Shown here in pieces: positions 1-64,000 of a DNA stretch of 64,000 nucleotides. Below the pieces are notes generated by a model that was given only the letters and a program-made list of their open reading frames with translations, was not told where the DNA came from and ran no database searches. Numbering within the stretch: position 1 is the stretch's first letter; every line of letters starts with the position of its first letter. A program made the position numbers and the translations under genes. Source of the stretch: Kangiella geojedonensis (lineage in GTDB: Bacteria > Pseudomonadota > Gammaproteobacteria > Enterobacterales > Kangiellaceae); assembly GCF_000981765.1 (NCBI RefSeq), contig NZ_CP010975.1, positions 2,418,001-2,482,000 on the forward strand. Direction: 5' to 3'.

Positions 1-2
1 TC

Positions 3-668
3 TACTATAACCTCGAGAATCCACAGCCTTTTTTGTCTTTCGCTGCGCCACTGGATAATAAAGAAGCCAGCTTTACGCTCGATTTAACATCGGGTGCTAT
101 CGCCTATCGACGTCAACATGGAGGAGGGCGTAAGCAACATATCGCCAAGGCGTGCGGACTCAAGCATAACTGGAACCCCAATATTTTAGACGCAACCGCC
201 GGTTTGGGTAGGGATGCTGCAGAGCTTCGCAGCCTCGGCTGCTCTTTGCGCATGATCGAACGCTCACCTTTTGTTGCCAGTTTGCTTGATGATGCGATCC
301 AACGTGCTCAGCAATCCAATGTTGAATTATTTCACTCGGACTTTTCCCTATATCAAGGCCAGTCCGTGCAGTTGATAGAGCACTTAAGTCAGCAACAACA
401 GCCTGATATTATATACTTGGATCCGATGTTCCCACCGAAGTCCAAGAGCGCTGCGGTAAAAAAAGAAATGCGCTTAGTGAAGTTGTTGGTTGGCGACGAC
501 CCCGATGCAGACGAACTATTGCCCGTCGCACTTAACCACGCCAAATACCGCGTGGTGGTCAAAAGACCCAGCTACGCGCCTTTCCTCAACAACCAAAAAC
601 CCTCGATGAGCATCGAAAGCAAAGGCAATCGCTTTGATGTATATGTGCTATCATCTCCTTCATTCTAG
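3..668 (+). CDS. rsmJ: 16S rRNA (guanine1516-N2)-methyltransferase RsmJ, 5' partial
   Basis: This is a SAM-dependent methyltransferase of small-subunit rRNA. The frame is open to the left edge, and the protein visible from the in-frame TTG at 33 (211 aa) is shorter than the roughly 250 aa usual for RsmJ, so the N-terminus lies outside the window. Visible family motifs are the Gly/Arg-rich GGGRKQHIAKA block, the SAM-binding DATAGLGRDA, the YLDPMFPPKSKSAAVKKEMR block and the C-terminal RVVVKRP. These align closely with E. coli RsmJ from memory. ppiC follows 21 bp downstream on the same strand. Confidence 0.9.
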   Translation, partial: YYNLENPQPFLSFAAPLDNKEASFTLDLTSGAIAYRRQHGGGRKQHIAKACGLKHNWNPNILDATAGLGRDAAELRSLGCSLRMIERSPFVASLLDDAIQRAQQSNVELFHSDFSLYQGQSVQLIEHLSQQQQPDIIYLDPMFPPKSKSAAVKKEMRLVKLLVGDDPDADELLPVALNHAKYRVVVKRPSYAPFLNNQKPSMSIESKGNRFDVYVLSSPSF

Positions 669-689
669 AAACATCAAAGACAACACCTT

Positions 690-977
690 ATGAACAATAA
701 AGCCGCAGCATTACACATCTTGGTTAAAACCGAAGCAGAAGCTCAAGCGCTTAAGACTAAAATAGAGAAGGGCGCTGATTTTTCGACACTCGCCAAAAAA
801 CATTCCATGTGTCCCTCAAAAAAGCAGGGCGGCGATCTTGGAGAGTTTAAAAAGGGCGCAATGGTAAAGCCTTTTGATCAAGCTGTTTTCGCTAAAGACA
901 GTGACGAAAAAAACGTCATTGGTCCGGTTAAAACACGTTTCGGTTACCACCTCATTCGGGTGCTATACACCAGCTAA
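690..977 (+). CDS. ppiC: Parvulin-type peptidyl-prolyl cis-trans isomerase (PpiC-like)
   Basis: This is a 95-residue single-domain parvulin with no signal peptide, so it is probably cytoplasmic like E. coli PpiC. The protein is nearly all rotamase domain: an AALHILVK start, then LAKKHSMCPSKKQGGDLGEF and the C-terminal FGYHLIRVLY, matching PpiC in length and motif order. Parvulins catalyse isomerisation of X-Pro bonds. It runs with rsmJ and its stop codon overlaps the convergent rsmD stop by 4 bp. Confidence 0.92.
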   Translation: MNNKAAALHILVKTEAEAQALKTKIEKGADFSTLAKKHSMCPSKKQGGDLGEFKKGAMVKPFDQAVFAKDSDEKNVIGPVKTRFGYHLIRVLYTS

Positions 978-1579
978 CTTACTCGATACAACCGATACTG
1001 CAGCTGGCCCGCTTTTTTGTCCTTTAGTAGCTGCCAATTTTCGGGCAGTTCGACTTCAAGCTTCTGTTCTATTTCTAAATAAATCAGAGCCTCTTCTTTC
1101 AGCAAGTTAGTTTGCGCTAACTTACTTACAACTTCTTGTGCTAAGCCCTGATGGAAGGGGGGATCTAAAAAAACGATATCGTAGGGCTGGTGTTCTTGCA
1201 GTAGAAATTGCTTGGCGTCTTGGTGCATCAAACTACCCATTTCAGCTCCAAGCAAACCTAAGTTAGACTCCAGTTGTCGCGCAGCTTTTTTATTCAGCTC
1301 AACAAAATCAACACTAGCCGCTCCACGTGATAATGCTTCTATCCCAACGGCTCCAGAGCCAGCAAATAGATCCAAGCAACGAGCCCCATGAATGTCACTT
1401 TGCAACCAGTTAAATAACGTCTCGCGCACACGATCCAGACTTGGCCTGAGTCCCTCCACTTCAAAAAACTTTAACTTTCGACCTTTCCATTGGCCGCCAA
1501 TAACTCGAAACTGCCCGCTTTTGTTGGGCTTCTTTGTCGTGCGACGAGCGCTATCGACATATTTTTCGCGGTTGGCCAT
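974..1579 (-). CDS. rsmD: 16S rRNA (guanine966-N2)-methyltransferase RsmD
   Basis: RsmD methylates G966 of 16S rRNA during 30S assembly. The 201-aa protein has the family architecture: a basic N-terminus, FRVIGGQWKGRKL near residues 24-37, LRPSLDRVRETLFNWL, the SAM-binding DLFAGSG at 70-76 and catalytic motif IV DPPF at 139-142. Length is typical. It is divergent from ftsY with about 100 bp between the starts, which is the standard gammaproteobacterial rsmD/ftsY arrangement. Confidence 0.93.
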   Translation of the reverse strand: MANREKYVDSARRTTKKPNKSGQFRVIGGQWKGRKLKFFEVEGLRPSLDRVRETLFNWLQSDIHGARCLDLFAGSGAVGIEALSRGAASVDFVELNKKAARQLESNLGLLGAEMGSLMHQDAKQFLLQEHQPYDIVFLDPPFHQGLAQEVVSKLAQTNLLKEEALIYLEIEQKLEVELPENWQLLKDKKAGQLQYRLYRVS

Positions 1580-1680
1580 TGTGCTCCTAAGCCTCGGTAA
1601 AAAGCTGACGCTTGCTTGTCTAAAGTGGTAGGATAGCGCTTTTATTGTGTTGAATAAATAGAGAAGGTTCTAATCGGCTC

Positions 1681-3042
1681 ATGAGCGATGACAAATCTAA
1701 AAAACGTGGCCTTTTTGGCTGGTTTGGTAAGAAAGACGAAACTCCAACCAACGAATCTGACAGTAACTCCACGCCTGAAGAATTAGAGGAAAAGCTTGAG
1801 CAAGCTGAGGAAGCGCTGGAGCAGGCGATTGAAGAAGATTTGGAGCAGCAGCTTGATGCTGACACCCTTGAGACTTCTGAAGAAGCAGCACCAGAACCGA
1901 CGAAAGCCGACGACAGTACCCCTCCTAACCTTGCTGATCGGGCAAATCAATCAAATGAGCCAGTTGATTTAGCGGAAGAAACCGAAGAGGTTGTCTCAGA
2001 TACGGTTAACGAAGCAACTAACCAAACAACTGAAGAGCAAGCTCCTGTAGACGAGTCGAATGACACTCAGTCAGCCACTGGCGACACTCAAGATAAACCC
2101 ACCAAAAAAGGTTTTTTCGCACGCCTAAAAAGCGGCCTTAGCAAAACCCGTACGCAACTCACTAGTGGCATCGCGGACTTAGTGCTCGGCAGTAAGCAAA
2201 TTGATGAAGAGTTGCTGGAAGACATCGAAACCCAATTATTAATGGCGGATGTTGGCGTCGAAGCCACGCGTCGAATCATTGATGATCTCACTGACAAGTC
2301 CGAACGTAAAGAACTCAAAGACGCCCAAGCGTTAATGGACAGATTACGATTACTTCTCTCAGAAATTCTTGAACCATGCAGCGCGCCACTTGAATTAACC
2401 CATAAGCCTCATGTTATTTTGATGGTTGGTGTAAACGGTGTGGGTAAAACCACCACCATTGGTAAACTCGCTAAAAAATTCCAGCAAGATGGTAAGTCTG
2501 TCATGTTAGCCGCTGGCGATACCTTCCGTGCGGCTGCGGTCGAACAACTTCAAGTGTGGGGTGAGCGCAATAATATTCATGTCACCGCACAACATACTGG
2601 CGCTGATAGTGCTTCTGTTATTTATGATGCATTGCAATCTGCGCAACGACGTGACATCGACGTGCTGATCGCTGATACCGCAGGACGCTTACACACCAAG
2701 TCTAACTTGATGGAAGAGCTGGCTAAGGTGAAGCGTGTGATGCACAAGCTTGACCCAAGCGCGCCGCATGAAGTGATGCTGGTGGTTGATGCTGGAACCG
2801 GTCAAAATGCGTTAAACCAAGCCGAACAGTTCCACAAATCGATTAATTTGACTGGCGTCACGATCACAAAACTGGATGGCACGGCAAAAGGTGGTATTAT
2901 CTTTGCATTAGCAGATAAACTAGAAATCCCAATTCGCTTTATCGGTGTTGGTGAAGGAATTGATGATCTTCGAGAATTTAATGCCAGCGACTTTATTGAG
3001 GCTTTATTTGGCTCAGAAGCTCATTCAGAGTCGCCACAATAA
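1681..3042 (+). CDS. ftsY: Signal recognition particle receptor FtsY
   Basis: FtsY is the SRP receptor GTPase that docks ribosome-nascent chain complexes at the inner membrane. Residues 1 to about 140 form a long acidic, Glu-rich A domain of low complexity, starting with a basic patch (KKRGLFGWFGKK) that fits the lipid-binding segment. The NG domain follows, with P-loop GVNGVGKT at 250-257, DTAGR at about 332-336 and TKLDGTAKGG near 397-406. Length (453 aa) is normal for gammaproteobacterial FtsY. It heads a ftsY-ftsE-ftsX cluster, with ftsE starting 32 bp downstream. Confidence 0.96.
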   Translation: MSDDKSKKRGLFGWFGKKDETPTNESDSNSTPEELEEKLEQAEEALEQAIEEDLEQQLDADTLETSEEAAPEPTKADDSTPPNLADRANQSNEPVDLAEETEEVVSDTVNEATNQTTEEQAPVDESNDTQSATGDTQDKPTKKGFFARLKSGLSKTRTQLTSGIADLVLGSKQIDEELLEDIETQLLMADVGVEATRRIIDDLTDKSERKELKDAQALMDRLRLLLSEILEPCSAPLELTHKPHVILMVGVNGVGKTTTIGKLAKKFQQDGKSVMLAAGDTFRAAAVEQLQVWGERNNIHVTAQHTGADSASVIYDALQSAQRRDIDVLIADTAGRLHTKSNLMEELAKVKRVMHKLDPSAPHEVMLVVDAGTGQNALNQAEQFHKSINLTGVTITKLDGTAKGGIIFALADKLEIPIRFIGVGEGIDDLREFNASDFIEALFGSEAHSESPQ

Positions 3043-3074
3043 CAATCGAATCAATAGGATATTTATAACTATAA

Positions 3075-3755
3075 ATGATTGAATTCCATCAGGTTTTTAA
3101 AAGATACGAGGGCGGGCATGAGGCTCTTAAAGGCGTTAGCTTTGGTTTGCCCCGTGGTGAGATGGCTTTTTTAACTGGCCACAGCGGTGCTGGTAAAAGT
3201 ACGCTATTAAAACTCATCGCCTTGATGGAACGCCCTACGCGTGGGCAAATCATTCTTGATGATATCAACATCTCTAACGTTAAAGATCGCCAGGTTCCCT
3301 ATCACCGCCGTAAGATTGGCATGATTTTTCAAGATCACCGCTTACTGTTTGACCGCACGGTTTACGACAACGTCGCCTTGCCTTTAATCATTGCTGGCGT
3401 TTCCGATCGTGATATTCCTAAACGCGTCCGTGCCGCATTGGATAAAGTTGGCTTATTGAGCAAAGAGCGTCAATTGCCCATTCAGCTTTCTGGCGGAGAA
3501 CAACAGCGAGTAGGTATCGCCCGCGCCGTGGTTAATAAGCCCCCTTTGTTATTAGCGGATGAGCCAACGGGTAACCTGGATCCAGAGTTGTCCGAAGATA
3601 TCATGAACCTGTTCGCTCAGTTTAATCAGGTTGGGGTGAGTGTTCTCATTGCTTCACACGACTTAGGTTTAATCGCTCGCATGAAGCACCCAGTCATCGC
3701 CCTGAAAGAAGGGCGCACCATACGTAATGAACTGGCTGAGGTGGACTTCGTATGA
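3075..3755 (+). CDS. ftsE: Cell division ATP-binding protein FtsE
   Basis: FtsE is the ATPase of the FtsEX complex, which controls septal peptidoglycan hydrolysis. The 226-aa ABC domain has Walker [10 protein letters not shown] at 35-43, signature LSGGEQQR near 138-145 and Walker B LLLADEP before GNLD. The H-loop lies in IASHD. The stop overlaps the ftsX start by 4 bp (ATGA), which indicates translational coupling. Confidence 0.96.
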
Positions 3756-4735
3756 GCAACCAAAAGGTCAGCACAAAAAGGGCTAGCGCCACCAGCTACA
3801 AAGTCAGCTTTCGCGACCGTTTCCGTACCGCGCTAAAGCTACACAAAGAAAACAGCATCCAAACACTACTCGATATATTGCGCCAGCCGACGAATAGCTT
3901 GATGACTATTTTGGTGTTAGCTATTGCTTTGGCCCTACCATCAGCCTTCTACTTGTTTATGACCAATGCTAAAGCTGTTTCACAATCATGGGATGGTGGC
4001 ATTAAGATGGCGCTTTACCTTGAGGATTCAGCGACTGAAAAGCAAGCTCAAGAATTACTGACAGAATTGAATCTTCGCCCCGAGTTTAAGCAGGTTACCT
4101 TTGTCAGCAAAGAAGATGCTTTACGGGAATTCAAAGACTATTCTGGCTTCGGCGACGCCTTAGATTATCTTGATAATAACCCGATGCCCTATACCATCAC
4201 TCTAGAGCCCACCGCCTCCTTTAGTGACCCTGCAGCACTTGAAACTCTCGCCCAAGAGCTTGCTGACTTGGCGCAGGTTGATCAGGCCAAATTAGACAGC
4301 GACTGGATTAAAAAATATAATTCAATTCTTACCATTTCAGAGCAGGTGGCGACATTTGTCAGCTTGATGCTGGCACTTGGCGTACTTTTGATTGTTGGTA
4401 ACACTATTCGTTTAGCTATATTAAACCGTCGTGAAGAGATCCAGGTGATCAAACTCGTTGGCGCGACCGATGCTTTTATCCGCCGTCCTTTTTTATATGC
4501 CGGTTTTTGGTATGGCCTGATCGCTGCTTTGCTGGCTGCCTTGATGGTCAACATAGTGTTCGTCTTATTGAAACAATCGACCAGCCAACTCGCTCAACTC
4601 TATAGCAGTGAGTTTTCTTTATTGGGGTTAGCGCCAAGCTTTACGCTCGGTTTATTGGTCATTGGTGCCTTACTTGGCTTAACCGGTGCTTGGGTCTCCG
4701 TTAGAAAGCATTTAAAAGACATCAATCCTCAGTAA
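3752..4735 (+). CDS. ftsX: Cell division protein FtsX
   Basis: FtsX is the membrane partner of FtsE. The 327-aa protein has a polar cytoplasmic N-terminus, one transmembrane segment near residues 48-68, a periplasmic domain of roughly 150 residues and three C-terminal transmembrane segments. The cytoplasmic turn NRREEIQVIKLVGATDAFIRRPFLY is the typical FtsX motif between TM2 and TM3. It overlaps ftsE by 4 bp. No clear terminator follows. Confidence 0.95.
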   Translation: MSNQKVSTKRASATSYKVSFRDRFRTALKLHKENSIQTLLDILRQPTNSLMTILVLAIALALPSAFYLFMTNAKAVSQSWDGGIKMALYLEDSATEKQAQELLTELNLRPEFKQVTFVSKEDALREFKDYSGFGDALDYLDNNPMPYTITLEPTASFSDPAALETLAQELADLAQVDQAKLDSDWIKKYNSILTISEQVATFVSLMLALGVLLIVGNTIRLAILNRREEIQVIKLVGATDAFIRRPFLYAGFWYGLIAALLAALMVNIVFVLLKQSTSQLAQLYSSEFSLLGLAPSFTLGLLVIGALLGLTGAWVSVRKHLKDINPQ

Positions 4736-4896
4736 TCGATATCCTCACTCTAAAGCCTGCTTCCATCTAGCCTGTTTGTAACTATTTGCTGATTAAATAG
4801 TCAATATTGATACTATGCATTTGCTTGATGGCGCTAACCTTGTTAAAAATAGTCCATATTTTTTACTAAGCGAATATCCCAAGCGAAGGACCCACA

Positions 4897-5475
4897 ATGA
4901 AACAATTAATGACTGGCATTATCGCCGCAACCGCTATTGCCTTCTCAAGTTCCTCTTCAGCTGAGCCTGTAGAGTATGAGTTTGATACTGTTCACAGCCA
5001 AATCATCTTTAAAATTAATCATTTAGGCTACTCTAACTCTTTCGGTAAGTTTCCAACGTTCCGTGGCGAATTGACTTTTGATCAAGAAGACTGGTCAAAC
5101 TCTTCTACTAGCGTTGAAATTAAAGCTGCTTCTATCGATTTAGAAAACAAAAAGTGGAACGATCATATGAAAAATGCTGATTTTTTCCACGTTGATAAGT
5201 ATTCAAAGCTCAGCTTCAAGAGCACAAAACTAGAGAAAACAGGTGACAACACAGGTGTTCTACACGGTGACTTGACAATTTTAGACAAAACTCGTCCCGT
5301 GACATTGGATCTGACGCTTAATAAAGCCGGTATTCACCCAATGTCAGAACAACAGCATGTCGGTTTTTCAGCGCGCGGCACCATTAAACGTTCAGAGTGG
5401 GGCATGACTTACGGTGTTCCAGCAGTGGCCGACGATGTTCACATTATTATTGAGGTTGAAGCATCGGCTAAGTAA
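4897..5475 (+). CDS. YceI family periplasmic protein
   Basis: This is a 192-aa secreted protein with a signal peptide (about residues 1-22, cleavage after SSSSSA). The mature part fits the YceI lipocalin-like fold: EYEFDTVHSQIIFKINHLGYS, then KNADFFHVDKYSKLSFKST, LTILDKTRPVTLDL and a C-terminal GMTYGVPAVADDVHIIIE. Family members bind isoprenoid or amphiphilic ligands in the periplasm; the ligand here is unknown. A good ribosome site (GAAGGAC) precedes the ATG. It stands alone between ftsX and rpoH. Confidence 0.88.
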   Translation: MKQLMTGIIAATAIAFSSSSSAEPVEYEFDTVHSQIIFKINHLGYSNSFGKFPTFRGELTFDQEDWSNSSTSVEIKAASIDLENKKWNDHMKNADFFHVDKYSKLSFKSTKLEKTGDNTGVLHGDLTILDKTRPVTLDLTLNKAGIHPMSEQQHVGFSARGTIKRSEWGMTYGVPAVADDVHIIIEVEASAK

Positions 5476-5483
5476 TTGATTTA

Positions 5484-5522
5484 CCTAGGTTAGTATTAGG
5501 ACTTCCCAAACCCTAGCCTAGG
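5484..5522 (+). terminator. Stem-loop downstream of the yceI-like gene
   Basis: CCTAGGTTAG at 5484-5493 can pair with CTAGCCTAGG at 5513-5522 (10 bp with one G-U pair) around a 19-nt loop. It lies just after the yceI-like stop codon, but no U-run follows, so intrinsic termination is uncertain. Confidence 0.35.
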
Positions 5523-5614
5523 GACTTCTTCAAGATGTAACACTTTCGATCAAAGCCCCGTCAATATTGACATTTCTTTACCACTTTTTTGATCAAAAGA
5601 CTGAAACTTTTTGC

Positions 5615-5620
5615 TATATT
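5615..5620 (+). promoter_or_regulatory. Candidate -10 element for rpoH
   Basis: TATATT lies directly against the first CIRCE repeat. A start about 7 bp downstream would fall inside that operator, the usual geometry for HrcA repression. The -35 match is poor (TTGATC at 5589-5594 would give a 20-bp spacer), so this is tentative. A second possibility is TTAGCA at 5651-5656 with TAATAT at 5675-5680 (18-bp spacer), which would enclose the second CIRCE. Confidence 0.3.
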
Positions 5621-5646
5621 TAGCACTCTTATTGACAAAGTGCTAA
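5620..5646. promoter_or_regulatory. CIRCE operator 1 (HrcA site), one mismatch
   Basis: The left arm TTAGCACTC (5620-5628), a 9-bp spacer and the right arm AAGTGCTAA (5638-5646) match the CIRCE consensus TTAGCACTC-N9-GAGTGCTAA with a single change in the right arm. CIRCE is the binding site of the repressor HrcA. Confidence 0.88.
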
Positions 5647-5650
5647 AAAG

Positions 5651-5677
5651 TTAGCACTCTCAAGAAAAGAGTGCTAA
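5651..5677. promoter_or_regulatory. CIRCE operator 2 (HrcA site), perfect consensus
   Basis: TTAGCACTC (5651-5659), a 9-bp spacer and GAGTGCTAA (5669-5677) reproduce the CIRCE consensus exactly. It starts 31 bp after the first copy, about three helical turns, so both could be bound on one DNA face. It ends 34 bp before the rpoH ATG and would lie in or next to the promoter or early leader. Confidence 0.95.
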
Positions 5678-5699
5678 TATCAACGTAACTATTAATTTT

Positions 5700-5705
5700 A
5701 GGAGG
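5700..5705 (+). promoter_or_regulatory. Strong Shine-Dalgarno of rpoH
   Basis: AGGAGG followed by GG lies 6 bp before the ATG at 5712, a near-ideal site that fixes this start over the out-of-frame ATG at 5708. Confidence 0.8.
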
Positions 5706-5711
5706 GGATGA

Positions 5712-6563
5712 ATGAGCAATATCCCAATGAACATGGCGCTATCGGTACCAACAGGCAGTATTGACGGATATGTCAGCACGGTCAACGCCATACCTGTTCT
5801 CTCCGCTGAAAACGAACAGGCATTAGCGCACCGCTTTAGAGATGAACAAGATCTTGACGCTGCACGCCAGTTAGTAATGGCTCACTTACGCTTTGTCGTA
5901 CATATTGCAAGAAGCTATAGTGGCTATGGTTTGCCGCAAGCAGACTTAATCCAGGAAGGTAATATTGGCCTGATGAAGGCAGTGAAACGCTTCGATCCAA
6001 CTGTAGGCGTACGTCTAGTATCGTTTGCGGTACACTGGATTAAAGCCGAGATTCATGAGTATGTATTACGCAACTGGCGCATCGTAAAAGTTGCAACAAC
6101 GAAAGCTCAGCGCAAACTGTTCTTTAACTTACGTTCTAAGAAAAAATCGTTGAACTGGTTAAATAATGAAGAAGTTAAAGCGGTTGCGGACGATTTAGGC
6201 GTCAAACCTGAAGAAGTGCGTCGCATGGAAGGTCGCTTAAATGCACGCGATGCTGCGTTTGATGCACCAGCTCAAGAAGACGACGAAAGCGCGGCTTACG
6301 CCCCGGTTCACTACTTAGAGGCGAGCAACGCAGATCCAGCCCAAGAAATTGAGCAAGAGCAATGGCAGGGCCAACGTGAAGAACGTTTAATGTATGCTTT
6401 AAAGACATTGGATGATCGTAGCCAAGATATCCTGCAACAACGCTGGTTGGGCGACCAAAAAGCAACATTGCACGAGTTGGCTGATAAGTATGGTGTTTCA
6501 GCTGAGCGTATACGTCAGTTAGAAAAGAACGCCATGAATAAGATCAAAAACGCGATTAACTAA
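5712..6563 (+). CDS. rpoH: RNA polymerase heat-shock sigma factor RpoH (sigma-32)
   Basis: RpoH directs transcription of chaperone and protease genes. The 283-aa length is normal. Region 2 carries the core-binding and -10 recognition block ([19 protein letters not shown], then [20 protein letters not shown]). The diagnostic RpoH box QRKLFFNLR follows at about residues 134-142. Region 4 ends in a helix-turn-helix ([27 protein letters not shown]). It is downstream of ftsX as in E. coli, but separated by a yceI-like gene and preceded by two CIRCE operators, implying HrcA control. A rho-independent terminator follows. Confidence 0.97.
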
Positions 6564-6582
6564 TCGTTCGTTTTACTTCGAA

Positions 6583-6607
6583 AAGCAGGCTTCGGCCTGC
6601 TTTTTTT
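6583..6607 (+). terminator. Rho-independent terminator of rpoH
   Basis: AGCAGGC, a TTCG tetraloop and GCCTGC(T) form a GC-rich stem followed by seven T residues, 20 bp after the rpoH stop. Confidence 0.9.
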
Positions 6608-6828
6608 ATGCCGCCCCCCTTTATCTCATTGGTTCTCGAGCAGTAAATCCGGCCTTATATCTCTCGAAAGTCACTAAATTTGTCACACAAAAACTACCAA
6701 TGTATAAATATTTGACACTTTTTGGCTAAAAAACCATCTATTTCTCCTGTTAATACTTGATCCAGTTCACATTTCGTAGCAGTATAAAATACACACAATA
6801 AATAAACGCTGGACTGGGGAGGCGCTCA

Positions 6829-7620
6829 ATGACAATGACCAAGCTGATATCCATATTAACTATCTTCCTGTTAACAGCATGTGGCGGTGACGAGGGAGCT
6901 GAAAACACTGAGAAAACGGTCAGCAAAGCAAAACGTGATTGCAGTTTAAGCATGGGGTGGGAGTCACGAGCTCCATACCAGTTTGAACGCAATGGTGAAA
7001 TTACCGGTATTGATGTTCAAATCTTCAAGCAAGCGGCCGATACCATCAACTGCGATGTTACTTTCGTCGAAAAATCATGGACTGAGTTGTTAACGGACTT
7101 AGAAAAAGGGGAGCTGGATGTGCTAGCAGGCGCTACTGTCACGCCCGACCGTGAAGAGTTTGCTAACTTTTCACCATCTTACCGTGATGAATCTTTTACT
7201 CTCTTTATTCGTGCTAGCAATAGCTACAATGGTAATACTCTAAGTGGCTTCTTAAGTCGTAGCCAAAAAGTTGGTATTACTAGCGATTATTTCTACGGGC
7301 AAGAAGTCTACGAACTGATGAATCACCCACAATACTCCAACCTATTCGTTGATTCAAAGTCAGGCGAACAAAGCTTCTTTAATATCCTTTATAGTGAGAT
7401 TGATGGCGTCTTAGCAGATCCCGTTGAAGGTCACTACATTATCAAGCGCAAACGTCTTGATGATAAGATCAAAGCATCGAACGTCCACATCCCAAGCGAT
7501 AGTGTGGCATTTATGTTCAGCAAGAAAACGGTCAAAGACAAACAACTAGAATCGTTACAGAAAGCTATCAAAGGCATGGTTGATAATAATCAAGTACAGC
7601 AAGTAATTTCTCAGTTTTAA
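6829..7620 (+). CDS. Periplasmic substrate-binding lipoprotein (SBP family 3)
   Basis: This 263-aa protein has a lipoprotein signal (lipobox LLTAC, lipid Cys near residue 18) followed by a family 3 solute-binding fold: SMGWESRAPYQFERNGEITGIDVQIFKQ, LTDLEKGELDVLAGATVTPDRE and a C-terminal VAFMFSKKTVKDKQ. Such proteins bind amino acids or other polar solutes. No ABC permease or ATPase lies nearby, so it may serve a distant transporter or act as a sensor. Two ATGs are available (6829 and 6835); GGGGAGG 7-13 bp upstream fits either. A TATAAA at 6783-6788 is a possible -10. A terminator follows. Confidence 0.8.
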   Translation: MTMTKLISILTIFLLTACGGDEGAENTEKTVSKAKRDCSLSMGWESRAPYQFERNGEITGIDVQIFKQAADTINCDVTFVEKSWTELLTDLEKGELDVLAGATVTPDREEFANFSPSYRDESFTLFIRASNSYNGNTLSGFLSRSQKVGITSDYFYGQEVYELMNHPQYSNLFVDSKSGEQSFFNILYSEIDGVLADPVEGHYIIKRKRLDDKIKASNVHIPSDSVAFMFSKKTVKDKQLESLQKAIKGMVDNNQVQQVISQF

Positions 7621-7634
7621 ATTTTTGACTGATA

Positions 7635-7664
7635 AAAAGCCGAGCTATTTGCTCGGCTTTTTTT
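7635..7664 (+). terminator. Rho-independent terminator
   Basis: AAAAGCCGAGC and GCTCGGCTTTT pair as an 11-bp stem around TATTT, followed by further T residues. It ends the binding-protein transcript and insulates the pigment operon that starts downstream. Confidence 0.9.
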
Positions 7665-7689
7665 GTCGTATGCGAACCGTCATAGCGGT

Positions 7690-7718
7690 TTGATGTTATG
7701 AAATTTTTCCGCTAGACT
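7690..7718 (+). promoter_or_regulatory. Candidate sigma-70 promoter of the aryl polyene-type operon
   Basis: TTGATG (7690-7695) and TAGACT (7713-7718) are separated by 17 bp, each matching 4 of 6 consensus positions. The start would be near 7725, about 50 bp before the first gene. It lies between a terminator and the first ATG, where a promoter is expected. Confidence 0.4.
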
Positions 7719-7773
7719 TCGCACACATCAATGCTGTTGATAGCACATCATATTAAGTTAAACGGATAGAATC

Positions 7774-8532
7774 ATGACAATGAGTAAGACACTTTCCTTA
7801 AGCATTCTATCCTCCTATTGCTGGCTATCAAAAGATTCACTAAAAAACACTAACCTCCCCCCATCGTCACTTAAAATCTTTGATGTTGAAGACATCGTTC
7901 TTAACCAAATTCCACCAATAAAGCGTCGGCGTTTAAAGGGCTTAAGCAAAATGGCGATGCATACCTCGCTTAGTTGTTTAGACAAAGTCAATTTTTCGGC
8001 TGACGAGGTTTATACTGTCTTTGCATCACAACACGGTGAAATTGGCCGTACAACCAGCATTGTTAACGATATTGTTGATGGTAATGACATTTCGCCAAAA
8101 GACTTCAGTCTTTCGGTTCATAACTCTTCTTTAGGTCTATTTTCTATTTTTAATAAAAATAAGCACTTTGGCACCAGCATTGCGGCTGGTAGCAATACTT
8201 TCGGCTTTGCATTGCTGGAAAGCTACAACCTACTGAAACGTAACCCTAAACAAACAGTATTATTAACCTGTTTTGACTTGGAAGTTGACCAACCTTTCGG
8301 TAGATTACAACAACGCAAGTATCCCAGTTATAGCCTTTCATTATTGCTTTCTTTGAATAAGGCTAACGCCCAAGATATCAGTTTCAGCTTTGAACGATCC
8401 GATATTGAACAATCGTCACATCAGCCTTTAGCGATTGCCTTTTTTGAGTTTTTGCAGGGTGAAATAACCGCCGCACAGTTAAGTTCAGCCGATTACCACT
8501 GGAAGTTCAATAAGCATGCTCCATCGGCTTAA
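7774..8532 (+). CDS. Beta-ketoacyl synthase-like protein lacking the active Cys (chain-length-factor-like)
   Basis: This is a 252-aa protein related to the N-terminal half of beta-ketoacyl synthases, of the short type found first in APE pigment operons. The region SLSVHNSSLGLFSIFNKNKH and FGTSIAAGSNTFGFALLE corresponds to the nucleophile elbow, but Gly139 stands where ketosynthases have the catalytic Cys. It therefore probably acts as a chain-length factor partnering the active ketosynthase encoded at 20596. By analogy this is the ApeC/ApeO type of pair described for APE systems. The start is the first of two nearby ATGs (7774, 7780). Its end overlaps the next gene by 17 bp. Confidence 0.75.
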   Translation: MTMSKTLSLSILSSYCWLSKDSLKNTNLPPSSLKIFDVEDIVLNQIPPIKRRRLKGLSKMAMHTSLSCLDKVNFSADEVYTVFASQHGEIGRTTSIVNDIVDGNDISPKDFSLSVHNSSLGLFSIFNKNKHFGTSIAAGSNTFGFALLESYNLLKRNPKQTVLLTCFDLEVDQPFGRLQQRKYPSYSLSLLLSLNKANAQDISFSFERSDIEQSSHQPLAIAFFEFLQGEITAAQLSSADYHWKFNKHAPSA

Positions 8533-9304
8533 TTACATCTGGCGAGTATTTGCCACAGGGCTGTCCTTCACTACTTTTGGCTTGGGGGGACTGTTCTTAT
8601 CGCTATTTGTTTTCCCGGTGATAAAAGTTTTCAATCCCGACCCCGACATTCGAAAGCGTAAAGCTCGTTATTTAGTTCATCGTTCTTGGCGCTTTTTTAT
8701 CAGTTTTATGCAGAGTTTGGGGATTTTTAGCTTTGATCTCGAGGCTGCGCGCAAAGAACTTCAAGGCGTTGAAGGTAAAGTCATTATCGCTAATCACCCA
8801 ACCTTAATTGATGTGGTCGCTTTAATATCCCTTATCCCAAGAGCCGATTGTGTGGTGAAACAAGGTTTGTGGAATAACTTCTTTTTGAAAAGAGTCGTCC
8901 GAGTAGCTGATTTTATTAATAATGATCAAGATGTGAATAAGCTCATTGAAAGCTGTAAAAAAACCCTCGAAGAAGGGTATAATCTAGTCGTATTTCCTGA
9001 GGGTACTCGCACAGTTCCTAATCAACCGTTAAAATTACAGCGCGGCGCCGCAAATATTGCTATTCGCTGCCAACAAAAACTTTTGCCGGTGATCATCGAC
9101 TGCAACCCAACCACATTAACTAAACAAGAAAAGTGGTACCAGATCCCATCACGACGAGCTAAGTTCTCCATGCGTGTGGTCCAGGAAATCAACATTACTC
9201 CGTTTTTGCAAATGGATAAAAGCGAATCAATCGCTGCAAGAAGATTAACGGAGCATATTAAAACAGTGTTTACTGAGGAAATTTTGAAGAATGAGACCAA
9301 TTGA
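8516..9304 (+). CDS. Lysophospholipid acyltransferase (PlsC-like)
   Basis: This is a 262-aa membrane-associated acyltransferase of the PlsC/LPLAT family. The catalytic HX4D is NHPTLID (His94, Asp99) and the acceptor-binding motif FPEGTRT begins near residue 160. A hydrophobic N-terminal segment (FTTFGLGGLFLSLFVFPVIKVF) should anchor it in the inner membrane. Within a pigment operon it probably helps attach the polyene acyl chain to a lipid or prepares the lipid acceptor. It overlaps both neighbours by 14-17 bp, so translation is coupled. Confidence 0.85.
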   Translation: MLHRLNYIWRVFATGLSFTTFGLGGLFLSLFVFPVIKVFNPDPDIRKRKARYLVHRSWRFFISFMQSLGIFSFDLEAARKELQGVEGKVIIANHPTLIDVVALISLIPRADCVVKQGLWNNFFLKRVVRVADFINNDQDVNKLIESCKKTLEEGYNLVVFPEGTRTVPNQPLKLQRGAANIAIRCQQKLLPVIIDCNPTTLTKQEKWYQIPSRRAKFSMRVVQEINITPFLQMDKSESIAARRLTEHIKTVFTEEILKNETN

Positions 9305-9554
9305 AAACGAGATCAAAGCGGTCATTATTGAATCACTTGATCTAGAAGATATTAGCATTGATGACATTGAGACTTCTGAGCCATTATTTGGGGATGGCCT
9401 CGGTTTAGATTCTATTGACGCACTCGAATTAGGATTAGCCTTAAAAAAGAAGTTTGATATAAAGCTTGACTCTAACTCTGAAGAATCGAAAAAACATTTT
9501 TATTCAGTCAGCACTTTAGCAGACTTCATAGAGCAACAAAAAAGGACTGCGTAA
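9291..9554 (+). CDS. Acyl carrier protein (first of pair)
   Basis: This is an 87-aa acidic acyl carrier protein. The phosphopantetheine attachment motif is GLDSID with Ser41, preceded by FGDGL. It carries starter or elongating polyene intermediates for the ketosynthases of the same operon. A holo-ACP synthase or PPTase acting on it is not encoded in the window. The stop and the next start overlap by one base. Confidence 0.9.
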   Translation: MRPIENEIKAVIIESLDLEDISIDDIETSEPLFGDGLGLDSIDALELGLALKKKFDIKLDSNSEESKKHFYSVSTLADFIEQQKRTA

Positions 9555-9811
9555 TGACTAAGTTAGAAACAAAAGAGCAAATCTATCAACAACTTGTTGT
9601 TATTTTGGTAGAAGACTTTGAAGTAGAGTCTGATGATATCAGTTTAGAAGCTAATCTCTATACGGATCTTGATCTCGATAGTATTGATACAGTGGACTTG
9701 GTCATTAAACTTCAAGAGATCACTGGGAAGTCCGTTAACCCTGAGACTTTCAAAGCCGTTCGCACTATGCAGCACGTTGTTGACGCAGTTTATGACCTAG
9801 TACACGACTAA
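9554..9811 (+). CDS. Acyl carrier protein (second of pair)
   Basis: This 85-aa acyl carrier protein has attachment motif LDLDSIDTVDL, with Ser43 as the phosphopantetheine site. It differs clearly from the preceding carrier protein. Two distinct carriers are typical of APE operons, where one loads the aromatic starter and the other elongates; the split here is inferred. It overlaps both neighbours by a single base. Confidence 0.9.
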   Translation: MTKLETKEQIYQQLVVILVEDFEVESDDISLEANLYTDLDLDSIDTVDLVIKLQEITGKSVNPETFKAVRTMQHVVDAVYDLVHD

Positions 9812-10380
9812 TGGCTCTATTGCTCAAAGTTGCCATCGCTTTGGTAGTATTAGTATATCCCATAGCGATCTATTTTGGGCTTCAGTATCTTCAGCCTAAA
9901 TATTTAGCCATCAGTTTAGCAGCCTTAGTTATACTGCGTGCACTCTTCACAAACAACCAACTTCTTAAGGCCGTAAAAGGGCTTTGGGTTGTCATACTAG
10001 TGGTAGGATTAACTCTTGCCGGTTTTAGTTACTTTAAAAACACCGATCTTGGCTTAAAGCTTTATCCCGTGATTATTTCTGCCAGTTTCCTCGCTTTATT
10101 TAGCTACAGTCTCTTTAAACCACCCTCTGTTATTGAACGCTTAGCACGCCTTCAAGATCCAGATTTACCACCAGATGGAGTTCGTTACACCAGAGCAGTG
10201 ACACAAGTATGGTGTGTCTTTTTTGTCTTCAACATGACAATCGCGCTATACACCGTTTTCTTTTCTACTACCGAAATATGGGCGCTTTATAACGGTTTCA
10301 TATCCTATTTGTTAATGGGGGTTTTATTTATTTCTGAGCTAGCTTACCGCAAATGGGTTCTACAAAAAGGCGGTGATTAA
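9811..10380 (+). CDS. Multi-spanning inner-membrane protein of APE-type operon
   Basis: This 189-aa protein is almost wholly hydrophobic, with about six predicted membrane segments and one polar loop (ERLARLQDPDLPPDGVRYTRAVTQVWC). The loop plus spacing resembles the COG4648-type predicted membrane proteins that recur in aryl polyene gene clusters. No catalytic motif is visible. It may scaffold the membrane-bound acyltransferase and glycosyltransferase steps. Overlaps of one base on both sides tie it to the operon. Confidence 0.7.
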   Translation: MALLLKVAIALVVLVYPIAIYFGLQYLQPKYLAISLAALVILRALFTNNQLLKAVKGLWVVILVVGLTLAGFSYFKNTDLGLKLYPVIISASFLALFSYSLFKPPSVIERLARLQDPDLPPDGVRYTRAVTQVWCVFFVFNMTIALYTVFFSTTEIWALYNGFISYLLMGVLFISELAYRKWVLQKGGD

Positions 10381-11732
10381 TGGATCACATCACAGCACAA
10401 ATTAAACAATTACTTGAAAGCGACAGCGACCAGCTGGTCGCATTTAACGACAGACAGTCATTTTCTCGTCGTGATTTTCAAAAGCATGTTTTGCAAGCCG
10501 CGGCGAACCTTGAGCAGCTTTCCCATCAAAAGTATTTGCTATTTGCTGATAACACCTATGATTTTGCCGTTAATTTTATGGCGTTAATCATAGCTGGGAA
10601 AGATATCGTGTTGACCGCTAATACCAAGCCTGACTGGCTTAAATCCATTGGTCAGTCCTATCAAGCAGTCCTTTCTGATTCGTCTGATGCTGACAGTTTG
10701 TCGATTACACATTACCTCAACAGTGTTGCTCCTACTGACAAATTAGACATACCCAACAACCTGCTAAACATTCTCTCCCAGAGCAAGATCCAATTTTATA
10801 CCTCAGGCTCCAGTAGCGAGCCTAAGGCCGTTTCCAAGCACTTCTCTCAATTGTTGTTAGAAGCACATAATTTAGAACAGTTGTTCGGAGCAGCTATCAG
10901 AAATAGCAAAGTCTTCGCCACAGTGTCGCACCACCATATTTATGGCCTTATTTTTAGGTTGCTCTGGCCTTTATTTTACAAAAAGCCGTTTAACACCAAT
11001 ATTTTGCTTTACCCTGAAGAATTAGTAGCCGCCAGTCAGCATTATTCAGATATCTGCTTAATCTCCAGCCCTGCTTTTTTATCGCGTCATGATAAACAGC
11101 TATCCGATATAGCGTTAACTCAATGCTTTAGCTCAGGGAGTCTTCTGTCGCCCAAAGCGGCTCACTTAACGCGAAAGCAATTCAACCTTTATCCCGTCGA
11201 AGTATTTGGTAGTACAGAAACCGGGGGCATTGGGTATCGCACCCAAGCCAATAATAATACTGTCTGGAGCCTGTTTCCCAGCGTCGCATTAACGCTCAAC
11301 AAAGAAGGGCGGGCTAGGCTAACGTCTCCGTATATACCAAATCCTGAGTACCTAGATGATAACATTGAAATCATTGGGGAGAGTCAATTCCGCTTACATG
11401 GACGCACTGATAGAGTTGTTAAAATCGAAGAAAAAAGAGTGTCGCTAGATGCTCTCGAACAAGCTATAAAGGAGTCGAGCTTGGTCGACGACTGCAAAGT
11501 TGTTGTCATACAACAGCATAGAACTTTTATTGGCGCTGTGGTTGAACTTAGCGATAGTGGAAGCGATTTTTTAAAGAACCACTCTAAACTCCAGCTCAAC
11601 CAACAACTTAAAGAGATGCTAGATTCAAAGTTTGAGGCAGTTGCGATCCCGAGAAAGTGGCGTTATTTTGACCATTTACCCTATAATTCACAGGGAAAGC
11701 TTCCCATCAACACACTGGTCACACTATTTTAA
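10380..11732 (+). CDS. AMP-dependent acyl/aryl acid ligase
   Basis: This 450-aa adenylate-forming enzyme has the phosphate-binding loop TSGSSSEPK at 141-149, the adenylate motif FGSTETGG near 277-284 and the hinge GRTDRVVKIEEKRVSL beginning near 341. The C-terminal catalytic Lys lies in the final NSQGKLPIN segment. It probably activates an aromatic acid such as a cinnamate made by the ammonia-lyase encoded downstream and loads it on an acyl carrier protein, as proposed for APE ligases (ApeH type). The substrate is inferred. Confidence 0.82.
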   Translation: MDHITAQIKQLLESDSDQLVAFNDRQSFSRRDFQKHVLQAAANLEQLSHQKYLLFADNTYDFAVNFMALIIAGKDIVLTANTKPDWLKSIGQSYQAVLSDSSDADSLSITHYLNSVAPTDKLDIPNNLLNILSQSKIQFYTSGSSSEPKAVSKHFSQLLLEAHNLEQLFGAAIRNSKVFATVSHHHIYGLIFRLLWPLFYKKPFNTNILLYPEELVAASQHYSDICLISSPAFLSRHDKQLSDIALTQCFSSGSLLSPKAAHLTRKQFNLYPVEVFGSTETGGIGYRTQANNNTVWSLFPSVALTLNKEGRARLTSPYIPNPEYLDDNIEIIGESQFRLHGRTDRVVKIEEKRVSLDALEQAIKESSLVDDCKVVVIQQHRTFIGAVVELSDSGSDFLKNHSKLQLNQQLKEMLDSKFEAVAIPRKWRYFDHLPYNSQGKLPINTLVTLF

Positions 11733-11733
11733 T

Positions 11734-12093
11734 ATGACATTCCCTGACGTTTTGAACAAACTGCAAACCGACGATGCCACTATGGTCGAACTTGACATAG
11801 ATCCTAGGCTGCAAGCTTTTGAAGGGCATTTTGACTCATTCCCTATTGTGCCTGGAGTGATACAAATTCAGTGGGCATTGCATTTCTTCCAACAAATATT
11901 TCACTCTGAGTCATCCGCAATTGCATGGCGTATCAACAAAGTCACAGCGTTAAAATTCCAACATGTCATCGCCCCCCACAGCAAGGTTAATTTACACTTA
12001 TCCTTTGATGAAGCTAAGTGTTGCTTAACCTTCAAATTTAATAACGATGAACACACTTACTCTTCTGGCAAGCTGTTTCTGGAAAAAAGCTAA
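11734..12093 (+). CDS. Hotdog-fold dehydratase-like protein (ApeI/FabZ-like)
   Basis: This is a 119-aa single hotdog domain. FEGHFDSFPIVPGVIQIQWA matches the FabA/FabZ consensus FxGHFPxxPIxPGV, with the catalytic-type His in GHF. The ATG at 11734, directly after the preceding stop, is preferred over an in-frame upstream ATG at 11632, which would extend 100 bp into the ligase gene and add residues unlike a hotdog protein. It probably dehydrates 3-hydroxyacyl intermediates during polyene extension. Confidence 0.78.
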   Translation: MTFPDVLNKLQTDDATMVELDIDPRLQAFEGHFDSFPIVPGVIQIQWALHFFQQIFHSESSAIAWRINKVTALKFQHVIAPHSKVNLHLSFDEAKCCLTFKFNNDEHTYSSGKLFLEKS

Positions 12094-12098
12094 TCATC

Positions 12099-12863
12099 AT
12101 GGCATCTAACGACTACTGTATTATTATTCCTAACTATAACCATACTCAACATATCGAGAATGTTCTGCAGCAGATATCTCAGCAGCAGCTGCCGGTTATT
12201 TTGATCAATGATGGGAGCAACGCTAAAACTAAGACGTTTTTAATCGAGACTGCCCGCAAATTTAAGTTTGTTAGCTTAATCCACCTTGAGACAAATCAAG
12301 GAAAGGGTGGCGCCGTGATTACTGGACTTCTTGAAGCTCATCGCCAAGGATATAGTCATGCAATACAAGTCGACGCCGATGGTCAGCATGCTATTAACGA
12401 TATCCCCAAATTTATTAACCTCAGCGAAGATGCTTCTCAAGCTGTGATTTGTGGCATACCAGACTACGACAAGTCTGTGCCTTTAGGTCGACTCATACCT
12501 CGTTACATTACTCATTTTTGGGTTTGGGTAGAAACACTGTCCTTTCGGATTAAAGATTCGATGTGTGGCTTTCGTTTATACCCCTTGAGTAGTACCACAG
12601 AGTTAATTCGCAATACTCGCATTGGCAAACGCATGGATTTTGACACTGAAATCTTGGTTAAGCTTGACTGGAAAGCCGTTCCCATCATTAACTTACCCAC
12701 TAAAGTCACCTATCCAGAGGATGGTTCTTCACATTTCCGTATGTGGCAAGACAATTGGCTAATTACAAAAATGCACACCCGCCTTTTCTTCGGCATGCTC
12801 GTTAGGCTGCCGAAGTTAATTGCGCGACACTTTACGCACTCAACCCCAAAAACCACACTATGA
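12099..12863 (+). CDS. Family 2 glycosyltransferase
   Basis: This 254-aa GT2 enzyme has an N-terminal Rossmann-like start (CIIIPNYNH), NDGSNAKT, and the metal-binding DXD as DADGQH at Asp92-Asp94. It resembles polyprenyl-phosphate mannosyltransferase-like GT-A enzymes without membrane segments. In APE operons such genes are thought to glycosylate the polyene lipid or its carrier; the sugar and acceptor cannot be read from the sequence. Its last 4 bp overlap the next gene. Confidence 0.85.
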   Translation: MASNDYCIIIPNYNHTQHIENVLQQISQQQLPVILINDGSNAKTKTFLIETARKFKFVSLIHLETNQGKGGAVITGLLEAHRQGYSHAIQVDADGQHAINDIPKFINLSEDASQAVICGIPDYDKSVPLGRLIPRYITHFWVWVETLSFRIKDSMCGFRLYPLSSTTELIRNTRIGKRMDFDTEILVKLDWKAVPIINLPTKVTYPEDGSSHFRMWQDNWLITKMHTRLFFGMLVRLPKLIARHFTHSTPKTTL

Positions 12864-13849
12864 AAGATAAGCACTGGTCGGCAACTCAAGAGCGCGGCTC
12901 AACCTTCGGTATTCAGTTACTGGTTTGGCTGTATCGTGTCTTTGGTCAGTGGCTATTCCGACTGGTACTGATTCCTGTCATCGGCTACTTTACCCTGACC
13001 GGTAATAAAGCAAAGCAAGCTTCTTATGATTATCTAAGACGTGTAAATGCTTATACCCATAATCCAGCAAAAGTTCGCTGGTATCATGTTTATAAACACT
13101 TTTATCAATTCGGTATTGCCGCTGTCGACAAAATTCGTGCATGGTTAGACGATATAAAGCTAAGTGACGTCACCATTCACCACCCACAAGTTTTCCAACA
13201 ACTGAGAGACAGTAGTCCTAAGCAAGGAGCACTATTTATTGGCTCTCACCTCGGTAACTTAGAGTTATGCCGTGCCATCGGTGAAAACGATACTGATATA
13301 AAAATTAATGCGCTAGTCTTTACAAAGCACGCTTTGAAATTTCAGTCCGCCTTGGAAAAATTTAACCCCAATGCGCAATTGAACTTAATACAAGTAGATT
13401 CGCTTGGTGCTGAAACGGCTATTGAGCTTAAAGATAAAGTCGATAACGGTGAGATAGTCATCATTGTGGGCGATCGCACCTCTGTTACCCAGTACGGACG
13501 AGTTAGTTACGCCGAGTTTCTTGGTCAACCAGCTCCTTTTTCGCAAGGACCATTTATTTTAGCGAATGTATTAGACTGCCCGACTTACTTGATCTTCTGC
13601 CTCAAGCAGTCACGGGGCTACCACATCTATTTAGAGCACTTCGCCGACAGTTTGAAGCTCAGTAGAACTGAGCGGGCTCAACAGTTACAATCAATCATTC
13701 AGCGGTACGCGAGCCGATTAGAATACTATTGCCTAAAAGCACCTTATCAGTGGTTTAACTTTTTTAAATTTTGGCAAAAAGACGATAAAGCGCATATCAC
13801 GCGTGCCGCAATCAACAAAAACGAGAAGCAATCCAGTGACAACAGCTAA
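12860..13849 (+). CDS. LpxL/HtrB-like lipid acyltransferase
   Basis: This 329-aa protein of the lipid A biosynthesis acyltransferase family has a hydrophobic N-terminal anchor (FRLVLIPVIGYFTL) and the catalytic motif HLGNLE (His130, Glu135), followed by VGDRTSV. It is probably an inner-membrane enzyme that transfers an acyl or aryl-polyene chain to a glycolipid acceptor. A second, independent LpxL-type gene sits at 50015-50956, so this copy is likely dedicated to the pigment operon. The end overlaps the ammonia-lyase start by 14 bp. Confidence 0.82.
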   Translation: MKDKHWSATQERGSTFGIQLLVWLYRVFGQWLFRLVLIPVIGYFTLTGNKAKQASYDYLRRVNAYTHNPAKVRWYHVYKHFYQFGIAAVDKIRAWLDDIKLSDVTIHHPQVFQQLRDSSPKQGALFIGSHLGNLELCRAIGENDTDIKINALVFTKHALKFQSALEKFNPNAQLNLIQVDSLGAETAIELKDKVDNGEIVIIVGDRTSVTQYGRVSYAEFLGQPAPFSQGPFILANVLDCPTYLIFCLKQSRGYHIYLEHFADSLKLSRTERAQQLQSIIQRYASRLEYYCLKAPYQWFNFFKFWQKDDKAHITRAAINKNEKQSSDNS

Positions 13850-15383
13850 TTCAACAATCACTTTTGGTCTTTCAAAGATCACTATTGAACACATTAATGC
13901 CATGGCAAAAGGCCAAGCGCAGATATCTCTTAGTTCTGATAAAAACTTTAAAGAGACCATAGAGCAGGGTGCTAATTTTCTCAAGAACTTGCTGCAAGAA
14001 GACGGTGTTATTTATGGCGTAACCACTGGTTATGGCGATTCAGTGACTGAGCAGGTACCGCTGGGTAATGTCCATGAGCTTCCACTTCACCTGACTCGTT
14101 TTCACGGCTGTGGTTTAGGGGATACTTTTTCGGTTGAAGAAACTCGCGCTATTTTGGGCGCGCGACTTACATCCCTAACCCAAGGTTATTCAGGCGTAAC
14201 ATGGGAATTGTTAGAGCAACTTGAAACCTTACTGGCCCATGACATCATGCCTCGAATTCCTCAAGAGGGCTCCGTAGGCGCTAGTGGTGATCTTACTCCG
14301 CTATCGTATGTTGCAGCCGTTTTAGTCGGCGAGCGTGAGGTTTTTTATAAGGGTGAATTAAGGTCAACTAACGATGTTTTTGAGGAGCTTAACATTAAGC
14401 CCTTAACGCTACAGCCTAAAGAAGGCTTGGCCATTATGAACGGCACAGCTGTAATGACGGCGCTTGCATGCATCGCATATCAACGTGCTGAATACTTAAT
14501 TGAGCTTTGCTCTCGAATTACTGCTTTGTGCTCAATCGCATTACAGGGCAATAGTGCGCATTTCGATGATATTCTGTTTAACGCTAAGCCACACCCTGGT
14601 CAAAACCAAGTGGCAGCCTGGATTAGAGACGACCTGAATCACCACAAGCATCCGCGTAATTCCAGTCGCCTGCAGGACCGCTACTCTATACGCTGCGCAC
14701 CACACATCATTGGTGCAGTGAAAGATTCTTTACCTTGGATGCGTCAAATCATCGAGACCGAACTGAATAGCGCTAATGACAATCCGATCATTGATGGCGA
14801 AGGCCAACATGTTTTGCATGGGGGCCACTTCTATGGTGGGCACATAGCCATGGTTATGGACACCCTAAAAACTGGCATCGCAAACCTTTCAGATTTAATG
14901 GATCGCCAAATGGCGTTACTGATGGATCGAAAGTTTAATAACGGTCTACCTAATAACCTTTCGGCTGCCCAAGAGGACCGTAAAGCGATCAATCATGGTT
15001 TTAAGGCGGTGCAAATTGGTATCAGCGCATGGACAGCTGAAGCACTAAAAAATACCATGCCCGCTAGCGTCTTCTCACGCTCTACCGAATGTCATAACCA
15101 AGATAAAGTCAGCATGGGCACTATCGCAGCGCGTGACTGTTTACGCATATTACAATTAACCGAACAGGTTGCGGCAGCCTCGTTAATGGCTTCAAGCCAA
15201 GCAGTAAAAATCCGCATTGATCGGCAAGAGCTTGAGCATGAGTCATTATCCGGCAGTATTAAGAATACTTTGGATGAGGTGTTTACCATCTTTAAGCTCG
15301 TCGATGAAGATCGTCCGTTAGAAGCTGAACTCCGGAACTTTGTTTCCTTGATACAAGATCAACACTGGACAACCTATAAATAA
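13836..15383 (+). CDS. MIO-type aromatic amino acid ammonia-lyase
   Basis: This 515-aa enzyme of the HAL/PAL/TAL family has the Ala149-Ser150-Gly151 triad (VGASGDLTPLSY) that cyclises to the MIO cofactor, Tyr60 in IYGVTTGYG as general base, and NSANDNPII. It removes ammonia from an aromatic amino acid; no hut genes are adjacent, so histidine degradation is unlikely. The selectivity pair reads Phe89-His90, unlike the Ser-His, His-Leu or Phe-Leu pairs I recall for typical HAL, TAL and PAL. I chose GTG 13836, with GAGAAG 7 bp upstream, over GTG 13803. Confidence 0.85.
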   Translation: MTTANSTITFGLSKITIEHINAMAKGQAQISLSSDKNFKETIEQGANFLKNLLQEDGVIYGVTTGYGDSVTEQVPLGNVHELPLHLTRFHGCGLGDTFSVEETRAILGARLTSLTQGYSGVTWELLEQLETLLAHDIMPRIPQEGSVGASGDLTPLSYVAAVLVGEREVFYKGELRSTNDVFEELNIKPLTLQPKEGLAIMNGTAVMTALACIAYQRAEYLIELCSRITALCSIALQGNSAHFDDILFNAKPHPGQNQVAAWIRDDLNHHKHPRNSSRLQDRYSIRCAPHIIGAVKDSLPWMRQIIETELNSANDNPIIDGEGQHVLHGGHFYGGHIAMVMDTLKTGIANLSDLMDRQMALLMDRKFNNGLPNNLSAAQEDRKAINHGFKAVQIGISAWTAEALKNTMPASVFSRSTECHNQDKVSMGTIAARDCLRILQLTEQVAAASLMASSQAVKIRIDRQELEHESLSGSIKNTLDEVFTIFKLVDEDRPLEAELRNFVSLIQDQHWTTYK

Positions 15384-15392
15384 GGCTTGGTG

Positions 15393-15839
15393 ATGAATAA
15401 TAAAACACTACAACAACACGCTATAGCGGCTGAATGCTTTGTTGAAGTTCCCTTCTTTGACCTCGACCCCATGCACATTGTCTGGCATGGTAATTACGTC
15501 AAATACTTTGAGCAGGCGCGCTGTGAATTGCTCCGAAAGATTGACTACGACTACCCTCAAATGAAGGCTTCAGGATTTTATTGGCCGATTATTGATATGC
15601 GCGTCAAGTACATAAAACCGGCTAATTTTGGTGAAAAATTATTGTGCATTGCCACCTTCAAAGAGTTTGAGAACCGCCTCAAGATCGATTACCTCATCCA
15701 AAATGCTCAAACGGGTGAAAAGCTCTGCAAAGGTTATACAGTTCAAGTAGCCGTAACAACGACAGATTTTGAAATGCAACTTGTATCGCCAAAAATACTC
15801 CAACAACAACTAGAAAGCTATATTGCTGATTTATCATGA
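15393..15839 (+). CDS. Hotdog acyl-(CoA/ACP) thioesterase, 4-hydroxybenzoyl-CoA thioesterase-like
   Basis: This 148-aa thioesterase has the YbgC/4HBT motif FFDLDPMHIVWHGNYVKYFEQARCELL, with the acidic residue of FDLDPM and H-x-N-Y typical of the active site. It could release the polyene or proofread carrier proteins. The ATG at 15393 is used; an in-frame TTG at 15387 would add two residues. The stop overlaps the next ATG (ATGA). Confidence 0.83.
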   Translation: MNNKTLQQHAIAAECFVEVPFFDLDPMHIVWHGNYVKYFEQARCELLRKIDYDYPQMKASGFYWPIIDMRVKYIKPANFGEKLLCIATFKEFENRLKIDYLIQNAQTGEKLCKGYTVQVAVTTTDFEMQLVSPKILQQQLESYIADLS

Positions 15840-16462
15840 TGAATAAACTTGCTCAACTACTCGTGACACTGGTTATTGCTTTTGTAAGCACAACTGTCTT
15901 CTCAAGCGAAATAAACTCGTGCGATATCAATACAATGATGCAAACAATACAGCATCAACCACATCTTCAAAAATTCAAGCAAGAAAAAAACATCAAAGTT
16001 CTAGCAAACCCTCTAACATCATTTGGCTACCTCTTACTGGCTAATCAAGAAGCCGTGGTTTGGCAAACAACCCAGCCTATCAAGAGCACCACCGTCATAA
16101 GTCCTAACAACTTTCGTCAGTACAATAAAAAAGACCAGTTAATGACCATGCCGGCCAATACTAGCAATCAAACTTCCCAGCTGGTTTCGTCAACTTTTCT
16201 GTCAATATTGTCTGGTACTATTGATCAGTTGAACGACAACTTTGAGGTCAGTACTTCTTGCTCAGAAACCGAATGGCATATAAGCCTTATCCCTAACAAT
16301 AATGACATCCTTCGCTTACTTCAAAAAATTGATATCACAGGCAACATACAAATCAATCAGCTGAACTTTGTCGAAACCAACCAAGACATCACCCAAATTA
16401 GCTTTACGCCTACTGATGACTCCACCATCAAAAACCAACTAAGGTCCTACCTTGCCAACTAA
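15836..16462 (+). CDS. LolA-like periplasmic lipoprotein-carrier-related protein
   Basis: This 208-aa protein has a Sec signal peptide (about residues 1-24, ending VFSSE). The mature part resembles the LolA/outer-membrane carrier-like proteins of APE operons (FKQEKNIKVLANPLTSFGYLLLANQEAVVWQT), a half-barrel that could shield a hydrophobic lipid in the periplasm. It is distant from true LolA by eye. It sits directly before an MMPL exporter, suggesting a relay from inner to outer membrane. The second in-frame ATG at 15839 is an alternative start. Confidence 0.7.
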   Translation: MMNKLAQLLVTLVIAFVSTTVFSSEINSCDINTMMQTIQHQPHLQKFKQEKNIKVLANPLTSFGYLLLANQEAVVWQTTQPIKSTTVISPNNFRQYNKKDQLMTMPANTSNQTSQLVSSTFLSILSGTIDQLNDNFEVSTSCSETEWHISLIPNNNDILRLLQKIDITGNIQINQLNFVETNQDITQISFTPTDDSTIKNQLRSYLAN

Positions 16463-18782
16463 GTATCGAGCCTTTATTTGGCTATTTCTCATCTTTATTG
16501 TTGGCGGGTTTTTCTATGCCCAGCTTAATGCTGGTTTACGGATTGAAACCAATATTTTAAAACTGGTTCCGCAAACCGAAGCTGACCCTTTTGCGGAAAA
16601 GGCCTTTGAAAAATTTTCTGATAACAATTTTAAAAAAGTTATTTTTGCTCTTATCTCTGACAGTGAATCTACCACCATAAGCTCTGCTCAAGCGCTGTCC
16701 CATTCCTTGAAACAATCAGGGTTATTGGAATCCTTAGATTCACACATCAGTCAAGATGAACAAGAAGCCATAGGTCAGCTCTACTTTAATCACCGTTTCC
16801 ACTTACTCAGTGATAATGATAAAAGAATATTGCAGCAAGAAGGTCACCAACCCTTCGTTGACGCTGCGTTACAGATGGTCTATTCACCACTATCCAGTCA
16901 GCTGATAACTTTGTTGCCTAGCGACCCTTATCTATTATCTTACCGCTACTTACAAGACATCACTGCACTCAACTCAACACATAACCAGAGAAGAGTTGTC
17001 GACGAGATTAGCCTATACTCTAATAAAAGTGATACTTACGCTGTAGTTACAGCAACCTTGAAAGCGTCACCATTTGACAGCAACACTCAACAAAATCTAT
17101 CGTCTCTGGTTACACAGTTTCAAGAGTCCCATCCCTCGACACAGTTGCTCTATACTGGCGCAGTATTTTATGCACAGCATGCAGCGACCTCAGCTAAATC
17201 GGAAATTTCAACCATTGGACTGGGCTCCTTAATTGGTGTCATTGTTCTTTTGATTCTTGCTTTTAAAAGCGTCACGCCACTGCTCTTAACATTAACATCG
17301 CTCGCGGTAGGAATTTTCCTAGGGTTTACCATGACCCACGCATTCTTTGGTTCAGTACATGTTCTAACCCTAGTTTTTGGCGCCAGTCTTATCGGCGTCG
17401 CCGTAGATTACTCGTTCCACTATTTTGCCAGCGCCAATGAAACGCCAAGCCCTTTACCAAAAATTTTAGCCGCAATTAGTTTAGGCCTTATTTCTAGCGT
17501 CATAGGCTATGCCGCATTGTTCACGACACCATTTCCAGGCTTGCAGCAAATGGCTCTTTTCTGTGCCACTGGACTGATTGGTGCATTTTTAACTGTTACG
17601 CTTCTATTTGATCAAATGCCTACTAAAGCAAAAAGCCCCAGCTGGCTACTGTCGACTTTTGTGGGCTTAAGCCGTATCAGCCAAAAACTCAGTACCCCGA
17701 AATTTCTGTTCATACTTCTAGTTGCGCCTATTTCGGCGGGATTGCTACTAACCACAATCGATGAAAACAACGACAGCATCCGCCAACTGCAAGCAATACC
17801 ACCACAGCTTCATCAACAAGAACAGGCCATTCAACAACTCGTTGCCGCTCCAGCGACCAATCAGTTCTTCGTGGTAAAAGGCTCCAGTCACCAAGAGTTA
17901 TTGAGCAAACTTGACGCAGTGACTCCAGAGCTTCATAAGCTAAGGGAGCAGGACGTTATTGATGGCTATACCCACTTGGCTCAATTTGTGCCGTCGTTAC
18001 AAGAGCAAAGCGCCAACTATCAATTAATTTCTAACTTTATAGATACTGATTCTTTATCAGACTTCATCGATCTGGGGCTCGTGACTCACGAACAAGTCGT
18101 TTCTTTAGGTTCGGAGTTTGCATCTAAAGAAAAGCAACTCCTCACGTTAGAACCATGGCTCCAGTCTCCGCTTGGCCAGCGACTGTCTTATCTATGGCTT
18201 GGACAAATCGATCAACAATATTCCTCGATTATTACACTGCATAATATTCATCACATAGAGCCTCTTGCCAAGCTTGCTGACAAAAACCCTTATTTATACT
18301 TTATTAACAAAGTTGATAAAGTCTCCAGTATGTTTTCAGAATACAGAGAACTGACATTAATCATGTTATCGATTGCTATTACAGTGATCTTTTTATTACT
18401 GTCGATTAAATATAATGCGCGTATCGCTGGTTATATCGTTTGGGGACCTGTCGTCGCTTCATCGCTCGCCATTATTATGAATATACTGATTAACGGTAGT
18501 TTTAATTTATTTAGCACCCTAGCGTTATATTTAGTCTTTGGTATTGGTATTGATTATGGATTATTTTACGCTGAGTCCAAAGATCGCTCAAAATACATAA
18601 GTCTTGCTATCGGGCTTTCAGCAATCACGACGTTTCTATCCTTTGGCCTACTATCCCTTAGTGAAACTCCAGCTATCCATGCTTTTGGTTTAACCATGTT
18701 AACGGGCATATTGACAGTCTTCTTGCTGTCGCCAATACTTGGCCATCAAATCTACCACGCAAGGGAGTCCGCCGGTGATTAA
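16452..18782 (+). CDS. MMPL/RND-family exporter
   Basis: This 776-aa membrane protein has RND layout: TM1, a large periplasmic loop (residues about 30-245), TM2-6, a second TM (near 415-435), a second loop and five C-terminal segments. Each half has the MMPL signature near GASLIGVAVDYSFHYF and FGIGIDYGLFYAES. Such exporters in APE operons are proposed to extract the pigment lipid from the inner membrane. It starts at TTG 16452, overlapping the LolA-like gene by 11 bp. Confidence 0.85.
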   Translation: MPTKYRAFIWLFLIFIVGGFFYAQLNAGLRIETNILKLVPQTEADPFAEKAFEKFSDNNFKKVIFALISDSESTTISSAQALSHSLKQSGLLESLDSHISQDEQEAIGQLYFNHRFHLLSDNDKRILQQEGHQPFVDAALQMVYSPLSSQLITLLPSDPYLLSYRYLQDITALNSTHNQRRVVDEISLYSNKSDTYAVVTATLKASPFDSNTQQNLSSLVTQFQESHPSTQLLYTGAVFYAQHAATSAKSEISTIGLGSLIGVIVLLILAFKSVTPLLLTLTSLAVGIFLGFTMTHAFFGSVHVLTLVFGASLIGVAVDYSFHYFASANETPSPLPKILAAISLGLISSVIGYAALFTTPFPGLQQMALFCATGLIGAFLTVTLLFDQMPTKAKSPSWLLSTFVGLSRISQKLSTPKFLFILLVAPISAGLLLTTIDENNDSIRQLQAIPPQLHQQEQAIQQLVAAPATNQFFVVKGSSHQELLSKLDAVTPELHKLREQDVIDGYTHLAQFVPSLQEQSANYQLISNFIDTDSLSDFIDLGLVTHEQVVSLGSEFASKEKQLLTLEPWLQSPLGQRLSYLWLGQIDQQYSSIITLHNIHHIEPLAKLADKNPYLYFINKVDKVSSMFSEYRELTLIMLSIAITVIFLLLSIKYNARIAGYIVWGPVVASSLAIIMNILINGSFNLFSTLALYLVFGIGIDYGLFYAESKDRSKYISLAIGLSAITTFLSFGLLSLSETPAIHAFGLTMLTGILTVFLLSPILGHQIYHARESAGD

Positions 18783-20034
18783 TTCAAATCAAGAATACGA
18801 TGTCATTATTATTGGCGCAGGGCCTGCTGGAGCGCTTGCAGCGAGTCTGTTGGTACAGAATCACTTACGCGTCTTAGTCATCGAGAAGCAAACATTTCCC
18901 CGCTTTTCTATCGGCGAAAGCCTATTACCCCAATCCATGGTTTACCTCGAGCAAGCCAAGCTACTGTCTGCCGTAGAAGCCAGTGCGGATGAGCTTGGTT
19001 TCCAATATAAAAACGGTGCTATTTTTAACTCGTCTGAACAAGATTCTATTTTTGATTTCTCACAAAAGTTGAGCGAAGGTCCCGCATACACCTACCAAGT
19101 TAAACGTGCTGAATTCGATCAGCTGCTAGCCCAAAAGGCCCAAGAATTTGGTGCAGACTTTGCTTTCGGCTATACCGTTAAGAGTATTGAGTTTACCCCA
19201 GAGCCCATACTTACCATTTCGCATCCCAAAGACGACGAATTAAAACTGCATAGTAAATTTGTTCTAGATGCCAGTGGCTTTGCTCGTGTTTTACCACGAC
19301 TACTTGATCTCGATCTGCCAAGTGACTTCCCGGTAAGAAGTTCTGTATTTGCGCATATTAGCGACAACATCAACAACTCTAGCTTTGATCGGAATAAAAT
19401 TCTTATCGGCTCGCACCCGCAAGCCCAAGACGTCTGGTACTGGCTAATACCCTTCGCTGATGGCACAGCTTCCATTGGTTGTGTTGCCAAACCTCAATTT
19501 TTTGATGATATTCGCAACACTGAAGCGCTTGATTCAGATAATGCTTTACTGCTTCATTGCATTCAGCAAAACAAACGTTTTGGCGCTCTATTATCTGAGG
19601 CTGAAATCATTAGACCCGCACAACAACTCACTGGCTACTCGTCTAATGTGAAACAATTATATGGTGATCACTATGCCTTACTCGGGAACGCAGGAGAATT
19701 TTTAGATCCTATATTTTCTTCAGGCGTTACCATTGCTTTTAAGTCCGCATCTTTAGCCAGTGATTGTCTGTTGAAACAGTTTAATCATACGCCGGTATGC
19801 TGGGAGCGTGAGTTTTCTCAACCTTTAAAAGCTGGCGTTGAAACTTTTAAAGCCTTTGTTCACTCCTGGTATCAAGGCCAATTACAACAAATCATTCAAT
19901 TCGAAGAAGCTCCCCAAAACGTCCGCGAAATGATTTGCTCTGTCTTGGCTGGCTACGCTTGGGATGAACAGAACCCATATAATCAAAACACACAAAGGCG
20001 ACTCAATGCTTTAGGAGAGTTATGCGCCTCTTAA
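18775..20034 (+). CDS. FAD-dependent oxidoreductase, halogenase/geranylgeranyl-reductase-like
   Basis: This 419-aa flavoprotein has a dinucleotide-binding GAGPAG at 14-19, PRFSIGESLLP at 42-52 and a WYWLIP motif at 221-226 resembling the GWxWxIP motif of flavin-dependent halogenases. FQYKNGAIF places a Lys at 79, near where halogenases carry their catalytic Lys. It could halogenate or oxidise the aryl head, or act as a reductase; sequence alone does not decide. GTG 18775 with AAGGGAG upstream is preferred to TTG 18739, which lies further inside the MMPL gene. Confidence 0.75.
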   Translation: MINSNQEYDVIIIGAGPAGALAASLLVQNHLRVLVIEKQTFPRFSIGESLLPQSMVYLEQAKLLSAVEASADELGFQYKNGAIFNSSEQDSIFDFSQKLSEGPAYTYQVKRAEFDQLLAQKAQEFGADFAFGYTVKSIEFTPEPILTISHPKDDELKLHSKFVLDASGFARVLPRLLDLDLPSDFPVRSSVFAHISDNINNSSFDRNKILIGSHPQAQDVWYWLIPFADGTASIGCVAKPQFFDDIRNTEALDSDNALLLHCIQQNKRFGALLSEAEIIRPAQQLTGYSSNVKQLYGDHYALLGNAGEFLDPIFSSGVTIAFKSASLASDCLLKQFNHTPVCWEREFSQPLKAGVETFKAFVHSWYQGQLQQIIQFEEAPQNVREMICSVLAGYAWDEQNPYNQNTQRRLNALGELCAS

Positions 20035-20603
20035 ATCTCATACTTATACTACTATTGCTAAGCGGCTGTCTTAGCAAGTATCAAAACTCGATTGAACATG
20101 TGTCGATTGCAGATAACGTCAACTACACTTTGTTACCAACCATTCCCTTTAGCAATGGTTTAACAATGACGCAAAGTGCTACTGTGACTTATCAAGATGA
20201 AAGTCATGATCTTATTTTTCACACTGAAATCACCAATCGGCAATTGACTATGGTGGGGTTAAGTCCGACTGGCACCCGATTATTCACCATTGTGATGCAA
20301 GAAGGCTCGGTTAACGCTGAAGGCTTTTCCTCCCTGATCGATGCCATTAAACCCGAGTACCTGTTAGCAGACCTTCAATTAAGCTTATGGCCACAAAGCC
20401 AACTTAACCAAAATTTGAGTGGGGCAGTTGTTAAAGAGCCTCGTCCGTTAACACGAAACGTGGTTCAAGCAAACAACACAATTATTACTGTTCACTACTC
20501 TGAGGCAGAATATTATAAAGGTGATATACAATTTACTCATCACCAAAGAGGCTATAACCTAAGCCTGACACCATTAGCTATAGAGTTTTCTAACGATGAA
20601 TGA
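20022..20603 (+). CDS. DUF3261-type lipoprotein
   Basis: This 193-aa protein has a lipoprotein signal peptide (LLLLSGC, lipid Cys at residue 16). The body (TRLFTIVMQEGSVNAEGFSSL, then IKPEYLLADLQLSLWP and a C-terminal YNLSLTPLAIEF) resembles DUF3261 lipoproteins that recur in APE operons and look LolB-like. It may receive the product at the outer membrane. It overlaps both neighbours (13 and 8 bp). Confidence 0.78.
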   Translation: MRLLNLILILLLLSGCLSKYQNSIEHVSIADNVNYTLLPTIPFSNGLTMTQSATVTYQDESHDLIFHTEITNRQLTMVGLSPTGTRLFTIVMQEGSVNAEGFSSLIDAIKPEYLLADLQLSLWPQSQLNQNLSGAVVKEPRPLTRNVVQANNTIITVHYSEAEYYKGDIQFTHHQRGYNLSLTPLAIEFSNDE

Positions 20604-21789
20604 TTCCACTGTGTATCTCAATCATATGTCACTAATCAACGCGCTTGGTTACCGACATAATGACGTATTAACTCAATTGCATTCTGGCGACACTAGCAAC
20701 ATGCAAGAATATTACACCACAATTAATCATAAACGCTTCGTTGTAGGTAAGGTCGCTCAAGAGTTGCCGGCTATCCCTGAGCAGTTGATAAAACATAATA
20801 CCCGTAACAACCAGTTAGCTTTACACTGCTTACTACAACTTAAGACTCAGCTTGATAACTGCCTTAACCAATATCCTGCTCACCGTATAGGAGTAGTTAT
20901 CGGAACCAGCACATCCGGTATAGCAGAAGGTGAACAAGCGTTAGCGCATTATTTGAAACAGTCATCCTTTCCGAGCGAGTTTAACTACTCACAAATCCAA
21001 ATGTCTTCCTGTGCAGAGTTTATCAGCGACTATTTGGGTACCAAGGGACCTACTTATACGATATCGACTGCTTGTTCATCCAGCGGCAAAGTTTTCGCTT
21101 CAGCCAGAAGTCTTATCCACAACAACCTATGCGATGTGGTCATTGTTGGTGGCGCTGATTCACTCTGCGATATGACTTTAAATGGATTTAATGCTTTGGA
21201 AGCCGTATCAGAGCGATTATCTGTACCTTTCAGCGCTAACCGCGACGGTATCAATATTGGGGAGGGAGCTGCATTATTTATAATGAGCCGAGAGCCGAGT
21301 GATGTTCAATTACTGGGTGTCGGAGAATCCTCTGATGCTCACCACATTTCAGCGCCACACCCCGATGGCGAAGGCGCAGCTACCGCAATGCAACTAGCGT
21401 TACAAGAAGCCAACATATCCGCAGATGACATTCACTACCTCAACCTTCATGGCACTGGCACCGAGTTAAACGACTCCATGGAAAGTCGTGCGGTAAATGC
21501 CGTACTAACCAATAACACACCATGTAGTTCCACGAAACCGCTAACGGGCCATACATTAGGCGCAGCAGGCGCCACTGAGCTCGCTTTTTGTTGGTTACTT
21601 CTACAATACCCTAACGATCAGCAGCTGTTACCTAAGCATTGTTTTGATGGATGTTATGACACTTCATTGCCCGTCATGAACCTAGTTGATAACCAACAGA
21701 CTTATCCTTCTATACAAACCGCCATGAGTAACTCTTTTGCCTTTGGCGGCAATAATGTCAGTGTTATAATTGGTCGTAACCGTATTTAG
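20596..21789 (+). CDS. Beta-ketoacyl-ACP synthase (elongating ketosynthase)
   Basis: This 397-aa FabF-like ketosynthase has the full catalytic triad: Cys160 in STACSSSG, His285 in LHGTGTE and His319 in TGHTLGAAG. It should carry out decarboxylative condensation in polyene elongation, probably as a heterodimer with the Cys-less protein at 7774. The C-terminal NSFAFGGNNVSVIIGR is the usual family end. Confidence 0.9.
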   Translation: MNDSTVYLNHMSLINALGYRHNDVLTQLHSGDTSNMQEYYTTINHKRFVVGKVAQELPAIPEQLIKHNTRNNQLALHCLLQLKTQLDNCLNQYPAHRIGVVIGTSTSGIAEGEQALAHYLKQSSFPSEFNYSQIQMSSCAEFISDYLGTKGPTYTISTACSSSGKVFASARSLIHNNLCDVVIVGGADSLCDMTLNGFNALEAVSERLSVPFSANRDGINIGEGAALFIMSREPSDVQLLGVGESSDAHHISAPHPDGEGAATAMQLALQEANISADDIHYLNLHGTGTELNDSMESRAVNAVLTNNTPCSSTKPLTGHTLGAAGATELAFCWLLLQYPNDQQLLPKHCFDGCYDTSLPVMNLVDNQQTYPSIQTAMSNSFAFGGNNVSVIIGRNRI

Positions 21790-21793
21790 TCTT

Positions 21794-22279
21794 ATGCAAA
21801 CTACTATAAACACAGATATAAAGAATCGCCTCGTATCAATGCCAATCTCGGAGTTGCTACCGCACTCCGAGCCCATGATATTGATCACTCGTATTGCTGA
21901 CTTTCACCAGCAAAGCCTTCGCGCTGAAGTCGATATCAGCTCAGATTCGCGTTTCTTTGATGCAGAGCATCAAGGCGTGGAGAGCTTCTTTGCTATAGAG
22001 TATATGGCTCAGGCCATCGCAGCTTTAGCAGGGGTCAGATCTCGTTTGAGTAATGAAGCTGTTAAATTAGGCTTTTTATTAGGCACCCGAAAAATGCAAC
22101 TTCACAGCCCTTTTCTGAAAGCTGGCCATACATATCAAGTTAACGTCGAAGAGCTTTTTATGGATGACTCCGGGCTCGGCGCATTCCAATGTTCAGTATC
22201 CTGCCAAGACGAGATCATCGCTGAGGCAAAACTCAGTGTTTTTGAAACCAATGATGAAAACCAACTTTTAACTAACTAG
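21794..22279 (+). CDS. 3-hydroxyacyl-ACP dehydratase-like hotdog protein (ApeP-like)
   Basis: This 161-aa hotdog protein has LLPHSEPMILI near the N-terminus, AEHQGVESFFAIEYMAQAIAALAG in the central helix and LGTRKMQLH, matching the APE dehydratase family (COG4706-like). It probably pairs functionally with the hotdog protein encoded at 11734 to form trans double bonds. ATG 21794 is chosen because it lies just after the preceding stop. An in-frame TTG at 21770 lies inside the ketosynthase gene, and an ATG at 21839 is also possible. Confidence 0.8.
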   Translation: MQTTINTDIKNRLVSMPISELLPHSEPMILITRIADFHQQSLRAEVDISSDSRFFDAEHQGVESFFAIEYMAQAIAALAGVRSRLSNEAVKLGFLLGTRKMQLHSPFLKAGHTYQVNVEELFMDDSGLGAFQCSVSCQDEIIAEAKLSVFETNDENQLLTN

Positions 22280-22289
22280 ATATTTGATT

Positions 22290-23015
22290 ATGAGCAGACG
22301 CGTATTAGTAACTGGCTCCAGCCGTGGTATCGGCAAGAGCATCGCCTTACAATTAGCCAACGATGGTTTTGAAGTCACAGTACACTGCCGTTCCGGAGTT
22401 GAACAGGCACAAGCAACTGTCGCTGAAATCCAAGCCAATGGTGGCTCTGCTCACTATATACAATTCGATATCGCTAACCGAGAGCAAACACACCAAGTAT
22501 TAGAAGCAGACGTAGAAACCCACGGCGCCTTTTATGGCGTCGTATGCAATGCCGGAATTACCCGAGATGGCGCTTTCCCAGCACTGACCGATAGTGATTG
22601 GGACGATGTCATCCACACTAATCTTGATGGCTTCTATAACGTGGTTCAGCCTTTAGTCATGCCGATGGTGCGCAAAAAGCAAGGTGGACGAATAGTCGCC
22701 ATGTCCTCCGTATCCGGCGTTTTGGGGAATCGTGGCCAAGTCAATTATAGCGCCTCGAAAGCAGGGCTAATCGGTGCGACTAAGGCATTAGCGGTAGAAT
22801 TAGCTCGTCGCAAAATCACCGTTAATTGTGTTGCTCCGGGTTTAATTGAGACGGATATGATTGATGAAGAAATTACCCAAGAGGCAATGAAGGTTATACC
22901 TGCTCGCCGCATGGGTAAACCTGAGGAAATTGCAGGGCTTGTGAGTTATTTATTCTCTGATACCGCAGGCTATCTGACACGCCAGGTGATTTCAGTGAAT
23001 GGAGGTATGGCGTAA
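22290..23015 (+). CDS. 3-oxoacyl-ACP reductase (FabG-like)
   Basis: This 241-aa short-chain dehydrogenase has TGSSRGIG at 8-15 for NADPH binding, NAG, and the catalytic Tyr153-x3-Lys157 in YSASK. It ends with the family-typical GYLTRQVISVNGGMA. It reduces the 3-keto intermediate in each elongation round. ATG 22290 is preferred over TTG 22284. The stop overlaps the next start (TAATG). Confidence 0.92.
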   Translation: MSRRVLVTGSSRGIGKSIALQLANDGFEVTVHCRSGVEQAQATVAEIQANGGSAHYIQFDIANREQTHQVLEADVETHGAFYGVVCNAGITRDGAFPALTDSDWDDVIHTNLDGFYNVVQPLVMPMVRKKQGGRIVAMSSVSGVLGNRGQVNYSASKAGLIGATKALAVELARRKITVNCVAPGLIETDMIDEEITQEAMKVIPARRMGKPEEIAGLVSYLFSDTAGYLTRQVISVNGGMA

Positions 23016-24232
23016 TGAATCGAGTGGTTGTGACCGGCATGTCTGGTATTACTGCCTTTGGTGATAACTGGACATCCGTTTCAAATCAATTAAAGCAAGG
23101 AAAAAACGCAGTCCGATTTATGCCCGAGTGGGAACAGTGTGAAGGTTTACGCACCAGTCTTGCAGCTCCTGTCGACTACGATTTCCCTAAGCTTCCACGA
23201 AAGAAAATTCGAAGCATGGGGCGTGTATCACGCCTGGCTACCTGCGCTACCCAAAAAGCACTCGAGCAGGCTGGACTCTTAGAACATTCCTCTCTGACCA
23301 ACGGCGACACAGGTATTGCCTATGGCTCATCTTCAGGTAGTACGCGGACTATCCCTGTATTTGGTGATCTGATCAAAGGCGGCCCTATGACTGGATTCAC
23401 CTCGACTTCTTATGTCGAAATGATGAGTCACACAGCTCCAGTCAACATGGGTGTCTTTTTTGCTACAAAGGGGCGTATTATTCCGACCAGTAGTGCTTGT
23501 ACTTCCGGTAGCCAAGGCATCGGATATGCCTATGAAGCCATTAAATACGGCCAGCAAAAAATCATGATTGCTGGTGGCGCTGAAGAGCTGTGTATTACCC
23601 AGGGCGCCGTCTTCGACTCTTTATTTGCGACTTCGGTAAACAATCATGCACCAGAATCAACGCCACGGCCTTTCGATAAAGATCGCGATGGCTTAGTAGT
23701 AGGAGAGGGGGCTGGTACCTTAATCCTTGAAGAGTACGAGCATGCTAAAGCTCGTGGCGCTACGATTTTGGCAGAAGTCGTTGGCTTTGGTTGTAACTCT
23801 GATGGTGCTCATGTCACTCAACCGCAAAAAGACACCATGTCAGTTGCTATGCAGCTAGCCTTGAAAGATGCACAGTTAAGTTCAGAGGATATTGGCTACG
23901 TTAATGCTCATGGTACTGCCACGGACAGAGGCGATGTTGCTGAAACCAATGCTACTCGAGATGTCTTTAAGCGAGATATTCCAATCAGCTCGCTTAAAAG
24001 TTATTTTGGGCATACCTTGGGGGCTTGTGGCGCGATAGAAGCTTGGCTCTCTATCGAAATGATGCGCAATAATTGGTACGCACCTACCGTTAATCTGAGT
24101 AATATCGATCCTGACTGTGCTGAACTGGATTATATTGTTGAGACTGATCGTCATATGGATCATCAATATATTATGAGTAACAACTTTGCTTTCGGTGGAA
24201 TTAATACGTCTCTAATCTTTAAACGGGCTTAA
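23015..24232 (+). CDS. Beta-ketoacyl-ACP synthase (second ketosynthase, ApeR-like)
   Basis: This 405-aa ketosynthase has Cys162 in SSACTSG, His299 in NAHGTAT and His333 in GHTLGACG. It is the last gene of the operon and differs from the ketosynthase at 20596, so it may act at initiation on the aromatic starter or in early rounds. The gene ends 14 bp before the convergent fre stop. Confidence 0.9.
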   Translation: MNRVVVTGMSGITAFGDNWTSVSNQLKQGKNAVRFMPEWEQCEGLRTSLAAPVDYDFPKLPRKKIRSMGRVSRLATCATQKALEQAGLLEHSSLTNGDTGIAYGSSSGSTRTIPVFGDLIKGGPMTGFTSTSYVEMMSHTAPVNMGVFFATKGRIIPTSSACTSGSQGIGYAYEAIKYGQQKIMIAGGAEELCITQGAVFDSLFATSVNNHAPESTPRPFDKDRDGLVVGEGAGTLILEEYEHAKARGATILAEVVGFGCNSDGAHVTQPQKDTMSVAMQLALKDAQLSSEDIGYVNAHGTATDRGDVAETNATRDVFKRDIPISSLKSYFGHTLGACGAIEAWLSIEMMRNNWYAPTVNLSNIDPDCAELDYIVETDRHMDHQYIMSNNFAFGGINTSLIFKRA

Positions 24233-24246
24233 GCTAATTCAACCTA

Positions 24247-24984
24247 CTAATCTAGTAAGCCCATTTGACGTTTAATATCCAGAATATCCGAGTGAATGGA
24301 TTCTTTCGATACCCCCCGATCAAGCAAGTCTTGATACACCGACATCACCATCGGTTCTGAACCACCGACGTAAATATCCATGTTAGTGATGTTGTCATAA
24401 TCCAGCATAAAGGCGTGGTGGACAAAACCTTTGCGACCTTGCCACTCTTCATCAAGCCCAGACAAGACGGGGACATAAGAAAAATTAGTATGCTTTTCTG
24501 CCCACTCAAGTGGCTCCCGATGAAGATACAAATCTGGCGAAGTTTGAGCTCCCCAGTATAAAATTAACTCGCGAGGATTTCCTTCTCGTAACGCTGTTTT
24601 GATTATCGAATGGAAAGGTGCAAAGCCTGTGCCCCCCGCAATAAACACCGCTGGGCGCTCACTCTCGGTGAGTAAACACTCACCTTGCGGCATTTGTACT
24701 CGCACTTTATTACGATGCTTCAATTGGCTAACAATTTTGTCCGCTTCATCGTGACCTGGTAGACGGCGAATGTGTAATTCCAATACATCTTGTAGTGGAG
24801 AACTAGCAATTGAAAAGGGACGTAAAGACCCATCTTCCAGCTCCAACATCAGGTACTGTCCCGCTTGATAAAACGGCAACTTCCCCTCTGTCGGCTCCAG
24901 CTCTACCCAGTACACATCACGCCCCATGCGACGCACTAATGATACTTGGCATTCAACAAATCGCGCTTCAGTCTGTTCGGTCAT
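24247..24984 (-). CDS. fre: NAD(P)H-flavin reductase (Fre/LuxG-like)
   Basis: This 245-aa ferredoxin-reductase-fold enzyme reduces free flavins with NAD(P)H. The flavin motif RPFSIAS and the nucleotide-binding GGTGFAPFHSI are intact, and the C-terminus carries YVGGSEPMV. It lies 10 bp downstream of ubiD on the same strand, the E. coli ubiD-fre order, where it may supply reduced FMN for prenyl-FMN. It converges on the pigment operon, so reduced flavin supply to the halogenase-like flavoprotein is a speculative link. Confidence 0.85.
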   Translation of the reverse strand: MTEQTEARFVECQVSLVRRMGRDVYWVELEPTEGKLPFYQAGQYLMLELEDGSLRPFSIASSPLQDVLELHIRRLPGHDEADKIVSQLKHRNKVRVQMPQGECLLTESERPAVFIAGGTGFAPFHSIIKTALREGNPRELILYWGAQTSPDLYLHREPLEWAEKHTNFSYVPVLSGLDEEWQGRKGFVHHAFMLDYDNITNMDIYVGGSEPMVMSVYQDLLDRGVSKESIHSDILDIKRQMGLLD

Positions 24985-24994
24985 ACAGCCTCAA

Positions 24995-26479
24995 TTATTC
25001 TTGGTTATCAGTAGGTTCGAGTCCTAACTCGTCCCACATGGTATCGACTTTATCCTTTACTGCTTGGTCCATGACAATAGGTTCTCCCCACTCACGGTCA
25101 GTTTCGCCTGGCCACTTATTAGTCGCATCAATACCCAGCTTTGAGCCAAGCCCAGACACGGGTGACGCAAAGTCGAGGTAGTCAATCGGCGTGTTGTCCA
25201 CCAAGGTGCAGTCACGTGTCGGATCGACTCGTGTGGTGATTGCCCAAATCACATCTTTCCAATCCCGCGTATTAATGTCGTCATCAACCACTATCACAAA
25301 CTTGGTGTACATAAATTGGCGCAAGAAAGACCACACCCCCATCATCACCCGCTTGGCGTGGCCTGGGTATTGCTTCTTCATCGAAACAACGGCTAAACGA
25401 TACGAGCAGCCTTCAGGTGGTAGGTAAAAGTCAGTAATTTCTGGGAATTGCTTTTGCAATATTGGGACGAAGACTTCATTTAAAGCTTCTCCCAAGATCG
25501 CAGGCTCGTCCGGCGGACGACCTGTATAAGTCGAATGATAGATGGGATTGGTACGCTGAGTCATGCGCTCGACGGTAAACACAGGAAAGCTATCCACTTC
25601 GTTGTAATAGCCCGTGTGATCGCCATAAGGTCCTTCATCCGCCATCTCGCCTGGCTCAATATATCCCTCCAGCACAAACTCAGCCGAAGAGGGCACTTGT
25701 AAATCATTGCCGATAGACTTCACCACTTCGGTTTTCTGCCCACGCAATAAACCCGCAAAGGCGTATTCGCTCAAGGTATCGGGAACTGGCGTTACCGCCC
25801 CAAGAATCGTTGCCGGATCAGCGCCAAACGCCACAGACACCGGGAAACGCTCTCCTGGATGCTTTTCACACCAATCTTTAAAGTCTAACGCGCCGCCACG
25901 ATGTGCTAACCAACGCATGATCAGTTTATTTTTACCAATGACCTGTTGACGGTAAATACCCAAGTTCTGACGCTTCTTGTTCGGACCTTTGGTAACCGTC
26001 AAACCCCACGTCATCAAAGGTGCAGCATCACCAGGCCAACAGGTTTGCACAGGAATACTGGTTAGATCGACTGCGTTGCCCTCTATCACAATTTCTTGAC
26101 AAGGAGCTTTTTTTACTTCTTTGGGCGACATGTTCATGACTTTTTTGAATACTGGCAACTGTTGCCAAGCATCCCGAAAGCCAGATGGCGGTGTTGGCTC
26201 TTTTAAAAATGCCAATAACTCGCCCAATTCACGCAACCCTGTTAAATCTTCTTTACCCATCGCTAACGCCACACGACGCGTGGTACCGAACAAATTGCCC
26301 AGCACAGGTACTGAATGGCCCTTAACATTTTCAAAAAGAATCGCCGGCCCGCCAGCCTGCAAAGTCCGATCACAAATCTCCGTCATCTCAAGATTGGGAT
26401 CAACCTCCATCGACACGCGCTTCAGCTCGCCCATCGATTCGAGTTTTTCGATAAAATCACGTAGATCTTTGTATTGCAT
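24995..26479 (-). CDS. ubiD: 4-hydroxy-3-polyprenylbenzoate decarboxylase UbiD
   Basis: UbiD is the prenyl-FMN-dependent decarboxylase of ubiquinone synthesis. The 494-aa length matches the family. Visible motifs are the N-terminal [19 protein letters not shown], the substrate region [13 protein letters not shown], and [14 protein letters not shown], the segment lining the prFMN site. The C-terminal [16 protein letters not shown] is typical. It is the promoter-proximal gene of ubiD-fre. Confidence 0.96.
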
Positions 26480-26568
26480 GGGATTGGGAGTTGTTTGGTA
26501 TTTGGGGTATTTTAGCAGATTGGTTTAGATTTCTATATCGAATGTAGGACTTTCTTGCTGACTCTATT

Positions 26569-26740
26569 ATAACGACAGTATTTCTAACGTTCATTTTTTG
26601 ACGAGCAAAAAACGAACCAAAAAACTCGCCCCAAAAGTTAGGTTCTTCGAACTACCTTCATGATTCAAAATTATTACCGCGCCGCAAAACGAAACTTCCT
26701 GTTTCGTCTTTGCTAAATTGGGCTATCCATGCCCAATTTA
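26569..26740. repeat. Intergenic repeat-like region with two stem-loops, upstream of ubiD
   Basis: Between ubiD and the small membrane ORF are about 300 bp without a gene. It holds two hairpins: ACGAAAC/GTTTCGT around TTCCT (26689-26707), and TAAATTGGGC/GCCCAATTTA around 7 nt (26714-26740). It also holds a segment with repeated AAAAAAC words flanked by CGAG and CTCG near 26603-26630. It looks like a decayed or dispersed repeat rather than coding DNA. No promoter for ubiD stands out. Confidence 0.45.
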
Positions 26741-26778
26741 CCCTATAATTTTGTATCACTCAGCTAACTTTTACGGGG

Positions 26779-27123
26779 TCATTCGCATGCGTTAATTTCA
26801 TTTTCTTTTTTTGAAAATATTTCAAACCAATGATAGGAAATAAAACCTCCAATCACTCCACCAACTCCATAAACCAAAATCCCCAATAAGTTAGAAGTTA
26901 ATACATTCCCAGGATAGATTAACAACACAGCAGCTATAAATAGCCCAGCCATAATCAAGGACAGCACATTTACTTTTTTAAAGTATATTAATAAAGAAAT
27001 TGCAGGAAGATATAATACAAATGCATACGGAGCAAAAGTAACACCATACATCGCAGCTAGAAAAGGGGCTAAAAAAGAATCCACTCTCCATGTAGTCATC
27101 AACAGGAAGAATCCTAAGATCAA
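26779..27123 (-). CDS. Small hypothetical membrane protein, start uncertain (possibly 5'-degraded)
   Basis: This is a 114-aa hydrophobic protein with about three or four membrane segments (LYLPAISLLIYF, SLIMAGLFIAAVLLIYPG, GILVYGVGGVIGGFISYHWF). I do not recognise a family. The shown start is a TTG at 27123, but the same frame stays open upstream for 47 more codons to a stop at 27265-27267, with plausible protein (NPFLGLSLKKEL, then IHLIPAFVSGF) and no ATG, GTG or TTG. So either a non-canonical start is used or the 5' end was lost. AT-rich and flanked by palindromes. Confidence 0.45.
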   Translation of the reverse strand: MILGFFLLMTTWRVDSFLAPFLAAMYGVTFAPYAFVLYLPAISLLIYFKKVNVLSLIMAGLFIAAVLLIYPGNVLTSNLLGILVYGVGGVIGGFISYHWFEIFSKKENEINACE

Positions 27124-27273
27124 CCCTGCACCGAAAGTACCTAATATAAAACCAGAAACGAAGGCAGGAATTAGATGAATCTTCTTAAACTGAAGGTTCT
27201 GATTAACTTTTTCCTTAAAATTAATACTTAGCTCCTTCTTTAAAGATAGTCCCAGAAATGGGTTTTAAGAGGC

Positions 27274-27330
27274 AGTCTCTCGCACAGCGAGGTTACGTAT
27301 AATAATACGTAACCGAGCGAGCAAGAGACT
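27274..27330. repeat. Large imperfect palindrome between rho and the membrane ORF
   Basis: AGTCTCT (27274-27280) pairs with AGAGACT (27324-27330), and the inner arms GGTTACGTAT (27291-27300) and ATACGTAACC (27305-27314) pair perfectly around AATA. The intervening 9-10 bp are partly mismatched. A short hairpin CCCA-GAAA-TGGG lies just upstream at 27251-27262. The layout suggests a cruciform-forming repeat unit. Confidence 0.7.
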
Positions 27331-27337
27331 AACAAAG

Positions 27338-27366
27338 CAAAAACCTAAAAAGACGCTTTCTAGGTT
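27338..27366 (-). terminator. Rho-independent terminator overlapping the rho stop codon
   Basis: On the minus strand AACCTAGAAA and TTTTTAGGTT form a 10-bp stem (one G-U) around GCGTC, and the T-run continues beyond. The stem begins within the rho stop codon. Confidence 0.6.
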
Positions 27367-28621
27367 ACTTTTTCATTGAGGTGAAGAACTCGTCATTTGT
27401 TTTCGTCATCGCCATCTTGTCGATCAAGAATTCAATCGCGTCTAACTCGTCCATTGGATGTAGGATTTTGCGTAAAATCCACATCTTCTGAAGTTCTTCT
27501 TGAGACGTTAACAGGTCTTCTTTGCGTGAACCTGAACGGTTGAAGTCAATCGCTGGGAAGACGCGCTTCTCGGCAATTTTACGAGATAGGTGAAGTTCCA
27601 TGTTACCTGTACCTTTAAATTCTTCGTAAATCACTTCGTCCATCTTTGAGCCGGTGTCGACTAGGGCAGTAGCGATAATGGTTAAGCTGCCACCTTCTTC
27701 GATATTACGTGCTGCACCGAAGAAACGTTTTGGACGTTGTAGTGCGTTGGCATCGACACCACCGGTTAATACTTTACCCGACGATGGTACAACGGTGTTG
27801 TAGGCACGCGCTAAACGTGTGATTGAGTCGAGCAGAATAATAACGTCTTTTTTGTGCTCAACTAAACGCTTGGCTTTTTCGATAACCATCTCAGCGACTT
27901 GTACGTGACGCGCGGCTGGTTCATCAAAGGTTGAAGCAACCACTTCACCTTTTACCGAGCGTTGCATTTCTGTCACTTCTTCTGGACGTTCGTCAATCAG
28001 AAGTACAATCAACATACACTCTGGGTGATTATAGGTAATCGACTGAGCGATGTTCTGCAACATCATGGTTTTACCAGCTTTCGGTGGCGACACGATTAAC
28101 GCACGCTGACCTTTACCGATTGGCGCAGCTAAATCAATAACACGCGCAGTAATATCTTCCGTCGAGCCGTTACCACGTTCCATACGCATGCGATCGTCTG
28201 GATGTAGTGGTGTTAGGTTTTCAAATAAGAGTTTGCGGCGGGAGTTTTCTGGGCTGTCGTAGTTAATTTCTGCGACTTTTAGTAAGGCAAAATAGCGTTC
28301 CTGATCTTTAGGTGGGCGTATTTTGCCAAAAATGGTATCACCCGTTCGTAAATTAAAACGACGGATTTGGCTTGGCGAGACGTAAATATCGTCTGGGCCT
28401 GCTAAATAAGAGCCTTCTGCTGAGCGTAAAAATCCAAAACCATCCGGTAAGATTTCTAAAACTCCACCACCAAAGATATCTTCGCCACTTTTGGCGTGAT
28501 TCTTAAGTAGTCCAAAGATGATGTCCTGTTTGCGCATACGCGCCATGTGCTCGAGACCGACAGCTTTAGCCATCTCAGACAGTTCTTGAGCGGATTTCTG
28601 CTTTAATTCTGTAAGATTCAT
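27365..28621 (-). CDS. rho: Transcription termination factor Rho
   Basis: Rho is the hexameric RNA-dependent ATPase that ends transcription. The 418-aa protein has the N-terminal helical domain ([22 protein letters not shown] is the usual start), the cold-shock-like RNA-binding domain ([20 protein letters not shown]) and the ATPase P-loop [10 protein letters not shown], with [10 protein letters not shown] and the Q/R-loop segments. It is downstream of trxA on the same strand, as in E. coli, with a 269-bp leader region. No Shine-Dalgarno is visible before the ATG. Confidence 0.97.
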
Positions 28622-28760
28622 AATGTTGAATGATTGTCTTTTGACGCATTGATAGACAATGCTTAGTGTTCCCGTGAAATTAGTGTTTTGGAATAGAAAC
28701 GGAGTTTGCCCGCAGGCTTTTTTTGGACGCTGTGTTCAGCAAGGTTAAATGTAGCACTAG

Positions 28761-28790
28761 ATTTTAGAGGTGTCTAGTTTTTTAGCTCAA
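28761..28790 (-). promoter_or_regulatory. Candidate sigma-70 promoter of rho
   Basis: On the minus strand TTGAGC (28790-28785) and TAAAAT (28766-28761) are 18 bp apart. This gives a leader of about 130 nt, consistent with the long rho leaders seen in enteric bacteria. Confidence 0.5.
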
Positions 28791-28804
28791 CAAATAGCCA
28801 GGGG

Positions 28805-28843
28805 GTTACAATTATTGACGTTATTAACAATAATTGAGGTAAC
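28805..28843. repeat. Inverted repeat between trxA terminator and rho promoter
   Basis: AATTATTG (28810-28817) and CAATAATT (28828-28835) pair perfectly, extended outside by GTTAC and GTAAC with a 3-nt bulge. It lies between the trxA terminator and the rho promoter, so it could be an operator or merely an AT-rich stem. Confidence 0.4.
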
Positions 28844-28844
28844 A

Positions 28845-28868
28845 AAAAAGAGGCCGAAGCCTCTTTTC
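28845..28868 (-). terminator. Rho-independent terminator of trxA
   Basis: On the minus strand AAGAGGC, a TTCG tetraloop and GCCTCTT form a stem followed by T residues, just after the trxA stop. It shows trxA and rho are at least partly separate transcripts. Confidence 0.85.
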
Positions 28869-28890
28869 TTAATCGACTATCGTGATCAGC

Positions 28891-29217
28891 TTAGATGTTG
28901 CTGTCGATAAAAGCCATCAGTTGTGACTTTGACACAGCGCCCACTTTAGTCGCTTCAACATTGCCGCCTTTAAATAGCATTAATGTTGGAATACCACGAA
29001 TACCATACTTTGGTGGCGTTTCGTTATTCTCATCGATGTTTAACTTAGCAATTTTTACTTTGCCTTCATACGATTCAGCAATTTCATCTAGAATTGGCGC
29101 GATCATTTTACAAGGACCACACCATTCTGCCCAATAGTCGACCAATACTGGGCTATCTGAATTTAATACTTCTTCTTCAAAAGTAGCATCGCTGATGTAT
29201 ACAATTTTGTCGCTCAT
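28891..29217 (-). CDS. trxA: Thioredoxin 1
   Basis: This is a 108-aa cytoplasmic thioredoxin with the active site [11 protein letters not shown] near residues 29-39 and the cis-Pro loop [11 protein letters not shown]. It reduces disulfides such as those of ribonucleotide reductase. It lies divergent from rhlB with rho downstream, a conserved gammaproteobacterial block. GGAGAAAACCGA precedes the ATG as ribosome site. Confidence 0.96.
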
Positions 29218-29289
29218 TCGGTTTTCTCCTACTAATTCACTTGCGCTTGGTAGCTATCAGACGCACAATGGCTCTATTTGATACAATGA

Positions 29290-29305
29290 CTTGCAATTTT
29301 GCAAG
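29290..29305. promoter_or_regulatory. Perfect 16-bp dyad in the trxA/rhlB divergent region
   Basis: CTTGCAA-TT-TTGCAAG is a perfect dyad at the centre of the 114-bp gap between the divergent trxA and rhlB starts. Its TTGCAA arms could serve as -35 elements on either strand, so a bound factor would affect both genes. The binding factor is unknown. Confidence 0.5.
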
Positions 29306-29331
29306 CATCCAATGGTAAAAAGTTATAATAG

Positions 29332-30573
29332 ATGGACAAATCACATTTATCCGACGTTCGCTTTAGCGATTTAGGTCTGCATCCGAAGTTACTTTCGGCG
29401 ATTAATGACCTTGGTTTCCAATACTGCACGCCTATTCAGGCTAAAACATTGCCTTTATTACTTAAAGGACAAAATGTTGCTGGCCAAGCACAAACAGGTA
29501 CTGGAAAAACTATCGCATTTCTGCTTGGGGTCATGAATGATATGTTAACCCTGCCTGAAATTGATGGCCGCCGTGCTAACGAGCCTCGCTCTATCATCAT
29601 GGCGCCAACTCGTGAGTTAGCGGTTCAAATTGCTAAAGACGCTCTGAAACTTGGCAAGCATGCAAAATTTAAGATTCGAGTGGTATATGGGGGCGAGGAT
29701 CATGAAAAACAACGTCTTCAATTGGAAAAGGGCGTCGATATTCTGATTGGCACCACCGGCCGCTTGATCGACTATTTAAAGCAGGGTGCTTATGGTCTAG
29801 AAGCCATCGATAGCGTCGTTTTAGACGAAGCTGACCGTATGTTTGATTTAGGTTTTATCAAAGACATCCGCTACATATTCCGTCGTATGCCTCCGCCCAA
29901 TGACCGCATGAACATGCTATTCTCAGCCACCTTATCGCACCGTGTTCAAGAGTTAGCCTATGAGCATATGCATAACCCTGAGCATGTGCAAGTGGCCGCG
30001 GAACAAGTCACGGCAAAGAAAATCCGTGAAGCGTTATTTTATCCGAGTCGCGAAGAAGCGCTACCGTTATTGGTTGGCTTAATGCAACGCTTAACGCCAC
30101 CTCGGAGCATCGTATTCACCAATACTAAACGTGCGGCAGAGCATGTTTGGGCTTGCCTGCGCGGGAATGATATTGAAGCAGGTTTATTAACTGGCGATGT
30201 TCATCAAAAGAAACGTCTCAAACTATTGGATGACCTCAAAAATAATGCTGTTAATGTTCTAGTTTGTACTGACGTAGCCGCTCGCGGATTGCATATTGAT
30301 GACGTCACTCATGTCTTCAATTACCACTTGCCTGATGATGCTGAAGATTATGTGCATCGAATTGGGCGAACGGCACGTGCCGGAGCCGAGGGGGATGCGG
30401 TTAGTTTTGCAGGGGAAGACTTCGCTATGAACCTTACCGCTATTGAAGAATATGTGGGTCATGAGTTGCCAAAGCTTGAGATCAAACCTGAATATTTAGC
30501 AGACCTCAAGCCATCGATTCCGCTAAAGCAAAAACGTCGCCACCCCACACAACGACGCCAGTCAAAAGGCTAG
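29332..30573 (+). CDS. rhlB: ATP-dependent RNA helicase RhlB
   Basis: RhlB is the DEAD-box helicase of the RNA degradosome. The 413-aa protein has the Q motif (FQYCTPIQ), Walker [28 protein letters not shown], and [10 protein letters not shown]. It ends in a basic Arg/Lys-rich tail ([15 protein letters not shown]). It aligns from the first residue with E. coli RhlB, which confirms the ATG at 29332 despite no Shine-Dalgarno. Position beside trxA-rho supports the assignment over other DEAD-box proteins. Confidence 0.94.
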
Positions 30574-30586
30574 TTGGTCCTAACGC

Positions 30587-30606
30587 AAGGCTGCTTAGGC
30601 AGCCTT
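30587..30606 (+). terminator. Stem-loop after rhlB
   Basis: AAGGCTGC and GCAGCCTT form an 8-bp stem around TTAG, 14 bp after the rhlB stop. No long T-run follows, so this may be a weak terminator or an end-stabilising hairpin. The rest of the gap to 30854 shows only AT-rich DNA that may hold the next promoter. Confidence 0.5.
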
Positions 30607-30854
30607 ATTCAGGTTCATCCAGCGAGTTAGCCCACGCTAAATGATATCTCGAAACACCTCTGCCCAAGAGGTGATCGAGGTATTCTATGCAACCATTTGT
30701 GCTAGCAACAAAAAACCAAGATATATTTTGTGACACACCTCTCATATATTTCAATAACCCCCTAATTGTTATATTTTGTTACATAGTTGGACTTTATTTC
30801 CGCTCATCTTTTTTGCTACGGTCGATATTCACTTATATAAGAAAGGACTTAACT

Positions 30855-31136
30855 ATGCTTAAACCATTGATAATTACAGGGCTTGCTTTCGCATTTATTG
30901 GCTGCGCTTCAACTAGCTCCCATACTGTGGCAAATACTTCAGAAGAGTCTAAGAAAATTGCAAAGGATGAAGATGGAAAGCCGCAATATATTTGTCAGAA
31001 GACCCATCAGGTCGGCTCTAACTTCAAAAAGCTTCAATGCTGGACTAAAGAAGAATACGCTACTAAACAGCAACGCGACAAAGAAGAGGTTCAAAGATTA
31101 CAAGGCAGTAGCATGTCAGCCCCTGAAACGCGATAA
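30855..31136 (+). CDS. Small lipoprotein of unknown function
   Basis: This 93-aa protein has a lipoprotein signal peptide with lipobox FIGC (lipid Cys at residue 17). The mature part is short, polar and Lys/Glu-rich (YICQKTHQVGSNFKKLQCWTKEEY, then a coiled-coil-like tail), with two Cys that could pair. ATG 30855 with AAAGGA upstream is chosen; the open frame reaches back to 30687 but only this start gives a signal peptide. Similar small envelope lipoproteins are common; function unknown. Confidence 0.72.
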   Translation: MLKPLIITGLAFAFIGCASTSSHTVANTSEESKKIAKDEDGKPQYICQKTHQVGSNFKKLQCWTKEEYATKQQRDKEEVQRLQGSSMSAPETR

Positions 31137-31146
31137 AAAACACCAA

Positions 31147-31171
31147 GTTGCTAGCTTTTTTAGCTAGCAAC
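31147..31171. terminator. Strong stem-loop between convergent genes
   Basis: GTTGCTAGCT and AGCTAGCAAC form a perfect 10-bp stem around five T residues, 10 bp after the lipoprotein stop and upstream of the convergent thioesterase stop. No T-run follows on either side, so termination strength is uncertain. Confidence 0.55.
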
Positions 31172-31202
31172 CTCATTCTTGCTCTATCACTTATAAATTA
31201 AA

Positions 31203-31700
31203 TTACTTCCACTTTTCTACCACATGCTTGATGCGGCCTTCTCGACGCCCAACATGCGATTTAATTTGTTCTGCTAACTCAAAATGCTTGCGTTCTTTAT
31301 CCGTTTCAATAATCAGCTCCGGCACCGCCACGGGATTACGGTCTTCGTCAAAGGCCACTAATGTAAAGTGTGCTGTGGTACTTAAAACATCGCCCTCATC
31401 GCCACCTTTATCCACAAAAACATCCGTACGTACCATCATTGAAGAACTCCCAACCAAGACTACTTTCGCCACGGTTTTAATACGATCTCCAACAAATATT
31501 GGTCGCTTGAAAATTACACGTTCTACCGAGGCCGTAGAGACTGTTTTTCCAGAATATCTAATAGCCGCTAAAGCAGCCGTTGAGTCCATAATCGCCAGCA
31601 ATTCACCACCGAACATATTACCGTAGGGGTTACTTTGGTTTGGGAAAACGAAGTTCCACGTTTCGATGGCTTCAGACGTTCTCTGTTCGCGCTCCGACAT
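31203..31700 (-). CDS. Acyl-CoA thioesterase (YciA/BACH-type hotdog)
   Basis: This 165-aa hotdog protein is of the cytosolic acyl-CoA hydrolase type: FPNQSNPYGNMFGGELLAIMDSTAALAA is the family N-terminal helix motif with the catalytic-type Asn/Asp region. AHFTLVAFDEDRNPVAVPEL follows. It hydrolyses acyl-CoA esters and is probably housekeeping. It is 10 bp downstream of the hydrolase gene on the same strand, so they may be co-transcribed. Confidence 0.87.
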   Translation of the reverse strand: MSEREQRTSEAIETWNFVFPNQSNPYGNMFGGELLAIMDSTAALAAIRYSGKTVSTASVERVIFKRPIFVGDRIKTVAKVVLVGSSSMMVRTDVFVDKGGDEGDVLSTTAHFTLVAFDEDRNPVAVPELIIETDKERKHFELAEQIKSHVGRREGRIKHVVEKWK

Positions 31701-31710
31701 TTAACTCTTC

Positions 31711-32586
31711 CTAATCATTCAAAAAAGTAACTATAGGTTGCCATATTCCGTCCTTGATTTCCTGCTTTTTCTTGAACAATCCAAAGTGCCCTATACGCTT
31801 TCGTTCTAACGACTTCGGTGAAATGTTCATTACCGTTTTGGTGGCATTAGGATAGTGCTTTATCAGGCCATCACGCGCCTCTTTCGGTGCATACCAATCA
31901 TCAGTGATGGTTATTCCTAAGATATCGCTACGGATACGTGCATAGCCCGATAACTCGAGGCCGTGTTCGGGGGTGAATAAGTAGTCTTTTGAGCGAGCCC
32001 ATCTCAACCACTGTTTAACAGCTGTTTTAGGAACAGGAATTGGCCCAAGAAAGCGCGATTTGAAAAAATCTCCGAATTGAAACGCCATAACTACTGGGAA
32101 TACCAAATACCAGATTGCTGCTAGTGCGTATTTTTGTAACCCTGGCCATAATCGCCAAGAGCCGAGCCCACTGGCTGCAATGATGATTTTCTCAAAGTGG
32201 CTACTAGAAGGCGCTAGCCCAATAATTTGCCCACCCGCACTATGTCCCAGGTACGACAGTTTTTGAGGCTGATACTCTGCTTGTACGAATTGAATCGCGG
32301 CCTCTACATCTAATTGGCCCCAGTGTTGCATCAAAATCTGGTCAGTCGCCATATTGCCATGTTTTGAATGACTTATTCCTCGGTAGTCAAAAGCCAACAC
32401 TGTCATACCTTGCTCAGCTAAAAAACCAGCAATATGTTTATAGTATTGGTAGGGAACTCCGAATGCAGAGCCAATGATAATGACGTGTTCAAAGTGTTTA
32501 GCATTTTCAATTGCTGAAAACACAACACCATTTAGCTCAAAACCGTCCTCAGCTTTAAAACTAATTTCTTTTGTGACACAACCCAA
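31711..32586 (-). CDS. Alpha/beta hydrolase
   Basis: This 291-aa serine hydrolase-fold protein has the nucleophile elbow GHSAGG, an oxyanion-region IIIGSAFGVP and TVLAFDYRG before it. A His near the C-terminus (RIGHFGLF) fits the catalytic triad. No signal peptide. The substrate is unknown; the family includes esterases and lipases. Upstream of the acyl-CoA thioesterase gene on the same strand. Confidence 0.82.
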   Translation of the reverse strand: MGCVTKEISFKAEDGFELNGVVFSAIENAKHFEHVIIIGSAFGVPYQYYKHIAGFLAEQGMTVLAFDYRGISHSKHGNMATDQILMQHWGQLDVEAAIQFVQAEYQPQKLSYLGHSAGGQIIGLAPSSSHFEKIIIAASGLGSWRLWPGLQKYALAAIWYLVFPVVMAFQFGDFFKSRFLGPIPVPKTAVKQWLRWARSKDYLFTPEHGLELSGYARIRSDILGITITDDWYAPKEARDGLIKHYPNATKTVMNISPKSLERKRIGHFGLFKKKQEIKDGIWQPIVTFLND

Positions 32587-32638
32587 ACAAGATACCCAGT
32601 CTACTCAATAAAGCTCTATAAATACCTTATTTGGGCAT

Positions 32639-32669
32639 AAAAGGCCAGACCAGTTACCTTTCTGGCTTT
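32639..32669 (-). terminator. Rho-independent terminator of the DUF4197 gene
   Basis: On the minus strand AAAGCCAGA pairs with TCTGGCCTTT (one bulged base) around an 11-nt loop, followed by T residues, just after the DUF4197 gene. Confidence 0.55.
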
Positions 32670-32673
32670 GCAA

Positions 32674-33390
32674 TTATTGTTGAGAAAAGACTTTCTGCAA
32701 TAATTCTGTGGTTCTTGCAACAGGGTTGTCACGAATCTTCTTTTCTTCTTGCGCTACCAAGGTAAACAAACCATCCAAGGTTTCTTGCATGACATAATCT
32801 TCTATGTTCATGTTTGGCTTATCCGAAAAGGGTAGCTTTTCGTAAGCCCCTAATAACTGCTTATAGTCTTTATAAAAACCGACTTTCTGCATACTGCTGG
32901 TGATAATAGGCTGAAAACGTCGTTCTAAATTCGTTTGCGTTTTATCTCGAAAATAGTCCGTTGCCGCATTATCTCCACCCCGTAATATGCCCCAAGCATC
33001 AGCTATCGACATGGAGCTAATGGCGCCAATAAATACATCTTTGGCCTCCCCAGATGCTTTTTCCGCTGCACGATTCATCTGCTTTTCGAAGTTATCAACG
33101 TAGCTGCCTAGCCCAACCTTGCGCAGTGTGCTGGCGGCGCTATCCAATTGATCAGGCACCACAATCTTAATCAAGGAATTATTACTAAAACCTCCCGGTC
33201 GGTTAGTACTCGACACACTGTTTTTCGTACCAACTTCTAAGGCTTGCTTTAACCCTGCAACCACCGTTTGTTCCGATAATTGCTGGTTGCCACTAATACC
33301 TTCTAATACACGGTTAAGATCGGTGGTCTTACAGCTTGCCACCATTAATAACGTAACGGCGGCTGCAATAGCTACTTTGAATAACTTCAT
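32674..33390 (-). CDS. DUF4197 family lipoprotein
   Basis: This 238-aa protein has a lipoprotein signal (lipobox MVASC, Cys at 20). The mature chain (LSEQTVVAGLKQALEVGTKNSV, then FIGAISSMSIADAWGILRGGDNAATDYFRDKT and VMQETLDGLFTLVAQEEKKI) fits the mostly helical DUF4197 family, whose role is not established. It stands alone with its own terminator. Confidence 0.85.
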   Translation of the reverse strand: MKLFKVAIAAAVTLLMVASCKTTDLNRVLEGISGNQQLSEQTVVAGLKQALEVGTKNSVSSTNRPGGFSNNSLIKIVVPDQLDSAASTLRKVGLGSYVDNFEKQMNRAAEKASGEAKDVFIGAISSMSIADAWGILRGGDNAATDYFRDKTQTNLERRFQPIITSSMQKVGFYKDYKQLLGAYEKLPFSDKPNMNIEDYVMQETLDGLFTLVAQEEKKIRDNPVARTTELLQKVFSQQ

Positions 33391-33456
33391 GATATACCTC
33401 TATATATCGACTTTAGGATACCCCGAACTGGGCAATGAACATATCACCCGATCGGC

Positions 33457-34353
33457 CTAGTGTAGGGTTTGTACTAACCATATCGTAGTCGGAATCGTCA
33501 CCACCGACAACAAAGTCGTTACCGCTATGGTGTTATGAGCAACTTTTCGATCATTCTCCACAGCCTCGACAAATGGCATCACGCTAATCCCAGTAGGACA
33601 GGCCGCAAGAATAGTCAGTGACAATAAGTGCGTGGGTCCAAGCTCCATAACCCAGTAGCCAAAACTGAATACCGCCGCGGGCAAAAGTAGAAGCTTAATA
33701 GCTGTAACAAACAGGGTTTTCGTTATTACTGAACGGCTTATAGTTCCCAGGCTAGCCAGTGAACTGCCCAAAATAATCAGGGCCAATGGCAATGCCGCGT
33801 CCGACACCATCTCTAGCGGCGCAAACAGTTGCTTAGGGATTGGAATTTCAAAGACGTTGAACAATAGGCCAAGTACTACGCCCAGAATCACTGGATTACT
33901 GAAAATACCTAAGGCGGCTTTAAACTTAGATGGCGTAACGTTAACGCGTGTGGAAAATAGAAAGAAGCTGCTAAATAAGATCAGGCTGTGGCCGGATATG
34001 ACTGCGAGACTAATGACCAGGCCTTTCTGTCCAGTCACTGACAAAATCACTGGAATACCCACCAAAACGTTATTTGAGAAGGTGGAAGTCAGGGCGATAC
34101 GATGACTCATGCTCAAGGCTAAAATCACGAAGATAATTAGGACAGGGGTAAAGTAGGCGAATAGCGTGGTGCCGATATCTTCTAAACCCGTCTCATAAAC
34201 ATTAACGAATAAAAAGACGGGAACAAAAGCTTTAAAAACGACCTTGGATAAGTCTTCAAAAAACTCTGTACGCACCAAACGCCATTTAATTAACACCACT
34301 CCAATCAACACCACAAGGGCGACTGGAATGATCGCGTTTAGAATGACGGTCAA
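33457..34353 (-). CDS. AEC-family (auxin efflux carrier-like) transporter
   Basis: This is a membrane transporter of about 298 aa with roughly ten hydrophobic segments. It has the AEC layout of two repeats, including NNVLVGIPVILSVTGQKG in the first half and LAACPTGISVMPFVEAVEND in the second. Substrates of this family include carboxylates and amino acids; none is evident. The TTG at 34353 (VILNAIIPVALVVLIG) is preferred because it begins just before the first membrane segment and 21 bp after the hemB stop. A longer frame to 34437 would overlap hemB. Confidence 0.78.
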   Translation of the reverse strand: MTVILNAIIPVALVVLIGVVLIKWRLVRTEFFEDLSKVVFKAFVPVFLFVNVYETGLEDIGTTLFAYFTPVLIIFVILALSMSHRIALTSTFSNNVLVGIPVILSVTGQKGLVISLAVISGHSLILFSSFFLFSTRVNVTPSKFKAALGIFSNPVILGVVLGLLFNVFEIPIPKQLFAPLEMVSDAALPLALIILGSSLASLGTISRSVITKTLFVTAIKLLLLPAAVFSFGYWVMELGPTHLLSLTILAACPTGISVMPFVEAVENDRKVAHNTIAVTTLLSVVTIPTTIWLVQTLH

Positions 34354-34373
34354 AAGTGGTTGGCCTGCTGCGC

Positions 34374-35387
<1,014 letters not shown>

Positions 35388-35399
35388 TTATCTTTAAAT

Positions 35400-36362
<963 letters not shown>

Positions 36363-36374
36363 TTAAGTCGGCGC

Positions 36375-36968
36375 TTAAGCTCTTAGCACTTGTTGTGTTT
36401 GTGCATCAATAATTTTGGAAGGCCGATCATAACCACCTACCGCGCCCGATACCACCGTATCCAATTGATTCCACATCTGATTACGTACCTCTTCGGTGCG
36501 CTTCATCTCAGGATTGCCTGCGCGGTTAGCACTGGTTGAAACGATCACTGATTGCGCTTCATCGCATAAAGCCTTTACTACTGGATGCTTGCTTAAACGG
36601 ATGGCAATTTTAGAATGTTCGCCACACACCAGCGGTAGCACCAATTCGCTCTTGGGTAATAGCCAAGTCACAGGTTGATCCGGTTCGCTCGGACCACTCT
36701 CTTCAAAAAAAGGCACCTCATCGAAGCACACTAACAAGTCATGAAAGTTTTCATCAACAAAAGGCTCGATTTGTGCAATATCACTCGCCACGAGGATTAA
36801 ACCTTTGTGCCAAGGTCGCTTTTTAATGGCAAGGATTCGCTCAATGGCTTCAACAGAAAAGGGGAGACAGCCCAAGCCAAATACGGCTTCTGTCGGATAG
36901 GCGATGACACCGTCTTGTTCCATAAGGTTGACGGCACGTTTGATCTGAAAATCGTTTACGTAGGCCAA
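36375..36968 (-). CDS. tsaC: Threonylcarbamoyl-AMP synthase TsaC (YrdC/Sua5 domain)
   Basis: TsaC makes threonylcarbamoyl-AMP for the t6A37 modification of ANN-decoding tRNAs. The 197-aa protein is the short YrdC form: IAYPTEAVFGLGCLP at 20-34, KKRPWHKGLILVAS, PVTWLLP and STSANRAGNPE are the nucleotide- and substrate-binding signatures. It lies upstream of hemF with a 48-bp gap. In E. coli it is near dprA/smg, which here lie about 4 kb further on. Confidence 0.93.
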   Translation of the reverse strand: MAYVNDFQIKRAVNLMEQDGVIAYPTEAVFGLGCLPFSVEAIERILAIKKRPWHKGLILVASDIAQIEPFVDENFHDLLVCFDEVPFFEESGPSEPDQPVTWLLPKSELVLPLVCGEHSKIAIRLSKHPVVKALCDEAQSVIVSTSANRAGNPEMKRTEEVRNQMWNQLDTVVSGAVGGYDRPSKIIDAQTQQVLRA

Positions 36969-37156
36969 ATGATGCGACTCGTTAATAAACTGTGTATTAG
37001 ATTACGCTGGAGTGTCGCTCAGCGTTCAATAAGTCTTCCGGTAAGTCGCAAAACAAATGATTCACGACGTTATGGCGAATTTTACCGACTTAGCATGGTC
37101 TTGTGTAGGTTCTAACCATTATTTTACTGATCTTTTGTGCTATCACCCTTAATTCG

Positions 37157-37165
37157 TGCTACATT
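37157..37165 (+). promoter_or_regulatory. Candidate extended -10 promoter of the DUF2569 gene
   Basis: TGCTACATT matches the extended -10 form TGnTATAAT with one change, 30 bp before the TTG start. TTGTGC at 37135-37140 gives a 19-bp spacer. The start codon is preceded by AAAAAAGGA. Confidence 0.35.
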
Positions 37166-37195
37166 TTCAAAAAAACATACAAAAAAGGACCTACA

Positions 37196-37741
37196 TTGGA
37201 CACTAAACTTGACGCCTTTGATAATGATTCCAACCACTTAAAAGGCTTAGGAGGGTGGCTAATACTGGTTGGTATCGGTATTACTATTTCACCATTTATC
37301 ACTAGCTATCAACTTTACTCGCTCTATATTCCGATTTTCCAAGATGGCTCTTTCGACATGCTGACGAATCCAGCATACACCATGTACATACCAAACTTCG
37401 AAACTCTGATTTATATTGAGATAGCCATAAACTGCATAATAATAGTCGCTTCGTTTTACTTAATGTACCTGTTTTATAGTAAGAATAGGTTATTCCCCAA
37501 GCTCTATATTGCACTTGCCGCCTTTTATCCAGTGTTTTTGTTGGCTGATGCATGGGCGGTTAACTTTGTTATGCCAGACGTCCCGATATTTGATGAAGAA
37601 ACCATCAAACAAGTTTCACGCTCTGTCATTGGCGCAGTCATCTGGATTCCTTATATGCTCATGTCCGAACGGGTGAAACTTACCTTTGTAAACCCTCAAC
37701 CATCGATCAATGATGAGCTTCTTGCCACCGAGGTAACTTAG
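37196..37741 (+). CDS. DUF2569 family membrane protein
   Basis: This 181-aa protein has four predicted membrane segments and the DUF2569 start motif LKGLGGWLILVGIGITISPF at residues 15-34. The C-terminus holds GAVIWIPYMLMSERVKLTF, also typical. The function of the family is unknown. The start is TTG, supported by an AAGGA ribosome site 6 bp upstream and absence of a better codon. A DUF1272 gene follows after 11 bp. Confidence 0.82.
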   Translation: MDTKLDAFDNDSNHLKGLGGWLILVGIGITISPFITSYQLYSLYIPIFQDGSFDMLTNPAYTMYIPNFETLIYIEIAINCIIIVASFYLMYLFYSKNRLFPKLYIALAAFYPVFLLADAWAVNFVMPDVPIFDEETIKQVSRSVIGAVIWIPYMLMSERVKLTFVNPQPSINDELLATEVT

Positions 37742-37752
37742 CGTTAACTCCT

Positions 37753-38061
37753 ATGCTTGAATTACACCCCACTTGTGAGAACTGCAATAAACAACTCCCT
37801 CCCGACTCCACGGTAGCGATGATTTGTACTTTTGAATGCACTTTTTGCTGTGATTGCGTCAAAAACATTTTGTTTAATGTCTGCCCGAACTGTGGTGGCG
37901 GCTTTGTGCCAAGACCCATCAGACCACAAATTAACTGGAAAGATGACAACTGCTTAACTTATTATCCAGCTAGCAATAAGGTTGTGCATAAACCCGTTGA
38001 TCCTATTCAGCATCGCACTTTCGCTAAAGCCATCAAGAAAATCTCTCCAGAACGGCGTTAA
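37753..38061 (+). CDS. DUF1272 family zinc-ribbon-like protein
   Basis: This 102-aa cytoplasmic protein has an N-terminal 58-residue domain nearly matching the DUF1272 consensus: CENC at 8-11, CTFECTFCCDC at 25-35 and CPNCGGGFVPRPIRP at 44-58. The paired Cys strongly suggest one or two zinc sites. The tail of about 40 residues is basic and variable. Function is unknown. It is probably co-transcribed with the DUF2569 gene. Confidence 0.88.
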   Translation: MLELHPTCENCNKQLPPDSTVAMICTFECTFCCDCVKNILFNVCPNCGGGFVPRPIRPQINWKDDNCLTYYPASNKVVHKPVDPIQHRTFAKAIKKISPERR

Positions 38062-38090
38062 CTAACACTTGTTCAAGGCCTTAGTTAACG
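38056..38090 (+). terminator. Stem-loop overlapping the DUF1272 stop codon
   Basis: CGTTAACTAA (38056-38065) and TTAGTTAACG (38081-38090) are perfect 10-bp arms around a 15-nt loop, with the TAA stop inside the left arm. No T-run follows. The remaining 38091-38403 holds a polypyrimidine tract near 38190-38220 and a hairpin at 38347-38378, and no gene. Confidence 0.45.
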
Positions 38091-38346
38091 TCAGTTAGCC
38101 GACTTAATCCATGCATCATCAACTGAGCCCACAGCCACACCGTCAATAAATCATTATTAATTAATAGGTTAGCCTGGGTAAAATTGGGGTTTTTTCTTTT
38201 TCTTTTATTTTCCCTGTTTTGCCCGTGAATTCACTCGTCTCCCTCAGTAGCTTGGCCTAAAGTTTTAACTACATTGCTGCTATGAACAAGGTTCATCTCA
38301 GCAACATTTTTAACGCTTAAAGCGAGCTTGTGGCTACAAACTCTTC

Positions 38347-38378
38347 GTTATTATGCCCCGGTTCGCTTTGGCAATAAC
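38347..38378 (+). promoter_or_regulatory. Leader hairpin upstream of the secreted Gly-rich protein
   Basis: GTTATT-AT-GCC pairs with GGC-AATAAC (two unpaired bases) 25 bp before the ATG at 38404, just upstream of the AAAGGA ribosome site. It may modulate or protect the leader. Confidence 0.3.
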
Positions 38379-38403
38379 AACACTTAATAAAGGAATACAG
38401 TCT

Positions 38404-38934
38404 ATGATTAATAAAAAACTACTCGCATTATCCGTTGGTATGGCAATGTTGTCAGGTGTCGCTCAAGCGGTACCTTGGTGTCATAAAGGAACCATCGTTG
38501 AGATTGCCGATGTAAACTGGTCTGAATCACAAATTTTGGCTAATTTTACAGGTAGCGTTCCCGGTGGCGTCGCGGATCCAGAGGTCTATAAGACTTTCCA
38601 CGCAACGCACAATTACGCTAACACTTTCGCTGGCGGCGGCGGTGGCTTTGGTGGCTATTCAGTACCTGGCTCTGGTCAAGTTCGTGTTAATGCTTATGCG
38701 CCTTATACCTATACCAACATGGTAGGTCCTGGTTATTACCACACTAGCCAAGGTGTGAGCTTTAAGATGGATAAGTGTTATACCATTCCACCATTAACGC
38801 ACCATCACGAAGTCAAATTTGTTGAGCCTGGAGATGAAGGTGGCGATGGCGGCGGTATTGTTTTTGAACCCATTGAAGGCCTTGATGTGATCAAAAAACA
38901 ATGGTCGCAACCGACAGAAGAAGGGCAGCGATAG
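38404..38934 (+). CDS. Unknown secreted glycine-rich protein
   Basis: This 176-aa protein has a clear Sec signal peptide (residues 1-22, cleavage after AQA). The mature part holds two Cys (in PWCHKG and DKCYTIPP), a Gly cluster GGGGGFGGY, several Tyr-rich turns (APYTYTNMVGPGYYHT), an HHH motif and an acidic-Gly linker (EPGDEGGDGGG). I do not recognise a family. ATG 38404 with AAAGGA is chosen; the frame extends upstream to 38353 but that would bury the signal peptide. Single gene, own leader. Confidence 0.65.
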   Translation: MINKKLLALSVGMAMLSGVAQAVPWCHKGTIVEIADVNWSESQILANFTGSVPGGVADPEVYKTFHATHNYANTFAGGGGGFGGYSVPGSGQVRVNAYAPYTYTNMVGPGYYHTSQGVSFKMDKCYTIPPLTHHHEVKFVEPGDEGGDGGGIVFEPIEGLDVIKKQWSQPTEEGQR

Positions 38935-38957
38935 TATCGAATAGTTAACTTAATAGC

Positions 38958-38994
38958 AGTAGGTTGGGCTGATTACAAAGCGACCCAGCCTACT
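38958..38994. terminator. Stem-loop between convergent genes
   Basis: AGTAGGTTGGG and CCCAGCCTACT form an 11-bp stem (one G-U) around a 15-nt loop, between the secreted-protein stop and the convergent dsbG-like stop. No strong T-run. Confidence 0.45.
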
Positions 38995-39007
38995 CACTAT
39001 CTTGTCT

Positions 39008-39844
39008 TTACTCTGGCTTCGGGCTACCCATCATTTCTTCTAGCATGTCACCTTGTGGCATACCCTGAACACTTTTCAGCTTACCTTCTTTATTCTTGTA
39101 GAATGACGTTGGCGTTGCGCCAAAGCCAAGACGTTGCATCATGTTGGTATTGAGCTGGATCCTGACTTGCCCCTTTTCAACTGCGTCTTGATTGACTTCG
39201 ACGCCACCTTGGCTAAACGACTCATGGTGCTTTTGCATCATGGCTTCAGGGTCTTTGCTTCCTAGAATCGTGGCACCTTTTGCCATACTACTTTTTCGTA
39301 AAATCGCAACCAATACATGCCTTAATTGTACTTTTCCTGCCTTGATCCAAGGCTCCGCGGCTTCACGGAATTTATGGCAATAAGGGCAGTTAGTGTCGGT
39401 AAAGGTATAAATGATCACTGGCGCATCATCGCTACCATCTGCGACCCAGGCGCTGTTTTCCAACTCTTTCCACACGCGCTCCATGCGTGGCCCTTCTACC
39501 AGCTGGTCCATGACATCGACTGTAAGATTGACACCATCGCTATCGATCAGGGTTCCAACCACAGCATGCTGTTTATCTTGGGTTACATAAATTGCTAAAG
39601 GTTGGCCGCGCATCATCCCTGCGTAGCCCATCATGCCGCCTGGCGCTTCAAAGGTATCAATAATCTCAACACCTTGATCGATAATACTTTCAATTGGCGC
39701 GGGATATTGTTTCGCTCTTTCCAACGCGCCTTGCTCTTGGTTTTGCTCCAACTTCTTACTAGCCTGCGAGTCTTTAGGTTGCTCATCACCACACGCCACT
39801 AACGACAATATAATGATCATTGTTAACGAAATTAGCTTCTTCAT
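39008..39844 (-). CDS. dsbG: DsbG/DsbC-like thiol:disulfide lipoprotein
   Basis: This 278-aa protein has a lipoprotein signal (LSLVACG, Cys at 19), an N-terminal dimerisation-like domain (VEIIDTFEAPGGMMGYAGMMRGQPLAIYVT resembles DsbG) and a thioredoxin-fold domain with active site TDTNCPYCHKF. The cis-Pro loop is GATPTSFY. It is probably a periplasmic disulfide isomerase or sulfenate reductase tethered to a membrane, an uncommon trait for DsbG. Its start abuts the stop of the upstream TlpA-like membrane protein gene, likely its reductant. Confidence 0.8.
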   Translation of the reverse strand: MKKLISLTMIIILSLVACGDEQPKDSQASKKLEQNQEQGALERAKQYPAPIESIIDQGVEIIDTFEAPGGMMGYAGMMRGQPLAIYVTQDKQHAVVGTLIDSDGVNLTVDVMDQLVEGPRMERVWKELENSAWVADGSDDAPVIIYTFTDTNCPYCHKFREAAEPWIKAGKVQLRHVLVAILRKSSMAKGATILGSKDPEAMMQKHHESFSQGGVEVNQDAVEKGQVRIQLNTNMMQRLGFGATPTSFYKNKEGKLKSVQGMPQGDMLEEMMGSPKPE

Positions 39845-40686
39845 TATTTCTTTTCCTCGCTTAACACCTCATGGCTCTCGGTAGAAAGCCTATTGAGTTT
39901 TGATTTTAATTTGGCGCTAGATAACTCTCCTAAATGCGCGTCCACAATTCGTCCATCAGCAGCTATGAATAACGTTGTTGGCAAAGCTCGGCTACCGACC
40001 AGTTGCCCCAACACCGCTTTTCCGTCCGCCACAACATTCTTCAGTAGCAACGATTCTTTGGCTATGTATTGTTCAATCACTGCCTCATGCTCACCTTGAT
40101 TAACAAATATAAAGCCTAGGTTCGGATGGTCTTGTTGGGCTTGCTGCAACACTGGCATTTCACGTCGGCAGGGCGGACACCAGGTTGCCCATAAGTTTAT
40201 AACCCTCGGTTTACCGGACTCAATATTATCCAAAGGCACCGATTCTCCACTAAGATGATTCACCACAACAGTCGGTAGCTTTTGTGATGTATCCTCAATC
40301 AACCATAGCGTTGTAGCGGTTAAGAGCCAAAAGAATACTCCAGCACCAAGCCCTATTAGTAATGACTTCCTTAACTTTTTAAATCGGAAACAGAAATAGG
40401 CGGTCAACGTTAACGCTGTTAGTACACCCGCCCAAATATTGAACCCAGCATCACGAATATCAATAATCGCTAACCAGTCTCCCTGATATTCGGCCCAATA
40501 TTGAACCACAAATACCAACCGAGCAACCAGCATGGATAGGATGAACAATGTCGCTATCTTTCCATCGGCCGACTGCTTATTGTTGCGCCCAAGAATATTC
40601 CCAACGAATATCGCTAGTGCAATACTTAACAGTAGTAACAGTCTATCTAAAGGTAGGCTTAGTGATCCCACAGAAATACTCAGCAT
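39844..40686 (-). CDS. Membrane-bound TlpA-like thiol:disulfide protein
   Basis: This 280-aa protein has an N-terminal half with about four membrane segments, including ARLVFVVQYWAEYQG and FNIWAGVLTAL, which look like part of a prolipoprotein diacylglyceryl transferase fold. A C-terminal TlpA/ResA thioredoxin domain follows, with NLWATWCPPCRREMP and ALPTTLFI. The fusion points to a membrane-anchored periplasmic thioredoxin. The 1-bp junction with the dsbG-like gene suggests the two work as a redox pair. No cytoplasmic electron donor is evident. Confidence 0.78.
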   Translation of the reverse strand: MLSISVGSLSLPLDRLLLLLSIALAIFVGNILGRNNKQSADGKIATLFILSMLVARLVFVVQYWAEYQGDWLAIIDIRDAGFNIWAGVLTALTLTAYFCFRFKKLRKSLLIGLGAGVFFWLLTATTLWLIEDTSQKLPTVVVNHLSGESVPLDNIESGKPRVINLWATWCPPCRREMPVLQQAQQDHPNLGFIFVNQGEHEAVIEQYIAKESLLLKNVVADGKAVLGQLVGSRALPTTLFIAADGRIVDAHLGELSSAKLKSKLNRLSTESHEVLSEEKK

Positions 40687-40929
40687 CGCGCTTTCAGTTT
40701 AATGATTAATTTAACTTCCACTTGTGATGCAGATTGTACGCTATCTCACTGGAAAATATCGTTATCGGGTTGTAAATGTAGGTAAAGAGGGTTAACTTGG
40801 TAAGTTAATTAAAAAAAGAAAAGCGTTAATGCAACTTCAGCTGCGAGGATTTGTACTATACGGCTTATTGCCGTTGTGGCGTGGAACCTATGCTCTAGTT
40901 ATATCAAGGCACAAACGCCTCGATCATTG

Positions 40930-41409
40930 CTAATGAGCGCAAGAACCACTTTCTAAGCTTTCTACCCAAGCAAACTCGGCATCACGGTCTTGCATATTGA
41001 ACAACACCATCATCACCACCCAGCGCAGACGCTCCAAAGCAACCTCTTCATCTTCTTGCGGCCCCAAAGCAGTCATGCGATCAATCACCATCTCACGAGC
41101 ATGAGCATCTAAGATGCCACTTTGTTCAAAGTACATTACGGCACCTTGAACGGCTGGGGTTAAAATCAGCTGCTCTTCTGGAGAAAATAATCGAATCGAC
41201 TGGTTCGCTTCCGGCGTCGGCTTAAAGCTTTCAGAAGTTGCTAATACCAGACCATCTAACCAGTCGATAGCGCCTTTAATTTCGCCGTCGGTAAAACCAA
41301 CGTCTTCTAAAGCTTCGACTAGGGTGTCATTAGCAAGAATGTGATTGCTTTCTTCGTCTTGGAAGTTTTCAAAGATATAAAGTAGTACGTCAAGTACGTC
41401 TTCTTTCAT
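40930..41409 (-). CDS. smg: Smg family protein (DUF494)
   Basis: This is a 159-aa protein of the Smg/DUF494 family of unknown function, typically next to dprA. It starts MKEDVLDVLLYIFENF, the family hallmark, and continues with VLATSESFKPTPEANQSIRLFSPEEQ and a C-terminal RDAEFAWVE. ATG 41409 with AAGAGAG upstream is chosen; the frame is open to 41541 but that would overlap dprA by 35 bp and lacks family similarity. Downstream to 40687 nothing but short weak stems. Confidence 0.9.
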   Translation of the reverse strand: MKEDVLDVLLYIFENFQDEESNHILANDTLVEALEDVGFTDGEIKGAIDWLDGLVLATSESFKPTPEANQSIRLFSPEEQLILTPAVQGAVMYFEQSGILDAHAREMVIDRMTALGPQEDEEVALERLRWVVMMVLFNMQDRDAEFAWVESLESGSCAH

Positions 41410-41506
41410 TGGACTCTCTTGGTTTAGGCTTTGATTTGCCGTTAAAGTCACGATGCCACTTGCTAAGTGTTGCTTAAAGAATTTGTCGCGATAGGGACTG
41501 TATTCT

Positions 41507-42634
41507 CTAGCTTGAGCGGCGTTGGTATCCGCCAGCCACACTCACAATATGGTCATTTAATTCTAACAGCAATAACATATGGCTGACCACATCTATTTCA
41601 AGTCCTGTGCGCTCAATAATGGTATCCATCGAGGTTGTATCGTAATCAATCTGCTCAATAAGCTCTTGATATTCTTGGTCTAATTCAAAAGGCTCAGGCT
41701 CTTTTTTAGTGTTTTCAGCATTGCTAAATAATTGTTCATGCTGCCAAGACACCAAGGCGCCCAGCTCTTCAATAATCTCCTCAGCCGTTTCGACCAACTT
41801 CACTCCCTGCTTAATTAAGGCATGGCAACCGCGTGCTAAGGGGTTGTGAATCGAACCCGGTATGGCGAACACTTCACGCCCTTGCTCCATCGCTAAGCGC
41901 GCAGTAATTAGGGAGCCGCTTTTAACCGCAGCTTCGACCACTAAAGTCCCCAAACTCATACCTGAGATAATGCGATTTCTGGCAGGAAAGTGCGTCGCTC
42001 TTACTCCAGTGCCTAACGCAAACTCAGACACTAAAGCGCCATGCTCAACGATCTGTTGAGCCAACGCTTTATGCCGTGCAGGGTAGACGCGATCTAGTCC
42101 TGTGCCCGCCACCGCAATAGTTGGTAGTCCTTTGTCTAACACTGCCTGATGGGCAAATCCATCGACGCCCAAGGCTAAACCACTGGTAATCACGGCTCCA
42201 GATTTGCCCAGCGTTCGTGCAAATTCAATCGAGTTTTCTTTTCCTTGAGGTGTTGGATTTCGACTACCCACGATAGCAATTTGATGTTGCTTTAGAAGTT
42301 CTTTATGGCCCTGCACAAACAACAACTTTGGTGCCGAGTCTATTTGTTGTAACAGCGGGGGATAATCATCACTGGTAAAGGGTATTAGATGTTTGTTATC
42401 ACTATCAAACCAAGCAATATCTTCATCAACTTGACTGTCCGTAATTGATTCCAGCTTTTCTTTGAGACCCTGACGGAAACCTAATGACTGTAGCTGTTTA
42501 TCCGATAACTCGAACAAATCAGTGATTGACGAGTAATGTTCAAAAAAATACTGAAGCTTCTGAACACTGATATTGACGTGGGATAGCGCTAACCAAGCGC
42601 GCATCTCTTGCGAGGTAAGATCCTTTTTATTCAT
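41507..42634 (-). CDS. dprA: DNA processing protein DprA (Smf)
   Basis: DprA binds incoming single-stranded DNA and loads RecA during natural transformation. The 375-aa protein has an N-terminal helical region, the Rossmann-fold core (AIVGSRNPTPQGKENSIEFA, SGLALGVDGFAHQAVL, VAGTGLDRVYPARH, NRIISGMSLGTLVVEAA) and a C-terminal winged-helix domain (MDTIIERTGLEIDVVSHMLLLLELN). ATG 42634 with AAAGGA is preferred to ATG 42658. The smg gene follows. Confidence 0.94.
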   Translation of the reverse strand: MNKKDLTSQEMRAWLALSHVNISVQKLQYFFEHYSSITDLFELSDKQLQSLGFRQGLKEKLESITDSQVDEDIAWFDSDNKHLIPFTSDDYPPLLQQIDSAPKLLFVQGHKELLKQHQIAIVGSRNPTPQGKENSIEFARTLGKSGAVITSGLALGVDGFAHQAVLDKGLPTIAVAGTGLDRVYPARHKALAQQIVEHGALVSEFALGTGVRATHFPARNRIISGMSLGTLVVEAAVKSGSLITARLAMEQGREVFAIPGSIHNPLARGCHALIKQGVKLVETAEEIIEELGALVSWQHEQLFSNAENTKKEPEPFELDQEYQELIEQIDYDTTSMDTIIERTGLEIDVVSHMLLLLELNDHIVSVAGGYQRRSS

Positions 42635-42701
42635 GATTAATCCTTTAATCGATTCCATATTTTGCTACCAAAGTCAGCATCAACAAATCTTGGCAGGCAA
42701 T

Positions 42702-42736
42702 AAAAAACTGGTCTTGCTATTAACAAGACCAGTTTT
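42702..42736 (-). terminator. Rho-independent terminator of the LysM gene
   Basis: A 13-bp perfect stem (AAAACTGGTCTTG with CAAGACCAGTTTT) around a 7-nt loop is followed by T residues on the minus strand. It separates the LysM gene from dprA-smg. Confidence 0.88.
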
Positions 42737-42765
42737 AGTCGTAATAAACGAACGCGCGAACTCAC

Positions 42766-43809
42766 TTAATAAGGGTTGCGTGCAACATCCATCAAGTGAA
42801 TAGGGCGGACAGCATCCATAACCAATGCTAAGCTGACTTTTTCATAAGTCCGGAACACCATCAAAGTGCCAGCGCGCTCTTCTGGAAGCGTCACATAAGG
42901 ATCGTCTTCGCCACGCTTCTCAGCAATTTCGTCCAACACCTTCTTGCCACGCTGATAGACTGTTAACACGTGACCTTCTTCTAAACCATCACGCTCGCCT
43001 TTATCCAAAGTCACTACGTTATATTGGCCAATCTGCGACACGCCATCATAAACCGAAATTAGTTTTGCTACGATTTCTTGCTCAGGTGCACGTGGTGCAT
43101 AGACCGGAGGTAGCGGATCCTGATTACGCGGTAACGCTATGTCACCTTTCAACACTTCCAGTTTCGATTTTTTGACTTCTAAAGTCGCTGGATCACCTTC
43201 ATTAACGATTTTACCGTTGGCTAGGTAACGGGCTTCTACACCCAATAATTCGTTAGTAACAGGATCGCGGTACTCTTTACCTTTACGATAAACACCATAA
43301 GACGTGCCAGCGGTTCCATCTAAGCCACGCAAGTATAAACGGTCATCAAAGCCACCGCTAATCACGCGCTCGTCGCCTAGTGCCACCACATATGGGGCGG
43401 TTTCAAATACTGACGGATCAACCACTAATTCATCGATCAAGAATGGGCGAATAATGTCCATCGGAATCGTAGTGATGGCATCGCCTTCAGAAAGCACGCG
43501 AGCTTTTGGACGTAACTTAATCGTACCGTCTGATGCTTTCACTAAATACGGTTTACCATCGATATACACAAGCTTTAAAATATCGCCAGGATAAATTAAG
43601 TGCGGGTTTTCAACTTGTGGATTTACGTGCCAAATCTCAGGCCAGTTCCAAGGCTTTGTTAAAAAGCGCCCAGAAATGTCCCACAAAGTATCACCTTTTT
43701 TGACGACGTAAGTATCTGGATGATCTGCGCGAAGCTCTGCAGAATGCGCCGCAATACTCCCCAAAAATAGCGCTGCAGTTGCAGCTGCTGCTAAAACTAA
43801 TTTTTTCAT
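42766..43809 (-). CDS. LysM domain periplasmic protein
   Basis: This 347-aa protein has a Sec signal peptide (1-23) and one LysM domain at about residues 33-81 (YVVKKGDTLWDISGRFL, then WPEIWHVNPQVENPHLIYPGD), which binds peptidoglycan. The remaining part is a beta-rich domain of unknown role repeated in proteobacterial LysM proteins located next to dprA. Divergent from def with a 313-bp gap. Confidence 0.9.
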   Translation of the reverse strand: MKKLVLAAAATAALFLGSIAAHSAELRADHPDTYVVKKGDTLWDISGRFLTKPWNWPEIWHVNPQVENPHLIYPGDILKLVYIDGKPYLVKASDGTIKLRPKARVLSEGDAITTIPMDIIRPFLIDELVVDPSVFETAPYVVALGDERVISGGFDDRLYLRGLDGTAGTSYGVYRKGKEYRDPVTNELLGVEARYLANGKIVNEGDPATLEVKKSKLEVLKGDIALPRNQDPLPPVYAPRAPEQEIVAKLISVYDGVSQIGQYNVVTLDKGERDGLEEGHVLTVYQRGKKVLDEIAEKRGEDDPYVTLPEERAGTLMVFRTYEKVSLALVMDAVRPIHLMDVARNPY

Positions 43810-44122
43810 GGCTATCCTTTGTAATTTACTGATAGTCGGATCCTCTTAACCCATATCTTGAATATACCGCGAACAGTTCGCTTTGAAAACAGGTCAAAAG
43901 GAAACAGCCAAACCCCAAACCTAGAGCTTTAAACTCTATAAGGATCATCATCTTACCAACATTTCTTAGCAGATTACTACAACTTAATCACAGTCTAATC
44001 AATAATTTCGTGGTTTTTACTGGCTTTTTTGGCCTAAAAAATGGTCATTCTGGGTCGAATTGATTATGATCGCCCCCATATTCATCTTGTTAAACCCTTT
44101 AACCGGTAAATAAATACGTTTC
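43810..44122. other. Divergent intergenic region, lysM-type gene / def
   Basis: This 313-bp stretch has no gene. It must hold promoters for both flanking genes. TTGTTA at 44087-44092 and TAAATA at 44111-44116 (18-bp spacer) is a candidate on the plus strand; its start would fall at or next to the def ATG at 44123, and no Shine-Dalgarno precedes that ATG. No other structure stands out. Confidence 0.4.
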
Positions 44123-44626
44123 ATGGCTAAGCTAGAGATTTTAGAATTCCCAGATACCAGACTTCGCACAAAAGCGGAGCCTGTCACTGATTTTGGCGAC
44201 GAATTTCAACAAACCATCGATGATATGTTCGAAACCATGTACGCAGCACCAGGCATTGGTCTGGCTGGCGCCCAAGTCAATGTCCACAAGCGCCTTTTCG
44301 TCATTGATGTGTCAGAAGATAAGAGCGAGCCGCTGGTTTTCGCTAATCCAGAATTTATCGAAAAGCGTGGCGTCGAAGAAATGGAGGAAGGCTGTTTGTC
44401 TTTCCCCGGCATTTACGCCAAAGTTCAGCGTGCTAATGAAGTCACTATTAAGGCTCAAGATCGTTATGGTAAAGAGTTTGAGCTGGATACCGGCGACTTG
44501 TTAGCGGTTTGTATCCAACATGAATACGACCACATCGAAGGCAAGCTGTTCGTTGATTACCTGTCTCCTTTAAAGCGTAACCGCATTCGTAAATCGCTCG
44601 AAAAGCAACAGCGACAGAAGAAGTAA
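44123..44626 (+). CDS. def: Peptide deformylase
   Basis: Def removes the N-formyl group from nascent proteins. The 167-aa metalloenzyme has its three motifs: [10 protein letters not shown] (usual consensus GxGLAAxQ, with a Gly in place of the second Ala), [10 protein letters not shown] with the metal-binding Cys, and [12 protein letters not shown] with HExxH-type ligands. fmt follows after 12 bp, the conserved def-fmt pair. Confidence 0.96.
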
Positions 44627-44638
44627 GTACCTACAAAC

Positions 44639-45640
44639 ATGAGTCAGCCATTGAACGTTATTTTCGCCGGGACGCCTGATTTTGCAGCCTCAAGTCTGCA
44701 AGCGCTGATCGATTCAGAGCACAATGTTGTCGCTGTTTATACCCAGCCCGATCGTCAATCGGGTCGCGGTAAGAAAATCACCATGAGCCCCGTTAAAGAA
44801 CTGGCGCTCAAACATCATATTGCTGTTGAGCAGCCTGTTAACTTTAAGGCCGATGATGACATAGCGACTCTCGATAGCTACCAAGCCGATCTCATGGTTG
44901 TGGTGGCTTATGGCTTATTGCTACCACAAGCAGTATTGGATACACCAAAACTTGGCTGCATTAATGTCCACGGTTCTTTATTGCCTCGTTGGCGCGGTGC
45001 CGCACCGATACAGCGCGCTATTCAAGCTGGCGATAGAGAAAGCGGTATTACCATCATGCAAATGGAAGCTGGCCTAGATACTGGCCCCATGATCAGCAAA
45101 GCCGTAACACCTATAACTGATATTGATACAGGCTCAACCTTGCACGATAAGTTAGCGCAACAAGGCGCTGAACTTTTAGTCAACACTATGACTAATATTG
45201 CTAACGAAGGTATTTCTGCCCAAGCGCAGGACGACTCGTTAGCCACTTATGCACACAAATTGTCCAAACAAGAAGCTTATATCGACTGGTCACAAGATGC
45301 TGTTATTATTGAACGTCAAATCCGTGCCTTTAACAGCTGGCCCGTGGCGCAGAGTGAGCTCCAAGGTAAAGTTATTCGTATTTGGCAAGCCAATCTTAAT
45401 AAGACTTCGGTTGAGTCAGAGCCTGGAACTATTATGCGAGCTGATAAAAACGGCATTCTCGTCAGCTGTGGTCAAGGTCAGCTCTTATTGACCGAACTGC
45501 AGCTACCTGGCTCTCGTCGCATGTCAGTTAAAGATCTTTTAAATGCGCCTAAAAACCAAGAAATGCTAGCAAAAGGCAAGCAATTCACTCTAACTTCAAC
45601 TTTACAAGGCAGCTCCCTTGGCTCTATTAAACGCCAGTAA
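44639..45640 (+). CDS. fmt: Methionyl-tRNA formyltransferase
   Basis: Fmt formylates initiator Met-tRNA with 10-formyl-THF. The 333-aa enzyme has the N-terminal IFAGTPDFAASSLQALI, the catalytic and folate-binding HGSLLPRWRGAAPIQRAI with its Asn and His region upstream, and the C-terminal tRNA-binding domain (IRAFNSWPVAQ). It overlaps rsmB by 23 bp. Confidence 0.96.
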   Translation: MSQPLNVIFAGTPDFAASSLQALIDSEHNVVAVYTQPDRQSGRGKKITMSPVKELALKHHIAVEQPVNFKADDDIATLDSYQADLMVVVAYGLLLPQAVLDTPKLGCINVHGSLLPRWRGAAPIQRAIQAGDRESGITIMQMEAGLDTGPMISKAVTPITDIDTGSTLHDKLAQQGAELLVNTMTNIANEGISAQAQDDSLATYAHKLSKQEAYIDWSQDAVIIERQIRAFNSWPVAQSELQGKVIRIWQANLNKTSVESEPGTIMRADKNGILVSCGQGQLLLTELQLPGSRRMSVKDLLNAPKNQEMLAKGKQFTLTSTLQGSSLGSIKRQ

Positions 45641-46934
45641 CATTCGAAGCCAAGCGGCTCAGTCTCTCCAGCTCATCGCTTTTGAGGGCCAATCCTCAAG
45701 CGATGTGTTGGCACACATTGAGTTTGAAAACCCAAGCGATACTTCGCTATTCAAGGCCATTGTCCTTGGCGCTTGTCGTTACTTTCAACGACTTGAAGCA
45801 TTGAGTCATCTTTTATTGCGCAAAAAGTTTAAACCAAAAGATCAGGATTTATTGTGTTTGCTTATTATTGGTCTTTACCAACTTGAGTACAGCCGCGTTC
45901 CCGATCATGCCGCTATCAGCGAAACGGTAAATGCTTGTCGGCTGCTTAAAAAAGACTGGGCGACTAAGTTGCTCAATGGTGTTTTGCGTAACTATTTAAG
46001 ACAACAAGAACAGCTTAATCAGACACTCGATAACGACTGGGAAACAAAGTTTAGCTTCCCTGAATGGCTCATCAATCGCATAAAACCTCACTATAAAGGG
46101 CAGGTTGAGCAGATTCTTGAACAGTCCAATCAACAAGCCCCCATGTCACTTCGCGTCAACTTAATGAAAACCTCTCGGGAGCAATTTTGTGTTGCTTTAG
46201 ATGACGTAGGGCTAGGCTATCAACAACACCCTCTCGTCGATAGTGCGGTCATCTTGGAACAAGCGGTACCTGTACAGTCGATACCAGGCTTTGCTGAAGG
46301 CCTTTGCTCCGTACAAGATGTTGCTGCTCAACTAGCGGCTCAGCTGCTAGCACCCGCCACCGGACAAACCGTTTTGGATGCTTGTGCGGCACCCGGGGGT
46401 AAAACCGCTCACTTGCTAGAGTTTACTCATAATAATTTAAGGCTTGATTCTGTCGATATCGACCCACAACGCTGTTATCGCATCCAAGAAAATATGGAGC
46501 GACTGGAGCTCAGCGCTGAGATCCATGCTGAAGATGCACTCATTTTTATGCAGTCTAAAGCAGAGCATTACGACGCCATATTGCTCGATGTTCCTTGTAG
46601 CGCCACCGGCGTCATACGCCGTCACCCGGACATTAAACTGCTACGTCGTAGTGAAGATATTGCAGAATTGGTCAATATCCAGCAACGATTGTTAGCAGCA
46701 GCTTGGCAGGCCCTAAAACCTGGCGGTAAATTGCTGTACGCTACCTGTTCAATACTTATAGAAGAAAATAATCAGCAGATCGATGCTTTTATTCATCAAG
46801 AAATCAACGCTCGCTTGTTAGATTTACCGCCTGAGCTTAGCGCTATTAGCCAATCTAAGCTTGGTTGCCAGCTATTACCCGGCACCCAAAACATGGATGG
46901 CTTTTACTATGCCTTGCTGGAAAAACAAGCTTAA
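45618..46934 (+). CDS. rsmB: 16S rRNA (cytosine967-C5)-methyltransferase RsmB
   Basis: RsmB methylates C967 of 16S rRNA. The 438-aa protein has an N-terminal NusB-like RNA-binding domain (residues 1 to about 150) and a Rossmann methyltransferase domain with DACAAPGGKTAHLLE and the catalytic-Cys motif LDVPCSATGVIRRHPD. The TTG start at 45618 lies inside fmt, with AAGG 8-11 bp upstream; the overlap suggests coupled translation. Confidence 0.93.
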   Translation: MALLNASNIRSQAAQSLQLIAFEGQSSSDVLAHIEFENPSDTSLFKAIVLGACRYFQRLEALSHLLLRKKFKPKDQDLLCLLIIGLYQLEYSRVPDHAAISETVNACRLLKKDWATKLLNGVLRNYLRQQEQLNQTLDNDWETKFSFPEWLINRIKPHYKGQVEQILEQSNQQAPMSLRVNLMKTSREQFCVALDDVGLGYQQHPLVDSAVILEQAVPVQSIPGFAEGLCSVQDVAAQLAAQLLAPATGQTVLDACAAPGGKTAHLLEFTHNNLRLDSVDIDPQRCYRIQENMERLELSAEIHAEDALIFMQSKAEHYDAILLDVPCSATGVIRRHPDIKLLRRSEDIAELVNIQQRLLAAAWQALKPGGKLLYATCSILIEENNQQIDAFIHQEINARLLDLPPELSAISQSKLGCQLLPGTQNMDGFYYALLEKQA

Positions 46935-47122
46935 GACAGCCACCTTCAGTTGATGGACACTAGCGTTTCGCTTTGCTCTTTTCGCCAAGTTATAAAATGG
47001 ACCGGAGAATGATTAAGAAATGTGCGACTCGTTTTATCTCTAAATCCCTGATATTAAACCGCATATTCCTTAAAAAACCCTTCCGATCCCATGCAGATAG
47101 CGTTAGCATAAGCATCAGATAC

Positions 47123-47140
47123 TAATAAGAAGGCTTATTA
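47123..47140 (+). promoter_or_regulatory. Hairpin holding the trkA ribosome site in its loop
   Basis: TAATAAG and CTTATTA form a perfect 7-bp stem whose loop is AAGG. The only Shine-Dalgarno-like sequence before trkA is this loop, 16 bp from the ATG; folding of the 7-nt right arm would shorten the effective distance to about 9 nt. Confidence 0.45.
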
Positions 47141-47149
47141 TTTGTCGTT

Positions 47150-48523
47150 ATGAAGATTATTATTCTCGGTGCCGGCCAAGTCGGAACTACTCTTGCGCTC
47201 AGTTTAGAGGGTGAAAATAACGACATTACCCTGATCGACTCAGATCCGAAACGCCTGCGCTACATCCAAGATCACCTTGATCTGCGTACCATTGTCGGCC
47301 ATGCCGCTTATCCCGATGTGCTGGCCAACGCCGGAATTGACGATAGTGATATGCTGGTTGCGGTCACCAGTAGCGACGAAGTGAATATGGTCGCCTGTCA
47401 GATTGCACACAGTTTGTATCAAACACCCACTAAAATCGCCCGAATTCGCTCTTCGAATTACCATCAAAAACACGAAATTTTCACCAATAACCATATCCCA
47501 GTGGACGTGGTTATTAGTCCTGAAAAACTGGTAACAGAGTACATTGAGCGACTTGTGGATAATCCTGGAGCTTTTCAGGTTCTTGATTTTGCCAATGGTT
47601 TATTACGTTTAGTCGCGGTAAAAGCTTATTATGGCGGCCCTCTGGTCGGCAACGCTCTATCAGAACTCAAGCACCACCTACCTAACGTCGACACTCGCGT
47701 GGCAGCGATTTTTAGACGTGGGAAACCGATTGTGCCAACCGGGCATACGGTGATTGAGGCTGATGACGAAGTTTTCTTCCTTGCCGCTAAGAAACATATT
47801 CGTTCCGTGATGAGTGAGTTGCAGCGTCTCGAAAAGAACTATCAGCGTGTCATCATTGCTGGTGGCGGTAACATCGGCCAAGGCCTAGCAAAGCGTCTTG
47901 AGAAAAAGATGCTGGTCAAAATTATTGAACGCGATCCAGCTCGTGCCGAAGAGTTAGCGAACAATCTTGAAGATACTTTGGTATTGCAAGGTGATGTTTC
48001 TGATGAAGACTTGTTAAATGATGAGAATATCAGTGAGTTCGATTTATTTATCGCCGTGACGAATGACGATGAAGCCAACATCATGTCTGCACTCCTTGCT
48101 AAAAAGCTGGGGGTTCGCAAAACCATGGTATTAATTAATCGTACCGCTTATGTGGATCTGATTCAGGGCCACGAAATCGATATTGCTATTTCACCTCAGC
48201 AGGTCACTATTGGTAGTTTATTAACCCATATTCGACGGGGCCATGTGTCCAGCGTCTATTCACTGCGTCGAGGTGCTGCCGAAGCTATTGAGGCTATCGC
48301 CAAAGGCAATGAACAAACGTCTTCGGTTATTGGACGCTCGATCAGTGAGCTGGCGCTACCGCCGGGTACTTCAATCGGTGCTATCGTCCGTGATGATCAG
48401 GTGCTGATCGCTCATGATAACGTCATTATTCGAGAAAATGACCACGTGGTTCTTTTCATGGTGGATAAAGACTATATCCAAGATGTAGAACGTTTATTCC
48501 AAGTCAATGTGACTTATTTTTAG
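47150..48523 (+). CDS. trkA: Trk potassium uptake regulatory protein TrkA
   Basis: TrkA is the NAD(H)-binding cytoplasmic regulator of TrkH. The 457-aa protein has two RCK units: first nucleotide fold [16 protein letters not shown] at 3-18, second [18 protein letters not shown] near 233-250, each followed by a TrkA-C domain. The position after rsmB is conserved. trkH follows after 19 bp. No terminator divides them. Confidence 0.96.
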
Positions 48524-48542
48524 CGACTTTTAGGGATAATCA

Positions 48543-49991
48543 ATGCAGTTTGCTACCATTACGCGGATTTTAGGCTTGCTCATCATGGTCTTCAGTTTGA
48601 CCATGATTCCGCCAAGTATTGTGGCGTTAATCTATCAAGATGGCGGTGGTAGTGCTTTTGTTCTCACCTTCTTTTTAACGATTATTTTTGGTTTCATTAT
48701 TTACTTCCCAAAAAGGCGCGCTAAAAGTGAACTTAAAGTTCGTGATGGCTTTTTGGTCGTTGTGTTGTTTTGGACCGTATTAAGCCTGATGGGCTCGGTA
48801 CCGTTTCTTCTCATGAATACCATCGAGATGTCTTTGGCTGATTCTGTTTTCGAGGCATTTTCTGGTTTAACCACAACCGGAGCCACGGTCATCAGCGGCC
48901 TCGACACCTTACCCCATTCTATCCTCTACTATCGCCAACAACTTCAATGGCTAGGCGGTATGGGTATTATTGTTTTAGCAGTCGCCATCCTTCCCATGCT
49001 GGGAATTGGTGGTATGCAGCTTTATCGTGCTGAAACTCCTGGGCCGATGAAAGACAACAAACTGACACCTCGTATTGCGGGTACCGCTAAAGCTCTTTGG
49101 TATATTTATTTAGGTTTAACCATTGCTTGTGGTGTGTCCTATTGGCTAGCTGGCATGACGCCCTTCGATGCTTTGGCGCACAGTTTCTCCACCGTTGCGA
49201 TTGGGGGCTTTTCTCCACACGATGCCAGCATCGGCTATTTCGACAGCGCTAGCATTGAACTGATCGCCTCATTATTCATGCTGCTCTCTGGCGTCAACTT
49301 CTCACTGCATTTCATGGTCGTTCGACGACTTAGTTTAACGCCTTACTTTAAAGACCCAGAGTTTCGAAGCTATCTTGTGATGTTGGTTAGCATTACCTTA
49401 ATTTGCCTCACTGTCTTACTGGCATATAACCGCTTTGACTTTTCAGAAGGCTTAGTAAAAAGTATTTTTCACACCGTCTCTATCGCCACTACGACCGGCT
49501 TTGCCAGCTCTGACTTTAGCGCTTGGCCAAGCTTCTTGCCGGTACTTCTCATACTCACCAGTTTTGCCGGAGCCTGTGCCGCATCTACGGGTGGCGGCAT
49601 CAAGATTATCCGTATTGTTCTTTTATTCAAACAAGGTTTCCGTGAGATTAAACGATTGGTTCACCCAACCGGAGTGTTTCTGATCAAGCTAGGTAAAACC
49701 TCCGTCAGTGATCGTGTAGTGCAAGCGGTTTGGGGCTTTTTCGCGACTTATGTCATGCTCTTCTTGATTCTTATGATTCTACTGATGGCTAATGGGATTG
49801 ATCAGATTACCGCTTTTTCAGCAGTGGCAGCATGCTTAAATAACCTTGGTCCGGGCCTTGGTGAGGTTGCCGTAAACTATAGCGGCTTAAATGATTTTAC
49901 AAAATATATTCTAAGCTTTGCGATGTTATTGGGACGTTTAGAAATATTTACCTTACTGGTATTATTTACCCCCTATTTCTGGCGTCGATAG
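48543..49991 (+). CDS. trkH: Trk potassium channel subunit TrkH
   Basis: TrkH is the K+-translocating subunit. The 482-aa protein has about ten to twelve membrane segments and four pore loops with filter glycines: SGLTTTGATV, FSTVAIGGFSPHD, SIATTTGFASSD and ACLNNLGPGLG. The gating loop after the third pore is rich in small residues (CAASTGGGIKIIR). Co-transcribed with trkA. It converges with the acyltransferase gene. Confidence 0.96.
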   Translation: MQFATITRILGLLIMVFSLTMIPPSIVALIYQDGGGSAFVLTFFLTIIFGFIIYFPKRRAKSELKVRDGFLVVVLFWTVLSLMGSVPFLLMNTIEMSLADSVFEAFSGLTTTGATVISGLDTLPHSILYYRQQLQWLGGMGIIVLAVAILPMLGIGGMQLYRAETPGPMKDNKLTPRIAGTAKALWYIYLGLTIACGVSYWLAGMTPFDALAHSFSTVAIGGFSPHDASIGYFDSASIELIASLFMLLSGVNFSLHFMVVRRLSLTPYFKDPEFRSYLVMLVSITLICLTVLLAYNRFDFSEGLVKSIFHTVSIATTTGFASSDFSAWPSFLPVLLILTSFAGACAASTGGGIKIIRIVLLFKQGFREIKRLVHPTGVFLIKLGKTSVSDRVVQAVWGFFATYVMLFLILMILLMANGIDQITAFSAVAACLNNLGPGLGEVAVNYSGLNDFTKYILSFAMLLGRLEIFTLLVLFTPYFWRR

Positions 49992-50014
49992 ACTTGTCTC
50001 ACCAACCCGTTACT

Positions 50015-50956
50015 TTACTTTCGATATGGGTTTGGCCCGCCACACTCAGTGGTTTTAAAGCGTTTATACGACCATTGATACTGCTCTGGGAATTTCTTGA
50101 TCAGGGCTTCTAGTTGCTTATTGACCTCTCTCGCATATTCTTCTTCAGTAGCGTCAATATCAATATCAATCGGAATCAAATGAATATCATAAAGGTTATT
50201 CTTCTTCTTGATAGCCGCTACCTGAAACAAGCATGCATCACTTTTCTTTTGAATCCGTTGAACGATGGTCATGGTTAACGCTTCTTTGCCACAAAAAGGG
50301 ACAAACACTCCTGCTCGACGCCCAGGCTCTTGATCGCTTAACACGGCAGCCACCTCACCACTTTTTAAGACGTTGATTAGGTGCATAACGCCTCGACTGT
50401 CGCCCTTAACCATGGTCGTATCATTCTGGCACCGACCGACATTTATGACCTCATCCATTTCTTGCTGACGAGGAGGGCGGTACATACAATGGAAAGGAAA
50501 ACGGCTTCCTAAATAATATAAAGCGACTTCCCAATTGCCGATATGCGATCCAGTAAACAGTACTCCCTGCTTCTTTTCTAACTTGCCCTTTACAAGCTCT
50601 TCCCCATAAACCGTACCTATAAATCGTTCACCCTGACATTTTCTCCAAATTTTCGCCACTTCGAAGAAAAGCTTTCCGGTGTGCTTCAAACTGGCAAACG
50701 CTATCTCCTTTTGCTCTTGTTCCGTTTTTTCAGGACAGCATATTCTTAAGTTTTTTATACTTGTCGCATAGCTGCGCGTGTTAAATACTTTCGAGCAAAC
50801 CGCAAAAACCCAAGCGAAACCCTTACCGACAAACGCAGGCATTGTGGAAAAAAAGCTAATGAAGCTACAGATCAGTTTTACTTTAAAGGGGTCAGATTGA
50901 ACTGGCTTCCCTTTGCTTTTACTGTTAGGACGATCTGTGGGATTTGTCATAGACAT
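50015..50956 (-). CDS. Lipid A-type acyltransferase (LpxL/HtrB family)
   Basis: This 313-aa protein of the LPLAT family has the catalytic HIGNWE motif in TGSHIGNWEVALYYLG, an Arg-Pro-rich substrate region (FHCMYRPPRQQEMD) and LSDQEPGRRAGVFVPFCG. A hydrophobic region near residues 30-50 anchors it in the inner membrane. It is probably a late acyltransferase of lipid A synthesis, separate from the copy in the pigment operon. Single gene. Confidence 0.85.
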   Translation of the reverse strand: MSMTNPTDRPNSKSKGKPVQSDPFKVKLICSFISFFSTMPAFVGKGFAWVFAVCSKVFNTRSYATSIKNLRICCPEKTEQEQKEIAFASLKHTGKLFFEVAKIWRKCQGERFIGTVYGEELVKGKLEKKQGVLFTGSHIGNWEVALYYLGSRFPFHCMYRPPRQQEMDEVINVGRCQNDTTMVKGDSRGVMHLINVLKSGEVAAVLSDQEPGRRAGVFVPFCGKEALTMTIVQRIQKKSDACLFQVAAIKKKNNLYDIHLIPIDIDIDATEEEYAREVNKQLEALIKKFPEQYQWSYKRFKTTECGGPNPYRK

Positions 50957-51026
50957 TTCTGCATGAGTTAAACTAATAAATTAAGGCGAGTTCTTCTGTT
51001 TTTTATTATTCTCTTTAGTATAACCA

Positions 51027-51055
51027 TAAAAAATGCCAGTTAAAACTGGCATTTT
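51027..51055 (-). terminator. Rho-independent terminator of the dsbA pair
   Basis: An 11-bp perfect stem AAAATGCCAGT/ACTGGCATTTT around TAAA, followed on the minus strand by T residues, lies downstream of the second dsbA gene. Confidence 0.85.
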
Positions 51056-51078
51056 AAAATTTCAACTTTGGTAGATGA

Positions 51079-51681
51079 TTACTTGGTATTCTCTATTGCA
51101 AAACTTCCTAGCATCTCGTTAAGATTATCATACCTTTCAAGCTTATACTTCTTGTTGACAATAACCATCGGGAAGCTAATTACTTTGAAGTCTCTTGCTA
51201 ATTTTTTAGCATATTGAACTTTGCTCTCCACACCAAAAGACGTATAAGCCTTTTCAAAGTCTTCCTCAGAAACTCCTGCCTCTTTGAAGATAGGAATTAA
51301 GTCTTCTTTAGAACGAACAATATTTTGTTCAGCATGCCACTGATGAAAAATTGTGGAATGAACTTTTTCTTTTACTCCCAACACTTCCGCAACGTAATAA
51401 CCGTAAGTTAGGTGTGGTGCTCTACTCATATACACTGGCACCTGCTCAAACTTGACAGATTCCGGTTTAGAGTTTTCTTTCCATTTATTTAACACTGGTT
51501 CAAGGTTGTAACAGTGTGGACAAGTGTACGAGAAAAATTCGTAAACATGCGGTTTTGCACTGGCTTCTTTGCCACTGATAGTAGAGTAATCGACTCCAGC
51601 TTTAACTTCTGCCTTAGTGGCAAGCGAACCCAGCGACAATAGAGCCGAAAAACCTAAAATTGCCAAACTTTTAAAATTCAT
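51079..51681 (-). CDS. dsbA: Periplasmic thiol:disulfide oxidoreductase DsbA
   Basis: This 200-aa periplasmic oxidase has a signal peptide (about 1-24) and a DsbA fold with the active site SYTCPHCYNLEP (Cys54, Cys57) and the cis-Pro loop VISFPMVIVN. It introduces disulfides into exported proteins and is reoxidised by DsbB. It lies 32 bp downstream of a paralogue with which it shares most conserved blocks. Confidence 0.9.
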   Translation of the reverse strand: MNFKSLAILGFSALLSLGSLATKAEVKAGVDYSTISGKEASAKPHVYEFFSYTCPHCYNLEPVLNKWKENSKPESVKFEQVPVYMSRAPHLTYGYYVAEVLGVKEKVHSTIFHQWHAEQNIVRSKEDLIPIFKEAGVSEEDFEKAYTSFGVESKVQYAKKLARDFKVISFPMVIVNKKYKLERYDNLNEMLGSFAIENTK

Positions 51682-51713
51682 AATTTTCCTCGTAAATCAT
51701 TGTTTTACAATAT

Positions 51714-52427
51714 TTATTTCGTGTTATTAATGGCGAAGCTACCCAATAACTCTTGCAAGTTTTGGTATGACATCACTTTATACTTTTCGTTCACAATTAA
51801 TAGCGGAAAGCTCGTTACTTGGAACTGATTCATCAATGCCTTGGCCTCTGCAACTTTTGCTTCTACTTCTGCTGATGCATAAGTTTCCTCAAACTCACTT
51901 TTTGAAACGCCCGCTGTTTGAAAAATCGGAACAAGCTGCTCCTTTGTTCGGATGATATTTTTCTTACCATGCCATTCATTGAAAATATTTGCGTGAACTT
52001 CCTCAAGCACTCCTAACGTTTCTGCGGTATAAAACCCATACGTTAAGTGCTCCACTTGTGGAATGAAAACTGGGATCTGTCTGAAGCTTACTTGGTCAGA
52101 TTTATAATTTTTCTTCCAGTCCAGCATCACAGGTTCTAAGTTGTAGCAGTGTGGGCAAGTATAAGAAAAGAATTCATACACGACAGGTTCTTCGCTCGCA
52201 TCCTGATCAGCTATAACCGTATAATCAACACCTTCTTTAACCAAAGAAGACATTGCAGGTGCTTGTTCCTTTTTTTGTGCTTTAGGTTGAGCATCGACAC
52301 TGTTATCAGTTTTCTGATTGGCTACTTGTTGGTTCTCTTTTTCTGCGCTTTCATCAGAGCAGCCGCTCAAGACTAGCATTGCGGAGAACAGTAAGGTTGC
52401 CGCTACTTTTATGGTATTCATTATCAT
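51714..52427 (-). CDS. DsbA-like thiol:disulfide lipoprotein (tandem paralogue)
   Basis: This 237-aa protein has a lipoprotein signal (VLSGC, Cys at 23), a 40-residue Gln/Lys-rich linker and a DsbA domain with SYTCPHCYNLEP (Cys91, Cys94) and cis-Pro loop VTSFPLLIVN. It is a tandem paralogue of the following dsbA, sharing the GSFAI-NTK C-terminus, and so probably arose by duplication with gain of membrane anchoring. AGGAG precedes the first ATG; ATG at 52421 is also possible. Confidence 0.85.
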   Translation of the reverse strand: MIMNTIKVAATLLFSAMLVLSGCSDESAEKENQQVANQKTDNSVDAQPKAQKKEQAPAMSSLVKEGVDYTVIADQDASEEPVVYEFFSYTCPHCYNLEPVMLDWKKNYKSDQVSFRQIPVFIPQVEHLTYGFYTAETLGVLEEVHANIFNEWHGKKNIIRTKEQLVPIFQTAGVSKSEFEETYASAEVEAKVAEAKALMNQFQVTSFPLLIVNEKYKVMSYQNLQELLGSFAINNTK

Positions 52428-52438
52428 TAAACTCCTGG

Positions 52439-54268
52439 TTATTCGACTGTTACTGACTTCGCTAAATTTCTAGGTTGATCAACATCTGTTCCTTTAATCA
52501 CTGCAACGTAATAGGACAGTAGCTGCATTGGAACGGTATATACCATTGGTGCCGTAATAGCATACTGGCTATCCACGGGGAATACCGTTATACCTTTCGA
52601 GTCCTGAATATTAGCTGACTTGTCCGCAAAAACAAAGAGGTTACCCCCTCTAGAGCGCACTTCTTCAACATTCGACTTCAACTTCTCAAGTAAATTATCG
52701 TTTGGCGCCACTACTACGGTAGGCATTTCCTTATCAATTAATGCCAGTGGCCCATGCTTTAACTCGCCTGCTGCGTAAGCTTCTGCATGAATGTATGAAA
52801 TTTCTTTGAGCTTTAAAGCCGCTTCCATTGCTATCGGATATTGCTGTCCACGCCCTAAAAATAAGGTGTGGTGTTTTTCAGAAAAAGCCTGCGATAAACG
52901 GTCAATGTCATCAGCTTGATCTAACGCTTTTTGAATTTCACTCGGTAAATGCTCCAAGGCTTCAACGATATCATGCTCAACCGCTTTATCCATACCTTTT
53001 GCTTTACCAATCGAGACCATTAACAGCAATAAAGATACTAGCTGTGCTGTAAACGCCTTGGTTGACGCTACGCCAATTTCTGCACCGGCTCGAGTCAACA
53101 GAGTAAAGTCGGACTCACGAACCATTGATGAGGCAGGGGAGTTACATACGGTTAAACTCCCTAAATAACCCTCACCTTTAGCTTTATTGAGTGCCGCTAA
53201 AGTATCCGCTGTTTCGCCAGACTGTGAAATGGTGATAAACAAGCTGTTTGGTATAACGGCCGTTTCACGGTATCGGTACTCACTGGCAATTTCCACCAAG
53301 CAAGGGATTTTTAAATATTGTTCTACCCAGTACTTCGCCACCAAAGCCGCATGATAGCTGGTACCGCAGGCAATGATTTGCAATGCATTCACCTGCTCAA
53401 AGACTTTTGCCGCGTTATCACCCAGGGTCTCAACATAAACCTGATGATCGACAATTCGTCCTTCTAAGGTTTCTGCCACAACTGACGGCTGCTCAAATAT
53501 TTCTTTCAACATAAAGTGACGATAGTTACCTTTGTCGACCGCGTCATGCTGTATATCTGAAGTTTCAAATTCGCGTTCAATGGCTTCGCCATCTGCATTC
53601 AATAACGTAATACCATCGCGGCGCACTTCTGCAACTTCACCTTCTTCCAAATAAATAAAGTCGCGAGTAACGGGCAATAGCGCAAGCTGATCTGAAGCTA
53701 CGAAGAATTCCCCAATCCCTTTTCCGATAACAAGCGGGCTCCCTGAACGAGCAACAACCATTTTATCAGGCTGACTCGCGTCAATTGCTACGGTTCCATA
53801 AGCACCTTTCAGTTTTTTGGTGGTCGCCAAAAGCGCTTTTAATAAAGTGTCATGTTCTTTAAGTGCTTCATGGAGGCAGTGCGCAATGACTTCTGTGTCT
53901 GTGTCAGACTCAAAGCGGTAACCCTTTGCTTTTAATTCATCTCGAAGTTCATCATGATTCTCTATAATGCCGTTATGAACTAGCGCAATATTGTCTTCTG
54001 ACATATGAGGATGAGCATTTTTCTCATTTGGCTCACCATGAGTCGCCCAACGAGTGTGGGCAATTCCCAGCCCTCCGCTAATAGGACTTTCCTTTAATGC
54101 GTCTTTAAGCTCAGATACTTTACCTGCTCTACGTATTCGCTCAATTCGCCCGTCGTGATAAATGGCCACACCAGCGGAATCATAACCCCGGTATTCGAGT
54201 CGCTTTAATCCTTCCACCAATATATCGCTCACATCACGTTGCGCGATTGCACCAACAATTCCGCACAT
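52439..54268 (-). CDS. glmS: Glutamine-fructose-6-phosphate aminotransferase GlmS
   Basis: GlmS makes glucosamine-6-phosphate, the first step to UDP-GlcNAc. The 609-aa protein starts [10 protein letters not shown] with Cys2 as nucleophile of the glutaminase domain; two SIS domains follow ([18 protein letters not shown]) and the C-terminal [10 protein letters not shown] is the conserved end. It overlaps the glmU stop by one base. Confidence 0.97.
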
Positions 54269-55659
54269 TACTGCTTTTCCTCTTTTTTATTGCTTTTAAT
54301 TGTTTCTTTCACCGGTCTTTGCCATCCAGAAATCAGCTTCTGTGGTATGCGGCTGATACATAAATCTTCCGCAGGAATATCTTTAGTGACAGTTGTTCCA
54401 GCACCCACAGTGGCATTCCGGCCCACGGTCACAGGAGCCACCAACTGAGAGTCAGAGCCAATAAAAGCGCCATCCTCTATGGTTGTTACAAATTTATTAA
54501 CACCATCATAATTACAGGTAATCACACCAGCCCCAACATTAACGCCTTGGCCAATTTTTGCATCACCCAAGTACGCTAAGTGGCTGGCTTTACTGCCTTT
54601 GCCAAGGACGGTTTTCTTAGTCTCAACAAAATTACCAATAAAGGCTTCATCCTCCAGAGTGGTCCCTGGGCGAATTCTAGCGAAAGGCCCAACAGAGCAC
54701 TGCTTACCAATGATAGAATCCTCTATCATTGAGTTAGGCTTAATCACAGTATCAGCACCAATCGAACAGTTCTTTAGGATGACGTTTGCACCAATACTGG
54801 CGCCCGTCTCAATCGTGACAGTACCTTCAATGATCACATTCACATCTATCAAGACATCGCTGGCACACTTAAGTTCGCCCCGAATGTCTAGGCGAGCGGG
54901 GTCGAGCAGAGTCACTCCTTGCTCTAATAATTCTTGCGCCTTGGCTTCTTGATAACGGCGTTCTAACTGAGCGAGTTGAACGCGACTGTTTACGCCTTCA
55001 ACTTCAATCTCGGAAGTAGGGTGGCAAGCCTTAACTCCTGCACCTTGCGCAGCCATAGCAATACAGTCAGTTAAGTAATACTCTCCTTGAGCGTTATTAT
55101 TATCAATATTACTCAGCCAACCTTTCAGTGATTTAGCGTCTGCACACAAAATACCAGTATTGACTTCATTGACTTTTAACTGTTCTTCATTAGCATCTTT
55201 TTGCTCAACAATTTGCGTTACTTCGTTGCGTTCATTACGAATGATGCGCCCATAACCCATCGGATTATTCAGCTTTACTGTCAGTAGGCCAATCCCTGAA
55301 CTGGGTTGCGATTCGATTAAATCGTTTAATGTCGATGCTTTAATTAAAGGAACGTCGCCGTAAAGCACCAATACCTGATCGCCATCCTCAATCACCGGTA
55401 AGGCTTGATCAACGGCGTGACCAGTGCCTAATTGTTCGGCTTGTTCGACAATAGTAACGGGGGTTTCTCTAAGTTGATCTTTTACTTGTTCAATACCATG
55501 CCCAGCAACTACCACAATCTTATGAGGGTTAAGTGCTTTTGCGGTATTGATCACATGCTCTAGCATAGAGCAGCCAGCTATAGGGTGTAATACTTTAGGC
55601 AAATGTGAGCGCATACGGGTTCCTTTACCCGCTGCCAATATAACTACGCTTAGTGCCAT
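54268..55659 (-). CDS. glmU: Bifunctional GlmU (GlcNAc-1-P uridyltransferase / GlcN-1-P acetyltransferase)
   Basis: GlmU makes UDP-GlcNAc. The 463-aa protein has an N-terminal uridyltransferase domain ([37 protein letters not shown]) and a C-terminal left-handed beta-helix with hexapeptide repeats ([34 protein letters not shown]). glmU-glmS is a conserved order and the two genes touch. Confidence 0.97.
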
Positions 55660-55853
55660 AATTATTCTAATTAATTGAAATTAAGCGTTTATTTTAACAC
55701 TTATAAGCGTTTTTGGCTTATGCAGAATAGACTTTTAAGCGATCTCTTACTTTTTTTTAAGTTTTTTCCTCTTACATCAAACATAACCACTGTCTAAACT
55801 GGTACTGCTTCATAGAAGAAGCTTTTCACTGGAAAATTTCAAAGGAGATTGAA
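55660..55853. promoter_or_regulatory. Divergent intergenic region glmU / metalloprotease with TAAGCG repeats
   Basis: The gap carries three TAAGCG words at 55682-55687, 55704-55709 and 55736-55741 (22 and 32 bp apart, near whole helical turns). It lies between glmU (minus) and the metalloprotease gene (plus), so it should hold both promoters. AAAGGAGA precedes the plus-strand gene. Confidence 0.35.
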
Positions 55854-57308
55854 ATGAAAAAACTATTATTAATAGCTGCTTCGGCAGTTCTCATGAATGG
55901 CTGTATTTACGGGACTGTAAAGGATGCCAACACCGGTTCAGGGGTATATCAAGCTAAGGTTTCTGTGGTAAAAGGTAGTTGCTCTGGTAATGGCTGTGGA
56001 TTCCCTGAAGGTACTGATAGCTCTGGCTTTTATGTGTTTGATGCCTACGGAGATCGCAATGGTAGTGCCAATACAAAGTTTATAACCCCAGCCAGCGGAG
56101 AAGAGGCTATAACCTTTTCTGTTTCGAAACCAGGCTATATCTCACGTACTTTTTACCACAAACCCGACTATCAAAAAGTCACTTATGACGGCAAAACCTA
56201 CTACGTTAGTGATGCCCCACTGATCTATCTTTGCCCTTACGGTAGTCTTGATAGTGATGGTGACTCAATCTGTAATTCGGCTGAAAACCGTTATGGCACG
56301 GATCCATACAACAGTGACACTGATGGCGACCGTTTGAGCGATGCTGCTGAGATTTTTGGTTATGACGGTGTTGATATTCGCTATTACGGTGCTGATCCGC
56401 TTCGAAAAACTATTCTGATCGAAGCCGACTATTATCAAGCATTCAAACCTGATCAAGCTGCTCTGGATCAAGTTATACAAGCTTTTGCTGATGCACCGGT
56501 CACTAATCCTGATGGCTCAACGGGAATCACACTTGCTATCGATCTCGATGATCGAATTGCAGCTTCCGATGAAGACAGTAATTTAAGCCCCGTGTGGACT
56601 GATTTTGATGTGTTAAAAAACAAGTATTTTAAATCACGTCGAAGCAGCTTGTTCCATTACGCACTATTCGTTGATCAATACAATGGCGGTTCATCAAGTG
56701 GTATTTCCCGCGGTATTCCAGCTCATGATTTTATTGTCTCATTAGGGCAGTGGCCTACACCCGGGGGTACGACACAACAACAAGCGGGAACTTTAATGCA
56801 TGAGTTTGGCCATAACTTGGGATTAATGCATGGCGGTGATGAAAATGCTAACCGCAAACTTAATTACCTTAGTATTATGAGTTATGACTATCAAATGCCA
56901 GGCTTAACCGTCGATGGAACTTCTGGCGTAGTCGACTTCTCACGTCTCAAAGTTAATGCTATTTCAGGTAACATTAGTGAGTATAGCGCCATGTCAGGGT
57001 ACGGTGGTACCACTGAAACTAATTTGGCTGATTATAGTGTGCGCCGCAATGGTACTTGGTTATCAGGCACAGCTAGCTCTAACCTTGATGTTAACAATAA
57101 CGGCTCTCTTCAATCATCCGTTTACGTAGGCTACTATAATGCGTCGCAAAATGACTGGGATAATATTACTTTTGCGGGCGGTGGTTCCGGTGGAAGCATC
57201 GGTGATGGTCACTTAGGTGCATCCGCTCTGATGAGTTTTGGCACCTTTAACTCACGCTCAATTCCTGAATATATGGTTGATTCGTGTATGACACCAGAAG
57301 ATATGTAA
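55854..57308 (+). CDS. Metzincin-type zinc metalloprotease lipoprotein
   Basis: This 484-aa protein has a lipoprotein signal (LMNGC, Cys17), a carboxypeptidase-regulatory-like beta domain at about 18-115 (IYGTVKDANTGSGV to KPGYIS), a calcium-binding Asp-rich repeat at about 133-168 (DSDGDSICNSAE, NSDTDGDRLSD) and a metzincin domain with HEFGHNLGLMH (zinc ligands His316, His320, His326; Glu317 catalytic) and a SIMSYDYQ Met-turn. It is probably an extracellular or outer-membrane protease. Not part of the flanking operons; terminator follows. Confidence 0.85.
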   Translation: MKKLLLIAASAVLMNGCIYGTVKDANTGSGVYQAKVSVVKGSCSGNGCGFPEGTDSSGFYVFDAYGDRNGSANTKFITPASGEEAITFSVSKPGYISRTFYHKPDYQKVTYDGKTYYVSDAPLIYLCPYGSLDSDGDSICNSAENRYGTDPYNSDTDGDRLSDAAEIFGYDGVDIRYYGADPLRKTILIEADYYQAFKPDQAALDQVIQAFADAPVTNPDGSTGITLAIDLDDRIAASDEDSNLSPVWTDFDVLKNKYFKSRRSSLFHYALFVDQYNGGSSSGISRGIPAHDFIVSLGQWPTPGGTTQQQAGTLMHEFGHNLGLMHGGDENANRKLNYLSIMSYDYQMPGLTVDGTSGVVDFSRLKVNAISGNISEYSAMSGYGGTTETNLADYSVRRNGTWLSGTASSNLDVNNNGSLQSSVYVGYYNASQNDWDNITFAGGGSGGSIGDGHLGASALMSFGTFNSRSIPEYMVDSCMTPEDM

Positions 57309-57339
57309 TTGGAGTTGTGATACCAAATTATACGCAATA

Positions 57340-57365
57340 AAAAAGGTGGCAATAGCCACCTTTTT
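57340..57365. terminator. Bidirectional rho-independent terminator
   Basis: An 11-bp stem AAAAAGGTGGC/GCCACCTTTTT around AATA lies between the convergent metalloprotease and atpC genes, with T-runs on both strands. Confidence 0.88.
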
Positions 57366-57389
57366 AATACTTACAACAATTAAAAAGTA

Positions 57390-57815
57390 TTACTTACCGC
57401 TTTTCTTCTTAATTGCTCTCAAAGTACGTAATTGGGCTACTGCTTCAGCAAGCTCTGCAGCTGCTTTAGAGTATTCAATCTCAGAACTTTGATCAGACAA
57501 GGCTTCACGAGCGTCTTTTTCTGCTTCTAAAGCTTTTGCTTCATCAACATCTTCAGCTCGAACAGCCGTATCAGCCAGTACTGTTACCATGTGTGGTTGA
57601 ACTTCCAGCATTCCGCCCGAGACGAAAAACAACTCAACCTCGCCACCTGGCAAAGTCACTTTGACTGGGCCTGGGTTTAATGACGTTAGTAGGGGAGCGT
57701 GGCCAGGTTCAACACCTAGCTCACCCAAATCACCTGTCGCAATCAGACGCTCAACCTTTCCAGAAAAGATAGAGTCTTCTGCGCTAACGATATCCAAATG
57801 TACAGTCATTGCCAT
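57390..57815 (-). CDS. atpC: ATP synthase epsilon subunit
   Basis: This is the F1 epsilon subunit (central stalk, inhibitory C-terminal helices). The 141-aa protein has the N-terminal beta-sandwich ([34 protein letters not shown]) and a helical C-terminus ([19 protein letters not shown]). It is last in the atp operon. The ATG follows an unusual run of seven G. Confidence 0.96.
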
Positions 57816-57851
57816 TAGGTCCCCCCCTTCTTAATACTAAGTAAGGGCTGA

Positions 57852-59273
<1,422 letters not shown>

Positions 59274-59305
59274 TTACGAGACATTAATTTCGTATAAGCA
59301 ATGTG

Positions 59306-60166
59306 TTAAACCGCAGCTGCACCAGCACTAATTTCAGCCAACTCTTGAGTAATGGCTGCCTGACGTGCTTTGTTGTAAACAAGCTCAAGGTCATCAATAA
59401 GATCACCAGCGTTATCCGAAGCAGCTTTCATCGCTACCATTCGTGCGGCTTGTTCACAGGCGATGTTTTCAACAACTGCCTGATAAACTTGTGACTCGAT
59501 AAAACGAACCATTAATTTGTCCAAAAGCGGTTTCGCTTCTGGCTCATATAAATAGTCCCAATGGTGACGCAATTCATCATCTTGTCCTACCGGTAGAGGC
59601 AATAATTGCTCAACCTTCGGTTCTTGCGTCATTGAGTTCACAAACTCGTTAGTTACGACAAATAAACGATCGATGCGACCTTCATCGTAGGCTTTTAACA
59701 TCACTTTAACTGCGCCAATTAAGTCATCAATCTCTGGCGTGTCACCGAGATTGGAACTTTTAGCAACAACCGAACCACCAACTCTTTTAAAGAAGCTTGT
59801 AGCTTTGCTGCCAATAAGACACATATCAACTTCAATGTCTTGATCAGACCATTCTTTCATGCTGTTTAGGGCTTTCTTAAACAAGTTAATGTTCAAGCCG
59901 CCACACAAACCGCGATCAGTTGATACCACGATATAACCTACACGCTTGACGTCACGCTCAGTAATGTAAGCATGACGGTACTCGGGAGTACCTTGAGCAA
60001 TGTGTTTAATCACAGTGCGAATTTTTTCAGCGTAAGGACGTGATGATGCCATACGATCTTGCGCTTTACGCATTTTACTGGCTGCAACCATTTCCATCGC
60101 AGAAGTAATTTTTTGCGTATTCTTAATCGACCCAATTTTGGTACGAATCTCTTTAGCGCCTGACAT
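59306..60166 (-). CDS. atpG: ATP synthase gamma subunit
   Basis: This is the central-stalk rotor subunit of F1, 286 aa. It starts [35 protein letters not shown], the usual N-terminal helix, with [15 protein letters not shown] in the middle and ends in the conserved C-terminal helix ([31 protein letters not shown]). Order between atpA and atpD is standard. Confidence 0.97.
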
Positions 60167-60236
60167 ACTCTATTTCCAGTCTAAAAATTAGTGTTTGGTA
60201 ACTAGAAAAGGGCGCAAAGCACCCTTTATCTAACGC

Positions 60237-61784
60237 TTACCAAGTTTGCGTAGACTTAAACTTAGTTACAGCTTCTTCAAGTTTAGCTTTGACTTCGTCG
60301 TTGTAATCACATTTTTCATTGATTTCATTCAACAAGTCGCTTTGCTGGTTCTTGAAATAGTCTAGCAATGCATCTTCAAAGTCACCGATTTTGTTGATTT
60401 CAACATCTTTCAAGTGGCCTTCTTCTGCTGCGTATAAAGAAACAGCCATTTCAGCTACTGATAACGGAGCATATTGCTTCTGCTTCATTAACTCAGTAAC
60501 ACGCTGACCGTGTTCTAGCTGTGCACGAGTTGCGTCATCAAGATCCGATGCAAACTGTGCGAAAGCTGCAAGCTCACGATACTGGGCTAGTGCTAAACGA
60601 ACACCACCACCAAGTTTCTTAATGATTTTAGTCTGTGCTGCACCACCTACACGAGATACCGATAGACCCGCGTTAACCGCTGGACGAATACCTGCGTTGA
60701 ACAAGTCAGTTTCTAAGAAGATCTGACCATCAGTAATCGAAATTACGTTAGTTGGTACGAACGCTGATACGTCACCAGCTTGAGTTTCAATGATAGGCAA
60801 TGCTGTCAATGAACCCGTTTGACCTTTAACTTCACCGTTTGTGATCTTTTCAACGTGGTCTGCGTTAATACGCGCAGCACGCTCAAGAAGACGCGAGTGT
60901 AAGTAGAATACGTCACCAGGGTATGCTTCACGACCTGGAGGACGACGTAAAAGCAATGAAATTTGACGATAAGCCCATGCTTGTTTCGTCAAATCATCAT
61001 ATACGATTAAGCTGTCTTCACCGCGGTCACGGAAGAATTCACCCATAGAACAACCAGAGAATGGAGCGATAAACTGCAATGCAGCCGCTTCAGCTGCTGT
61101 CGCAGCTACCACGATAGTGTGGTCCATTGCACCGTGCTCTTCTAATTTGCGAACGATGTTGTTTACTGTTGATGCTTTCTGACCAACCGCCACATATACA
61201 CAAGTAACGCCTGTGCCTTTTTGGTTGATGATGGCATCAATAGCAATTGCTGTTTTACCAGTCTGACGGTCACCAATAATCAACTCACGCTGACCACGAC
61301 CAACAGGAATCATCGCATCGATTGATTTCATACCAGTTTGAACAGGCTGGTCAACCGATTGACGTTCAATTACACCTGGTGCAATTTTTTCGATTGGAGA
61401 GAAACCGTCATTATCGATTGGACCTTTACCGTCGATAGGGTTACCTAGGGCGTCAACAACACGACCTAGAAGACCACGACCAACTGGCACTTCAAGAATA
61501 CGACCCGTACATTTAGCAGTCATACCCTCTACGATGTCTGAGTAGTCACCAAGTACTACCGCACCGACTGAGTCACGCTCTAGGTTCAAAGCCATACCAT
61601 ATTTACCGCCAGGGAGTTCAATCATCTCACCAGCCATGACTTCTTCTAGACCATGTATACGTAAAATACCGTCAGATACACTAACGATTGTACCTTCATT
61701 ACGAGCTTCGCTCACAACTTCAAAAGAGTCGATGCGCTTTTTAATAAGCTCGCTAATTTCAGATGGATTCAGTTGCACACTCAT
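60237..61784 (-). CDS. atpA: ATP synthase alpha subunit
   Basis: This is the regulatory F1 subunit, 515 aa. It has the N-terminal [18 protein letters not shown]-loop GDRQTGKT near 170, [16 protein letters not shown] and the C-terminal helical domain. The signature [17 protein letters not shown] is present. Gap of 70 bp to atpG. Confidence 0.98.
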
Positions 61785-61796
61785 GCTTCTTCCTCA

Positions 61797-62333
61797 CTAA
61801 GCTCTTAGCGTTTCGGAAAGCTTGTTGAGCTTACCGCGTATTGATCCGTCAATAACCATGTCACCGGCTCTGATAACCAGTCCACCAATCATTGAAGAAT
61901 CCACTTGTGTTTCAATGTTAACCTTACGACCAAGTTTTGTCGTCAACTTGTCAGTTAGTCGTTGCAATTGCTCATCGCTTAAGGCCAATGCAGACGTCAC
62001 TTCAACATCAACAGTTTTGTCATAATTCGCCTTTAACACGTCGAAACGTTGACGAATTGCTGGCAATGCTTCTAAGCGATTATTTCTTGCAAGCAATTTA
62101 ATAAAGTTTTGTACCTTATCGACTAAGTGGCCTTCGCCAACCTTTAACACCACATCACCTTTCTCTTCAGAAGAAAGGGCAGGGTTAGTAATTAGTGCTG
62201 CCACTTTGTCATTGCTAACGGCTTGAGCGACAAAATCTAACATGCTTGCCCACTCAGACACAGTCTGAGAACCAAGAGCATATTCGAATGCTGCTTTTGC
62301 GTATGGTCTTGCAATAGTAGATAGCTCTGCCAT
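61797..62333 (-). CDS. atpH: ATP synthase delta subunit
   Basis: This peripheral-stalk subunit links F1 to subunit b, 178 aa. It starts AELSTIARPYAKAAFEYAL and ends GGLVIRAGDMVIDGSIRGKLNKLSETL, which is the family C-terminal signature. Spacings to neighbours are about 10 bp. Confidence 0.96.
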   Translation of the reverse strand: MAELSTIARPYAKAAFEYALGSQTVSEWASMLDFVAQAVSNDKVAALITNPALSSEEKGDVVLKVGEGHLVDKVQNFIKLLARNNRLEALPAIRQRFDVLKANYDKTVDVEVTSALALSDEQLQRLTDKLTTKLGRKVNIETQVDSSMIGGLVIRAGDMVIDGSIRGKLNKLSETLRA

Positions 62334-62342
62334 AGTTAACCC

Positions 62343-62813
62343 TTATAGATCTTTGACTAGCTTATCGAACATGTCATTGTTCGCCGCTTCATCAATGTTG
62401 CGCTCAATCACTTTCTCAGCACCTGCAACTGCAAGAGTTGCAACTTTAGAGCGTAGTTGTTCACGAGCACGGTTAACTTCTTGCTCAATTTCAGCTTGTG
62501 CACCAGACTTAATTTTGTCAGCCTCGGCACGAGCGTCATCTTTTGCAGAATCAACGATTTCAGTGTGACGTTTTTTAGCAGAATCTACTAACTCAGCAGA
62601 TTGCCCTTTCGCTTCACGTAAAATCTCAGCCGCTTTTTCTTGAGCAAGCTCAAGGTCCTTTTGGCTTCTTTCAGAAGCTGCCAGACCTTCGGCAATTTTA
62701 TTCTGACGTTCTTCGATAGCAGCCATAATGTGTGGCCACACAAACTTCATGCAGAAAAACACGAAGGCTGCGAAGAAAATCATATTGATAATTAGGGTCA
62801 AGTTTACATTCAC
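62343..62813 (-). CDS. atpF: ATP synthase b subunit
   Basis: This is the peripheral stalk of F0, 156 aa: one N-terminal membrane segment ([23 protein letters not shown]) followed by a long charged helix of coiled-coil type. The start is GTG, 7 bp after a run of six G that serves as ribosome site. Confidence 0.96.
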
Positions 62814-62874
62814 TTTGATTCCCCCCTCTAGTAGTTAGTCATGGTTTTGGTATAAATACCAGCGTGCAATCTTA

Positions 62875-63165
<291 letters not shown>

Positions 63166-63238
63166 TTAAATGTTAAAAACTAAATACAAAAACTAAACTC
63201 TAAAACTCAAACTCTTTACTAGTCACTGCCAGCAGTGA

Positions 63239-64000
<762 letters not shown>

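Follow-up and report, generated by a model that had tools for sequence, protein, structure and literature searches.

How is the gene for sigma-32 controlled in Kangiella geojedonensis, in which two inverted repeats resembling CIRCE, the operator of the repressor HrcA, stand directly before rpoH? The window analyzed here is a stretch of 64,000 nucleotides (64 kb). An initial annotation had described one exact and one single-mismatch CIRCE in tandem at this place, in a 31-bp register, and a motif scan confirmed this arrangement. The two operators start 31 bp apart, leave a gap of 4 bp between them, and are the sole matches with three or fewer mismatches in the window, while shuffled versions of the window contained a mean of 0.01 CIRCE and two sites were found in 0 of 100 shuffles. 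The one mismatch of the distal operator falls on the first base of its right arm, a position occupied by a base other than G in 8 of the 20 genomes of the same genus, and 34 bases lie between the end of the proximal operator and the rpoH ATG (Table 1). A role of the operator pair in serving the YceI-family-like gene was rejected because that gene lies upstream of the pair on the same strand.

Table 1. Coordinates of the rpoH locus in the window and of the further CIRCE in the genome.
Feature	Position	Strand	Basis or remark
YceI-family-like gene, upstream of the operators	4897..5475	+	best model NF002994, 134 bits, below cut-off 232; outside the operator
SigmaE-type -35, GAAACTT	5603..5609	+	regular-expression match; spacer of 17 to TCTTA
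Distal CIRCE operator	5620-5646	+	TTAGCACTC-N9-AAGTGCTAA, 1 mismatch; site present here in 20/20 same-genus genomes
SigmaE-type -10, TCTTA	5627..5631	+	within the distal CIRCE: end of left arm and loop bases 1-3
Proximal CIRCE operator	5651-5677	+	TTAGCACTC-N9-GAGTGCTAA, exact match
Extended -10, TGCTAATAT, sigma70 type	5672..5680	+	predicted; overlaps right arm of the proximal CIRCE
Shine-Dalgarno, AGGAGG	5700..5705	+	read from the sequence
rpoH, sigma-32, 283 aa	5712..6563	+	TIGR02392 (NCBIfam equivalog), 415 bits, cut-off 323
Third CIRCE	C1:2300947-2300973		just upstream of an ORF reading as groES

The neighborhood and leader of rpoH were also described. Beside the gene, at 7774-24232 of the window, lie small acyl-carrier-like ORFs, an AMP-ligase-like protein, a HAL/TAL-family ammonia-lyase (13803-15383) that scored under the curated cut-offs, and two beta-ketoacyl-ACP synthases above cut-off, a group that we take to be an aryl-polyene or flexirubin-like biosynthesis cluster. 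For comparison with the RNA thermometer of E. coli type, in which structure in the coding region hides the ribosome site, pairing was predicted for rpoH. The predicted mean unpaired value of the rpoH ribosome site was 0.50 across 20 genomes of the genus, higher and hence more open than the 0.24 of four enterobacteria and the 0.30 of six vibrios and photobacteria. The fold z-score of rpoH was 0.67 in the window, with means of -1.25 for the genus, -2.21 for the four enterobacteria, and -0.99 for the six vibrios and photobacteria.

Control by HrcA presupposes the repressor, and a search of the one-contig, 2.495-Mb genome returned a single hrcA match above cut-off (314 bits against a cut-off of 197), whose product has 1stz as its PDB relative and which is followed by an ORF reading as grpE. 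The genome also encodes rpoE (323 bits, cut-off 236). Three CIRCE with three or fewer mismatches were found in it, two at rpoH and one at groES. The initial annotation had proposed groES, dnaK, and hrcA as places to search for further operators. With grpE, dnaK, and groES assigned by eye from ORF translations, the 350 bp preceding hrcA, grpE, and dnaK each contained no CIRCE with six or fewer mismatches. From the three-site count and the lack of CIRCE before these genes, the HrcA regulon is predicted to consist of groESL and rpoH alone.

The same layout recurred in every genome of the genus. Tandem CIRCE preceded rpoH in 20 of 20 genomes, in a register of exactly 31 bp every time, and hrcA scored above cut-off in all 20. 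Nineteen of these genomes contained exactly three CIRCE with two or fewer mismatches and one contained four; a fourth CIRCE-like site, with two mismatches, was seen in a same-genus genome at G024:C21:6414-6440 (L148). The third CIRCE preceded groES in all 14 of the 20 genomes examined for it. Mean column identity over the 20 genomes was 0.93-0.99 in the arms, compared with 0.58 and 0.71 in the loops and 0.55 and 0.59 in the flanks. In 40 genomes of the family, a strong rpoH match was present in 37, hrcA in 37, and at least one CIRCE with two or fewer mismatches in all 40. The wider family set comprised 38 rpoH upstream regions from 37 genomes, including a broken second rpoH copy of G012; this copy (L122, G012:C30) has seven in-frame stops and still carries an exact CIRCE upstream. 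Both sites (three or fewer mismatches) were found in 29 of the 38 regions, their starts 30, 31, or 33 bp apart in genera other than that of the window, and several other regions retain a decayed remnant of one site. The loop of one CIRCE upstream of groES (L184, in G014) counts 8 bases instead of 9.

Outside the family, the operator was usually single. In a class-wide sample of 369 genomes, a tandem pair in the 31-bp register with three or fewer mismatches was found in one genome only, that of the window, which is the sole member of its family in the sample; the doubled form therefore looks specific to this bacterium's family. For a broader view of rpoH, we used the best 80 of 592 rpoH stretches from named genomes, mostly labelled gamma- or betaproteobacteria. 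Among these 80 loci, a CIRCE lay within 400 bp upstream of rpoH in 35 with two or fewer mismatches allowed and in 36 with three or fewer, and none carried two. The initial annotation had implied that CIRCE is rare at rpoH, and this part of it fails, given a single site in 35 of the 80 closest loci (best 80 of 592) and a predicted one in Geobacter sulfurreducens. The same count suggests that HrcA control of rpoH is likely to be common where hrcA persists. In two loci of the set, from Luteimonas terricola and a Lysobacteraceae strain (L034 and L062), the arms of the rpoH site are variants that read TTAGCAGTC ... GACTGCTAA or close to it, which suggests co-evolution of HrcA and CIRCE in this group. 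The helical phasing of the double site had been taken to suggest cooperative binding; we do not accept it as proof of cooperativity because shared ancestry or promoter overlap could also fix the spacing.

What the operators might block was then read from promoter elements built into them, which the initial annotation had not noted, by comparison with the sigmaE, sigma32, and extended -10 consensus sequences. SigmaE promoters have a GGAACTT-like -35, a spacer of 16-17 bp, and a TCnnA -10. The distal CIRCE is predicted to contain the -10 of such a promoter, GAAACTT-N17-TCTTA, with the AAC of the -35 positioned 15 bases before the operator; the spacer of 17 in the window compares with 16 in most relatives. 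GAAACTT or GGAACTT-like elements precede the distal CIRCE in the family; of 30 regions, 23 match a strict sigmaE motif and all 30 a loose one. In 13 of the 20 same-genus genomes, the -10 spans the junction of left arm and loop, taking up the end of the one and the first bases of the other; in the other seven (L093, L099-L104), the distal CIRCE does not include the sigmaE-like promoter, which is located farther upstream. In the 80-locus set, 20 of the 36 CIRCE-bearing loci had a sigmaE -35 ahead of the first CIRCE at a distance of 14 or 15 bases, and 16 had none at the composite distance; in the family, the count was 20 of 30 loci. Shuffled upstream sequence gave mean counts of 0.17 and 0.10 and maxima of 3 and 2 for the two sets, respectively, in a test whose window of 13-16 bases was picked post hoc for a motif first noticed in the family.

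One test was independent of these post hoc choices. We searched 229 genomes of the class for the pattern GGAAC-N11-CIRCE with the loop left free and obtained matches in 128, which include groES and hrcA sites with a spurious GGAAC. The loop comparison was made on 149 listed rows, corresponding to 127 sites in 89 of the 128 matching genomes; the row of the genome studied here was left out because the pattern fell on its proximal site, in another register. GAAC stood at the exact distance, 14 bases before the CIRCE, in 58 of the 127 listed sites, hereafter the composite sites. Among the matches listed, 53 of the 58 composite sites had A at loop base 3, compared with 13 of 72 orientations for the remaining sites (p ~4e-18); at loop base 7, which mirrors it, T was found in only 20 of the 58. 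An A at loop base 3 is what the composite arrangement entails, since the -10 TCnnA is made of the TC of the arm and NNA of the loop. All 15 composite sites whose loci were examined lie at rpoH, and at least one of the 58 (G105:C77) is upstream of hrcA rather than rpoH.

The proximal operator has a predicted element of its own, the extended -10. In the 80-locus set, 30 of the 36 CIRCE-bearing loci have the bases NAT after the right arm, which form TGCTAANAT with it; AT makes up 6.4% of dinucleotides there. In the family, NAT follows the proximal or only CIRCE at 27 of 30 loci, and distal sites are mostly followed by AAA. ACT takes the place of NAT after the proximal site in 9 of 38 family regions, all from the genera g2 and g3. 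When the 36 single-CIRCE loci of the 80-locus set were sorted by both elements, 16 had both promoter halves, 14 had NAT alone, 4 had the sigmaE -35 alone, and 2 had neither. A generic sigma70 scan returned no promoter here. A sigma70 promoter built on the TTGACA in the distal loop (5632-5637) was also considered and rejected, as the scan contained none and the hexamer occurs in only 3 of the 20 same-genus genomes.

The groES operator presented a third combination. There, the last loop bases run into the right arm to give TTGA[GA], CCCCAT follows exactly 14 bases on, and the operator thus reads as carrying the -35 of a putative sigma32 promoter. TTGA[GA]-N14-CCCCAT was found at 24 of 25 family groES loci, the 25th of which contains N, and at 7 of 7 further loci, with one genome present in both sets; it was found at none of 90 rpoH CIRCE sites. 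We lean slightly toward a general picture in which a single CIRCE at rpoH in beta- and gammaproteobacterial relatives is often three elements in one, namely, operator, sigmaE -10 in its left half, and extended -10 in its right half. In this family, the element would have been doubled and its roles split, with sigmaE at the distal copy, the extended -10 at the proximal copy, and the pair about three helical turns apart; since the groES CIRCE is likewise joined to a sigma32 -35, promoters of three different sigma factors would be gated by one repressor that senses a chaperone.

Family members that have lost the repressor offer a natural comparison. Two genomes, G036 (100% complete) and G004 (98%), are without hrcA. 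Their groES CIRCE has decayed to six mismatches or is unrecognizable while the sigma32 elements are kept. At rpoH, the better site has two mismatches and the other six or more, and the sigmaE elements are kept as GAAACTT-N16-TCTAT in G036 and GAAACTT-N16-TCTTA in G004. G036 also retains the extended -10 TGCTAATAT. Decay of operators with retention of promoters after hrcA loss backs the HrcA model as support, not proof, because sites were also lost in genomes that have hrcA: one of the two is missing at L105, L107, L108, L112, and L119, and the rpoH sites of G014, which has hrcA, are weak (two and four mismatches). The opposite case is G009, with no hrcA match yet a perfect groES CIRCE; an assembly gap is the likely but unproven explanation, since this genome is 95% complete and lacks a strong rpoH match. 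In the class sample, CIRCE-pattern matches tracked hrcA: of 164 genomes that have the gene, 123 gave a match, and of 65 that lack it, 5 did, and those five are 62-86% complete.

HrcA repression of rpoH, as proposed initially, appears to be the best reading of this locus because hrcA exists and the sites are conserved and coincide with predicted promoters of rpoH. We consider it probable that the pair forms a compound promoter-operator through which HrcA, assisted by GroEL, represses two promoters of rpoH, one for sigmaE and one for sigma70. That HrcA binds and represses, that these promoters are used, and that GroEL is involved are all inferred here; HrcA activity is known to need GroEL in other bacteria. 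With predicted starts at ~5637 for sigmaE and ~5687 for sigma70, each operator would cover one promoter, the distal CIRCE that of sigmaE at its core and the proximal CIRCE that of sigma70 type. While GroEL is free, active HrcA would occupy both operators and block both promoters. Once unfolded protein occupies GroEL, HrcA activity would be lost and rpoH derepressed, as follows from the dependence on GroEL in other bacteria. Envelope stress could add an extra drive on rpoH through sigmaE. Sigma32 would then activate groESL, whose promoter also bears a CIRCE, and new GroEL would restore HrcA and close the loop.

Other explanations share part of this evidence. HrcA might repress rpoH through the two sites while the matches to sigmaE and extended -10 elements arose by chance and one conventional promoter elsewhere drives the gene. 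The promoter assignments are motif-based, and the loci of the 80-locus set with NAT alone, the sigmaE -35 alone, or neither would fit such a view; the fixed distance of 14-15 bases, the class-wide preference for A at loop base 3, and the retention of promoter elements after hrcA loss argue against it, and we regard it as unlikely. That the sites are relics of a past HrcA control, now unused, is very improbable. The distal mismatch and the missing operators before hrcA, grpE, and dnaK speak for it, but the arms remain 93-99% identical in 20 genomes in which loops and flanks drift, every one of these genomes has hrcA above cut-off, and the two near-complete genomes that lack the gene show degeneration of both sites.

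The repeats could also act as RNA hairpins in the rpoH leader, either a stability element or a thermometer, rather than as DNA operators. They are inverted repeats, and a transcript from the sigmaE promoter would include the proximal one; transcription from the predicted proximal start would begin downstream of both. Among 19 distinct sequences, however, there were no two-sided pair changes, and arm changes went uncompensated, with pair 9-19 broken in 8 of 19 and pair 3-25 in 4 of 19. No Rfam family exceeded its gathering score between 5000 and 7000, and the operators have decayed in the two hrcA-less relatives. We rejected the hairpin reading on the absence of compensatory changes and the negative Rfam search, and give it hardly any credence.

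The rpoH gene of E. coli has a sigmaE-dependent promoter, P3, and a predicted sigmaE-type promoter likewise lies upstream of rpoH here. No CIRCE was found at four enterobacterial rpoH loci (L045, L052, L066, L070), and the E. coli control genome gave no hrcA match. In Geobacter sulfurreducens, a CIRCE upstream of rpoH has been predicted (Rodionov 2004, PMC545781). The operator consensus, the repressor, and the target rpoH are common to both organisms, as is the groESL target; G. sulfurreducens is listed with one consensus site at -51 plus a CIRCE at hrcA-grpE-dnaK-dnaJ (PMC545781), whereas the locus studied here has a pair of sites in fixed register that overlap predicted promoter elements, and its predicted regulon is limited to groESL and rpoH. 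A Helicobacter pylori review describes the need of HrcA for GroEL and HrcA operators near or over the -35 and -10 core-promoter elements (PMC6032397), a closeness or overlap also predicted here. In the accessible text of three sources (PMC545781, PMC6032397, and PMC3989490), CIRCE at rpoH is predicted in the first alone and sigmaE or extended -10 elements inside CIRCE appear in none.

The full-text literature on HrcA, CIRCE, and rpoH, as far as it was accessible and with few subscription papers covered, yielded no report of a sigmaE promoter or extended -10 within CIRCE or of tandem CIRCE at rpoH. The likeliest prior source is a 2003 study by Permina and Gelfand, which may already report CIRCE at rpoH of beta- and gammaproteobacteria. 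HrcA control of rpoH, well supported by the sequence, is itself not new; the promoter-overlapping, doubled layout seems unreported.

Accounts of the heat-shock response usually oppose activation by sigma32, as in E. coli, to repression by HrcA, as in Bacillus. Here the two logics appear nested, in that the amount of activator would depend on a repressor that senses GroEL, and the input of envelope stress through sigmaE would act at the same element as HrcA. The doubled site would provide a natural example of an operator-promoter element that was duplicated and its roles divided. If the composite is functional, the nested circuit would be widespread among beta- and gammaproteobacteria with hrcA, and bacteria without the gene would be left with the scheme known from E. 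coli.
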